Assembly: GCA_002794775.1 (NCBI GenBank)
Contig: NBAY01000015.1
Location: 186,001 to 250,000, forward strand
From: Porodaedalea pini
Taxonomy: Eukaryota; Basidiomycota; Agaricomycetes; Hymenochaetales; Hymenochaetaceae
Reading direction: 5' to 3'
DNA: 64,000 nt
A program made the translations under genes and the position numbers. Shown here in pieces: positions 1-64,000 of the stretch. Below the pieces are notes generated by a model. That model was not told the origin of the DNA and did not search any database. It worked only from the letters and a program-made list of their open reading frames with translations. Within the stretch, counting starts at the first letter, position 1. Each line of letters begins with the position of its first letter.

Positions 1-143
1 TAGCAACTGTTTGCGAGCGTGACTAGACAGTCTCACTCGAGCCAAAACTGCATTTACGTAAAGGAGCGAATAAAGACAAAGCGCGAGAGCACATCGAGGG
101 ACGTATCTCTTCGACCAATCCGTAGCACTCAACAACCGAGATA

Positions 144-1291
144 TCATCCCCAGCGACCACCCGCTCTTCCTTTCGCGGGTGCATTTGCACCCGATCCCGA
201 CGAGTACGGCGCGAAACGGCTTTGTCGATTCGGATACGCGGAGTTGGCTGTGGCAGAGGATATGTATTTGTTCCCAGTGACGCCACCACCATTTCTCGTA
301 CGAGCAGAGGCAGGTCGTGACGAGGTAGAGGGCGCGGTGAAGTCGATGCGAGAGCGTTTTCCCGCCGCCTGGTTCGCTGCTTGCTTCTCCTCACGTCTTT
401 TCTGCTGATCCGCTGGAAGGGAGTCAAACAAATTCAGAAGCGGATCGAAGACGAACGCACCAATCCGCTCAGCATACCACTCCTGTTTCACATCTGTCGG
501 GTCCCAGACTTCCGTCGGGAAATTCGTCGCACACTCATCGACATCAACAAAGTCGACGAGCTGGGCATAAAGGTGGGGGTTCCTGAAGGAGCGGTTTGCC
601 ATGAGCGAGTCATTAAAATGACGTGGGTCCGCTGGATCTCGTTTCAGCTCATGGAACTGCGCAAGCTTTGCGATGAGAGCCGAGTCGCAATCCTCGTCGT
701 CCGGCGTAGGTGGGATACCCCAATCATCAAGTCCTGCAACAGGCGGCGGGCGAAGTAGTTCTCTGATACGCAGGAGGTCATCGTCTTTTCTGTCGGAGGA
801 TGCGTGGCTCGTAGAAGGGGAAGTTCCGCGCGACGAACTTGCAATCGGTACGGAGTGAGCGGCTTCACCTGGATTGGAAGTGCCTGGGTTAGTAGGTGAG
901 CGCCGGGGAGCGTTCATCGTATGCCGAGGCACTTTTCGAATCACGGATCCGGAAAACTGATCTGCTTGTCGTGACGTGCTCGAGATTCGGTCTGGCAGAG
1001 ATGGTAAGTGAAGCAGGCACAGAAGGGAAAGATGCGACCGCGACGCACGTTCTGCAGAAATATCAGAGTGCCCCTTCAGCTTGCGTTCCTATCGCAGATG
1101 GAAAGAAAGGCCGAGAAACGAGGGAAACAGGCGGGAATGTAGCAAGCGATAGATATTCTCACATTATTGTACAGGCTTGAGGAGGAGGACGCGTCTGCTT
1201 CACTCGCCGATTCGTCATCGTACGCTTCCAGGCCTACTTTTATCCATGAGCACGATACAGCGACTGATTGTACTGTATTCTCACCGTGCAT
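144..1291 (-). CDS. SAP30BP/HCNGP-family nuclear protein
   Basis: Predicted homologue of the HCNGP/SAP30-binding protein family, nuclear proteins linked to transcription repression and splicing. The diagnostic core is in the last exon (144 to about 940): PRHFNDSLMANRSFRNPHL followed by AQLVDFVDVDECATNFP. The tail is Ser/Gly/Arg rich. The N-terminus fits a 7-nt first exon (1285-1291, ATGCACG), a 51-nt intron (1234-1284, GTGAGA...TAG) and an exon from 1233, which together read MHGLEAYDDESASEAD, the acidic start usual for the family. The junction between this exon (5' site near 1150-1165) and the last exon (3' site between about 950 and 1060) is not resolved by eye. Family assignment is firm; the exact gene model is not. 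Confidence 0.8.
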
Positions 1292-2678
1292 TTGAGTTTG
1301 CTTAGGGATTTTGGAGGTTGGTCGCCGTTGGACGTCGCAGTCGTCTTAGAAGTTGGCTTAGGCGTTCGCCACGCGTGTGTGACATGGTTATGCCGTTATT
1401 CGGGTCACAGGCCACCGTCCCTCGACTGCAATAGAACGACGGAAACGACTCACATGTATCATTTTGAGGCACCTGAAATGAGTACTTCTGAATAATACAA
1501 GAGGTCACGCAGATACGTCACGCAGATGAACAGATCTAATATCTTATTCATTCCATCTGAGGACAACTTGAGGTGACTGGAAGTTGAATAACTCAGCGAA
1601 ACTCTCGGTCTACAGGTCTGGCTACTGTGTACATCAGCTTCAGCAAAAAGATAACCCTATCCAAGACATTTTATCCTAAGCTGGTTGTGAAGGTATTGAA
1701 CTAGTCTTGGAAGCTTTATCCTGAAAGACAAAGATCGTAAGCAGCACATTCTCTTACGCGACATCCAAGTATTCTTACCTCTTCCTTCTGCGTATCTATG
1801 TATGTGCCGTTATCTACATGCGCGAGATTAGAGACTCCATGCTTTAGCGGTACTCTTTTCCTTGTCTTCGCTTGAGTCATCGTCTGTCTGTCTTCGTGCT
1901 TCAGCCTGACCAATCTCTTGTTCGTACTAGTGCTAGTACTGTCTCTCGATGCCGGCTTCTTATTCTCTGTGTCTTCCATATATTGGCGGTTTAGAAGTTG
2001 TGTGCGGACAAAGCATCGATTCTCTGAATTTAAATATTGTATGCCTTCCAGCAAAGTTCTTTAATCTATGATCCAATTCCAACCCAAGCACTTTGCAAAA
2101 TGAATACCGGTATCCTGGAAAGGTCCTTGCACTCACTACTATGCATACCACTCATTGATAAGTGAGTGATCTATTTTTAATCTTGGATGAAAATGAGTTG
2201 ATGTGTACAAGAATCTTTGCCAAAGAAGCACCAAAGAAGCAGTCGCGCAAACGCCACGAGAACTTTGCTGCTAGAAGGAGATGGTTTTGCACAACGAAAG
2301 TAACTGACCTATCAGACTCGCGCACACTCTACCCGTGTTCAGTAAAGATAAAGCAAAGCTACCGAATAAAGCAAATTAGTATGCGGAGGGTCTCGTACAG
2401 ATGCGGCAATGTGGCGTGCACGTTAAAGGACGCCAAACCGACTAGAACACAGCGTTAAAGTATACCCTAACAACGAGGTGACGTGAGTGAGTATAGTGTC
2501 AGACTTGATTTTATTATCCAGAAAATAAACTTCCCAATTAATATTGATAAGGCAAATAAGTCTCAGTTCGAAGCGAGAAGCGATAGATGTGACTCTTCGA
2601 TGCATGATTATCCGGGACTTGTGTGAGATACACGAACTCGTTTTCCAGCTACTAGTAATTCAACTGCTCTATCGAAAT
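1292..2678. other. Intergenic stretch, no supported gene
   Basis: Only short open frames are present, without recognisable motifs or convincing splice structure. It holds the upstream side of the HCNGP gene and the 3' side of the F-box gene on the minus strand. I see no TE ends or tandem repeats. Confidence 0.5.
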
Positions 2679-4147
2679 CTACACCAATACAAGAGGTTCT
2701 TCATCATCCGATAGTTCCGAGCTCGATTCAAATTGTTCCAGAGGTAGCTCCTTCATAGCAGCAAGTACATCCTCCGATATATGTCCACAACCAATGATAT
2801 ACAGTCTACTCAGACTCATTTCTGACCATATTATCGGGTTTAAGCTTGATCGCAGGAACTCGTCGAGGCTGAATATGTCACAGGACACCAAAGCGAGGAA
2901 ATCGAGTTCCATGAGTGTACGTCTCGCCTGGTCGTGACTAGGGCGATCTCCATTCCGCAGCATGGTCATGATCTCCTCGTCCAGTTTACACTCCTCTAGT
3001 GACAAGTGCTGTAGTCCTTCACTGAGTGCAAGGCAGCTAAGGAGGTCAAGGCTGGTACAGTCCATTTTGCCAAGGGTGAGTGCCCAGAGTTGAGGCGAGG
3101 ACCGACGAAGAAAATCTCTGAGATGAGTCCAGCGATTCTGGGGAAGTGCTCCCGAGGAAACAGTGAGCCTCTGAGTTCTAACTCACCGAGAGCGGGAGCT
3201 AAGACTGAGTCAAGAAGGGCAGCAATCTCGACGCCGTCTGTCCAGGACAAAGACAGTGTGCGCAGGTGCATAAGCGTCACGGGTTCAGCAACCTCGTCTG
3301 TCGATTCTCCGACGCGTAGAGCGCAGTATTCAAGGTGAGGGAAATTGGTGAGAGCGATCTGACACTCCTCGACGGAGAGCCGGATGAAGTCGTATGCGTC
3401 GCGTAGATCGAGGTGCATGAGATGTGATCCAAGTGTGGAATGGCCCTCGAGTCCAAAAACGATGTTCGCATATCTATTGACGTGGATCTGTACCGACCCT
3501 GGAAGTGGGCGATCTGGACGCATGTTTGATTTTGCCCACGAATATTGCTCGAGGATCCGCGGGAACCTGTCAGTAGAAGACGATCTGATGGCAGTCGCGT
3601 CAAGCGCAGCTCTAAGTTCCATCTCGCTTGGGACGAGGGATCGCTTGCATACTAGGATCATGTCAATAATATTCTTCACGTGTTGGAAGACATTGTCGGC
3701 CAGCCTTTGACGAGGGTTGTCAACGAACTCTGCGTCAATGAGAATGGGGCAGTTCTGCACTCGTGTGAGCCATAGATTGAGCTGATCATTAGCCCTTTTC
3801 ATGCCACTGTCAGTAGAATATTGAACAATCAGCTTCATATATGTCCAGAGGCCCGGCGTCTGAAAGGCGGTATCGCGCCACGACTGGCACACATGACTCA
3901 ACATTAATGAGGAGAATGGTGACCCGCAAAGGCGGTTATTATATGTTGGGCAGCACCACAAGAAGATCTCAGACAAGATTTCTGGTGGGACGTTACTGAT
4001 TGCTGCGCCCAATATGGGATTGGCACATTCGGCAGGTTTGGAGGCGCTGCCTTCGTGTCTTGACTTGGGCCACAGTGCATCGTCTCCGCGTTCATGGGAG
4101 CTCGCATTAATTGATATCGATCCATTGTTCAATCCATCCCAGCTCAT
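2679..4147 (-). pseudogene. F-box/LRR protein, single frameshift
   Basis: Substrate-adaptor type F-box protein for SCF ubiquitin ligases. ATG at 4147. An N-terminal F-box (VPPEILSEIFLWCCP, then SHVCQSWRDTAFQTPGLWTY) is followed by leucine-rich segments such as HLMHLDLRDAYDFIRLSVEE. The first frame runs from 4147 to 2996. The true continuation lies in another frame ending at 2679 (LSLEECKLDEE...). Alignment by eye to the paralogue at 5152-6537 places the break in the GGGG run at 3140-3143, where one base appears missing: HFP then NRWTHLRDFLRRSS matches the paralogue only after the shift. No intron can explain it (no GT/AG pair there). It is either a recent pseudogene or a sequencing error in a homopolymer. 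It lies head to head with its paralogue. Confidence 0.72.
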
Positions 4148-5151
4148 ACAGACCTGGAAAGACTAGTTGATGTTTCTGTCGGACGGTTTTCAGCTTCAAT
4201 GCATTCCCCCTCAAATTTAGATTCTCCAGGACTTACCGGAAGGAGCGTAAAGGTCGGGTAAAGGAGTGTAAGGCGCTCAATGAGCGAGAATAGAGAAAGA
4301 GAAAGCGGTAAATGATACAGCTCTTCGGGTGATCGTTGTGATTTTTGCAGCGTGCCAGCGTAGCATTGCTGCTTTACAAAACGGTTACTAGTGCTGGCAA
4401 AGTTCCATAAATTGCAGTCATTGAGGAGTGTTTTTTTGCGTGTCTTTTGGCTCCTGCATAAAGCAGGTATTTGTGTTCAACCTCACTGAAGTGAACATAT
4501 AGAGAATGGGCACGTTCGTTTGCCAAGTGAGCATGAGCAGAGAACGTGTCTCTGGCAGAGAACGTGTCTCTGGCAGAGAACGTGTCTCTGGCAGAGAACG
4601 TGTCTCTGGCAGAGAACGTGTCTCTGGCAGAGAACGTGTCTCTGGCAGAGAACGTGTCTCTGGCAGAGAACGTGTCTCTGGCAGAGAACGTGTCTCTGGC
4701 AGAGAACGTGTCTCTGGCAGAGAACGTGTCTCTGGCAGAGAACGTGTCTCTGGCAGGCAACTTCAGCTACCAGTAACGCTGTTACAGTCACGGCTATAAA
4801 TTCTGACTCAGCATTTTGTTGCCGCTCGCAATCCTCTCGTACTTTGCTCATACCTGAGTGCTGAGGCAGCCGTCTGGACTTTCCCTACCAAGTACCCCGC
4901 AATTCTGACATAACCATTGCTTTAAAAATATAGACGTGTGCTCACAATGAACAGTATTGTTTCTTCTTCAAGTTCCCGAATTCTTGTTACGCTCACCTCC
5001 GAGTCGAGCAGCCCACGCTCCTTACTTACGCTCTTTATCAAGCTTACTAGCTCGCTAGCGTGAGTCCTTGGCTTCTTGTTCAGTGTTCCAACTGACTGAT
5101 GCCTCACCTATAATTAGCCCGACCAACCCCTACTCGCTCTCTTCCCGGTGC
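4148..5151. promoter_or_regulatory. Shared divergent intergenic region of F-box pair
   Basis: About 1 kb between the start codons of two divergently oriented F-box paralogues, so it must hold both promoters. The 18-bp minisatellite lies in the middle. No further motif could be assigned with confidence. Confidence 0.4.
4538..4761. repeat. 18-bp minisatellite, about 12 units
   Basis: Perfect tandem copies of AGAGAACGTGTCTCTGGC, about twelve in a row. Because the unit is a multiple of three and contains no stop in several frames, it creates spurious open frames on both strands (for example repeating VSLAEN or ERVSGR). These are not genes. The unit contains a short internal palindrome (AGAGA...TCTCT). 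Confidence 0.95.
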
Positions 5152-6537
5152 ATGAACCCTGGGCCCAGCGTGACGCACGAAACGACAGATACTGAGGCAT
5201 ACACCACTTCTATATGCAATGGTATTGTCCAAGCTCAAGATTCAGGACAGAAGCTTGGAGAACTCCTGGCTAAAATACCGGAAGAGGTTCTGAGCGAAAT
5301 CTTCAGCTGGTGCTGTCCTACATTCAGCGATCGCTTCTCCGCGCCACCAATGTCAGTTCTCGTCTTGAGCCATGTCTGCCAAAGGTGGCGGAAGACCACA
5401 TTTTCCACCCCACAGCTCTGGACGTACACTAGCCTTGGAGCACCACGCCACAACTGCGAGTCCGCGACGGAGCTAATGCTGCTTTGGATCACCAATTCCA
5501 AGACCTGCCCGCTCGTTATCGATATCGACTTCTCACAATTCGCAGCGTTCAAGACTCCTGATGCGATTCTTCCAACTGTTCTGGAGCTCACTGAGATCGC
5601 TGCTGAGCTGAAGCCAGCCCCCAATCCCGATGACATGCCCCTCACTGTTGCAGTCGAGCCGTCAGTCTCTATCAAATTTCCGTATGTGTCAGAAGAATAC
5701 TATTGGACAAACGACGACCTGCTCCCCGAAAACTTTGCGCGCGGCTCATTACAGTTACGTGTGGCAACAAAGCCGTGCATCTTGCTAGGCTTGGACGGAC
5801 ACAAAGATTTTGGGCCGTATTTGGTTCACCTGGATCTTCGCGATGAGAAGGGAGCTATTTACTTAACAATAGAGGAGGCCTTGGGTATTCTGAGGGTGTA
5901 TCCAAATCTTCGCCATCTCACCTTCCGTCTTGGGGATGCCGGCAATAGGGAGGAAGACTATACATTGCCGCATCTGAAGACCCTTGGTATCAGTTGGTGT
6001 GATGAAGCCGATCCTGCGCCTATCCTTAACTCTTTGAATGCGCCTAAACTTCAGAATCTGGAACTCGATGGCCAGCTCCCTCCGGCCCATTTCATAGCGG
6101 GCAATTCTTGGGATCCCCTGCGGCAGTTTTTACAACGCTCGATGCCGTCACTCCGCGTTCTGGACCTCTACAAAATCCGTTGCGACGACATAGACCTTCT
6201 GGGGTGCCTTGGACGTTGCACTGGTCTGGAGCGTCTCTGGCTCGAAGACTGCTCCATTCACGAACGCATTGTGAGCGATTTTACCCAGGCGACACACCCA
6301 CTCGTGGAGGCTGCACAGCTCGCTCTGGAAAATCTGAAGACTCTCGGACTGGTTAGGTGTGAAATCTTCAACGTGCAGCAGTTCTTCCAGACTCTGGTCG
6401 TTTCTGGTGTGATATGGAGAGTCACAACGCTTAATGGCTTATACTTGTCTGACTGCAACGTCCATGAAGGCGTCTCCGAGACTTGGCATCTCCTTAGATC
6501 TCGTTTCGAGGACGGCGCGTACGAAATGCTGATATGA
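5152..6537 (+). CDS. F-box/LRR protein
   Basis: F-box protein of about 461 aa, predicted SCF ubiquitin-ligase adaptor. I chose the ATG at 5152 (MNPGPSVTHETT); the frame is open upstream to 5068 but without ATG. The F-box is IPEEVLSEIFSWCCP then SHVCQRWRKTTFSTPQLWTY, about residues 50-100. LRR-like segments follow (HLDLRDEKG..., HLKTLGISWCDE, LRVLDLYKIRCDD, GLERLWLEDC). It is single-exon and uninterrupted, stop at 6535-6537. It is paralogous to the frameshifted gene at 2679-4147 along its whole length, in divergent orientation. Substrate unknown. Confidence 0.85.
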   Translation: MNPGPSVTHETTDTEAYTTSICNGIVQAQDSGQKLGELLAKIPEEVLSEIFSWCCPTFSDRFSAPPMSVLVLSHVCQRWRKTTFSTPQLWTYTSLGAPRHNCESATELMLLWITNSKTCPLVIDIDFSQFAAFKTPDAILPTVLELTEIAAELKPAPNPDDMPLTVAVEPSVSIKFPYVSEEYYWTNDDLLPENFARGSLQLRVATKPCILLGLDGHKDFGPYLVHLDLRDEKGAIYLTIEEALGILRVYPNLRHLTFRLGDAGNREEDYTLPHLKTLGISWCDEADPAPILNSLNAPKLQNLELDGQLPPAHFIAGNSWDPLRQFLQRSMPSLRVLDLYKIRCDDIDLLGCLGRCTGLERLWLEDCSIHERIVSDFTQATHPLVEAAQLALENLKTLGLVRCEIFNVQQFFQTLVVSGVIWRVTTLNGLYLSDCNVHEGVSETWHLLRSRFEDGAYEMLI

Positions 6538-7166
6538 AATCCCTGTGATAAATGCGAATGACGTAGGCCTGGGCCGCACATGGATCGCTGTGTCGCAACG
6601 TCAACTGACCTGTGGAACCTGCGCGCAAGTGAACAACGCTGAAGAGCGAAACTACGTGTATTGGGGAAACTGATGAGATGCTCACGAACGCATATCATTG
6701 TCTGTTAACGTAAGAAGTAAGAAGTAATGAAAATTCTAGCTGTCCTGCACGCCTAGAACAGAGTAGGAATTGTACACTCTCGTATCTTAGTTTCATGCAA
6801 TGGCTTCGTACTGTGAACTTCATGTCATATACGCCACGTGTTGGGAGTAATGCTCATGAATACCTTGCCAAAGAAGACGCGGAGTTAAGACTCCCAGTAC
6901 AATTCAGCCACTGTGACAGTTTGTATGCACTCGCTCCAATGAATTACAGACAAGACACGAAGTATAGAAACATGAAAGCGATGAAAGAAAGCCCGAATAG
7001 TATACTAAATGGCACAACAGACTCGTTGCGCAAACGTGATTCGCACTCATCAGCAATAGAAGCAGTGCAGAGTAAAATGAAAATGAAAGGAACAAACAAA
7101 ATGAGAAATCATGAGAAAAGTAAATGGATATGGTGAAGGTATTCACGTGTAATTCGCCAATCGCGC
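6538..7166. other. Intergenic, no supported gene
   Basis: Convergent 3' region between the F-box gene and the TspO-like gene. An AAATGAAAATGAAAGG-type A-rich stretch near 7075-7100 is the only compositional feature. No coding support. Confidence 0.45.
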
Positions 7167-8171
7167 TTAGGAGCCGATGAGCGGCGCGCGCTCCTCGTCG
7201 TGCAGCACCCCGACACCCCTTTGTGCGACGAAGTGGCCGTACAAACTCTTCACGATCCAGAAAAGGCTCAGCAGCGAGAATGCGAGCGCGCTCCAATGAA
7301 TAAACGCGCTCGAACGTTGGTGCTCGAACACCGCGAACAAGGCCCAGGCGATAGCGACAGAGCCACCCAGGTCGCCCTCTGGCGCGGAGAACGCATATGT
7401 AGCGGCGGTCGCCTCAAGGAAGAAAAGCCCGAGGAAGACGAACGCCTTCGTCCAGGCGCCTGGAGAGTGCGTGAGCGCATTGACGCCGAACGCTTCGAAG
7501 AGGGAGAGAACGACGAGTACGATCGTCCAGCCATGATAGAGTGAGAAAGGCAGGTGAACGAAGAGCTCGTCGGCCCAGGACTCGGAGGCGTGGTAGCGCC
7601 GGACGATGTAATAGATGTGCGTCACGGTCGAGCTGACGAGCAGCGCGAAGATGAAGGCTGTGAGAAAGACGTTGAGTGACGTATGTTATAGGGAATGGGG
7701 TAATAACTCACCCACGACATAATGTTGTTTGATCCAGACGTTGACGTAGATGGCATTGAGTACTGCGAGCAGTGGGAAGCGCCACGAGATGCCGTCAATG
7801 ATGACATGCTTTCCACCCGGGAAGAACTGGTAGATGATTGTGCCGAGGAGCAGGAGGTGGATTAACGACCTACAGCATGTTTGTGAGAATGTGAAGGACA
7901 AGCAACCAGCAGCACGCACCATATGGCAAATGAGTAGCTCGCAGGCGTAAAATAGGTCTCACGACCCGAACGGTAAGCATCTTCCGGCCCTGCGACGGAG
8001 TAAATGTTCGAGCCTAGGAAGAGAGCGTATACGGCGACATTGACGATCTGATCGGCATTATCGTTAGCAGTTCATATGGCAAACAAACGAGGCGAGGCAA
8101 GCTTTATAAGAAATAACCAAGGCAATACATACCTTTAGAAATATCCCGTCTTTCCAAGAGTCGTTTGCCAT
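7167..8171 (-). CDS. TspO/MBR-like multi-pass membrane protein
   Basis: Four-exon gene that splices cleanly in frame: 8171-8133, 8047-7920, 7869-7712, 7657-7167; introns of 50-85 nt with GT/AG ends; 271 aa. The start [27 protein letters not shown] is supported by the downstream frame. Motifs resemble the tryptophan-rich sensory protein (TspO/MBR-related) family: [19 protein letters not shown] and LPFSLYHGW. There are at least six hydrophobic segments and a hydrophilic C-terminal tail ending APLIGS. Bacterial and mitochondrial TspO bind porphyrins or cholesterol; here only a membrane location is supported and ligand is unknown. The assignment rests on these two motifs, so a related fungus-specific family is possible. 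Confidence 0.7.
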
Positions 8172-8694
8172 GTTGTCGATGTCAAGGGGGAAAAGCTCGC
8201 TACTAACCGACGGATGTGGTGGGAGGAAGGAAGTGGTGTGATGCAGACGGATGGTTCGAGCCTTTCATACTCTTGCGCCATGAGCCAAGCTGCGCCTGAT
8301 GTCATGAAGGCGTCATGAGGTCCGTGGCACGCTGTGATCCGTGCAGCTTCCAACGCATTCCTGCCCCATGAACAATTCTATTAGGTGTATGCTATGGAGA
8401 CTAGTGAAGCGTCAGATTCGGGCGCTAGCACCTACTTACCTGAGTGTATTCTCCTAGTAGTCCGAGCACACGTCATCGCGTTGCAGACACGATGCAAGCC
8501 GATGCAGGTTGTCGGTGGCGGATGCATGATGGATAGAATGAGAAATGACAAGACGAAGCGTATGTCTGAGCAATGTGAGATGGCGGTCTGACTCTGAGGC
8601 AAAGCGCAGCAAACGAGAGATAGTACGAGTGAGCAGTGAGCACGAAGCAGCGGCGTGACACATGGCATTCACTCTTATCACGTGACTTGAGCCT
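8172..8694. other. Upstream flank of TspO-like gene and left flank of KDZ insertion
   Basis: Promoter side of the minus-strand TspO-like gene, ending at the target-site duplication of the giant transposon. No gene could be supported here. Confidence 0.4.
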
Positions 8695-8701
8695 CAGCCT
8701 C
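8695..8701. repeat. Target-site duplication, left (CAGCCTC)
   Basis: Seven bases directly abutting the outer end of the left TIR. The identical heptamer abuts the outer end of the right TIR at 24971-24977. Confidence 0.85.
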
Positions 8702-9713
8702 CACTTCAGGTACCCCTTTTACCCAGACCTCTTAGGTGTAACTTAGCCCAATTGAGTTACACCTAAAGGTGCCTGTCCTGATATGTATATATATAGTCTG
8801 GGATGTCCCAGGGCAGGGGATGTTCCTGTAAGTTAATACCTATTAGCGCAGTTACCATAGGGCTGTCCCTCTGTTGTCACTGGGTGCCAGGGGGACTTTT
8901 CACTGGGATTTCCCCAGGTAATTTCAACCTAGTTTTATATTAAAAAATTGATATTTTAGGGCTTAAATTAGCAATCCCATGTTAGTTTTGAACAGTTGTG
9001 ATGCATTTAATGCTTGGCCTTGTGCATGGCCACTTTATACATACTAGGCAGCTGCTACTCTTTGAATATTATCATAGATTCAGCTTCACTGGATATTTGT
9101 ATGACAACAGATATGATATGGCTACACATCTCTAGCTTTGAATATAAGGAAAGTCCTCTTTTAATCTCTATATAGCATGACCACAAGTAGAACTTTGAGA
9201 AATGATGACCTCAGTGATAACAACAGAGATTGAGCCTCTGTAATTTATAGAATACACCCATGTTCTTAATTATTATGATTTAGAATACCTAGGAATGACT
9301 TTAACTGATAAGTATATGTATCTCATATCTATGGGGATAGCTCAGAGATAATAACCCAGGGATAGCCCAGATATAAATACAGAGGGATAGCCCAGACATA
9401 ATTTCATAGGGATAGCCCAGAGATCATAACTCAGGGATGGCCCAGAGATAATAATGCAGGGATAGCCCAGAGATAATAACTCAGGGATAGCCCAGAGATA
9501 ATAACTCAGGGATGGCCCAGAGATAATAATTCAGGGATGGCCCAGAGATAATAATTCAGGGATATCCCAGAGATAATTTCATAGGGATAGCCCAGAGATA
9601 ATAACTCAGGGATCGCCCAGAAATAATAATGCAGGGATAGCCCAGGGGGAACTTATTGTAATAAATAACACAAAGATCATAGCTTCTAGGACAGTAGACC
9701 TTGTTTGTACATA
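8702..9713. repeat. Left terminal inverted repeat of KDZ element (1,012 bp)
   Basis: Starts CACTTCAGGTACCCC and pairs base for base with 24970-23959. It ends at TGTTTGTACATA. The outermost 60 bp contain a second small inverted repeat (TTAGGTGTAACT...AGTTACACCTAA). The inner third is made of 25-bp tandem repeats. Confidence 0.92.
9334..9649. repeat. Subterminal 25-bp tandem repeats, left arm
   Basis: Twelve units and a partial one, core GGGATAGCCCAGAGATAATA with variable last bases (ACTCA, ATTCA, TTCATA). They are mirrored in the right arm. Arrays of short subterminal repeats are typical transposase-binding regions in large DNA transposons; that role is inferred here. Confidence 0.85.
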
Positions 9714-9856
9714 TAAGACTGCATCTCTCAGGCACACATCCATTATCATGACAATGCATTAGTATTCTGTCTGTCTTTGTCTTTTCATCCCACTCAATTC
9801 AGCACAGTGAATTTATAACATTGAATAAGTGTATTATTACAGGAAATTTAGATAAA

Positions 9857-12800
9857 TCAAGAAAGGACCATGCCTTCGACTCGAGCCCGTTTTTCTGGAG
9901 ACATAGGCAGTGTAGACTGAGTAAAGGCAATGTCCTGTAGAAGTGGATCAGAGACATTTTCTTGGAAGCCAGATTCCAAAACTAATGCATGAGAATTATC
10001 ATACTCGATTTGCTCTGCGAGCTCCAGAAACTCTCCATGCTCAACTCGAAGCTCATCTGCATGAAGTCCATCATCTGACTCATCATCTACTCCATCTTCT
10101 TCTGCTCTGAGACTAGGTGCAAAAAGGAAAGATGACCGCATGGCCGTGACTGTATGATACACAGCTGCATCTCGAAGTTGTTTAAAGTCCGCTATTTCTT
10201 CCATTGTCGGTCCCCAATTTGCATTATAAGCTGAGTCCACAGGAGGAACATATTCCAGCTTGTTGCACCATTCAACGCATAGAGCCAATAGCTCCTTTTG
10301 TCTGACTTGAAGGGCATATGCGAGACCAGATGTAGCGGCTGTTGAAGATATGAAATTCAAACCTGATCACATGTTAAATAAAGAGCTCACAAGCAGACTG
10401 TAATGCATTGATTGTACGCCTCCAAATATCGTGGAACCAATCCTGGAGAGCGGTTTTCTCTTTACTTAATCGCTGGAGCTCTTTGCGGCATCGTTTAGCA
10501 TCTAGGAAAGCACATATACCTCTCCTAGCATCCTCATCACCCATCCAACGAGGCACATCAGTATCATTAACGTCAGATAGACCGTCGTCCCACCATATAT
10601 CATTATCAATGTCCAAATCAAATAGTCCCTTGATTGTTATGGGTGTTGGACATTTCACGTCATGGGGAGCATCCTTCCGTAGTTTATCGCATAACACATT
10701 GTATGTTTTGGCGAGCTGAACTATGCCTGGCTTGCGACGCCTCAACTGGGATTCAATGAGCTCGTATTTTTTCTGTTCTGAATGTGCAAAATGTGAGGAA
10801 ACAATTAAGCTGAGTTTAATTGAAAGTACCTCCAGATGTTGAATGTTGAGCACGGTAAGGACATTCTAGATTCTGAAGTTCAAATTTGCGAGTCTGAAGT
10901 TTTGTTAGAAGGTGGCTGCACAAAGCATGAGCATTCATATGATCATTGATGAATGAACTATTTTTTAGCGATAAAAGCTTATCCTGATCCTCAACGCCAA
11001 GAAGACCTTTCTTCTTTTTCATGTCCTTGAGTAAACGAGCATGTGCAGACTCCAACTTCTTAACAGACATTAATGGCGTCAATATCAACATTTTCGTCAC
11101 TCTCCAAACTTCTGTGTAAGCAGTTGATTCTCTGAATCATTGCATCACATTGTGTCTGGAGGTTGATGATTTCTTCTATCGCTGTTCGTCCCACAGCTTT
11201 CGACTGACCTGTACAAACAGTAGCTGGCACATCATTTATCATTCAGTGGACACAGTGAAAGAAACACACATGGAAGTGCTTTAGACTGATGCTCGAGCTG
11301 AGCATCCCATTCCTTAACAAGTTCTTCTTCTGAGATATTGATTTCTCTTAGCTTCATCTTGGCATCTTGAAGGCGCCTGTAGCATTCTCGTGTCTGCTTG
11401 AGTAGCCATGATCCAAGCTTGAAAAGGCTGTTGCTGCTGGAGTATTGGACTTGAGTATCAATGACATGCAATCGCTCGTAATACTAAAAAAGATGTGATC
11501 AACACATGATGGTTTTATGGAAATGCTCAGACTTACTCCACTTATGTGAAGAGTTGGGATAAGGTGTTTTATTGAACTCCAAAAATGCTCGCATCCTTCA
11601 CCATCCATCAAGCCGAAGCCATTACATTTTCGAGGGTGGTAGACAATCTGACATGCCCATTGATGACTGTATGCGTGGAAGACAGAAATAGCGAAGATCA
11701 TGCGAGCAGCGTATTCAGGCAGAAACCCCCACTTAGCTATACTACAGTGGAGCTGGCAGCCTACATCATATAATACACCAATGATCGCGTCATCAGGAAT
11801 ATGTTGGAAAAGGGTCTGCAGAAGGGCAAGAGCGTAGTGTTGCTTCTCACCTGCGGACCGCATGTTGGTGAGCCAGAGGACACGATCGTGTTGACAGAGA
11901 AGTGCCATGAGTCCTGTATCTAAGAAAAATCTTGTGCTCGCTTTCTGTCGACGGTCATCCACAGCTTTAAATGATGATTTGCATTCATCCAAGATCTCAT
12001 CTGAAACTTTCAGCATGTGACTCGCTGTCATACGTTCCACTGCTGAGTCGTCTCGATTACGCTTAGCATGGTCAGGACAAAGGTGAGCAACTTCGATCTC
12101 CATAGCCTTCAAATTATCCTCAGATAAGAAAACAGTCTTAGGGTGAACGTTCGGGGCTCCATTGTCAGTCTTTCCCCTCTTCTGCTGGAAACATGCATCG
12201 ATGCAAACATTAAAGTCCATACTAAAAAGTACCGTATTAGCACATTTGAAGGACTCTGTAGAAAGATGCATACGGTAGACTGGGGTCATGTTTCCAGTTG
12301 GGTCCTCCAAAACATGCAGGACAACGTTCTTGAAGGTATAGCGATGGCAGCTTCGGTTCAGCATAGAACTCAATCGATGTGCCTTCATACAGTGTCCAAG
12401 TCAAAACATCTTGGTCAGTAATAGTTCCATGCACACATCAAAGAATACGCACTGTCGTTACCTGTGTTCTGAACTTCTTCAGCCAATTTCTCTTCTTGCA
12501 AACTTCCTAGGACATCTGTGAGTTGTGTATTGCATAGTTAATAGCTAGATAATCAGACATTATACCTTCGTAGTTGGAATCATCACCATTCAGGTTTCCC
12601 AAGGGCATATTGTTTCTCGGGCACAGAGAACTAGGTACAGAGCTCGAATCTCCACCATCTTCACCACTGCTAGCTTCACTACGCAAAGGCTGAGCATCAT
12701 ATGCCGTCGGTCTTATCATAGAATCGACGTGTTCCTGCGCAGCATCACGCAATGTACCAAACCAATGTAAACATTTACAGAACCTCTTTCGTAACGAGTC

Positions 12801-13679
12801 CTTCGAATAAAAGATCAATATAGGTGTGACACGAACATGAGAATGTGTACGTACGGAAGACTCGAACAAATATCCACGGGTGCTTAAGAAGGCCTCTAAG
12901 GTATTGCAGAGTGCTGTTTTGTTTGGTGGGATTCGTACAAAGAGCTCTAAGCAGAAGTCGAGGACATTTAAATCAACAGCTAAAGTTGGGAAACACGGTG
13001 CACAGCCGAAGAAACCTTTGTCAAGCAACTGGAACAGTGCTGAGTTGCAAGTGCAAGTAAAGACATTTATCTTTTCAAGCCCTACAAACTGAAATTCAGC
13101 TTTGTAGCTTATATGGGGAGAATAGAACATACCTGTAAAAGATACACACAGTATCTCAATTTCCATTCGCACACCCATGCATGTACATTGAGAGGACGAA
13201 GTTGATACCACCGGGTGTCGAAGGTTTTCCGAACGGTGAAGAATGTTGAGGTATGGGATAACAAGTCCAGGTATTACATCTTCAGACCACCATTGGTGCT
13301 GTCTGAGTCGCTTATGGTGGAACCTTGACAGTGTAGGATCGATAGGTGTGCATCGAGATGATGCAAAGATACTGTCATGTCCATGATTCTCGAAATTATC
13401 AATAAAATTATCAGGAAGCTCACAATTGTCAGAAGGCGAAGGCTTTCTAGGGGACGGAGATGGGGAAGCCTCGGATGGTCGAGCGCCTTGGGCATGTATA
13501 AGCGTCCGGCCGAAAGGCAGGAGGACAACAGGTTGCTGACTCTGCATATGTGAGCTTCTAGAGCGTGGAGTGTCGCTGAAGAGCTCCGAAGTCGACGGTC
13601 CTGGGATCAGAGCTGGGGACGGCGGGTTGTTCACGAGGGCGGCAAGCTCCTTCAGCCACTTGCCAGATCTTCTGGTCAT
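9857..13679 (-). CDS. KDZ transposase with CxC1 cysteine cluster
   Basis: Transposase of the giant element. Eleven exons join in frame to 1106 aa: 13679-13133, 13081-12855, 12800-12566, 12515-12462, 12409-12274, 12221-11537, 11483-11270, 11223-11090, 11049-10830, 10777-10391, 10338-9857. The ninth junction (11050-11089, 40 nt) and the seventh (gtgtgt donor) are the least certain. The CxC1-like cluster (about residues 150-290) shows CTCMG, CTCNSA, GCAPCFPTLAVDLNVLDF and RIPPNKTALCNTLEAFL. The KDZ core has VCIDACFQQKR (D408), DTGLMALLCQHDRVLW, GVLYDVGCQLH (D552), FHAYSHQWACQ, YHPRKCNGFGL and DGEGCEHFWSSIKHL (E608/E611), the expected acidic residues of the fold. A coiled, basic C-terminal region follows. 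No internal stop remains after splicing. ATG 13679 follows a TAG, so an upstream exon is possible. Confidence 0.9.
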
Positions 13680-15838
13680 CGCTAGTATGAAGAACGTTGC
13701 AATGAAAGAAGGGGAAATGCGAGACATCCAAGTTGCAAACCACTAAATGCATGTATCAGTAACTTTTCGCTAAGATATGGAAGATGTTTTTTTTTTTTAC
13801 CAGCGAGCCTCTATGTGAGAATAGAACATTATCATGGTTTGTGGCCTGCAATCTGTCCTTTGTTTTTGTTAACGAGCCACTGATCGATCAAAAACTAAAA
13901 GATAACTCATCTTTTGTTCTGTCCTTTCCGGCTTCATCTTAAGCTATGCGGTTGCACCGTATCCTTCTCCACGCTGACGCTCCTGGTCACTGACGCATTC
14001 CACACTGCTATTGTTCAAACCATATACTTTGAGCACCTTATACTATTGAGGTACATTCTTTTTTTCCCTTTCCATTGGTCCCGCAGAATGCTCATTTGCA
14101 AAACTATCTACCATACATGCACAGACTGGAGCCCCAAAAATGTGTTCGACAGCTTTCAACCACAGTATACATTCGGTTCACATATCGACTTGCCAATCCA
14201 AGTATATGTCTCAAACGGATCACTCGACTCTTGACTAAGGTACTCGTGGATTTCAGCTGGACCGAGTTTATGGCCATCATCCTTGGTGGTTTCCTCCTCG
14301 ATCAGGAGGTCGTCAAGTGACTGCTACGTATGTACTGGAAGTCAGAAATATCGCCACTCGCGGCCAGCATAGTGTAGGATCCTACAGGATGCAAGGGTGG
14401 GATGTCCCTGAAATGCGCGAGGGACTCATATGATGCTGTCAGGCATAAGCTTTCAAATTTAGTATTTATGAGGGAGTCCACAAATCCGACGCACCAAGGT
14501 TGTCTGCAACCATCATGATTCTGACCTTGTACTTAATCGCAAGCACGCTCGTGCTGGTCACTATGAGCTGTCTGCATTTTTATCATTTAGTCAGTTCTCA
14601 GTTTTTGCGTGAGATAACATCAATGCAGAGTAAGTGCATACTGAGTGCGCTGCACTCCATCTGTGAACGCGTCTGTTGGTTGCCAATTGTACGGCCTATG
14701 GTGGAAGGGATAGGTATTGTGCATTCAGCTTGAGGACAATGAGAGTGTACTACAGAGGTCGTTGAGCTCAGAAATGGTCCTAGGAAAACGTACTCAGCCA
14801 TTGGAGTAGCGGCATCAGCAGTTTGAGCAGATATGAGTGCGCACTTACCACGTATGAGTATCCTTCCAAGCCACCACGGTTTACAGAAAGCGTTGAAAAT
14901 TAGCTTCGAAGTTTGACGTATATTTGCTCGTATTGCATGCTTACCAGAGCATTACGGAAGTTCATTTTCCGTCACCGACGATCAGACAATGGACCGGAAG
15001 AGGCTGAGGAGGCATTGCAATAGAAAGCCACAAAGGTGAACGAGATGTAGCTGCATGGGCGGGACGTCATGCGGAGGTCATGGCGGTCAAGAGAGAGTTA
15101 GAAAGGTGTGCCAAAAGCGGAATCGGAGTTAGATATGCAGTGATCAGGTGAGTGGCATTAAACTTCCTCATTTGGATATGCTGCACTTACAAGCAACTCA
15201 TTCACATGCTCTGATCACTGCACATTAGCGCCGCGTTTAATTTTAGAACACCTTTCAGCCTCTCCGTCTTACTCCCATCATCGCTCGCTCGCCGTCACAT
15301 GCAACCAGCATACCGACCTCCAGCTTGCCACCTCAGCGCATTCAGCTCCAAATCCACCTCGCCTTCACCATCTGTGTCCTGAGCTCAAGACTCAGAGGTT
15401 TTTTAGCACATCACTGATAATGGTGAATGCTTCATCGGCCACACATCAAGTGAGCTTTCATGCCTCATTCTGACTGTCATAACTGCCTCATCAGACACTT
15501 TTCTCTTAACAGTTTTTTTTTACAGCAACTCAGGGTTCCAACGCTGTGAAGCGCGTTCCGATTGCTCAGGCAAGCCCGATTTCACACTGTTTTCTTTATT
15601 TAGTCGCTTGTACCGTAATTTTGTATATTGGTAGTCACTGTTTGTATTTCGAACTTTTGTACTAGCAAAATAAAGGAACAGAGAAGGCTAGATAGAAAGT
15701 AAGAAAAATAGTTAATTGATTTCTCGTTAGGATCAATAAGCCAGGGAGTAAATTTCGTCAAAACAGAAAGTAAACCATGTCAAAGGTGTGTAAAGAATGC
15801 ATGAGAGGTGTTACACTTAGCTAACGTGAACTTCAGAT
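13680..15838. other. Intergenic core of KDZ element with a possible membrane-protein remnant
   Basis: Divergent region between the transposase and the Spt5-like gene, so both promoters should lie here. Around 13914-14240 (+) the frame KLCGCTVSFSTLTLL, then TDAFHTAIVQTIYF, resembles the N-terminal helices of the fungal seven-helix DUF6534-type family. Neighbouring frames (14500-14730) are hydrophobic too but broken. I read this as a decayed fragment at best. From 14,900 to 15,838 nothing is recognisable. Confidence 0.3.
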
Positions 15839-18832
15839 GCCCAGACAAGCAGCGGATGAACGAGTTTTGCGCTATTTGGATCTGGAGGCCGAAGACTTCG
15901 ATGAGGACGATAACGACAAGGCTTTCTTAGACTCAGATGAAGGTATTGTGGGACTCAGCTACTCAAATATGCCTCACTGACCATTGACTCATACAGAGGC
16001 CGAATTTATCGACGATCGCGGCGAAGGAACATTGAGTGCAGGAGCGCGTCAGCGGCCTGTGCTATACAATATTGTTGAGCAAGATGACGTTCGAGCCATA
16101 CTTTGAGGCATCAAAGAGCATCATAAAATGTACAAGGAGACCTTTGACTACGGACACTTAAAAAATGAGAAGGAGCATGTGTCGGCGAGGATCGGTGGTA
16201 CGGGAAATAATCTATACATGATACGTGTCAGGGTAAGTGAATTCAGTTGAAAAGTGATTGTGTTATGCTTATGCATGAATAGGTCGGCCACGAAGTCAAG
16301 GAGGTGAAACTACTACATGAGTTCTTCCTCGAAACCGAGACTTCATGGGTACAACAAGGGCTGCCGCGTCCTTCTGAACAACCTTGCGCCTTCTCTCTAC
16401 CAGCGTTTCCCAGACGTATCTATGCAATCGCTCCGACACTCGGCGAGGTCAACTACGCAAAATCTTGGCTGGCACACCAGAATTTGTCGACAGTTGTTTG
16501 TGTTTGGGACGAGGAGGAATCCGCCAAGGTGCTCAGAATGCGCAATGGAAGTGCCTCTTGAGAGAGATTTGAAGTCGGCGAATGGGTTACCATCCAGCGC
16601 GGTCTGTACAAAGGCGATATCGGCTGCGTCAGAGAGTCGAGGACTCAAGATGACCGTATCGTAGTGGCAATCATGCCTCAACTTCCAATCGACAAGGAAT
16701 CATCCGCTCGTCCCAAGCCTGCGCTTTTCTCCCCTGATAACTTCAGGGGTGAAAAAATAAAGAAACATGACTCAAGGACTTATACCTTTCGGCGTCGTAA
16801 GTACAAGAATGGACTACTCAAACTGACCTGCCCTAGCGTGCACTACGTTAGAAAGGCATCCCCTTCTTTACAGGACATCAGACTTTTCACACATACGGAG
16901 GCTTCGTTTGGACCCTTGGACCGCGGCAAACCATTTCTTCGAAGTGGTGATAAAATCCGCAGCTTGTCGACCGGCTTAATCGGGACTGTAGGCGACATCT
17001 TGAAATATGCCGTTTTGTCGACGCATACTATAGATACCTTGGGAAACTTTGTAGGCGGTGTTTCAGGCGATATCTCGGAGAACAGACACTCCGTAATTGA
17101 ATATACCAAGATCGAGGAGAGGAAAACGGTCAAGGATAAAGGCAAGGAAAAGGAAGTGGTAGAAACAAGAACTATTGGTTCTCTCTTGGCGGACTATATT
17201 CCTGTACTGAATGTGACAGACAATTCCGGTAGAGTCCAGTATCATACTTTACAGTACGCTATGTCAGACATTCGTAGAGTATTGGAACCGGGCATGAATG
17301 TCCGTGTCGTCGTCGGTCCATTCACTGGCGAAACTGGAATGATACAGACTGTCTCAGTGGATGAAAAAGAAATTTCATTCATTACAACCTTGTATTCTAC
17401 GGTGTGTGTATCCTTCACCTCAAGTATATTTACTAAGTCTTTTTTTAGTTTACTGTCAGAGCGAAATGGGTCCAAATGGTACACACCGACATGACTCGTT
17501 CTGGAGTCAAGAAGCATATCGCGCAACTCCTCCAGAGTCAGTGGTGCATCATTACTAGTGGTCAGTACATTGGACGAAAGGCACAGGTCATCTCAATCGA
17601 CAACGAGACAGCAACTTTGGTTTTCGTGACTGAGGATGAGTTGAAGAATCATATTGTTTCCGATGAGGTACATATTTGTTTACTTTACCTATGAGAAACT
17701 TGCTCATTCGTTCGTTTATTCATTCATTCAGTCTACTGAGCATGTGGATCGACTGCAGCCCGACTTTGTCGAGGCTGCCAAAAAAAAAGACACTTGACTC
17801 ATTGAGGATGGCAAAAGCTCTGCCGTTCCGCAGACCACTGACGAGCTGTGTCAATTCCGCGATCATTTGCAGCATCTTCGCATTTTCGTCATCAACAACA
17901 AGGACTTCAAGGGTCGATTTGGCTACGTGCTCAGTATGAATCCGAATAAACCGATGGCGACCATTTCTATTGTGGGGACGATGAACATATCAAGAAGCAC
18001 ACCCAAGCAAATCATTGATCTAAAAGATCTAGTTGCAGTGTATGTGTTTTCTTCCAAGCTTATTATATACTTATTAATGTACTGTACAAAGCGGTGACAA
18101 CGCATATTGCTTGGACCTCGACCATCCTCTGACCGAGAAACAGCAGGTACATTTGACCGCCAAATTCAAGTCCTTGAGAGAAGGCGGCGCATGCTGGCAT
18201 GAGTCGACTTCGACCACCCGCGCAGTGACTCCCCCTCCTGATACAGCTCTCATTGAAGAGTTGAGGAGCTTTGTAACCAACCTCAAAACTGTGGACCCGC
18301 TACCGGCGCCTGTTGATGAGCCACAGACCTGGCCACCACCTCTCGGCCCCCTTACCGGTGTGTATAGATTGATCATGATTAAGATCTTACTCACTTTCTG
18401 TCAGATTTCTCTGGATCCGGCATGTGGATTATACATCCCGATGCGCAATCGTTGTACTCCAAGTACAAGATTCATTTTTGCATTGGCCAATCGACGCTCG
18501 ATAACTGGATGATTCTCGGAAGCATCGTGGACCACTTTCAATGCGAGAATGACAATGTGCACGGACTTTGCCGCCTTTGTGCTATGCTTACGGACCATCG
18601 ACAAATGACGAATTCAGGGTTTCACGACATGTACGTGAAGGATATCAGGGTGCAAAAACCCAAAAAAAATGCTGCTGCTCTCATTGTTCACGGTGACCCT
18701 GGGTTACGTGGGAAGATTGTTACCGTCAAGAAGTTCTCGAAGGACAAGGCAACCGTCATCGTCGTCGACTCGGAGAAAAAATCGTGGAATGAAAGTGTCT
18801 CGAATATGACCCTCATAGAGAAAATAGAGTAA
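15839..18832 (+). pseudogene. Spt5-like NGN/KOW transcription elongation factor carried by transposon
   Basis: Resembles Spt5, the NusG-like factor that binds RNA polymerase II with Spt4. Start MPRQAADERVLRYLDLEAED with an acidic N-terminus (DFDEDDNDKAFLDSDE). NGN-like segment from about 16,230 (VRVGHEVKEV..., RRIYAIAPTLGEV). KOW motifs: VGEWVTIQRGLYKGDIGCV (about 16,580), PGMNVRVVVGPFTGETGMI (17,290), TSGQYIGRKAQVISID (17,560), FKGRFGYVLSMNP (17,910), a C-terminal GDPGLRGKIVTVKKFSKD; stop at 18830. Seven or so GT-AG introns join in frame (for example 17401 to about 17448, 18026 to about 18092, 18359-18405). Three in-frame TGA codons break it, at 16104, 16559 and 17795. Each could be CGA before a C-to-T change. 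No TAA or TAG occurs in frame. Likely dead unless TGA is read through. Confidence 0.8.
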
Positions 18833-19417
18833 ATTAGACAGCTGTATCATACTGGAAATCTCGGAATCACCAATGTACTATAACTTAGCATTTAATTTAT
18901 TACGATGTTCTACTGTTCCACTCCGAGCCACAAGTTTGTGCGACCTTCGATCCTGCCATGTGCGCAGATGTCATCGGTATGCATATCAGTCTTGATATTT
19001 GCCTTGTTCCCATTCTGATGTGATTTGTTTTACAGATTATCCTCATCTCGAATTTGGTGCTTGAGATTTGCAGTTGCTACGGTCTTAGGCCTGTGAAACA
19101 TGAGGCTTGTAAGTCAAGATTGGAGGCCACATTTGAGAGCCAAATGCCACAGTGCGCTAAGATTTCATGGCCGATGGGTCAAGTACTGCATGATAAGCCA
19201 CTTTATTCTTTTTATCCTATTTAATGCGCCTGACGAGAACCATGAAATCCCATTTCACATATCTTCTCAGCTTGAGCAGTAGTTTTGAAAAGGTCCTCCA
19301 GAGTTCCCAACCAGCATGGTTGTTGGCACATGTCGGTCCGCTAGGCTCGGTGGTGAGTACTTCTTTCGATCATTTAGCGCACGCTTCTCTCACTCTGAGA
19401 AAGGAAATGTTGAGATC
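18833..19417. other. Spacer between Spt5-like gene and next transposon gene
   Basis: Same-strand spacer with no supported coding exon. Pyrimidine-rich AG acceptors such as the one near 19035 suggest that an unrecognised 5' exon of the next gene could lie here. Confidence 0.35.
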
Positions 19418-22400
19418 ATGCAGGCGCCTCCGCAAGCGCCTTCTGCAAAGCAAGAGTGACGGTCCAAAAAGAAAGTGCTCACGGAAGAAGTGAGCTTATC
19501 CATTCAGAAGAATGATTACATTGCTTATTAGGCATACAGGATGGCGAGTCTAATACTAAAGCCAAAGAAGGCAGCCGGGAAAAAGAGAAAAGGGAGAGGA
19601 ACATTGGAGGATGTTGTAGAAGAGACTTCGAAGGATACCGAACCCGATAATACAGTGGAGAAAGTCAGTCAATCATTCAATGTTTGTCTTCATAATGCTC
19701 ATTAGTACAAGCTCGTGGAGCCAGTCAATGATCATTCTGAAAGGACTGAATTGCAGTCCATCCGTGATGACCAGGGCATGGCTCAGGCTCAGTATGTCGA
19801 AGACATCGAGTTTCAAAGCTCCCACCTCGAGCGCGATGAGATGGAGTCCGAGCGGCTGCGCAGGCAAGAGGTTTTGCATACGCGAGAGGCTGAAGTTCTT
19901 CAACTCACCAAGAACCGGAACGACTACCTAAATGAACTTCGGGCGATGGTTGCTGCTCCTCTTGATGATATGTTGAGCCAGGAACAGCATGAGATATCAA
20001 GAATCGCTCATGAAGAAGCTGTTAATGAGTATTCAAGACGGGAGAACCTAGTCAAGGCGGCGCGTGAATCTGTTCTAAGAGCAAAGGCGTCGTTGCAGAA
20101 GCTTGGTGTTGATATTGATGCGAAGGACGGAGAGCGACATGTACGTGTTGACACTGTTTATGCTTTACAGTATATGAATGAATCTCTAGGCTTCTGGCGA
20201 TGTGGAAAACACAACGGAATCACTGCAAGTCTGCGTGGACTCTGAGTTGACGTCTCCCGCAATGGCTTCTGAGCAGCAGCACGAGCCAATACATTGCGAG
20301 CGTGCAAATGATGAAACTCAAGGGGTTCCTGAGATCGAGACAGAGCAAGATCCGCACGCTGAGCTTCGTGCGGCTATGAAGTACCTTAGCTCTGCTTGTA
20401 ATGCACAGTGAGATAGGCCGAGTGAGGAAACTGACAAAAGGGTTGCAGAGGCTAAGAGGAGATATATGGTGGTGCATCAACGAGTTGAAGAGGCAGATAA
20501 TATTGTTGAGGAATCGCACTCCAACAGGCTGGCGAATGATGATGATCAGGTTGACTCACAATGCTCTGAGCGACAGGCAAGTAAATCAATTCATATAATA
20601 TATACGGCACTGATGTATATAATACTAGGCATGAGAATCATATCAACATGATGACCAGCATGGCCGTGACAGTATCGGCGGACTTGGGGATACAAGTCTC
20701 ACTATAGAGAGAAATCCATCTAGTCTGGTAAGAAATATTACAGTATAACGTTATTGATCAATGTTCTTATGCTATGACCTTCAGGAGAATCCAATGCTTC
20801 GAGTGAGTGCCGAGGCTCTGAAAAATGATCCCTTCAATACACGAGAGCAGAGAAAGAGGCCAAGGGCACCGTATTCAATTCAGAATGAGCCATTCACTCT
20901 GCGGCCCATCTCGCCGCCACATTCTGTGCACAGAATTCCTGCAATGAGTGCACCGAATATACCATTGGACGTCCAGAAGATTGCCTCGACTGGTACTGTC
21001 GTGAAAGCTCTGACCAAAGGAGGTCCGCCTCGTGTTCCGATAGCTCCATCTTTGTCACAACAGCCATGCAACGCACTAGATGATGCTCACCCTTCTGCAG
21101 CTCTCGCAGCCCTCATTCGGTCGAAGGAGGTTAACCCTGCAGCATGGAATGCGTTGATTCAGTCAACAGAAGCCATATGTCAAAGTATGTATTTTATTGT
21201 TATTTAGTTATTGTCGAACTGACTGTCCATTAGGACACACTGTTCCTTCAGATGCAGCTGCTAGCGGTTCAGTCAACATAGTCAGTGAGAAGGCATCATC
21301 TAACTCCGACAATGAATATCCTATTGCCCCTCCCCTCCCACCTGCTTCAAACGGGCCTGTCCTTCGTCAGCGCAACACCTCTCTCCCCAATCTACAACCA
21401 AATGAGGAGGAGGATGTTCTTGATGATGCATCTTCATCCGACGAGTTTGAGGCTCTGAGCGACGATGAGACAGATTCCAAAGCTGATGCCGAACTCCAGC
21501 CAGGAACAAGCAAGGCAGGTACTTCATCTCATACGAAGAAGGCATCTAGGAAAGAGAAGGGGAAAGGATGTGTACCTCTGCCTTCTGATAGATCCCGATT
21601 GAAGAAACACAAGCATGGTGCATCCTCAGACGTAACCGAGTTGAATAAGGAAGCAAAGCGCCGCAAACCTGGGCCACCATCAAAGGAAGGGCTAGCGCAG
21701 GTTCGCAAACTCTTCAATGATATCTTGGACATTGCGCATCGAGAAAACAAGGATGTCTGGGCATTTCTTGACAAGCTCGGTGTATCACACAAAAATTCTC
21801 ACAGTGTGAACATGTCCAATATGTTTGCAAAGTACTACTCGAAGAAAATCAGGCCTTACGATGACCAGAGAGGTGTGTAGTTTTCTGATGTTAATCACTA
21901 CCCCTCATAACAGTTTTTCAGATGACGCAGACACATACAGAGCTGAAATACAGTGTAAATACGAGGATGCAAAAAAGATGAACGAAGAAGATCGTGAGAA
22001 GCTATTCGAAGACGTCATTTCTTGGAATGAACAGCTCGACGAACTTGATATTGACACGGTCAAAAATCTCGAGGGCGTCTGTAATAAGGGTCTGCACGAG
22101 TTTTGCAATTTTGTTCGTTTCCTTTTCTCTTCGTATGCTTTACTTTGTCTAATGTTTGCGTTAAGGCTTCAAGAGATTTTGCGAGAACAAAAACGTTGTG
22201 GTTTGCTTGTCATGTCAATCTCTCGAATAACGCACAGGCTGGAAAGCTAAAAGGGTTCATTGGTGGGATACTGCTCACTGAAAAGGCATTACAGCGAGCT
22301 TCATTTATAACAGCGAGCCTTGCCAGAGACTTAGAGACATGCGCTAGGTGAGTGATCTTTGACATATGTACAGGCTTTTTGCCTTCATACCACTGACGTA

Positions 22401-23242
22401 CTATTTCTACTCAGAGCTGCGGAACTGCAAGAGTGTGGCATCAATGCAGATGAGCTGGATTGGCCAATTTTTGATTTTCGTGCAAATGAGAAAGATGGCC
22501 TTCGATCAATATTTGGCCACTATGTGAAGAAAGACTTAGGTGAGTAGTCTGTCTTCATTCATGAGGGTGTCCTAATACATTGGTAGAACTTTTATATAAG
22601 CAAAGAGGTGATCTGAAGCAGATATTCAAAGTTGGCAAACCGATCCTGCCTTTCTTGTGGAGAGAAAAAATTAGTATTGTTGGCATTCCTGACGATATCG
22701 AAACCAGTGGCATGAGTGGTGGTAAGGATCGTGACGGCAATGATATCAAATTCGAATGGAGAAACTTGAAACTCGAAGGGAAATCATTCAAATCGTCAAA
22801 TGGAAAGCGCCCCAGCGTGATTCAAAAGGTCATGAAGCCCATCATCGATGAGCAGAAAGCAATCCAGAATGGTGAAGAGCCACTCTCCGAGGATGTGATG
22901 CGCTTTGTTGACTTAAGGGATGGTCAGTCGTCTATTTTATTTTATTTTATTTCCTGTGATCCTAGCTAAACAAGATTTGTAGAACTCTCTAAGCCGCTTG
23001 CTTCTCTCATTGATTTTGCAATGATCAAGACTACAACTGGTCGGGAGTTAGTTTTATTACGAGATTGTGAGGCATTCATTGCAGAGCTTGAAGATTCTTG
23101 TGACACCCCTTCTGCTGCGGCTACGTTATCAGATGCATCATCTCATAATCTTGCACAATCTCTATATGACAATGCTGCAACAGGTCTTCTTGATGACATG
23201 GAGACTTTTGATGAAGATGATTATTTATATGCTGATATATAG
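19418..23242 (+). pseudogene. Large unrecognised transposon-encoded protein with stops
   Basis: Not recognised. About twelve exons join in frame from ATG 19418 (MQAPPQAPSAKQE) to the stop at 23240. In order: a Lys/Arg-rich start (KKAAGKKRKRGRG), a long charged coiled-coil region (about 19,710-20,550, QYVEDIEFQSSHLERDE..., REAEVLQLTKNRNDYLNEL), a Pro/Ser/acidic linker (EEEDVLDDASSSDEFEAL), a basic stretch (RSRLKKHKHGASS, KEAKRRKPGPPSKEG) and a compact C-terminal half without match to a family I know (KTLWFACHVNLSNNAQAGKL, ELDWPIFDFRANEKDGLRS), ending in an acidic tail DDMETFDEDDYLYADI. Introns at for example 21184-21232, 21873-21921, 22121-22171, 22348-22414 and 22541-22587 keep phase exactly. 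In-frame TGA occurs at 19457 (if the start is right) and at 20409, both compatible with CGA-to-TGA decay. Confidence 0.7.
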
Positions 23243-23958
23243 TTGTAAATAATTCCAATTTATTGTGTGATGCTGTGTTTGACATGTCAGTGACGCTGTA
23301 TTTGACATGTCAGTCAAATACTTTGTAGTTACAGGGTTTTCAATAAACCTCGTCACTGCGCATTTCAGAAAAAAAAAAGTTGTGCACTCTCCCAAAGAAG
23401 AATCTGCCTTTTTGGGTGAGGACGCGCATTGTGAATTTACACAACAAGCTCGCCATTAATATTGAAATGATGTTGAGACAAGTCAAAGTATTTAGACCAC
23501 ATTTTCAAGGATTTTTTAAGAGAAAAATACTCTGCTATATTGAAGGCCCACTTTCTCCACTTTCTCCATTTTATTTTACATCTGCTGTTCACGTTATCCA
23601 CCTTTTGAGAGCACGACGCAGAGCTAGCAAACAAATCCATGACGTGTCCCCACCCAAAAAGGCAGATTCTGCTTTGGGAGGTGCATAACTTTTTTTTTTC
23701 TGAAATGCACACTGACAAGGTTTATTTAAAATCCTGTAATCCATAAGGGTTTACACAAAGCTTCAACCTCTGAGTGTTGAAAGTGGACCTAATAGTTCTT
23801 CATAATGCATTGAATGTTTCATGCAAGGGCTTGGTGGTGGATCATGAGGAAAGGAGGGTGACTCAAAGCCCTTTGCACATGCAGTTTAATTTAGGATGCA
23901 ACTCTGGTGCCTTCAAAGTCATGCAGTGTAGTTTTGACAGTGCTGGTGTAGCATAATG
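23243..23958. other. 3' spacer with nested hairpin insertion
   Basis: AT-rich downstream region of the last transposon gene. It starts with two direct copies of TTTGACATGTCAGT (about 23279 and 23301), contains the MITE-like element at 23329-23739 and ends at the right TIR. Confidence 0.5.
23329..23739. mobile_element. MITE-like nested inverted-repeat element, about 411 bp
   Basis: The ends are TTACAGG...CCTGTAA. Roughly 125 bp at each side pair imperfectly, including GCATTTCAG then a run of ten A, then TCCCAAAG and AATCTGCCTTTTTGGG. There is no coding capacity. No clear target duplication beyond possible TA-type bases. I infer a non-autonomous DNA element inserted downstream of the cargo gene; it could instead be a hairpin terminator-like structure. 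Confidence 0.55.
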
Positions 23959-24970
23959 TATGTACAAACAAGGTCTACTGTCCTAGAAGCTATGATCTTT
24001 GTGTTATTTATTACAATAAGTTCCCCCTGGGCCATCCCTGGATTATTATCTCTGGGCGATCCCTGAGTTATTATCTCTGGGCTATCCCTATGAAATTATC
24101 TCTGGGCTATCCCTGGATTATTATCTCTGGGCTATCCCTGAATTATTATCTCTGGGCTATCCCTGAGTTATTATCTCTGGGCTATCCCTGAGTTATTATC
24201 TCTGGGCTATCCCTGCATTATTATCTCTGGGCCATCCCTGAGTTATGATCTCTGGGCTATCCCTATGAAATTATGTCTGGGCTATCCCTCTGTATTTATA
24301 TCTGGGCTATCCCTGGGTTATTATCTCTGAGCTATCCCCATAGATATGAGATACATATACTTATCAGTTAAAGTCATTCCTAGGTATTCTAAATCATAAT
24401 AATTAAGAACATGGGTGTATTCTATAAATTACAGAGGCTCAATCTCTGTTGTTATCACTGAGGTCATCATTTCTCAAAGTTCTACTTGTGGTCATGCTAT
24501 ATAGAGATTAAAAGAGGACTTTCCTTATATTCAAAGCTAGAGATGTGTAGCCATATCATATCTGTTGTCATACAAATATCCAGTGAAGCTGAATCTATGA
24601 TAATATTCAAAGAGTAGCAGCTGCCTAGTATGTATAAAGTGGCCATGCACAAGGCCAAGCATTAAATGCATCACAACTGTTCAAAACTAACATGGGATTG
24701 CTAATTTAAGCCCTAAAATATCAATTTTTTAATATAAAACTAGGTTGAAATTACCTGGGGAAATCCCAGTGAAAAGTCCCCCTGGCACCCAGTGACAACA
24801 GAGGGACAGCCCTATGGTAACTGCGCTAATAGGTATTAACTTACAGGAACATCCCCTGCCCTGGGACATCCCAGACTATATATATACATATCAGGACAGG
24901 CACCTTTAGGTGTAACTCAATTGGGCTAAGTTACACCTAAGAGGTCTGGGTAAAAGGGGTACCTGAAGTG
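23959..24970. repeat. Right terminal inverted repeat of KDZ element (1,012 bp)
   Basis: Inverted copy of 8702-9713, same length. The few differences seen are single substitutions, mostly inside the 25-bp repeat array. It ends GGGGTACCTGAAGTG. Confidence 0.92.
24023..24338. repeat. Subterminal 25-bp tandem repeats, right arm
   Basis: Mirror image of the array at 9334-9649, seen on this strand as repeated TATCTCTGGGCTATCCCTG. Same number of units. Confidence 0.85.
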
Positions 24971-24977
24971 CAGCCTC
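24971..24977. repeat. Target-site duplication, right (CAGCCTC)
   Basis: Exact copy of the heptamer at 8695-8701, directly outside the right TIR. Confidence 0.85.
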
Positions 24978-26399
24978 TCTGCCATTGGATTGCTTCTCCA
25001 GCGACTCGTGCTGGCGACGCCATTTATACCTCTGCCGAGATCGAGCAGGGCGCTGACATACGAGCTTGCAGTGCGACGTGGACTCCGAGTCTTTTCTTCA
25101 GAAACTCTCTACCTGCAGGGAAACGCGAACTCCAAAAAATCAATGCATCCGTGGTATAAAGAAAATCAAAATCTCCTGCGTCTCCCAAATAACATACCCT
25201 TTACGTTCTGTGTGCTCGATGGTGGTTTGCTACTGGTATATCGCATCATCACCTTCCAAGGGCATTGCCTCCGTGCTAGGGTGTGAGCATTGCTCAGCTC
25301 TAGGTCATCGTACACGGACAGTAGCGTTACCTCAGGGAATCACAGGTTCGACATTGAATATCGTGGTTGGGTTAGTCACCCCTGCGGATGATCTGGACCC
25401 GGAAGAGTTTGTTAGGGGCGATTGCGGTACCTTCAACTATGAAATGGGTATGTAATGCCATGTTGGACGTCGATATGTGGTATAGCTCATGTTGATGGTT
25501 CCCCAGACCAGCCTCGCCGCCAGCTTTGATCGTGGATTGGCCTAATGATGACAGCGTCGTCTCGTCTATGCGGTGCACCATGTATGCCAAAATGTTTTGT
25601 TCGGTCAGTACGATCTGCTAATGATTTTTTTTGCTTAATAGTTATAGGCAGCCCAGAGTACAGCGGCACGCAGAGGACCATTGACTTGGACACTCAGGGC
25701 TGGGTATCTAAATGTACGAATTGTACGACCTGTGCGGGTGGACTTGAGAGTAGCACTCTCGATTTGACATCATCAGCGATACTTGCTCGGGTTGTTGGGA
25801 CGTGTCCCTCTCAAGGATAGAATATGAGCCATCGGGCCTTAACAACATGCTTAGTACTACCAGGGGCCTCTCTGCCGTTGGCGATCCGTCAGATGCGCAG
25901 AGCATGCTCAGCGAGCAATGATAGCTGTAAGCTGTCTTCCGTACTCAACAACAGAAGCGAACTCATTGGCCATTCGTACTCCAAACTCAGTCGGGCTCTG
26001 GAGCGAGGCCTCCGGAAACGCGACGAGCACCAATTGCAGCTTCATAGCTACGTCCACTCTCCCGAAACACAGAGAGACCGTGTGTGTTCATCCCTGGTGT
26101 GCTTTATACATATATCAAGACTCGTTGGCTTGAGATGGATAGACTTGCATGCGATGCAGATTTTATTTGTGTGTGCTTGTCTTTCGAGACTATGCTCGAA
26201 TGCAGATGGTCCTTGTGGGTTGCTTAGGATATTCCCATACGCAAGGCAGTGTGATGTTTCGTAAAAACTTCTTATTTATGCCGCACTCCGCAATCGACAA
26301 CAAAAAAACAGTTCAGCTCGATGTCGAAATATATCTATCTTATTGGTTTGCATTGCTTATGACCCTAACGACGACATTTATACCCAGCTAACTGCGCCC
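24978..26399. other. Right flank of KDZ insertion, no secure gene
   Basis: Several short frames look partly coding. On the plus strand 25,320-25,445 reads ALPQGITGSTLNIVVGL, then DPEEFVRGDCGTFNYEMG before a GTATGT donor. On the minus strand near 26,040 there is a short signal-like MKLQLVLVAFPEASLQ. Neither could be chained into a gene or matched to a family. They may be remnants of a gene near the insertion site. Confidence 0.3.
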
Positions 26400-26977
26400 T
26401 CACTTTCCAGGTCGAATGGTTGGTTCGGGAAGGGATTTGGCTGGCCAAAACGATGGAAGCATGGGCTACATAACATTCAGACTAGCATCAAAGATGTTCT
26501 CTCGCATAGATTTGTTAGTGTATTTACCTCTGCAAGGCTTCCGTGAACATTCAAGAACTCCTGGAAGAGCGGATTCCCCGAAATATGTCTGTTAATGGTG
26601 AGCCCAGAGCTCAATGGATCACAAGACAAGGATACATACACTGTCAGGGCTTCCTGGTCTGCATATCTAGAGATGTTGCTGAAGTTAAGTGATAATCCAG
26701 GACAAGACATTCATAACGTATTCTGACTCCTCGAAGACACTAAACGAGTCCTTGAAACGGACTATGTTGTACTTCAGTGTGCCCGGCTCCAGGTCAGAGT
26801 CCGCACGGGCCTTCAAATTCGCGAACCATTGGGCAAGCTCATCCGCCTTTCCAGGTTTTGCTTCCGCCTTGAAGAATCCATGAAGTCATCAAATTCGTCT
26901 TCGAAAGGGATAGTTTCATGACCTACGCGAGCTGTCACGACAATGGGGCCCTTGATATCTTGAAAGTTTGACGACAT
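26400..26977 (-). CDS. Antibiotic-biosynthesis monooxygenase (ABM) family protein
   Basis: Small cofactor-independent monooxygenase-like protein of 114 aa in five exons that keep phase: 26977-26927, 26867-26728, 26666-26640, 26588-26528, 26465-26400. The spliced product starts MSSNFQDIKGPIVVTAR and contains the ABM ferredoxin-like pattern: AEAKPGKADELAQWF, ADSDLEPGTLKYNIVRF, SFSVFEEYADQEAL, NPLFQEFL. The family is a compact alpha/beta barrel acting as dimers on quinones, polyketides or aldehydes; substrate here is unknown. The full length matches single-domain ABM proteins. It lies between the KDZ element and the foldback element and appears intact. Confidence 0.82.
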
Positions 26978-27097
26978 TGAGAGGGTGATGGGATTTAGTA
27001 ACCAGAACGACATACCTCCTTTTATGACATTTGGAAAGCAGCATGTGAAAGATTCAAGATTCTTTGTTAGTAATCTCCTCGGTGCGCAGCATGATTA

Positions 27098-27584
27098 CTG
27101 CCCTTTGCAGAAGTATTGTCACACGTGATTTCACTGATTTTCGTGCCATGAGCCTCAAAGCACAAACATTTTCATATCTCAACCAAAAGTTGACCTTTTT
27201 GCATCATCTAAGTTGCTAAACTCATTTTTTGTCTCATATTTCATATTTCAACAAGAGTGATAAGAAATAGTCAAATTTTGAGTCCTAAACTGCAAAAATG
27301 CTGTTTTTGAACCCATTTCCCTTGTTCATTTTTTCCTGAACTCAGATTTCACTGTACAGTGCTCCAGACCAGCCCAGAATTCCAGTATTAGTCTATTATG
27401 AATTTACAGACTGATTTTGAGATGTATTGTGAGGTAGATGTGCTGAATTGGTGCATGCCTAAAACACACAAATCCTCTCTGTTTCTGCAAGCCCCCCAGC
27501 CCCCAGGAAAAATTCTTCTTAGCTAAGTTCATGCATGTAAATTCATTCAAAGTGTATTGGAAGAGATTTGAGCAGCATCCATGG
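27098..27584. repeat. Left arm of foldback element
   Basis: 487-bp inverted repeat, AT-rich, pairs with 35746-35260. It ends at AGCAGCATCCA. Confidence 0.85.
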
Positions 27585-27633
27585 ATACAGGCTTGCTTCA
27601 TGAAACAGGGATATGTTCACAAGAATAGTGCTT

Positions 27634-28078
27634 TGTCATGGACAATTTTATTATTTTCATTTTTATTATCATTCCCTGTTATCTTATCTTATCATATCTT
27701 AGCCATTCATTACTAATCAATGCTTATTTTGGTTTACTCATATCCATTATGTCCTTTTCCCACACCCTCATCACTTGCTGACTGATCCTATGACACTGTT
27801 GTTCTATGAAGTTCCATGACATTCTTTCATCTATCCTTATGTAGTAGCTAATTCCCTGGTCCGTGTGCAGCCTCTGAAGGGTATATAAGTAGATAGTCCT
27901 CCTGTACTTATCCCTTAGTTTCAACCTGGTCAATTCTACCTGGCTACGTCCAGAAGCTGTCCCTTATCCTTGCACTCTGTCAGCTCCCCTGGCTCACCAC
28001 TCTCTCTCTTCTCTCTTCCTCTGACTGAGTTCCGCATGACCTGGTTACCTCTTGCATATCCGTAGTCCGTCACTGACA
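27634..28078 (+). repeat. 5' LTR
   Basis: Starts TGTCATGG, ends CACTGACA. Contains GGGTATATAAGTAG, a likely TATA box, near 27880. It differs from the 3' LTR at about nine sites, seven of them in the last 50 bp. Confidence 0.88.
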
Positions 28079-28820
28079 CAAGGTCAAAACTTAAAACTCC
28101 TTACCACCTTGCACGCTTCTCAGTCACCACCACCAAGCTGGCTCTGAACGTTCATGTATCATACCGACACCAGTCTATCTACTGCAATACGTTCTATCCT
28201 CTTACCTGCACCCTGCAAATCACTCTTACTCTTAACCTCTTCCTATTATCCATTGTCATCACTCTTAACCCCTATCTTGTCCAACCACCTCAAAACCGAC
28301 CACTACCTGTCTGCAACCCCGAACTCTAAACCAACATTCTTATCCAATGTGTCCGACAACTTGGACTGTGACCCTGACTATGATCGCTTCGACCCACACC
28401 TATTCTCAGATTGATCTCATGTGCATTGATCAGGCTGATACGTCGTTAATCCTTTACTTTCATTATTAAACTCACTCGTTTCATAACCCGCTGTCCTCTT
28501 TCTATTCGATCAACCAGTGCTCATTTGAGAGGGGGTAACATTGAGTCCAACCCACTCAAGAGTAGCTACCAGGCCTTGGGGGTGATCTTTGGAAAGGTCC
28601 CTTGGCGCCTGTTGGAGTCTTCACAGAGGAAGATCCAGGTTTGATCAGCAAGTGAAAGTCGACCACCACATCTGGAGTTTTGTTACAGTGCTTGATCAGA
28701 CCCACAGGCGTCTGCACCACCTGTCAGCTGGCAGTGTTGTTTCTGATCTGAGCTGGCTCCACACCTGTACAATCGACCATCTGGATCAGCAGCCCCTCAT
28801 TGGCATACATCACCAGAAGA
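28079..28820 (+). other. Gypsy leader region
   Basis: Untranslated leader between the 5' LTR and the gag remnant. No clear tRNA primer-binding site could be read directly after the LTR (CAAGGTCAAAACTT follows). Pyrimidine-rich, no coding support. Confidence 0.5.
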
Positions 28821-28829
28821 TACTGCCAA

Positions 28830-30611
28830 CACCATCCTCGAAAACCTACCACCGCTGACCGACAATGACCTCGCACACCTAGATGATGAGCTAAGAGCCG
28901 TCCAACCTCCCCATTCACCACCAGCACCTTCGCCCATCATGTCAGAACCCCAAACTCCTGTCGCACCAGCTGCAGGAGCGCCAATGGTCTCAACTGCAAT
29001 GATGCAGGAAATCATCAACACTGTAAGCCTGCCAGAGCGTTCTTACCATGTCTGACATGACACCAACTGCTGGGACACTGTGTCATGACTCTGAGGTACC
29101 GAGCGGCCATATTCTGAGATGCACAAACTCTGGAAGGCCAACATACAGCTGTACCGCGACCGCACCGAATCTGAGCCCGGGACTCGGTGGCAGCATAGCC
29201 TCCGGACCTTCGGAGCAGGGCAGGTTATACTCTATTCATCTCCTTTTCATATTCCCTTCACTTCCCAACCCATCCAAAGCTAATACAAACCCGTCCGAAG
29301 CTCATACACACTTGCACCGAGCCGAGCAATCCTTCAGCATGTATATGCCGAAGATTTACATCTTCCGAGAGTAATTCTCAATGGATTCCTTTCAGACTGG
29401 TACTGTACAGTTCATATTATCTAATCCTTTCTATTTGAACCCTTTCCGATGCCTTTGTTGCCTCAGTCTCTCTGACAGCAACAAAGGTGAGTAGACAATT
29501 TTCCTGTATGTATTTCCAGTCTCTCTGACAGCAACAAAGATTGTTTTGTCCTGTCTGTCTTGTGGGCTCAAGTGTTGGCACTACCTAGGTGCCTTCCAAA
29601 CATGCTGCATGGCCTGGGATTGTTGGCAACCCCCACACCAGCAGCAGCAGCAGTACCCATTCCCCCTCCCCAAATGATGAACAGTAGTGGAGGGAGACAC
29701 ATTGTCAAACCCGACGCATTCAATGGGCGAGACTACAAGAAGTTTGAACGTGCCATTACCCTCTATGTTGAAGCTAATGCAGGGGACTTCGTGAACAACA
29801 AGGACTACTTCCTTTTCATGTTATTGTTCATGATGGAAGGCACGGCCACACTCTGGGCCCAGAACTTCTTAGAAAGCATCAAAATGGATGGCTACCTGAT
29901 CTTCTCACTTGTCAGCCGCCAAAAGTTCAACAAACAACTGGAAAAGGCATTCAGAGACCCAAACAAATGCATGAATGCCATGCAGAAATTGGACAGCTGG
30001 AAACACACCTGAGATATCACCGCTGACCAATTCTTCCAGCAGTTCGACATCTATCACTGTGCAGCGGGATACGGCGATGATGCCAAGAATGATGACACCC
30101 TCATCCACAAGCTGATGAAAGCCTTGGATAGAGAAATCATATACCGGATCGAAATGAGTGACACAGTACCCACCACATTTGAAGGCTGGAAAGAAAAGGC
30201 CATTCGGTTCGACAACGCCAGATGTCAAATGAAAGTGATCAAACAAATGTGTGCTGCCCCACCCAGACCTCAGGCACCCCCACCTAAACCTGCTCAAACA
30301 TTCACACCTAAGATCCCTGAAAGATGCGATGCCACCGGAGTCACATACAGAGGCATGGGGAAGCCGATGGATGTATCACTCAAAGAGCTGAGGTGATCAG
30401 GTGCCTGCTACTACTGTGGAGAGCAGGGGCACCTAAAGAGGGATTGCCCAAAACAAAAGAAAGTAATAAGGGCTGTGTTGATGGGGATGGAACCATAAGA
30501 GAGAAAAGTCTGGGCAGACGAGACTGCAATGCTCAAGGAGTCAGACTTTGCGGAGGAAGAAGAGGAGGTGCTCTTTGAGCAGGAGTTGGATTTTGCAGAG
30601 CCCCAGCAGTG
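28830..30611 (+). pseudogene. Gag remnant of gypsy element
   Basis: Broken gag. N-terminal part near 28,840-29,035 (LPPLTDNDLAHLDDELRAV, then a Pro/Ala-rich stretch). The region 29,050-29,560 does not continue it and may be an insertion. A capsid-like segment follows (IVKPDAFNGRDYKKFERA, EGTATLWAQNFLESI) and a CCHC zinc knuckle CYYCGEQGHLKRDCP near 30,405. In-frame stops: TGA 30010, TGA 30394, TAA near 30,497. The capsid part binds RNA and builds the particle in intact relatives. Confidence 0.75.
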
Positions 30612-31037
30612 AACACAGCACTGACTGGGATAGGTTCAGTTTCAGTTTTTCAAATGGCCATTTTTGATAATTCTATGGACTCTGTAGATAATTTAGATAA
30701 AACACAAAAAAATGTAAAAAACAATGTCACTCGCAAAAATATTCCTTCTGTTCCTGTACCAGTAGTTAGTAGTGTAGATACACCCACATGTAACAACATT
30801 CCTGTCTCATCATCTTGCTCTATTCCTGCATCTGAAAATCATGTAAAATCCTCTTCCAAAACTTTTAATTCTATTTCTATCTTGGCTGGAACTGAACCAA
30901 AATCCATGAAAAATGAAAACTTGTTGAAACAAGCTGAGAGGAAGTCCTAGAGAGATCACCCTGTCCCCTTTACTGCACCATGGGTTGCATGGCGTCTCAA
31001 GGAGGATAAACTCAAAAGTGCTTTAACGACTCTCCGA

Positions 31038-34000
31038 GTGTGGATGAAACAGCAGAGGCATGCTGAAGCAAATGAAGAGACAGTGCATCAGATCATTGCA
31101 CTAGAAGAATCAGAGGCCGTGGCAGTGGTTAGGGACCTGAGGGGTCCAAAACAGTTCATAAGAGGGTCTTGGGGGCAACAGCTCATGGTACCAATTCTCC
31201 TTCAAATGACCGACACCAGTAATCAGTTCAAGGTAGACGCACTACTGGACAGTGGCTGCACTGGCTCGTGTATCAACCAATCCTTCATTGAAAAGCATCA
31301 GATCAGGACAAAAAAGACACCAATCCCAATCCGAGTCTATAATGCTGATGGCACACTCAATAAGGATGGTTCAATCACAGAATTTGTGGAAATGTGCATG
31401 ACAATTAAGGATCATTTGGAGCACATCCACTTTGCAGTCACAGATCTAGGGAAAACAGATGTGTTCATCAGACATGAATGGTTAAGCTGCACAATCCCAA
31501 CATTGACTGGCAAAAGTCTACAATCAAATTTGATTGATGCCCTGATGTATGTGGCTATATCTGCAGTTTGGATGACATTGATGCAGACCCTGATGAAAAC
31601 CTTGATCTGGTAGAACTTGAAGATGGTGATCAGCTCTTTCTCTTCGATTTGGACAGGTACATCAAGTCTGATCTGAGAAAAGTGCTGAAGGTCAGGCAAC
31701 AGGCACTCGAGGAAGTCCCAGACTACGTAAAAGAGTTTGCAGATGTCTTCAGTGAACAGGAATTTGATCAGTTACCAGAGAGACATCCTTGGGATCACGC
31801 CATCAAACTCAAACTGGGTTTGAAGCTCTCTGACTGTAAGATCTACCCACTCAGTCCATCGGAACAGGTGGCACTTGATGAATTCCTCACCAAAAACCTG
31901 AGAACTGGCCATATTTGCAACTCTCAATCTGAGATGGCATCCTCCTTCTTCTTCATCAAAAAGAAGGATGGCAAGCTTTGCCCCATACAGGATTATCACA
32001 AGCTCAATGACATGACAGTTAAGAACAAATACCCGTTACCTCTAATCCAAGAGCTCATCAACAAAACAAAGCAGGTGAAATTCTTCACAAAGCTTGACAT
32101 ACGCTGGGGTTACAATAATATTTGGATTCGAGAGGGTGATGAGCATAAAGCTGCCTTCAGGACAAACCGTGGTCTCTTCGAACCAACAGTCATGTTCTTC
32201 AGTCTCACAAATTCACCGGCAACCTTCCAAGGATTTATGAATGAGATCTTCTGAGAACTCGTCAATGATGGACATGTCATAGTCTACATGAACAACATTC
32301 TGATCTTTGCACGAACTCGCAAACATCATGACAAACTCGTATGACAAGTCCTGGAAGTGTTGCGAGCAAACAAGTTGTTCTTAAAGCCAGAAAAGTGCAG
32401 CTTTGCTCAAGAGACTGTGAACTATCTTGGGCATATCCTCAGCAATGGACAGATTCGCATGGATCCAGCCAAAGTGGCAGGTGTAAAAGATTGGCCAGTC
32501 CCTAAGAATAAGAAAGAATTACAGTCTTTCCTTGGGTTCTGCAACTACTACCGCCACTTTATCCTAGCATTCAGTCACTACATGAAGCCCCTGACAGTGT
32601 CGACTGGAGATGTAGAGTGGAAGTGGGAGGTGGAGCAACAGGAGGCCTTTGAACGTCTGAAGCAGAAGCTCTGTGAGGAACCCATACTAGCAGTATCTAC
32701 TGATGACGGTCAATTTTGGGTGGAGGCTGACTCGTCGCATTTTGCCAACAGCGCCATTCTGTCCCAACTCATTGATGGAAAATGGCATCCAATTGCATAC
32801 CGATTGCAAGCCCTTAGCCAAGCAGAGTGCAATTACAAAATCTATGACAAAGAGATGTTTGTGATCATGTGTGCACTGGATGACTGGCAACAATATCTTC
32901 TGGGAGCAACACAAACTTTTGAAATCTAGTCGGATCACCTCAACCTCCAGTATTTCCAAAAACCCCAGAAGATTAACCACTGACAAGCAAGATGGCTACA
33001 GGAGTTAGCGGACTACGACTTCAAACTATTCCATAAACCGGGTGCCCTGATGACTAAGGCTGACCTCCTCTCAAGATGAGTGGACCATGAGAGGGGGGAG
33101 AATGACAATATTGACATCATTTTGCTCAAGCTGGACCTATTCATAAATGAAACACTGCTAGAAGCACTGGATGCAGACTTTGTTAAACGAATTAAGAGGG
33201 TACGAAACAACAGGGATAGGGCAGTTATGAAGGCGTTGGAAAGGAAAGAATGAGAGTGGGATGAGGAAGAAGAGGGGTTGTTGATGTGGAAAGGCAGGAT
33301 CTATGTGCCAAAATACCGTAAACTCCGAGAAGACATCATTTGAAACCATCATGACAGCACACTTGCAGGACATCCAGGACGCTATAAGACCCATGAGTTG
33401 ATCACATGCAACTACTGGTGGCCGGGAATCCAGCGAGATGTTCAAATGTATGTCGAGGGATGCGATGTGTGCCAACGTACCAAGGCACACCGAGTGAAAC
33501 CGCATAATCCCCTGAATCCGAATGAGATCCCAAAAGGTCCTTGGGAAATTGTCACGGCAGACCTGATCGGCGAACTCCCCGAGTCCAATGGGCATAACGT
33601 GATCTGTGTCTTTGTTGACAGATTCAGTAAACAGGTGCATGTGATCCCTACCTCTGTGAGTGTGATGTTGGAAGGAATGGTGAGGCTCTACCGGGATCAT
33701 GTCTTCAGGCTACATGGCATACCATGCAAGTTTATTCATGACAGAGGATCACAGTTTGAGTCCAAATTCATGAACAAACTATACCGGTTATTGGGCATTG
33801 AAGGAAACCCATCAATGGCATATCACCTACAGATGGATGGTCAGACAGAATGGATAAACCAAGAGATTGAACAGTACCTTTGTCTCTTTGTTAACCACCA
33901 TCAGTTGAACTGGGCAGAATGGCTGGTGCTAGCAGAGTTTGCATATAACGACAAGGAACAGATGTCGACAGGAGTGTCGCTCTTTTTTGTCAACCACGAG

Positions 34001-34750
34001 AGACATCCGTACAAGGGCACAAATCCTAGATGTGAATTGACCAATGAGTCTGCTAAGCAGTTTGCCAACCGAATGGCCAAGATCAGGGAGGAGACCAAAT
34101 CGGCATTGAAACATGCGGCTGAAACCATGAAGCACTTCTACAACAGGACAAAGGGAGAATCCATTGAGTATAAACCTGGGGATAAGGTCATGCTCAAAGG
34201 AACTCACTTAAAGACAGATCATCCTATGAAGAAGCTGGGAGACAAATGCTATGGGCCTTTCATTGTTGAAAAGAAAATCGGCATGTCAGCATACAGGCTT
34301 AAACTTCCATGCACATGGAAGAAAGTCTATCCAGTTTTCAATGAAGTGCTCCTCTCCCCGTACAACGAGCTGCAGTATATGTTTCAGAAGCAAGATCCTC
34401 CACCCCTACCTGAGATCATTGATGATGTACCAGAATATGAGGTTGAAAAGGTTGTTGACTCCAAGCTAGTGCGAGGGAAGCTCAAATACCTCATACACTG
34501 GAAAGGATACCCAAACAAAGAACACACCTGGGAGCCAATTGAGAATTTAACGAACTCTCAAAAGGCCATTGATGAATTTCATAAGTCGACTCCCAGTGCT
34601 CCTCGTATCCTCAACACCTTAGAAATGTTGCAGCTAAAGTTCCGACCCATATTTGAGATGACAGAGCCTGAGAGACAGGAAGGAGTGGCACAGTGGTGGG
34701 CTGTTAAGTTCCAGGGTAGGGAACATGGGCGATCGGGATGCTCACCTTGA
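31038..34750 (+). pseudogene. Pol remnant of gypsy element (PR-RT-RH-IN-chromodomain)
   Basis: Aspartic protease at about 31,240 (DALLDSGCTGSCI); reverse transcriptase 31,770-32,560 (FFFIKKKDGKLCPIQDYH, KLDIRWGYNNIW, then VIVYMNNILIFA where YxDD is expected); RNase H 32,620-32,930; integrase from 33,350 (H2C2 zinc part, then core with D in TADLIG, D in IHDRGSQFES, E in NQEIEQYL); chromodomain 34,435-34,590 (VEKVVDSKLVRGKLKYLIHW, then KGYPNKEHTWEP). Stops: TGA 32252, TGA 32342, TAG 32927, and further TGA codons near 32,981, 33,077, 33,251 and 33,342. Loss of both catalytic aspartates (YMNN) means the polymerase is dead even apart from the stops. The integrase-chromodomain half (33398-34750) is open. 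Confidence 0.88.
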
Positions 34751-34762
34751 AGGAGAGGGTCA

Positions 34763-35207
34763 TATCATGGACAAGTTTATTATTTTCATTTTTATTATCA
34801 TTCCCTGTTATCTTATCTTATCATATCTTAGCCATTCATTACTAATCAATGCTTATTTTGGTTTACTCATATCCATTATGTCCTTTTCCCACACCCTCAT
34901 CACTTGCTGACTGATCCTATGACACTGTTGTTCTATGAAGTTCCATGACATTCTTTCATCTATCCTTATGTAGTAGCTAATTCCCTGGTCCGTGTGCAGC
35001 CTCTGAAGGGTATATAAGTAGATAGTCCTCCTGTACTTATCCCTTAGTTTCAACCTGGTCAATTCTACCTGGCTACGTCCAGAAGCTGTCCCTTATCCTT
35101 GCACTCTGTCAGCTCCCCTGGCTCACCACTCTCTCTCTTCTCTCTTCCTCTGACTGAGTTCTGCGTGACCCGGTTACCTCTTGTGTATCCGTAGTCCATC
35201 GCTGACA
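34763..35207 (+). repeat. 3' LTR
   Basis: Direct repeat of 27634-28078. Starts TATCATGG (first G changed to A), ends CGCTGACA. Preceded by the polypurine tract. Confidence 0.88.
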
Positions 35208-35259
35208 TGCATACAGCCAGAATCTGGTACTCAATTCAGCTCACTGGTTGATGCTAGAG

Positions 35260-35746
35260 CCCTGGATGCTGCTCAAATCTCTTCCAATACACTTTGAATG
35301 AATTTACATGCATGAACTTAGCTAAGAAGAATTTTTCCTGGGGGCTGGGGGGCTTGCAGAAACAGAGAGGATTTGTGTGTTTTAGGCATGCACCAATTCA
35401 GCACATCTACCTCACAATACATCTCAAAATCAGTCTGTAAATTCATAATAGACTAATACTGGAATTCTGGGCTGGTCTGGAGCACTGTACAGTGAAATCT
35501 GAGTTCAGGAAAAAATGAACAAGGGAAATGGGTTCAAAAACAGCATTTTTGCAGTTTAGGACTCAAAATTTGACTATTTCTTATCACTCTTGTTGAAATA
35601 TGAAATATGAGACAAAAAATGAGTTTAGCAACTTAGATGATGCAAAAAGGTCAACTTTTGGTTGAGATATGAAAATGTTTGTGCTTTGAGGCTCATGGCA
35701 CGAAAATCAGTGAAATCACGTGTGACAATACTTCTGCAAAGGGCAG
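35260..35746. repeat. Right arm of foldback element
   Basis: Inverted copy of 27098-27584, ending CTTCTGCAAAGGGCAG, followed by TA. Confidence 0.85.
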
Positions 35747-35924
35747 TAAAGGCGGTCATACTGATTACTACAAAGATATAAGTATCTTTGAACAAGTGGG
35801 TGATTCATAGCATCGAAGGATCGTCAAAACTCAAATATTTTGCGTCAAAATCATCTCATTCATTATGTAGTATACTTCAGAACATATGTGCTTCTTGGCT
35901 TAAATATTCGTGGATGTTGAGGTT

Positions 35925-36206
35925 CTATAGAGCAAAAACTGGTAAGACCAGGGTTGTGCAATATGTTTCTCGCTGAACGTACCTATCGCGCTTCTGTAAT
36001 TTTTTACGCCCAGGCTTAGAATCAGTGCTTGTGCCTGTGCTTGCGCTACTTCCCGTAGCGCTACGGAATCTTGAACTCTCAGGCTCAGCTACCTTCATAG
36101 GACGAGGTTCGGAATCACTTTTCGGGTATTTGGACACTTTCCCAGTGTAGACTGTTTGGGTGTTCGGGTTAGTGTTGGGTTTTATGGATGGGTTTCTCTC
36201 GGCCAT
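35925..36206 (-). CDS. Short hypothetical basic Ser/Lys-rich frame
   Basis: Not recognised. ATG at 36206 begins MAERNPSIKPNTNPNTQT. The product is rich in Ser, Pro and Lys (KSDSEPRPMKVAEPESS, DSKPGRKKLQKRDR). A GTACGT donor near 35,975 suggests that it continues in another exon, which would run toward the foldback element 180 bp away; it may have been cut by that insertion. Coding status uncertain. Confidence 0.25.
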   Translation of the reverse strand: MAERNPSIKPNTNPNTQTVYTGKVSKYPKSDSEPRPMKVAEPESSRFRSATGSSASTGTSTDSKPGRKKLQKRDRYVQRETYCTTLVLPVFAL

Positions 36207-37084
36207 AGTTGACGAATGAAAAGGGTCTGTTGAGATGAACAACTTTCAGGTGTCAAGAGTCTAGTTAGTTGATGGCGTTCTTTTAGCTTTGGGTGACACC
36301 TTAAATCCTTCCCTCTCAGTTTTGCAGCAAGGAGCCAGATGGAGCCACCCCATACCATTTAGCAAAGTACTTTCCATCGTATTTTCAGCCCGAGGAAAGA
36401 GACATACGGAATGCAAAGAATTATTGAGAAAAGAAGGGCTGCACGTTAGCATTTACTTCCCGTCCATATGCAAATTGGATGTAATAAGCACGTAGCACCG
36501 CAACTCGGGATCCAATTCGCTACTATGATGGCTTTAATAATATCATGCACAATGTGGTGGCAAACATCCATTCTGACAAAGTAGTAAAGCTTTCTCTGTG
36601 CACTTCACTATTCTTGACTTAAATGGTTAAATTTAGGACAAAACAAACTTTACTATGCGACCATAGTAAGTCAGCGAGTCGAGCGCTTGCAATCTTTCAA
36701 GGTCACTGACTGTGATTGGCCCATTATGCAACTTGCAAAGACGTCCCACCAGTTAATGAATGTGCTTGTTATCTGCATTAGGATTAATTGCATCCAAGCA
36801 TCATAGTAAGAGGGGCAAGGAGGAAAAGGCACAGAAAAAGGGTAGCTTTGCTATCCGTAGATTCCATGTGGATCTTTCAAAGCATCACTTTTTCGATACG
36901 CGGTCATGCGAATCTCTTGACATATCGACAGCGCTCAAAGCGTTCTGTAACTCCAGAATTGAATTTTTTGACGATGTGAACAAGCCTTTGACGACTTGCA
37001 AACTTCATGTGGCAAAGGCGCTCTTATGCAATTTAATATCAACTTTGATGTTACGACACATCTATTTCCATGCGTAAGCATTGC
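36207..37084. other. Intergenic, no supported gene
   Basis: Between the hypothetical frame and the 3' end of the alpha-galactosidase. A plus-strand frame at 36760-37077 is open but has no family features. Nothing else seen. Confidence 0.4.
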
Positions 37085-39456
37085 TCAGCCGCCAACAGAC
37101 GTGCCGTTCTGGTCCGTGCACTGGAACCAGACAGCACACTTTGGCTCGAGCCCTGCAGGCTCGTTCCCTGCGTCCTTTAGTAACAGTGCGACTACGCCGT
37201 GTGCAGGAACAGCTGACGCGGTGAAGTTGCGGACCGCTGTACCGTTGTCTGTGTGCGACCAGAGGTCCTGCATGCATCGAGTATTTGGTTCCATTAGCCA
37301 ACATAACGAAGTAGAAGGCCCTCCGAACTCACGCGAACAGAGTACTGCCTTCCGGCACGGATCCATGGCGATTCCGTGAGGTTGAAGAACATGTCGGTTG
37401 ACTGATTGAGCGTGTTCAGCTGCGGAATGAAAACCGTTAACCGAGTACACTGGCTCGCAGTCAAGCTCTCGACACTCACGAGCATGACCACAGTGCCGTT
37501 TTGCGTTGGCCCACTCCAGTATCCCGCCGGATTCACAGGATCACTCGTCCAGTCCGCCTGCAAGATATTTCAGTCCGCGAGGAACAATAGTCGGAGAGAG
37601 TCAGAGTATTATTCACGTTTACACCCCAGCGGAATGGCGATATGCTTGTCCCTACGACAGGATCCTGATTAATAGCGATTATCTCTTGATTCTTGAGAAC
37701 TTCCAAGTCAGAATCCTTGATCGCTGACAACTGAGTATAGTAAGTTCGAGTTTCTGAACGTCCTACAAGGCTTTGCACTGGGAAGATGGTACACTTACGT
37801 TTGTGCCGATCAAGAGTGGGGACTTCATGAGCGCCCAGGCTGTAAAGTGTGATTTCACTTCATCGACGGTCATGTTGCCGTTGCCGCTGAACAGACCCAG
37901 CAAAATGTAAATTCTAGATGACTTCTAAAAAAGCTGAAGTCGGGGAAACACACATTTGAAGCTGAGAAACTCTAGTAAGTAGCCGATTCCTTGTTAGAGC
38001 AGAAAACGCACCATATCCATGTCGTTGCGCCCATAAAAGTCAGTCGCCATTGTGATAAACGAGTTGCTGTGATATCGAAATTTTAATAAAATGGCTGGAA
38101 ATAAAGGTCATCTTACACGTACAAGTTAATTATACTAGCGAGGGACTCCCAATCAGGCGAAATATCGCCTGTCGTTCTCCATGACGCTGCCATCTGCTTC
38201 CCCCATATCCATACCTGGCTCTGTGAGTGAAAATCGAAAACAGTCATATTGGCTTTCATTCAGGAAGATTGGATAAGAATCGGACTAACCCAACCCCATT
38301 CGCATAAGGAGAAAATAATGGGAGCTTTTCCGGACGACTTGGAGAGATTGGAGATCGCATCTGCCATGCGCTGGTATTCTGGACCAGAAACAGGTCAATT
38401 CGAGTATAATGGAATACAGGCGCCAAGCACGTACTTCCCATGGTGTTCTGACGAAGAATATCGTCGTACGGGACTGTGGACCAAAGTATTAGCTCATTTC
38501 ACGGGATTGCAGCTTCTGTTAGCTGTGCAACTTACTTGCACAGTTGTCGTATCTCATTTTTTTTACGGTGTTAGCATTTCATCATACAAGAGTGAAGTGT
38601 CAAGTGAACGCACTTCAAATAATCAAAGCCCCAATCTTGGAACGTCTTCGCGTCGCGAGCCTCATTCTCGAACGAGCCCGGATACCCAGCACAGGTGAAC
38701 CATCCGCTGTCTCCATAAATTCCTGCATTGCTGCGCAAAAGCCGTGTCCTTTGAGAATGAAGGTCTCATATGCACGAACGGGTCTGTCTTACAATCCCAG
38801 AGAATGGATCTGATCTGTGAGCGAGTTCATGCCAGAGCTGAAACGGATGCTGTCTGCGGAAGCGTCAGTTTAGTCCTGTTCACACAATTCATAGACATAT
38901 GCACCAACGTACCAGGAACAAGGTCGCCAGATTCACTCCTATTCTTCTCCGCCCAACAGTCGTCGAGGTTGACGTGCGTGTATCCAACGTCCTTCGAGAT
39001 TCATCCGAATCAGTTACTTTCTGATGTTGAAAAGGGACGAGACAGACCTGAAGACCGAGGGACTTCATGAGATTCGCAGTCGTGATTATCAGGTCCTGAT
39101 CGATGTTGCACTAAAAAATTAGACACATGAGAGAGTGTGATGGCTCATATATATATTATCTCACCTGGTACGCATTCCAAGCTGAAAGCGAAGCGTATAC
39201 GCAACCCGTCAGATCATTTACAATCTTACATTAACGTTCGACAGTACTATTATATCCCATCACTGTGAATCTGTGTAAGCAGATTGGAATAGAGAGAGCA
39301 CGAGAGAGTGCACTCACCAGGAAGCCTCGCGACGCTATCCTCAAGTGCGAACGCCTGCTGCATGCCGAGCGCGATGACAACTAGAATAATGTGCGCGCTT
39401 GCAAATGCCAATTTGCGACTAGCTCTCTGGATGTCGTTTGCTGTGGACGCAGACAT
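37085..39456 (-). CDS. Secreted alpha-galactosidase, GH27 (copy A)
   Basis: Hydrolyses terminal alpha-1,6-galactosyl residues (melibiose, raffinose, galactomannan) outside the cell. ATG 39456; signal-type N-terminus ([15 protein letters not shown]) then LEDSVARLP. About fifteen exons, including a 15-nt microexon (39248-39262) that restores LPVMGYNTWNAYQCNID across the junctions. Family motifs: [52 protein letters not shown] (nucleophile Asp), [22 protein letters not shown] (acid/base Asp), [41 protein letters not shown]. Ends in a beta-sandwich domain ([16 protein letters not shown]...). No broken frame found. Paralogue at 45315-47787 in opposite orientation. Confidence 0.88.
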
Positions 39457-40182
39457 TTCTAACAGGAGACGGCCTAGAATAGGGGTGCGCGAAGGCTCTC
39501 GACATCTGCAGAATAAGCCGGCTTTTATGTGGGTTCGCAGGAATGGAGCAGATTTAGTGCAGAAACCAGCACGCGCACCGCTGCGAGTGATCCCGTGATG
39601 CAGCGCTTCGCTGGCCTTGGAAGAGCGAAGAGCGCGATGGAGCGCGTGTGTTCAGCGGCAGAAGAAGGGAATATTAATGTCCGAGATTAGTCCTGGCACG
39701 TGTTTCGGTTCCGAGTTTTGTTTTGATTATATTGGGACGTCGACTATTCAACACGCGGTAGAAAAGGCAGCACTCTGGTCTATTACATCGTCAAGTTTGC
39801 AACAAAAGTAATACCAAGTCTTTTGCATGTTTTGATTCGGCATCTCCAGACCAGCTGATTGCCCACATGACGCGAAGAGAGCGGAGAGGTGCAAGGCGGC
39901 TTCGGAAGCGATATTTAAGTTGGAGAATTCGTGTATTAGCTCCCTACGGTCCGGTATACCTCAAGGTTGAGCCAGCTTCAAAAATGTACATCCGTCCAAG
40001 TCCAGACCCAAGTTTATGATGTTCAAATCCGATTTCGTACAATGCAAGAAAGATCAGAACGGAACGACGCCTCTGTTGAAGAGACTATGAGCATGCATTC
40101 AGGACGTTCAAACGCGTGTAATTCTCACACATAGCCCGCATAAAATCCGCCAGTCCACGCCATCCAAAAGTTGCTGAGATAT
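39457..40182. other. Intergenic between alpha-galactosidase A and dipeptidase
   Basis: Upstream side of alpha-galactosidase A and 3' side of the dipeptidase gene. No TATA box could be placed with confidence and no coding region is supported. Confidence 0.4.
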
Positions 40183-42034
40183 CTAAAGCTCTTCTGCGCT
40201 CTTCGAAGAGTGTGGCAGATCGGTGCGCTTGTCATATATGTCCATGGCAGGCTTGTCGCCGTCGCTTTTCATCTGACGAGCGACGCGTTCTGCACGTTCC
40301 ATGACACGCAGGAGGTTTCCACCTGTCAACCCCGCAAGTTCGCGCCGCGACCAGCCTCGAGCGTAGAGTTCCGCAACCTGTGACGAAGGACGTCATTGGA
40401 AGGTAAGCAACTGAATGGATGGGAGAAACGTACAAGATCCGGGTATTTTGACACATCCTCGAGACCGACCGGCACCGAACCGATTCCGTCAAAGTCGCTA
40501 CCGAGTCCAACACTGTTTCGCAAGTCAGTTCGTGATCTAGAAACGAAGTCAGAAGCTGGACGCACTGCTCTTTCCCTGCTACCTTTCCGATGTGATCCAC
40601 ATGGTCGGCAACACTCGAAAGTGTGGCTTTCCCATCGGGCGCAACGAAGTACGGCGCAAAATTAACCTGTATGAAAGTCAATGAAGCGAGATTGCTAAAG
40701 CGAGTGTTTACGCACCATTACGACACCATCTGTGCGGCCTCGCCACCGTGCCATTGCGTCCTCATCTGTCGTGAGTAGTTCCAGTATGTCATCAGGCACG
40801 TTTCTTGGCACGTTATACACCGCCCGTGCAGACGAATGGCTCCAAAGAACGGGTGCGCCCCGCGCGGCGGAGAGTGCGAGGGCTTGTTTTGCGGTGTCGT
40901 CGCTGACGTGTGACAAATCAACAAGCATACCGAGCCTATTGAGTTCGTACACGAGCGCCTTGCCGAGAGCGCTGAGCCCGCCGTGCACCGGTGGTGGTGG
41001 GGAGAATATACCGGCCGAGTCCGCAAAGGCGTTATTACAGGAGTGTGTCAAGGTCAGATAGCGAGCACCGAGAGAGTAATAGGACCGCAGGACAGCTAGC
41101 GAGTTTCCGAGTTGGTGGGCGCCCTCGACACCGATGAGACTCGCTATCTTCTTTGAGCGTAGTGCTGAACGAATATCGCTGGAGGAGGTCGCGAGCTGGA
41201 AGGTATCTGGGTAGGCCTCGATGAGGAGATGTGCCACGTCAATCTGCTCAAGGCTGAGAAACAACAATGAGTCGAGAAACAGACAACGAGTTTTGCTGCA
41301 GACAACTCACGTATCACGCACACGGTACGAAGGTTTCGTGAAATTCTCGTTGTCTGGTTTGCAGGCGACGTAAACGGACCTGTCGTGTCTATATCAGCGA
41401 CTGACGAATTAGCTATGGTCCGAGCACGACACAGAAAGCTACGACTGCCGTGAAGAGTCCAAGTAGCACTGTTTCACAATACAATGCCGGACCAAAACAG
41501 CCAGCACTCACCAGAAGAACCCGCCTACCTGACCCTCACGAAGCCTTGGAATGTCGACGTCTCCGGGCATTTGTTTGCGAAGGTCGAACGCAGAAATGTT
41601 GTTCCCATAATTAATTCGAACGAGTTCCGGAAGATCAATGTGCCCATCCTGTCCCACCAAGTTCACCATGAGTTCGAGTCGGAGGCGTGAGATGAAAGGC
41701 TTAGGCTTACGAGGATAGGTGACTTTTTTAGTACTTCATGGGCAACTGAGAGTGGGTCTGAGTCTGTGAACCCACTCTCCCAGATGCCAAGAAAGACCGC
41801 GAGAGCGATAGCAAACAGCACAACGAGACAACATCCAGCAAGTGCGCGTCGTCGTACATGCTTGCTTTCTGCGTCTCGGTCAGTGGCGGGTTTACGCGGC
41901 GGTGCGCCATGGTGGTCTCCGTAAGGGGAAGGCGACAAGGGACCGGGATAGGGAGCTGGTTGACCGGGGACGCCAAGTAGAGGTGCGCGCTCCGGAGAGG
42001 CGCTGGTGTCGTACGGGCGAGCTGGGTAGCTCAT
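40183..42034 (-). CDS. Membrane dipeptidase, peptidase M19
   Basis: Zinc dipeptidase of the renal-dipeptidase family. ATG 42034 ([20 protein letters not shown]): a cytosolic Pro-rich segment, then one transmembrane helix ([18 protein letters not shown], about residues 68-85), so type II membrane topology with the catalytic domain outside or lumenal. Catalytic domain exons follow: [17 protein letters not shown] (metal-binding HxD), [14 protein letters not shown] (bridging Glu), [32 protein letters not shown] (His), [19 protein letters not shown] (His), [11 protein letters not shown] (Asp), C-terminus [19 protein letters not shown]. Five or six exons, all in phase by eye; stop at 40183. Appears intact. 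Confidence 0.87.
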
Positions 42035-42315
42035 CTTGTGCAGACGGGGGTTGGAGGAGGGAGTTGGAGGAAAGTGAGAATTGAGGACGGACTCTAAAAG
42101 CCAGAGGCACGCGTCGTACTCACGCTTACAATGCTGTTTTCATACCCTCACTTCGATTTCGACAGAATGGTGATGTGATTGTGATATATAGCATACATAC
42201 AATATACTCCATTCAAGAGTCCTCAGAGCTAAAAGAGGCGGGAAAGCAACCATGGCGAGATCAAATACGAGTAGTCGCAAACGTCCACCCAGTTCTCTAC
42301 ATCGCTAATGTGCGC

Positions 42316-44340
42316 TCACTGTTTGAGCGTCCCAATCACCGCATCCGGAGCATACCGTGGAATGAACGCTATGAACAGAGAAGTGCAATGACGCACCTTT
42401 GAGTCGTGCAGCACGTTGAACTCCTCCGTCGCGTCTCGCCGCGCATACGACAGGGTCGCCTTTTCTCCACCAGGCTGATCTGGAAGGAACTTCGTCACGT
42501 CCAACACCTTCCCATTAACGATCACCCAGCAATCATCCTTCTTGTTGTGTGCTGCGACGTTCGCGGCAGTTCCACTTGCGGTCTTCTTCTCTTCGACTTT
42601 CTCTTCCTTCGACGCAGATGGGTTGAAGGAGCTGTCGGGCACTGGCTCGGAGGAAGACGAGGCGGACGCGGCGGACGGGGAGATCGTGGGAACTGGTACG
42701 AAGGTCGTAGATTTAGATGAGGAGCCGGAGCCAGCCCACGAGAACGACAGATCAACCTTGATCTGCTCGGGGCAGATCGTAAATGTCGTAGACAGCGGCG
42801 CACCAGGGTGACTCGCGACTGCTCCCAGACAGCCCTTCACCTTCTCCGCCGCACCTGCTCCGTTCTCCAAGAGATACGCCGCTGCGCTGTCAGCTGATAC
42901 ACATCCAAACACCACACACCCCAGCAATGAGCTCCCATCAAGTCTGTTTGCACCGTGCATGCCGTTTACGACTTCCCAGCTGCGAACAAACCGGGAATAG
43001 GCACATGGTCGCCACCAGTCAGCACGCGCGACTCCGAGTCGATTTTGAGGCCGCCCATCATGTAGTGTACCACTAGGATCAGGGCCGCGATGTTGAAGAT
43101 GTCGTCCATCTCCTTGCGAGTGCAGCATCTGACTCGAAATGTTTCATCAACCCGCGTCTGACATAGTGCTTGCAGTGCCATTCGATCTCCTCCGACGCTC
43201 CGCCGTTCAGGACGAGACGAATTGGGTACTGGAGCTAATCGAGCACGAAAGAAAAGTGGAGACTGGATGAAAGCTCACCTTCCCATTCTCCCACATCGTG
43301 CCCGTGACGTAGTCGCGCGTCTGCAACTCATCAACGAACCGCTTTCCCTCGTTGTCAAGAAGTAAACCACCAACTCCGCGCAGTGCCTCTGCGGCGAGAA
43401 ACTTCACCTTCGCATCCGGCTCATTTGGATAGACAAGACCTTAGGGTGTACCTGCACCTTCTCAAGATCAATTACCGCCATTGTGAGTTTCTGCCCATCA
43501 CCTGTGCAGTGCTCGCCGTTTTTTCGTCGGGATATCCCAAAGCTCCGGACGATACTGTCGCTCGTAAAGTCGGGCGCGGAAACCCTGTCGCAAGGATAAC
43601 AAAGCCATGCGCTTCTTCCTTCTTTCCGTCCACTTCTTATTCGACACCAATGGCGCATCCCGCCTCGTCCTTCAGCAACCGCGTCACCTTCGCTTTCCTG
43701 CGGATCTGAACGCGCTCGGGCGTACTCTGTGCGAGGTCCGTGAGACTCTGCGCGTACGAGATTACCTTCTCCGGGAACTGCGCGCCACAGTAGTGCGTGC
43801 GTGGTTGACTATGTCCGCCGAGTCGGGCGACCTTGCTGAGATCGAGACCGAATTTGTCTTGCAGATAGTTGACGACGTCGCCCGAGCGACGCGGATGAGG
43901 TCGTCGGGTGCAAGATCCTTTGCGGACTTCTTGGTGTCGTCGAAGAACAGCTTCGTGCTATCCTGAATCCCAGTATTGTTGCGAAGTAGTGCCCATGCTG
44001 TTTATTCCAGAGGTCACTTTTGTAGAGTCACCGCCCATGAATCTGAGGAGGAAACGGTCAGTATCCTAAGGTAGAAAAGCAGAGTAAGAATTAAAATGGA
44101 TAACTTCAGACGTAAAATCGGCATGTACGGAAGGCCATCGGCATTTGTAAATTGTAATTCATCGCAGCGATGTCTCCCTTGGAAAACACCTTTCACATCC
44201 AAATGCAAAGCCACAGATAGCACAGCAAGCATCTCACAAGGCAAGAGAGGAGCAGATAAACGGATGACACCATGCTCAAGGAGGGTGTGCGCTACTGAGA
44301 GACCTGCGAGGCCGGAGACAACAACGATAGCTTGAGCCAT
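42316..44340 (-). pseudogene. Fumarate reductase flavoprotein with cytochrome b5 domain (broken)
   Basis: Relative of Osm1-type soluble fumarate reductases, which reoxidise FADH2, with the C-terminal cytochrome b5-like domain seen in fungal versions. The N-terminal nucleotide-binding motif is MAQAIVVVSGLAGLSVAHTLL. Flavoprotein pieces: KKSAKDLAPDDLIRV, NGEHCTGDGQKLTMA, IDLEKVQVHP, KFLAAEALRGVGGLLLDNEG, TRDYVTGTMWENGK, MMGGLKIDSESRVL, HGANRLDGSSLLGCVVFG. Cytochrome b5: VAAHNKKDDCWVIVNG, LDVTKFLPDQPGGEKA. The pieces lie in different frames without introns between them: breaks near 43,445 (HP then frame change), near 42,975 (after GLFAAG) and around 43,900, and a segment before MMGGLK is missing. 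Multiple frameshifts mean a pseudogene. Confidence 0.8.
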
Positions 44341-45314
44341 AGCAAGGGACTTAGAGGAGACAGCTGTTTAACAGAGTACGAGAGAGAGAACGAAATCACA
44401 GGATCGGGACATCATCATGAGTCACATGATGTTTCCGAGATTTGAGCTCATTCCTCGCACTCTGCAAAATACATGGCACGTATCATGTCCATGGAAAGGG
44501 GGATTTCAGACGCAAAGTTGGATGACGGTGTGATTGAGTATGTCGAATGTGAGCCGCTAGCAGTCCTCTCACATGGCAAACGCATCGACTCATATACTTC
44601 AAGCATGCTCTCCGAGTCCGATGACGAGCATGAGGCAGCCGTATCATCTCTGGGTCTGACCTTCAAGGCAGCCGCATCGTTATGAAATGGATTAGCTCTC
44701 ATACGTTTTCAACTACTTTGTCAAGACCGATGCGAGCATTGTGAGCAACATGATGTGATCACGGACATAGATTGGTGCCATACGGTCTGCCCGTTCTTTG
44801 ACATCATGAGGCCGGACAAACGACAAATGCACGTCAATTCTTGCTCTCTCTGTGCTTCTGCATCCTGCCTTCTACATCCGCTCTGCTCCATCCAGATAGT
44901 CTTGATCTCTAACTTCGTGGAAATTTGCCATGTGATCGGTCAGCAGGTCTGTATTACTATTCGCCGAAATGAAAGTCTGAGGGCTCGAGCTGGACTCTCT
45001 GAAGTGGCTTGATTTGGCTGGCCTTTTGATACCCCGTCTTCAATTTATATCATCCATAAGGACTTCCATTCGGCATCAGCATAACTTTATGCAGAGCAAA
45101 CATGGACCGGATTTGTATTTGTGTCTCGAGCAAAGTTTCTTCTACCGCTCGCTGCCCGAATCGCTGCATCATGGGACCATTAATATTGTGATTCCCTACC
45201 TTCGTCGAAACTTGTGCTTGTTTCTGTCTTCTACTACGTGGCATTTCAAATAAGATGGTATAAAGATCCTTGTCGTGTCTACAGAATCGCGGTGTACTGC
45301 ATATGTCTTTCGAA
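44341..45314. other. Intergenic, divergent region
   Basis: Between the broken flavoprotein gene (-) and alpha-galactosidase B (+). Two short open frames (44473-44685 and 44755-45012, +) have no features of known genes. No repeats seen. Confidence 0.4.
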
Positions 45315-47787
45315 ATGACTGCAGTGACAGACTGCCGACTAGGACGCTCAAACCGCACACCAGAACTCATCGGCTTCCTTTCTGCCCTAACTATCATCGT
45401 AACTGGTGTGCGTCAGGCATTCGCACTTGCTGATGGTGTTGCAAAGCTTCCTGGTACGTATATCGGCTCGATCTACATCAAAAGTGCTTCACTAATATCT
45501 GTTGGAAGTCATGGGATACAACAGTATGTGCTAAAAAAATGAGATGATACTTTCCCTGAACTGTATTCCGTTTATAAAGCATGGTACGCGTACGAGGCAA
45601 GTACAATGAACCGCGAGTTCCCATGTTCTTTGACGATAACTTGATTCAGTGCAACATCGATCAAGACCTGATAATCACAACAGCAAAGCTTATGAAATCT
45701 CTCGGCCTTCAGGTTCGTCACTCTTTCTGCCACAACCCTAAAACTCAGATTTGATACTAATCTGAAATCAAGGATGCCGGATATTCTTTTGTGAACCTCG
45801 ATGACTGCTGGGCAGAGAAAAATCGCAGCGAATCGGGAGATCTTGTCCCTGGTGCGTAGTGTGCATAAAGCTAATTAAGGAACTGACCTGTTTCTGTCTT
45901 TTTGCAGACAGAATTCGCTTCAGCTCTGGCATGAACTCGCTGACAGATCAAGTCCACTCGCTAGGTTTGTAAGTCAAATTTGAGTCTCACTCTTGTATTC
46001 CTGTCTCAGACGATCATCCTTTACGCAGTAATACAGGTATAGTGAGTATCACTCGTTCCAGAAAAAGGCAGCCCTCCTCGATACACTGAATTATGTATCT
46101 AGTATTCAGACTCCGGATGGTTTACATGCGCCGGATATCCGGGCTCGTTCGAGAATGAGGCTCGCGATGCGAAGACCTTTCAAGATTGGGGATTTGACTT
46201 TTTGAAGTGCGTTTTTGCGTATCATGCATCGATTATTAGACTCAAACTACTTGATTAACAAGATATGATAACTGTGCAAGTAAATACCAGCGTATTTTGG
46301 CATTTCTCTGATGAGAAGTAAGCTGATATTTCACTCCGTAGTTCCATACGATGACATCCTTCGTCAGAACACGATGGGAAGTAAGTTATCCTCTTTACAT
46401 TTTCTCATTATATTTTAACTGAATTGGCTTTCTGTAGAATATGAGCGCATGGCAGACGCAATTGCAAACCTCGCCAAAGCATCAGGCAAAACGCCTCTGA
46501 TTTTCAACCTCTGTGAGTGGGGATGGGTAAGTCAGTCCGATACATTTATTTTGAGGACAATATTAATCTGTCGAACGGTTTTCCTTGCGTACTTCTAGAG
46601 TCAAGTATGGATTTGGGGCAAGCAATTTGGACAGAGCTGGCGTACGGTAAATGGCGCAAACAACTTGTCCAATTTAATTGCTTTACAATAATCATTACTA
46701 GGTAAATGACATTGGCCCAACTTGGCCGTTGTTAACCAATACCATCAACTTGTGCGTTTCGACGATGAATTCCGACGGTCATTTCGGAACTGAGAGCTCC
46801 CCTGATCTACAGCAACTCGTTCATCACAATGGCGACTGACTTTTACGGGCATAATGATCTTGACTATGTGCGTCTTTTTCCTGCGTCAACCGCTCATATT
46901 TTGCTGACCTACTTTCTCCAGCTTCAAATGTATGTTTTCAATCCTGGATGCAATGCACGTCAACCCAAACTAACCGTAAATGTTTCTTTCTCAGTGGGAA
47001 TGGTGGTTTGACTTTCGATGAATCAAAGTCACATTTTACTGCCTGGGCTCTGATGAAGTCACCGCTCTTCATCAGCACGAATGTACGCGTCTCCTTTTGA
47101 TTTATACTCCCGACTTAAGAAAAGGACTGTCTTCCAGCTGTCTGCACTGGAACCAGACCTCCTTCAAATCATGAAGAATGAAGAGATCATCGCTATCAAC
47201 CAGGATCCCATCATCGGGACGAGTATCTCGCCGTTCCGCTGGGGTGTAAACGTGAATTATTATTTGACTCTCTCAGATTATTGTGCCTTGCGTATGAAGA
47301 TATTTTTTCAGGCGGACTGGACAAGTGATCCTTTAAATCCGGCAGGATACTGGAGTGGGCCAACGCAAAATGGCACTGTGGTTATGCTCGTGAGTGTCGA
47401 AGGCTTGACTGCGAGCCAGTGTGCTCGGTTAATAGTTTTCATTCTGTAGTTGAACACACTCAATCAGTCAACCGACATGTTCTTCAACCTCACGGAATCG
47501 CCATGGATCCGTGCCGGAAGGCAGTACTCTGTTCGCGTGAGTTCGGAGTGCCTTCTATTTCTGTTATGTGTTGGCTAATAGGACAAAATCTTCGACGCGT
47601 GCAGGACCTCTGGTCCCACACAGACAATGGAACAGCGGTTCGAAACTTCACTGCGTCGGGCGTTCCTGCACATGGTGTAGTCGCGCTGTTGCTTATGGAT
47701 GCCGGAGACGAGCCTGCAGGGCTCGAGCCAAAGTGTGCTGTCTGGTTCCAATGCACCGACCAGAATGGAACCAGCGTTGGTGGCTAA
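45315..47787 (+). CDS. Secreted alpha-galactosidase, GH27 (copy B)
   Basis: Same enzyme family as copy A. I chose ATG 45315 because the first exon then equals copy A in length (47 residues to LPG) with a hydrophobic core [16 protein letters not shown] 15-nt microexon (45509-45523) and a 13-nt microexon (46029-46041) splice in frame. One intron (about 45600-45651) starts GCAAGT, a GC-AG intron. Motifs: [52 protein letters not shown] (nucleophile), [12 protein letters not shown] (acid/base Asp), [42 protein letters not shown]-terminal beta domain to the TAA at 47785. No frame break found. Confidence 0.86.
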
Positions 47788-48034
47788 CTTGTACAAGTAT
47801 ATAGAGATGAACACGGTTGTAAAGATGTTGCAGTCTAGGAACTTGCTATTGTCAAGTGTACAGTATGCATATAGGTTGGACCAAGATACTCTGTATTGTG
47901 GAAGGCCGGGCGACAGATTCTCGACTTGTTCAAGGCCAGAAATCCCCACTCGTAGTCGCTCCAATTATGAAATAATAGAGGGAGTAGTCTCCAAAATTTG
48001 CCGATAATCTTATTCTGAACTCTTCTCCTACCGG

Positions 48035-49736
48035 TTAATCATAGATCGCTACGCAGAGCTCTCCTACATAACCTGACCATAGGTACGTCGAGCTCCGAGC
48101 GTCGATGGTAACCCTTCTGACAGCATCCGCTTCGTCCCCCAGTCCGTCCTCGTCCTCAAAGGGAACCGCTATCGGGAGGAAGCATGAGCTACTACCAAGA
48201 CTCTCGCTAGAACCCTCTTCAACGGTAAAAAGTGCAGCATCTACCATCGGAAGACAAAATTCGAAGAACCGCGACGTACCGGCACTGTCAAAGCAGCGCA
48301 CAAGCATGTACCTACTCTGAGATAGAAGATAGTAGTCGATTCTGACGCAATCAGCGGGAACCGGGAGGTAACCATGGGAAAACCGTTCGAGAATGATATC
48401 CATCTCGAATGTGTTCCTATTAGTGGCCTGAGGAAGGTCTTTCATGGACCCGACAGCGTAGGCCCAAAAGTTGTACTCGAACCTTCCTGCCTGCGAGCTT
48501 CCCAACATCTCCACCATTGTCACGCGAACGCTTTCGTAACTATTCTGATCTTTGCCTTGCTCATCCAAAGCTTGGACATCGAGACAAATATTGGCAGGAG
48601 ACGTTGCATTCAGCGGGATTTTGGATGAGGGCAGGCCGTCGAGGAGAACACTGGCGCCTTGAGTGTCTGCCCACAGCTGTTTGAGGTTGGCAATGACGAG
48701 AACCACGCTGCTGAATTCTCCTTCGGTATATTCAACATAAACGAGATAGTCGAGAGTCAGGTGGAGTTGCAAAATGAGAGAGTTCTAAGGCATCCTTGAC
48801 GTGAGAAACTTGAAGATTGAGGGAAGAAACGCATAAAGGAAAGTACATACACTTTTCAACTTCGAGAATTTTTTCTCTTCCCAGCCCCAAAGTAAAGCGT
48901 TCGTCCCGGAGTCGTCGAATACCAACACATTCTTTCCAACAAGCTGCGTTGTCGACTTCCCGGTAGCACATTGTGTGATACAGTCAAATTTGATGCGTAT
49001 GCCTGCGAGGACTCCTGCATTCCATGTCACTGGGCACACGTGAAAGATCTCCAGAAATTCTATCGACATCTCATGAACAAGCTTCTCTGTCACATTATAG
49101 AATGAGTACTCACCAGATCCTTCATCGTTTACCAGCTGGATCGCCAAGTTCACCTTTCCGTCTTGCTTCTCATCGACAGCCAAGCCGACGACGCACCAAT
49201 TCTCCTGCGGGTCCATGTAATACGTAGTGGCGCGGGTGTAAATATCCCTCAAGTTCCGTTCGAAACCAAACTCGAAGATGCATAAGGGACTGCGACATGT
49301 GAGAACGTCGAAACATAGTACGTTTGTGCCGCTTCCTTGAATGAAAAGGTACCGTCCATCATGCACGAACTTGCCCATTGTCAGGAAGGCAAGTGGAGCG
49401 TAGACCGAAGTAACGTCGAGCTCAACGCGCCAGGAAGGAAAGACTGAGTCATCAGTCTCACTGGTAAAGGTTCTGGGTATGGAGAGCGTAAACAACTCCT
49501 GTGTAAAAATGGGACGGACAACATCGCGATGGGCGACGAGAACTGTCAGTGCCAGAAAAAAAAAACTGGTTAATGGCTAGGCAGACCTCTGAGTCATTTC
49601 CTTCTTCTGGTCGACGCTGGATAAGCTCGAGAAAACTGTGAGAGGGCGAGGATGAGGATGAGATGCCCGCCGACTGCGTCTCGGCGTGCCGCTTGTCGTC
49701 AGGCTGCAGTGGCGCTCTATAATCCGAATCTGCCAT
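48035..49736 (-). CDS. Unrecognised protein, three or more exons
   Basis: Not recognised. ATG 49736 (MADSDYRAPLQPDDKRH), Ser-rich start, then a long middle exon (49495 to about 48850) with many short beta-like blocks (GKFVHDGRYLFIQGSG, NWCVVGLAVDEKQ, KNVLVFDDSGTNALLWGW) and a final exon 48782-48035 (LQLHLTLDYLVYVEYTEG, PADCVRIDYYLLSQSRYML, SSTYLWSGYVGELCVAIYD). The repeated beta-strand pattern suggests a propeller-type fold, which is inference only. The intron from about 48850 to 48786 (GTATGT...TTAG) keeps phase. The first junction (near 49,590-49,550) includes a run of T and is unresolved by one base. Looks like a live gene. Confidence 0.6.
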
Positions 49737-51867
49737 TTCGTCAGAGGAAAATGGAGAGACACTACGAGCCAGAGGGGAGTGGTGAGGCGTAAAACCGGGG
49801 CCTGGGGCGCCGGATGCATGCGAAAAGGGGGGGCGCCTAGAGGCGGAGTTAGAAAAAAAAAGCACACAACGCGGATCCGAATGAATAAAAAGACCCAGAT
49901 GATGCCGTTACATCAAACCCAAAGGTTAAGCTGCACTCAGTGGTTGGCTGTGCTTGACGTCTGTGACAAGCATGGAGTATGCTATAACTGATGGGCGTGC
50001 ATTTGAGAGTTCTGTTGTGCCCGGTTGGAGGATGCTTACTGAATTCGACTGAGCGGTGTTTAGAACTAAGACTTTCTAGCTAGGTGACGGAGTATTCCTA
50101 TTACTGCATGGGAATTGCCCAAAGATCAGAGCTAGATTTAATTCATGCCACCCCATGCACATCTTTGGGGGAAAGGTGGATGAAGACGACCAACACTGGG
50201 TGGAACATATTTGTATCCGTGAGAACGAAATGTAAATTTCTCACACATTCAAACCTTATAATACTTCTTACATTCACGGTTGCCACGGTTGCCATAAGCC
50301 GCAGGATTCTCAATATTAGTCTCGTCGTCTGCGGTACATCTCCTCCGCTCAGGTGGACGGTATGTCCCTTAGAACTTCATCTGTCATTGGAAGAAATGCG
50401 TGATACACGCACCAAGAGTCAGCCCAGTTCGCTATCATCCTCTCCCTGCCACGCCAACTCGTTTCAACCAGTTGCTTGGAAGCGATCCTGGTAGGACGAT
50501 CTCCCAAAAGCTGCTTGCTAATACTATAACCATCAGCTCCTCGGCATTTATTGAAAGACGCTTTGGACCAGTATCCGCGTCCAGTCCGGAAGTCCTGTGT
50601 CTCTGCCTAGCACTTCAAGATAAGAATGCGGAAATTCCCCCTTCAGATATGCGATATCTCCTTGCCGCCACCCAATTCGACAAAGTCACAGCTGATCTTG
50701 GCCATCCTCTGCTTCATGTGTCAAAAAAAGGATCGCAAAGAATACCCTCAGATCTCAAGCACCTTCCTCGCCAATGTATTCCAGAAGCGTTGCTGTTCGA
50801 GCACAATCGTCTCCAAGCACACTAGTACTGCTAGGCCCGTCTCAGTGTGGGATCTGCGTCCGAGACGGTCTCATATTTTCCTCTTTCCTCTCCTGGCCCG
50901 ACCCGAAATTTGAATGTCCTCCTGACTGCCTGCACCTGCAAGATCATTAATAGGTTCGACTTGAAGTAGAACAAGGGCTTCCTGGGGCCGCTCAGGCACA
51001 AGATGATTTGGGTGACTTACAGATAATATCGGGCTCAGAAGAGGCCAGTAAGCTAAGAGGATCAACAGACAAAGGAATACCAGACAAAGCAAAAGAGAGA
51101 CACCTAAGATGCGTAGGCAGCGATGCCCTTGTATGGGATACCAACATCTGAGAGAGCTTTTATTTGTCACGAGCCAGAAATTTTCCATTTAGACTGAGGC
51201 AAGGGTATATCGGACGAAAGTCCCGTCGAGATTTCTGTATCGAGACTCAGAGCTTCAATATCTGTTTTCGCTACGAAAAATGTTATGCTGTAAGTGAAAG
51301 CAGTATACATGGCACAGATGTGCGAAAGACATTCGGCGAAGTTGCCTAACTAGATGAATTGCCCGGACCGGAGTGAGGAGCAGCCACCGAGCACGTGATA
51401 GCTTACTGAAAAGTTGAACTTTCGAATCTACTTCCGTCGACTACTGTATCCTTGTCTTCTATCACGATGCCGTTCGCTTCGTCATTTAATAAGCCGGCGC
51501 TGACGAGGAGGTATGGTTAGCCGATCTTAGCTGACGAATTCAGTTGTATATTACTACAGGAGGCTTACCGGTATAGCAAATTTCTCGCAAGAGGACTTCT
51601 CTTGGCTCCACGAGGGCCATATGCTCAATCTTTCTTCGAGGTCGCTCTACCCAATACCAAAGATAGAGAAAAAGGACACATCGCTCAACTGTGAGGATTG
51701 ATACATCATGTCTCTCGGACTCTCTTCGAAAAAGTGCATAGTAATGTGTCAATCATGCTTCACTCACAGATCGGAGATAGCGGCTTCGTCAACAGCTGGG
51801 AAGTATAAATTGCCAGTTGGGATAGAGGATGGCTCTCACTTCAGTTTGCTTCCACTAACTCTATCGA
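49737..51867. other. Intergenic, no secure gene
   Basis: Short frames only. A minus-strand frame at 50871-51188 has one hydrophobic stretch (GVSLLLCLVFLCLLILLAYW) that could be a membrane segment, but no start context or splice support. The plus strand near 50,300-50,900 is Ser-rich and broken. No repeats or TE ends recognised. Confidence 0.35.
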
Positions 51868-53090
51868 AAATGATTTCGATCACCCATGGGCTTCACAGCA
51901 CAACTTTTACCCAACCCACACTTGATGGATCTCTCTGTCTCTCCGACCTCTTCGACTGGCAGGGTTCTGAATCTGCGAAGCATCCTCTATTCGTCTTCGA
52001 AGATACACCAGGCTCGCCGAGGAAGATTCTCTGGGTAGAAGGCATCCAGAACATCCGCCATACAACGGAGTATATCCGTCGCGCTGTCGAGGAAGGTGCC
52101 GACACAGCGAAAAAGCCAATGATCTCCATACTCGCTGCTTCCGGTTATTGATACATCGTGCTTCGCACTCACTTCTGAATTTTGATCGCCCAGACACCGT
52201 CGCCTTTGCAATTTTCCTTGCTGGAACGATTCGTTCAGGCTGGACAATTTTCCCTATTTCAATACGTAACAGTGTACCCGCTGTTGCTGCGCTGCTTTCG
52301 CAAATGGGTGCCACCCATATTTTTGTCTCGGGAGAGAATCACAACCAAGGCCTTGTGACTGCTGCACTGAAGGAGGCTCCGGGCGGCTCTCCCGTGGTAA
52401 AGTACAACATGCCGGTTTTCGAAGACCTTTACCTGTCGGTCGGAGTTGATCTGAACTTCGTTTCTTCTCCTTTGCCCGAAGTCGATATCGACGGAACCGC
52501 AGTGGTTACTCATTCATCTGGTATGCTTATATGCTTATGAATCTGTCCTATTCATGACCTACAAGCCATTTTGTAGGGTCTATGGCATTCCCGAAGCCTA
52601 TATATTTGACGCAAAAGGCACTAATTTCGGTAATGGAAGCGACATGTGTGCAATTCCTTTCTACTTCTGCCGCCCTCTTATAAGAAGCCTGATTTGTCAG
52701 GCCATGGTGAGGTCGACTGAACCGGCAGTGTTTTCGCATTCCATAGGATGCCCATGTTCCATGCTATGGGGCTTATGTCCGTCACTTTTTCCTTGCGTTT
52801 CTGAGGTCTTTTTATCTGCCTCACTTTCTCTGAATATTTATCCCATTAGATTGGATGCGGCATCGTTGTTTCTGCTTTCGAACCGCAGGGCCCCACTATC
52901 GTTCCGAACCCAGACAACGTCTTTCAACAGGCTCTTGTGACCAAATGCGATTTTATGTTCACTACACCCACGTTCATTGAGGTATTACCTTCTTTCTATT
53001 CTTCGCGCCTTTCTGAAATTGACATTGTCATCAAACGTGGGCGCAATCCGAAAGCATCGTTGAAAGTCTAACAAAAATGAAGGGAATTGT
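51868..53090 (+). pseudogene. Adenylate-forming (acetyl-CoA synthetase-like) enzyme, N-terminal half only
   Basis: Fragment of a fungal AMP-binding enzyme of the NRPS-like/acyl-CoA synthetase class. ATG 51868 (MISITHGLHSTTFTQP); recognisable blocks LDGSLCLSDLFDWQ, KPMISILAASDTVAFA, GWTIFPISIRNSVPAVAAL, the phosphate-loop THSSGSMAFPKPIYLT, HRMPMFHAMGLM, PTIVPNPDNVFQQALV, MFTTPTFIE, WAQSESIVESLTKMKGI. It stops there: the second half with the adenylate-closing motifs is absent. An in-frame TGA near 52,720 (GEVD, stop, TGSVFAFHRMP) is CGA-compatible. Introns at 52,149 and 52,521 are preserved, so this is a genomic, not a retro-copied, fragment. Confidence 0.78.
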
Positions 53091-53232
53091 ACGCATTCCC
53101 TTACTCAAGATATACATAGTTCTACGTCTGATGTGTCTGCCTTTTTAGCTTTATATTTGCACAGTTTCGCTGGTTACTGCCTATACGCACTCTTGTCGGT
53201 CTACCACAGTCGATTCCAGCTTATGATAGGCA

Positions 53233-54375
53233 ATGTCAGCAGCGAAGGCAACACAAATGCTTGCAGAGGCGCAGGCCGTGCATTCAAAAGACCCAAAGCG
53301 TGCCGATGACCTGTACCGCCGCATCCTCAAGACGAGCGCACAAGCGCAGGATTCGCAGTCGGAGCGAGAGAGCAATCTACGGGATCAGGAGTCTGCTCTC
53401 ACAAGACTTGGCGAACTCTATCGTGATAACAAGTGCGTTACTATTGCACCTGCTGCTTAGATTTCTGGGTCAAGTACAGAAGATAGAGATGCAAATGGCC
53501 TTGCACAGGTGATCGTCCTCTCGCATTCTTTTATGCCGTCGACCGTAAAAGGAAAGACGGCGAAGCTCAGTAAGAAGGTTTGTCATAGTCCCACAGAATA
53601 TCCGGCTGACCTGTGCTGCAGTACGAACATTGCTTGATTTCTTCGCTCCCATTTCCGACTCGAATACCACGCTCATGGACGTACTGCACGAGAACATAGA
53701 GTGGGCACGCACAGAAAAACGCATATTCTTAAAACACAGCCTAGAGACGCGGTTGGTTGGGATGTGCGTTTACTATTCTGCTGTGTACATTTAGACTTGC
53801 GCACTGATTCCTTTCTGAGGACAGACAATTAGAGACACATTCATACAAAGCCGCATTGGCTTTAATTGAAACATTGCTGACAGAGCTCAAGCTGTTAGAC
53901 GACAAACTGGTGCTGACTGAGGTGCATCTGCTGGAAAGTCGTGTATACTGGGCAACTGGCAACATGCCGAAAAGCAAGGTCTGCACCCATTCTCGCTATA
54001 TGTGGCGAGACCTTTTGTTCTAACAGTATGGATCCTATAGGCTGCTTTGACTTCAGCACGTACGGCCGCCAACTCGATATACTGCCCGCCACATCTTGAG
54101 AAAACACTGCGGGATTATCAGGACGGTCCGCTTTTCCCTCTTTTTCTCAAATGCCGTCATCAACTGAAGTCCGGTTTCTTGTTGATTCTCTCCCGAACCT
54201 TCTAAATACAGAACTCTCATCCGATCCAATGATACGAACGCACCTCGCGGCTTTGTATGACACGCTGTCCGAACACAACCTCCTACGAATCATCGAGCCA
54301 TATTCGGTCATTGAGGTTGGTACGTTGCGCAACAGGTCGGTCAGGGGCATCAAGGTCGAGACTAAGTGAGTTATT
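53233..54375 (+). pseudogene. 26S proteasome lid subunit RPN6 fragment, internally deleted
   Basis: Corresponds to PSMD11/Rpn6, a PCI-domain lid subunit. Starts at the family's own start (MSAAKATQMLAEAQAVHS), then LYRRILKTSAQAQDSQ, RTLLDFFAPISDSNTTLMD, RTEKRIFLKHSLETRLVG, LLTELKLLDDKLVLTEVHLL, ALTSARTAANSIYCPPHL. It then jumps directly to EKTLRDYQDELSSDP and MIRTHLAALYDTLSEHNLL, RIIEPYSVIEV. Roughly 100 residues between HL and EK that the family has are missing. After VIEV the frame shifts (YVAQQVGQG is in another frame) and the gene ends. Introns retained. The functional Rpn6 gene must lie elsewhere because the subunit is essential. Confidence 0.8.
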
Positions 54376-55280
54376 CATCATAATTCCACAATTGGCCGTG
54401 GGTTTAAGCAATCCTCATGTTATCTCTGCCTCACACATGCCTTTTGCTATCCAGATCTTGACTATCATCGGCCTCTCCTTGAAATCATCATCTTCATACA
54501 CTCGCAAGTTCGAGCTCGTCGGTGACTGGACTGCGTTGAAAGTAACATTACCTAGCCCTTAAGCTTGGAACATCGAAGTCCAGCGCGTTGCTTTTGATAT
54601 CTTATTCGGTCGTAACGGCGAAAGCAGCGAAGCACAAACAGTCCAGCGCAGTCCTGCTGTTGCTTATCTATATATAGTTCTAACTATTCTTGCAGCCTTG
54701 GAATGTGGTCTATCGTTAGTTACGCAAGATTGCTTTGATGAAGAATTGACTAGTGAGTGCTTTCGACCCAATCCTTACAAGCGACTGATGCGGTACAATA
54801 CGGCTGCAGTTGCGGAAACTTCTGTTAATCACTTCTCGAGGAACTTATGGAGCTACAGTCCAATTCACCTACGTTCCATCAGTCTTCAAATCCCAGCAGA
54901 CCACTGCCTTGCTCGTTAGTGCATACTTGGCTTTCATGGTCAAGGGTGTTTCTGTCCGAGCCAAAAGGTGTGATTATGCCTGTATTTTGGAAAAGAAGAA
55001 TCATTTCGTCATGTCCTTGATGCTTGATACCGTTGGGAAGCTTGCAAAAGCAGGAGGTATGCCTGATTTCTGGCTCATTTCCTCGATCTATACTTAAGGG
55101 ATGTACTTATTTCTTAGATGTTGACTGTCTTTCAGAAAGCCGAGATTTTGTAGAATTCATAATTGTTTGGCCAGGTTCCTCCGGCGGTGGAAGGCCATGA
55201 TAGACGTCCCAGTAGCATACTGCAAGGCTTGCCCGCCAGTACCCCCGCCTAAGCACTTGGATTCGTAGTCAACAGTCCGG
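54376..55280. other. Spacer inside gene-fragment mosaic
   Basis: Possibly further captured coding pieces: 54,690-54,770 (LECGLSLVTQDCFDEELTS) and 54,850-55,070 (KSQQTTALLVSAYLAFMVKG, HFVMSLMLDTVGKLAKAGGM) look coding-like on the plus strand but I cannot assign them to a family. Confidence 0.3.
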
Positions 55281-56463
55281 ATGCGACGCAATGGAGGATG
55301 TATTATAACCGACGACCAAACGATTCGTATATGGAACAGCACTTCGCGCAACTGCATCGTGATTTTGATAGGTCACTCGCATTATATCATGTCTGCGCTC
55401 TTCCATCCCAAGGAGGACCTTGTCGTGTCGTCATCCATGGACCAGACCGTACGCGTTTGGGATATCTCTGGTCTCCGTAAGAGTACGCCGAACTCAGCTC
55501 CTGGTGGATTTGAGACCTTCGACACGTTCTCCACGGTGAAATATGTTTTGGAGGGTCACGACCGCGGCGTGAACTGGGCGGCATTCCACCCCACTCTCCC
55601 CCTCATCGTATCCTCTGTTGATGACCGTCAGATCAAGTTGTGGCGCATGAGCGACTCCAAGGCATGGGAGATGGATACTTGCCGTGGACATTTCAGCAAT
55701 GTCTCCGGCGTGCTCTTCCATCCGCATCACGAATTGATCATTTCCTGCGGTGAGGACAAAATTATCCGTGTATGGGATATGTCGAAACGCTCGCCTGTAC
55801 AGACATTCCGACGACAGCACGACCGCCTTTGTGCACTGGCAGCGCACCCGGAACTCAATCTTTTCTCCATTGGTCACGACAACGGATTGATCGTATTCGA
55901 GCTTGAGCGTGAACGCCCCTGCCTATGCTCTTCATCGCGACACGCTCTAATATGTGCGCGACAAGTACGTGCGCCAGTACGACTTCATCTCCGGCCCGGA
56001 TGTCGGTGTGCTTAGCGTGCGCAAGTTCAGCAGTCCATACATACCACCTAGGATACTGAGCTTCAACCCTGCCGAGCGCGCCGTTATGATCACGATCTCG
56101 TCGGACAACGGGCTATTTGAGCTTTCACGCCTGCCAAGGATGGCACCTGTGAGGTGCGCAACTCAGCGACAGACGGAAAGCGAGGCTCTGGTGCGAGTGC
56201 GATCTTTGTTGCACGAAATAGCTTCTCAGTCTTTTTACCAATTCTGTCCTCGCTTTACTCCACGCATACTTACAGACTCCTTTCTAGTTAATTGAAACTC
56301 GTGATCTTTCGAATTCTATCGTCAAGTTTGTAAAACCGCCAGCTTGACTCTCAGTTCTATGAGCACAGCCGTTTTGTACGACATTCAGTAGGGGAAAATA
56401 ATTGTGGAGATCACAACACCGCTGGTCAAGTACGTCGTTTGGAGTAACGATGGAACTCTTGTC
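55281..56463 (+). pseudogene. Coatomer alpha subunit (COPA) WD40 fragment
   Basis: Part of the N-terminal WD40 propeller of alpha-[110 protein letters not shown]. The first repeats are missing (sequence enters at DDQTIRIW). The frame shifts near 55,918, and a TAA follows near 55,951 before [15 protein letters not shown] and [19 protein letters not shown] last piece at about 56,405-56,462 reads EITTPLVKYVVWSNDGTLV, then joins glutaryl-CoA dehydrogenase sequence. The large C-terminal part of COPA is absent. Non-functional copy. Confidence 0.83.
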
Positions 56464-57536
56464 TCCTATGGACTCGTTGCACGCGAAGTAGAGCGGTTCG
56501 TCACATCTGCTATGAAGCGAGTTTTTAGAGCGATGGTTTGACATTTCAGCAGGGTGGACTCTGGCTATTGCTCGACCATGAGCGTTCAGTCCTCTCTCGT
56601 TATGCATCCAATCGACGCGTTCGGGTCTGATGCTCAAAAGGAGAGATACATCCCGCGAGTTGCAAAGGCTGAACTCATTGGGTGTTTCGTGCGTTTCGCC
56701 ATTTCCTTATACTCAGCTTCTGCCTGATATATGTGCACAGGACCTCACCGAACCGAACCACGGTTCCGACCCTGCTGGTATGGAGACGACCGCCGAGGAC
56801 GTCGACGGTGGATTTATTCTCAACGGATCCAAGACCTGGATCTCGAATGCACCCATTGCAGACGTCCTTCTCGTCTGGGCGTGTTGCAAGTGGGACTCGA
56901 AGATACGTGGCTTCCTTGTCGACCGCTCGCAAGCCCCAGGCGGCCACCTTTCCGGTCTCGAGACACCCGCAGTCAAGAACAAACTCGCCCTCCGCGTCTC
57001 GCTTACCGGATCAATACTCATGGATGGTGTCCACGTACCAAAGGATGCACTACTGGAGGGCACCGCTGGCCTGAAATCCGCGTTCTTCTTGCCTCAACAA
57101 TGCACGTTATGGTATCAGTTGGGATGTTATGGGTGCTCTAGAAGATTGTGTTACCCGGACACGCGAGTACGCTCTCGAGCGCAAGCAATTCAATCGACCG
57201 CTCGCTTCCTTCCAGCTCGTTCAGAAGAAACTCGTCAAAGCGTCAACAGCCTCGACGCTCGGTCTTCTCGCGTCCCTGCAAGTCGGGCGTCTCAAAGATA
57301 AAAGCATTGTAGCGCCGGAGATGGTGTCGATGGTGAAGCGAGCGAATTGTGTTGCTGCGCTGATGCATGCGAGGACGGTGCTGAATATTTTTGGGGGCAA
57401 TGCATGTACGGATGAGTATCATGTGGGGAGACATGTGGCGAATTTGCAAGTTATTAATACATATGAGGGGACTGTGGATGTGCACGCACTGATTTTGGGG
57501 AAGGCTATGACGGGCATTCAGGCATTTGAAAACTGA
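56463..57536 (+). pseudogene. Glutaryl-CoA dehydrogenase, 5'-truncated
   Basis: FAD-dependent mitochondrial acyl-CoA dehydrogenase of lysine and tryptophan breakdown. It enters at SYGLVAREVER, then [124 protein letters not shown] and the natural C-terminus at 57536. The YEGT glutamate (catalytic base in this family) is present. The N-terminal third, including any targeting peptide, is missing, and a +1 shift near 57,090 (SAF, then SCLNNARYG in another frame) breaks it. Its start is fused to COPA sequence. Confidence 0.82.
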
Positions 57537-59042
57537 CGGGACGTTGTCTGTTGAGCCTGAGACCGTTACTAATTGATAATCAAGGAAATGTATTTTACTT
57601 CAGATCTCAATTTTCTTTCTGACTCCGCGAGATCGTCTTAAAATTTCTGAGAGATACAAGTTCCATAATCACTACCAAAACCAATGCTCTGTGTTATTCT
57701 ACACTAGTCCTCAAGAACCAGAAGTAATATGTATTATGGCTCTCACATGTGTATGAGCCAAATCAATTTTTATGATTGTGGTCTTACACATGACACTGTT
57801 CTATTTTGGCTCTTAAGACATCATGAACTCTCAACATCACAAAGGGATCACACACATCCTCTCAGCAACTCTAGACTTACTCATATCCTGCCTTGAAGTG
57901 ATTTTGTATAAAAACAGACAAATTTTACACAGATAAAGAACTGATTGGATGAAATTAAAAATACAAATCATATGATGAACAAATATATAACACCAAATCA
58001 AAACTCTTGACCATCTCAAATCAGTTCTAGCAGACATACTAGATGAACAATCACACATCAAAAGTGACATTCCTATACCTATACCATGGTCTCAACTACT
58101 GCTCTATAGAGGTGTCATTTATTCTTACATTTTACCCTTAGAAGGAAGACTGATCACTACAATTTCTCTCACTTCTTATCACTTAGAGAATAAGAGTGAA
58201 TTACAGTAGGAATATCTATAGTGCCAGCCCTGCCAGCCACTATAGAAAGGTTCACTATAGGTGCTTCTCTACATAGGGTGAATATGGCTTCCCTCACCAC
58301 CATTCATTCCATGCCTCTGTATCAACTCAACACTGACAGCCCCATCATAACAGATAGAGTCTGCAAGAGTGAAGATCCCTCCCTTTTTCTTTTCAGATCA
58401 CTGGGAAAGGTGCAGTAAGTAGCTGCCATTGATTTTTTTTTGCCTTACTGATGTCTCTGCAGTCCTCTTATTAGTGACCCAAGAAAATGTGCATCACCAA
58501 TCACCATCACATCACATAGCATAATAACACCTGGGGCAAAAGAAATTCAACTGCTCAGCAAAATGGTGGCAACACTTGATAGGGAGGTCCAGAGCAGCAA
58601 ACTGATCGATGTGCCCAATCTCATCGAAGATAAGCTCACCGATGAAGCGATCTCAAAGGGCATGAGGAAAGTGAAGTTTTGTTAGGACTTGAACTTTCCC
58701 CTTTCTTTTATTATTTTCCTTTTATCATTTCTTTTCTTTTTAATCACTCCTTTTCATTATATTTAACCATCTTTTCAATCATTTCCCACACTCCCTTGCA
58801 CCTGACCTTCATTAGTTCCATTCCGCTCCTTTTATGTAATCTTAGACAATTAGGCAACCAGTTCTCATGAGGTGATCGCTGTATATAAGGAAGAGGAATC
58901 ACATCTGAACACCTGTTCTGCATTTCCTCTTACCTCTGTGATAACCTAGGTGAGACTGTGTCCCCCTCCAGTAGTAGAGTATATTGTATTAATCCTCTTA
59001 CCTCCGCAATGACCTAGCCTGAGTACAGTGTGTCCCGAGTCC
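57537..59042. other. AT-rich stretch, possible solo LTR at its end
   Basis: No gene from 57,540 to 58,530. A short frame at 58,563-58,682 (MVATLDREVQSSKLIDVPNL) is gag-like at best. From 58680 the sequence starts TGTTAGGACTTGAAC and holds CTGTATATAAGGAAGAG near 58,880, which would suit a gypsy-type LTR promoter. No second LTR or target duplication could be identified. Confidence 0.3.
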
Positions 59043-59180
59043 TCACTCAGGTATATGAGGGACTTGTTGGCCTTCTTTATGAAAAAGAAGGGTGACGCCA
59101 TTGGTGAGATTGATTTTCGTATGCAGCCCGACTTCAGATTCTTGTTGAGGAAGTCCTTCAGTGACTGTTGCTCCATTGGA
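59043..59180 (-). pseudogene. Gypsy reverse transcriptase fragment
   Basis: About 45 residues of the RT N-terminal part on the minus strand: LKDFLNKNLKSGCIRKS, PMASPFFFIKKANKSL. Equivalent to the segment at 31,880-31,970 of the full gypsy element but from a different family member. Isolated debris. Confidence 0.65.
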
Positions 59181-59229
59181 GTGAGCGGGTAGATCTATCC
59201 TATGAGCTACAGGACTGTCGCCATACTTC

Positions 59230-59799
59230 ATGGTCCATGGAGTAGAACCACTGCTCCCCTTTGATATCTCTGAAGCTACGTATCTTGTACCTCTAATTGA
59301 GTCCCCGCTCTCTACTACTGAACTCATCTTCATCCGAGCCCACCAGCTTCAAAAATGCCCTAAGGATTTAGAAGCTATCACCAAGAAGGTCAGCGATGCC
59401 AGGCACGCATATGCAAGACAGTTCAAGGAGGCGAACCGACGTCTTATTAAAGACTACAACTTCCAACCAGGACGACTCGTTCTTCTTAGGAACTCATGAA
59501 CAAAAATGGAACTCAATTGAAAGATGAAACCTCGGTACCTTGGCCCTTACATGGTTGTTTGAAAAACAGAGGGAGGATCGTATATCATGGCGGAACTCAA
59601 TGGGGCAGTTTCCCACCTTAGAATTGCTGCATTTCAACTTATTCCCTACTTTCTCTGTTCTAATCTTTTGGTTCCAGTTACCAAACTCATAGAAAACTCT
59701 GAGGAAGAGCTCAAAATGATGAACAATGCCCAAGAGCAAGACGAGGACCAGAACAACATCTCAGATGTTGATTCCGAGTCTGTTGACTCTGATGCCTAG
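59230..59799 (+). pseudogene. Gypsy integrase C-terminal remnant
   Basis: Plus-strand remains of the region after the integrase core: HGVEPLLPFDISEATYLVP, RQFKEANRRLIKDYNFQPGR, LVLLRNS, stop, then KPRYLGPYMVV, stop, GGSYIMAELNGAVSHLR and an acidic tail. Two in-frame stops (near 59,497 and 59,560). Lies back to back with the minus-strand RT fragment, so this is a rearranged remnant. Confidence 0.7.
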
Positions 59800-60170
59800 G
59801 CTTTACCTCTGATCTGCTCTGAGGACTCCACGTATGCACCTTTCTTCTTTAATTCTCCATCATCTCTTCTTGTCATCCTATTCTATTAATCTGCTCTGGC
59901 ACGCATTCAACTGCAAGCCATCTTTTAAGTGTTCCAGCCGTTCTGCCAGTTCCATCCCAATTTATCTCTTCACTTCATTTTGACTCCCTTGCATTTCCTT
60001 GCCCCATTTCTTTTCTTTTCCTTAACAAAACCCTAACACAAAACTCAGAAAACAGTAATTCAAAAACAAAATTATAGAAGTACAATTTTTTTTTCTTTTT
60101 CTGTTTTCTTTTTTCAACTAAATAAAGGGTTCTGGTTCTGTGCGTTGTGTGCGTTCCGTGCATCCTGACT
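59800..60170. other. Low-complexity AT-rich spacer
   Basis: T- and A-rich sequence with poly-A/T runs (60,050-60,120). No gene seen. Confidence 0.4.
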
Positions 60171-60980
60171 CTACCTCGCTTTTCCCTTCCCCTTTCCTTT
60201 CCCCGAGCCTTCTTCCTGACCCCGTCTAGACTCCCGAGCCCACTGCATCAACGTGATGTTAGACCAGATGGCGGCTGCTCTATCTTGCAGCAACGCCACC
60301 TGCTGCTCCAGCTCTGAAGAGGTATGTTCCAGCACGCAAGCGTCCCAACCCAGGACAGACAACCCCCAATCCGACTCTGCCTCCGATGAGTGAACAGACA
60401 GTTCCTCAACCCCGTCATCAAATGAGCCAATCCCAACACTAGGACGAGCCAGATGACTAGGCCCAGCTGTCACTGGATCTGTTGATGGCCTCATCGACAC
60501 TCTCGTCGATGCTCTCGCAGGAGCCCTCGTCGATGCTCCAGGAGGCAGTCTCACTGGAGTACTTGGCACCATGCTCGTAGCAGGTCTTGAAGATGACCCA
60601 GCAGCTGACTGCGATCGAGGAGGTGGAGCCTGCGCAACCCGCTCATGCATGACACAGTTCATTGCCCAGCCATGCGTCGACAGCTTGCACCTAATCTGGA
60701 GCTTCCGACAATTCGTGCACACCTTCCCAGGAGTCCCAGTGCACTCTATACCTCGCATCCGGCATGGATTACAACCAGCAGAATTGATGTTGTTGCTGCT
60801 GCTGTTGTCCTCATCTTCCTCAGCCTCCTCGTCATCGCTTCCCTTGCTGTCACTTCCTTCATTGTCACTTCCTTCAGCGTCATCATCAATGTCCTCATCT
60901 CCATCCTCATCATCTTCGCCATCATCGACCTGACCCTTGTTGCTGCTGCTGTTGCTGTAGTCGCCCGAAGCAGCACTCAT
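60171..60980 (-). CDS. Acidic protein with Zn-cluster-like cysteine motif
   Basis: Single open frame of 269 aa, ATG 60980. An acidic low-complexity start (residues 15-60, DDGEDDEDGDEDIDDD) is followed by CNPCRMRGIECTG and VCTNCRKLQIRCKLS, a C-x2-C-x6-C ... C-x2-C-x6-C arrangement like fungal Zn2Cys6 clusters but with wide middle spacing. Then a Ser/Pro/Arg-rich linker, a leucine-rich possible coiled coil (ELEQQVALLQDRAAAIW) and a Gly-Lys repeat C-terminus. Similar proteins of unknown role are multicopy in agaricomycetes and often lie in transposon-rich DNA; that link is from general knowledge. DNA binding is possible, not shown. Confidence 0.55.
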   Translation of the reverse strand: MSAASGDYSNSSSNKGQVDDGEDDEDGDEDIDDDAEGSDNEGSDSKGSDDEEAEEDEDNSSSNNINSAGCNPCRMRGIECTGTPGKVCTNCRKLQIRCKLSTHGWAMNCVMHERVAQAPPPRSQSAAGSSSRPATSMVPSTPVRLPPGASTRAPARASTRVSMRPSTDPVTAGPSHLARPSVGIGSFDDGVEELSVHSSEAESDWGLSVLGWDACVLEHTSSELEQQVALLQDRAAAIWSNITLMQWARESRRGQEEGSGKGKGKGKAR

Positions 60981-60983
60981 GGA

Positions 60984-61763
60984 TCAACCCCACAAGCCAC
61001 AAACAGTTGAGTCTGAGCTGTTTCCCCCATAATCTGATTCTCCACAACAACCAGGTGGAGGACTAGCAGGACTCTCATTGATGACCATCCGAGTCGACTC
61101 TTCACTTGGTGCCTGAGGAGGAATAACTGGACGACGATGGGCACAGGCAGCAGCACGAGTTGCCAACTCCTTTTTCACCCACACCCACATCGAAGAAGTA
61201 CGAGACACATCACTCTGATCATCCTTGATTGGTAGATCAGTTTCGTCAGGACCAGATCTCGTCTGTTGCACTTGTTGCAGTCGTTCTGTCCATTCTGTCT
61301 GTTCTGCTCGTTGCACCTGTTCTGCCAGTTCCGCCTATTGCAAGTTTCTCGTCCAAGTGGAACCAGCCAGATCGCTTCCACCAGGAGACCCAAGATCAGG
61401 CGCTGTTGGTTGGGCAGACATGCTGTGCTGCATCAACGATACGGGGAGAGACTGCTGTCCAAACCGAATCAGCTCATCAAGCCACTCAGTCTCACTAGCC
61501 TGATGAACTCGTTTGTGCTGATCAAACACAGCCAACTCCTGGTCCAACTCCATACTCCCAGGTTCATTTTGCGCCATCACTGCCATTTCTGCAGCTATTG
61601 CTGCATCAGCCAGGGTGTGCATGGTCTCATTATCCCGCATCCCATAGTGATCCCTCACCGCATTCAGGTAGTCGTGCATCTGCTGCCAGCGACTCTCTGG
61701 CAGACGAGTCCACATGTCAAGACAGCGAACCTCAGTCGTACAGCAACGAAGCTCAGACCGCAT
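60984..61763 (-). pseudogene. Hypothetical protein, one internal stop
   Basis: Not recognised. ATG 61763 gives 142 aa (MWTRLPESRWQQMHDYLNAV, then an acidic part and WTRNLQ) to a TAG at about 61,335. The same frame reopens as a Gln/Glu/Arg-rich stretch (AEQTEWTERLQQVQQTRSG) to 60984. It directly precedes the Zn-cluster-like gene on the same strand (4 bp between frames), which suggests the two are a recurrent pair or parts of one decayed gene. Confidence 0.4.
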
Positions 61764-61797
61764 GTGCTAACTGAAAGCGTCAGGGATAGGGTCGCTC

Positions 61798-62310
61798 ATG
61801 GTGAACATTAATACTCATGTCAAATTTGGCCAAGCCGACTACCCAGGCATGTACTACCTCTGGCATCAACAACTGGATCAGGAACTCCGTCCACTGCTCA
61901 AGGATGCCTCACTCCTATTCCTGAACCACTCGCTCAAGCTGCACCATCGCCTGGAAGTGCTCCACCAAAATTCCAAGCTGGTAAGACGACATTTTGATGT
62001 TGTGATGGATGAGGGTGAGAGAGAGGGTGTGGACCACACGAGGCCAATGTACGACACCTTATCCCACAAACACGAGAGGATTCAGAAGGATGGAGTGACT
62101 AGGGACAGTCACTGTTTAAAACACCTGAGGAGATGTAACACCAACTGGTTCATTAGGCATGGAACAAGCAGAACGCATGCAATGTATGTCATGAAGTCGA
62201 AGAGCCTCGACTTGGCAATCGAGCAAAGCGGTACACCCAGATCAGCAGTGATTACCCAAACACAGAATGCACACAATGACCAGATTGCACGCATCAGCTA
62301 CCCAGACTGA
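61798..62310 (+). CDS. Hypothetical 170-aa frame
   Basis: Open frame starting near the divergent end of the previous gene (MVNINTHVKFGQADYPGMYY), His- and Arg-rich, no motif recognised. It is long for this composition but has no supporting splice or family evidence. Could be chance. Confidence 0.25.
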   Translation: MVNINTHVKFGQADYPGMYYLWHQQLDQELRPLLKDASLLFLNHSLKLHHRLEVLHQNSKLVRRHFDVVMDEGEREGVDHTRPMYDTLSHKHERIQKDGVTRDSHCLKHLRRCNTNWFIRHGTSRTHAMYVMKSKSLDLAIEQSGTPRSAVITQTQNAHNDQIARISYPD

Positions 62311-64000
62311 CCCCAGTGCACTTATCTGTGCGTGTGTCCTCTCGACCCTGCCAAAGGTTTGTCCATTTGCCTTTGTCTAACAAACATGTGCCAGACCGGC
62401 ATTGGTCATTCTGGCTCTGTACAAAGGATCCCAAAGCTCACCAATGCTACAACAAGTCAACACGTGCTGTCCCCGCCTTTCAGTAGTTCAGATTGTGGAG
62501 CCACTCAAAGGAACACTCAGGAGGCTCAGTGGTAGGACAATAGAGGACTCATCTTATTTTATTTCGCCTTTCATGTTTACGCAGGACACTTGTTTAGTAT
62601 TTATAGAGCGCCAAATGTTGTAGATAGAACAGCAATTCCACCCCCAAGTTTTGATGCCTAACTTTGTATGATGTCTCTCAGGGTGGTCCCTAGGAACACT
62701 TTGGTGCCTTAGTGACTCGAATCACTCACCTCGACTTCATTTTATTCATGTTGTGCTCATTGCACTCGTTCTGTCCATTCCATTTTTGCCTCATTCCGCT
62801 TTGTTCTTGTTACCTCAACCTCACTCCCCTCTTGTCTCTTATCTTCTGATTTAGTTCCATACCTCGCCTTGCTCTCTGGTATTCCAGACGATGTCCTGTT
62901 GAGCACAGGAACCAGCTGTCCATTCTGAGGACAATCCCACTCTGAGAAGTCGCACTATTGTTAGCGCATCTCTGTGTCTTCTGACACAGCCACTGATGAT
63001 CCCCCACACTTCTTGAGCGCTCTGCCGGCACTATGCTTTGAATGCTTCCCTACTAGCACACTCTGCCGATTCCGTTGCCCCTGACACACTGGAACACATG
63101 CAACTCAAATCCTTTGATCTGGAACCCACAGAACTCGACTGGAATGAGGGTATTGGCCCACTAGATACGTCTCCCTTGAACTCAATCATCTGATTCCCTT
63201 TTACTAACAACCAGAACCCAGAATTATCACTGGTGCCCTGAATGTCCTTGGGCTCCCAGCTATAGAGTTCAGAATTAAGCAAAGTATTAATAAGAGTATG
63301 AGCTACTATGCGACTCGGGCCTTATTAGACACTGTAACAGCCCCCTGTTGTCACCTCTAGTTAGGCGGGGTTATGTATGTGTCACAGGTGGCGGGGCCAG
63401 TAACAAAGTGCACGGGGCCTAAATCATATGTCACGGGGTGTGCGGATCTGTCACGGGGCCTAAATCAGAAATCACGGGGTGTATTACCACACGCAAGTTG
63501 TTCAACAGCACAGCTTGGGGAAAGACTCGATTTAAAATTAAAATATTCTTGCAGAAACTAGCGCTTCTTGTCCTGTGGAACAAGAAGTATCCTCATTGTT
63601 CAAGAGACATAATTCGGAATAAAGAGTTCTTCAGTTTCCAGAAATATATGCTCTTAGCACTTCACATACTCTCTAAGTAACATGTAATTATCATACCGCA
63701 ATTCTACTAACGCCCTAACAGCAGAGACAAAAATAAGTGCGTTATATCTGCCGCTCAATGCAGCGCAACTTTACTGTGGGACAAGCTTGAAGGCGCCTTC
63801 AAGGTAAGTCTTAGATTGGTCTCAGAATCATTCTCAGAGAATAGCAGACCATCTGTATCTAACAATCGATAGCAGGAGGAGCGTTCTTCATACCACAACT
63901 AAGCTTAGAAAATCTCCTCTTGTCCCGCCACAAGCCCACCAAAGTAGCAGGTGACAGCCTTCAACTTTCCGCCCATAAACTCCTCCTCGACTTCGACACA
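62311..64000. other. Retroelement-like debris and window end
   Basis: No intact gene. A short plus-strand frame near 63,080-63,190 (HMQLKSFDLEPTELDWNEG) looks like part of an element-encoded protein. From 63333 the sequence begins TGTAACAGCCCCCTG, a typical gypsy LTR-type start, and contains near-copies of CACGGGGCCTAAATCA; the element end cannot be placed. The last 150 bp are open but truncated by the window. Confidence 0.3.

Follow-up and report, generated by a model that had tools for sequence, protein, structure and literature searches.

Positions 8702-24970 of the window, the 64,000-nucleotide stretch of Porodaedalea pini DNA that was analysed, are classified here from their sequence as a decaying copy of a three-gene, Kyakuja-like transposon of the KDZ superfamily. 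One of its genes encodes a homologue of the transcription elongation factor Spt5, and the distribution of related loci shows that such a gene often accompanies KDZ in this genome and is not a peculiarity of the element at 8702-24970. That the element is a KDZ transposon with three genes, one of them for a true Spt5 homologue, is regarded, jointly with a less certain mechanism, as probable. The window corresponds to C15:186001-250000, where C-numbers designate contigs of a 53.3-Mb assembly comprising 201 contigs. The initial annotation had described a KDZ transposon with these ends, with 1,012-bp inverted arms and 7-bp target duplications, together with two extra multi-exon genes opposite the transposase, one of them Spt5-like. 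This description was borne out in its coordinates, in the arms, which are 99.3% identical to each other over 1,012 bp, in the presence of CAGCCTC on both sides, and in the position of the two genes on the plus strand against a KDZ gene on the minus strand. The features of the element are the following:

8695-8701, no strand: left 7-bp target-site duplication, CAGCCTC, read from the sequence
8702-9713, plus strand: left inverted arm, 1,012 bp, opening with CACTTCAGGTACCCC
9334-9645, plus strand: 25-bp tandem subterminal repeats of the left arm, 12.5 units
10005-13679, minus strand: predicted KDZ transposase gene, about 11-12 exons and about 1,000 amino acids (gene model)
15837-18832, plus strand: predicted Spt5-like gene, about 9-12 exons and about 800-830 amino acids (gene model; broken in the window copy)
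16559-16561, plus strand: premature stop codon within the Spt5-like exon 16283-17401 in the window copy
19841-23242, plus strand: predicted third gene, gene C, about 12 exons and about 900 amino acids (gene model, exon borders approximate)
23959-24970, minus strand: right inverted arm, 1,012 bp
24027-24338, minus strand: 25-bp tandem subterminal repeats of the right arm, 12.5 units
24971-24977, no strand: right 7-bp target-site duplication, CAGCCTC, read from the sequence

The element is a single DNA transposon of about 16 kb with CA..TG ends (CACTTC..GAAGTG), and it is these ends, together with the 7-bp duplications, that justify the label Kyakuja-like. With the Kyakuja elements of Laccaria bicolor and other Agaricomycotina it shares a KDZ transposase, 7-bp duplications, CA..TG ends and the presence of an accessory gene, as far as the part of the source devoted to these elements describes them (PMC12730594). 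The TET-bearing Kyakuja of Laccaria are reported there to have 7-bp duplications and CA..TG ends and to lack terminal inverted repeats, TIRs (Kojima 2025, PMC12730594). The absence of TIRs is described for two Laccaria families, and the gene borne by the elements of that work is a TET/JBP dioxygenase (PMC12730594). The present element differs by its 1-kb arms and by its cargo of an Spt5-like gene and gene C; because of its 1,012-bp arms, it is not called a member of Kyakuja. Large KDZ elements with TIRs (about 9-11 kb) are also described in Cryptococcus neoformans as KDZ1, KDZ2 and KDZ3, whose transposase contains a CxC1 domain (PMC12810828). However, their TIRs measure only 139-241 bp, their duplications are of 8 bp (KDZ1) or 4-8 bp (KDZ2 and KDZ3) instead of 7 bp, and no Spt5-like gene figures in the sections of that source describing them (PMC12810828). 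Zisupton, of the same superfamily, likewise has TIRs, but its duplications are given as 8 bp in the passage that mentions it (PMC12730594).

Searches of the assembly, in which the numbers of copies and loci are lower bounds, found at least eight copies that the probes for all three genes match with 94-98% identity: the window copy, C15:651673-674758 (C15b), and those on C5, C114, C106, C23, C29 and C12. Parts of the element are missing from C29 and C106. Both termini can be read in four of the eight (window, C5, C29 and C23), and all four have their own 7-bp duplication (CAGCCTC, TCTCCTC, TTATATA and TTGTAAG). The duplications are unreadable in C15b, which has lost its right terminal bases, in C114 and C12, which reach contig ends, and in C106, which is shortened on the left. 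The assembly thus does contain further copies that agree in ends, gene order and 7-bp duplications, a search for which the initial annotation had proposed, while the empty site that it had also suggested looking for, TTGAGCCTCAGCCTCTCTGCC, was not found there with up to 2 mismatches allowed.

Six diverged relatives (C110, C17, C107, C3, C67 and C7) match parts of the element at 66-80% DNA identity, C67 being matched at the DNA level by the Spt5-like probe alone. The order and strands of transposase, Spt5-like gene and gene C are as in the window in all six, with the transposase of C7 known by DNA match only, its KDZ domain being absent from the listing. An apparent lack of gene C in C110, C17, C107, C3 and C67, based on the DNA search, was dropped when a protein search found this gene in all six relatives. 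C17:197004-226370 has terminal matches at both ends in inverted orientation; the terminal CACTTCAGGTACCCC is common to C17 and C110, and CA..TG is seen at one end of each. The terminal similarity of C17 to the window covers 69 bp only, with none further in, and C17 carries a separate array of repeats of about 24 bp. Three further matches to the transposase probe, at 65-68% DNA identity, were found at C23:26838, C95:54968 and C2:10093, and no Spt5-like match lies within 15 kb of the KDZ loci there (C23:27958, C95:58022 and C2:10897).

These data bear on the idea that arms and genes came together by chance through the nesting of elements, or that the copies are host segmental duplications. Nested insertions are common, and insertions interrupt the copies C15b, C12, C106 and C23. 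Nonetheless, the three gene probes share the same eight loci, four copies have different 7-bp duplications, and ends or order are retained in the diverged relatives, all of which makes a composite or duplicated origin extremely improbable. The initial annotation had considered that the three genes might never travel together, or that the arms might belong to two different elements; instead, the genes are found jointly at the eight loci and in the six relatives, and the two arms are those of a single element.

Each arm is composed of an outer part of 632 bp, in which left and right show no difference, followed by the 12.5 units of the 25-bp tandem repeat and by an inner part of 68 bp. The arms of C29 are identical to each other, as are those of C46, despite 14 and 13 differences, respectively, from the window arms, which points to homogenisation of the arms within the element. 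No such homogenisation is seen in C5 and C15b, whose arm pairs differ at 4 and 6 sites (the latter at the damaged end), and certain arms are identical between different copies. Two other arm pairs were also noticed. At C46:74946-112902 the arms, with identical outer parts, are separated by 38 kb and lack a matching duplication, and the interior is absent except for a piece beside the left arm. At C19:38646-39920 two arms of the family stand head to head inside 1.3 kb, which leaves no room for genes; the pair is taken as a palindromic derivative.

The gene models were computed, without transcripts, from coding conservation among the eight copies and three diverged relatives, and were fitted to the window copy. 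The predicted transposase, with a further weak last exon at 9799-9934, contains a KDZ domain located mostly in 11537-12221 (Pfam PF18758, E 3.5e-58, 197 bits against a cut-off of 26.6), and, for the CxC cysteine cluster that KDZ transposases have N-terminal to this domain, a weak match to CxC1 that scores 23.3 bits against a cut-off of 26.9. The KDZ exon has 692 related proteins at E <= 0.001 in a large protein collection; those listed are mostly exon-sized, and Tephrocybe rancida is the sole organism name among them. The dN/dS of the transposase is 0.23 (shifted frames 0.84 and 1.19), and the comparison with C110 was set aside because of saturated synonymous sites and frame breaks. For gene C, the value between C5 and C7 is 0.24 (shifted frames 0.81 and 0.75), and no Pfam match was obtained at E up to 1. 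The gene model on the C5 copy splits gene C into two, and its N-terminal part might be a separate gene. The 2014 PNAS paper defining KDZ is said to have listed additional encoded proteins, including one with a divergent HMG domain, and gene C may be this HMG-domain protein.

The predicted Spt5-like protein comprises an acidic N-terminus, an NGN-like region and KOW motifs. Its largest exon was taken for the homology reading from the C5 copy, where it is open. Compared with solved Spt5 chains, the C5 exon reaches an E-value of 1.7e-8 for the whole sequence and of 3e-5 for the best single stretch, and it is colinear with Spt5 over 345 residues, from the NGN region through KOW1 to KOW2. The PDB listing, which extends to E 1, has 16 sequences, of which 13 reach E <= 0.001, and all 13 are Spt5. 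Pfam detects a KOW match in the protein at E 3.2e-10, while the NGN model PF03439 matches the host gene only and not the element copies, despite the in-order alignment of the NGN region. The likeness to Spt5, the RNA polymerase II elongation factor, lies in the succession of NGN-like region, KOW1, linker and KOW2. The difference is that the element protein is transposon-borne and only 23% identical (E 1e-10) to the host's own Spt5, encoded on C24, and because of this low identity the gene is interpreted as a deep Spt5 paralogue rather than a fresh capture. Moreover, its dN/dS is 0.20 over 2,451 sites between C5 and C110 (shifted frames 1.01 and 1.69), 0.22 between C5 and C17 (1.04 and 1.30) and 0.24 between C5 and C7 (0.81 and 0.98), and it is thus under purifying selection between families.

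Outside this genome, the large protein collection yielded no Spt5-like relative at E <= 0.001, whether the spliced model or the largest exon was used as query. Fungal proteins are represented in that collection, as the 692 matches of the KDZ exon indicate, and the link between Spt5-like genes and KDZ is consequently known from one genome only. Alongside these searches, no relative was found in viral contigs either. A literature search returned nothing joining Spt5 with KDZ, transposase or transposon; the KDZ-defining paper of 2014 was outside its scope and may list an Spt5-like neighbour. AlphaFold2, applied without alignment to the Spt5-like exon of the window copy, gave an unusable model (mean pLDDT 36).

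Within the assembly, a search with the Spt5-like protein produced 97 matches, hand-merged to 33 loci (70 of 99 candidates scored), and a KDZ search produced 77 matches, hand-merged to 53 loci. A KDZ domain lies within 15 kb of 27 of the 33 Spt5-like loci found and, conversely, an Spt5-like locus occurs at that distance from 27 of the 53 KDZ loci; the 26 others, which include the three with a transposase akin to that of the window, show none. KDZ is nearby at 12 of the 14 Spt5-like loci of the eight copies and six relatives, the exceptions being C106, which has lost the KDZ exon, and C7, for which the domain is not listed. More distant Spt5-like loci, with 24-40% protein identity, number 19, and 15 of these are near KDZ, when about 3% would be expected given that at most 3% of the genome is within 15 kb of KDZ. 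According to a reading of the strands, 4 of the 15 have the divergent layout of the window, and at the other 11 the two genes run in tandem, Spt5-like first and KDZ downstream of it. Four Spt5-like matches have no KDZ match within 15 kb (C1:2568719, C1:2296903, C7:321583 and C107:34921); these loci are either solo copies or cases in which KDZ was overlooked by the search.

Transposons capture host genes, and the Spt5-like gene could be a passenger of this kind, acquired once from the host and useless to the element. The 6 Spt5-like loci with no KDZ within 15 kb and the 26 KDZ loci with no Spt5-like match would fit such a view. On the contrary, the purifying selection between families, the distance from the host's Spt5 and the recurrence of KDZ beside 15 of the 19 distant loci are difficult to reconcile with a useless gene, so that a mere passenger is considered improbable.

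Relative to the majority of the eight copies, the window copy has 284 internal differences, 276 of which are transitions. When the strands are folded, 255 of its 265 C-to-T changes occur at CpG, which amounts to 16% of CpG cytosines versus 0.2% of the others, and the other seven copies have a like pattern, with 104 to 434 CpG changes apiece. The rate of CpG change in the window copy runs from 0.12 (preceding T) to 0.22 (preceding A), hence there is no preference for TCG. This decay, almost only at CpG in all eight copies, contrasts with the reported non-detection of hypermutation among Agaricomycotina in the part of the source dealing with it (PMC12730594). Three DNA C5-methylase matches exceed the cut-off in the host, and we infer that methylated CpG is the cause of the decay.

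As to the coding frames, the term "intact" used in the initial annotation does not hold. The stop at 16559 interrupts the Spt5-like frame of the window copy, this codon being open in the seven other copies, and of 97 columns in which 46 related proteins show a conservation of 90% or more, the window KDZ exon departs at 10 (the six other copies with a KDZ exon depart at 4 to 9). The transposase frame, like that of gene C, is open in the window copy, in models fitted to that copy and hence favouring it, but its sequence is altered at those conserved columns. With these gene models, none of the eight copies has all three frames open. The window copy is probably dead, while the scarcity of non-CpG changes leads us to infer that the family was mobile until not long ago.

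The arms have a different CpG content. Together they contain 4 CpG in 2,024 bp versus about 78 predicted from composition, whereas CpG occurs at 1.04 of expectation in the majority sequence of the interior. Close to the ends of C110 and C17, stretches have 0, 0, 0 and 1 CpG where 12.3, 17.8, 12.2 and 23.0 are expected. Diverse transposons are reported to be less active when their CpG is methylated, Sleeping Beauty being the exception (PMC3680223), and for this reason CpG-free arms, beyond the reach of methylation, are a plausible, if unproven, kept property of the element. The case is almost balanced, with a slight lean away, for the view that the scarcity is merely old CpG decay and no maintained property. 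Other repeats of the window are also CpG-poor, with CpG at 0.12 of expectation for the arms at 27095-27584 and at 0.17 for the stretch 57571-58800. However, those repeats retain the TG/CA excess left by decay (1.27-1.53), whereas the outer KDZ arm has values of 1.20 and 1.11, nearer to the background of 1.12 and 1.10, the contrast between 57571-58800 and the KDZ arm being small; besides, the ends of the relatives are CpG-free too despite their different sequence.

Several other features were observed in the window. The CpG-poor stretch 57571-58800 is an AT-rich block, perhaps an old repeat. The region 27095-35749 has inverted arms of 490 bp (99.8-100% identical) around the direct repeats 27636-28078 and 34765-35207 (98%), with open frames that by eye resemble Gypsy pol, and is seemingly an LTR element inside a fold-back element. 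Two more inverted pairs were noticed: 37101-37694 and 47174-47771 (about 595 bp, 87% identical, spaced 9.5 kb), and 38788-39115 and 45645-45973 (73%). To the left of the KDZ element there is a perfect short-period tandem repeat at 4537-4756, in which identity is 100% whether the shift is 36, 54 or 72 bp, and similar-looking open frames occur on opposite strands at 2996-4162 (minus) and 5059-6537 (plus), F-box/LRR-like by eye.

A likely mechanism can be proposed for the family. The transposase would dock on the terminal 70 bp and on the 25-bp subterminal repeats of the long, almost CpG-free arms, and would then cut and paste the element, generating the 7-bp target duplication; cut and paste is proposed because of the KDZ superfamily and the target duplications. 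The Spt5-like protein would aid RNA polymerase II in passing through the CpG-methylated interior, so that transposase is still made, in a form of anti-silencing. Such an aid to elongation is the most likely role for this protein, although it can be assigned only tentatively. KOW domains generally bind nucleic acid, and the gene adjoins KDZ both divergently and in tandem; both facts would also suit a protein that acts with the transposase on DNA or in the transposition complex and not in transcription. Against this, the homology is to Spt5 proper, with NGN region, KOW1 and KOW2 in order, and not to an isolated KOW motif, and a role of this sort is judged rather unlikely. In plants, SPT5-like/KTF1 of RNA-directed DNA methylation is a second Spt5 tied to transposon control; there it is a host gene serving silencing, whereas here the transposon would own it.

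If the Spt5-like protein does aid elongation, it would substitute for TET/JBP by supporting the polymerase and leaving the methylation mark in place. TET/JBP genes on fungal DNA transposons have been read as an escape from DNA methylation in the part of the work that discusses them (PMC12730594). The parallel is drawn because the host has C5-methylase matches, because the decay is of the CpG type, and because no Tet_JBP match over the cut-off was found in the host genome, with one weak match on C6, in a search run without a eukaryotic positive control. It is conceivable, but on the whole doubtful, that the complete proposal is correct, that is, that the KDZ transposons of this lineage own an Spt5 for transcription through methylated chromatin as well as methylation-proof, CpG-free docking arms, paralleling and here replacing TET/JBP. 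A deep Spt5 paralogue, as a second and unrelated companion of KDZ transposases at many loci of this genome, would make transcription elongation another front between transposon and host. This raises the question of whether a given KDZ family tends to have one or the other, a TET/JBP gene or an Spt5-like gene.
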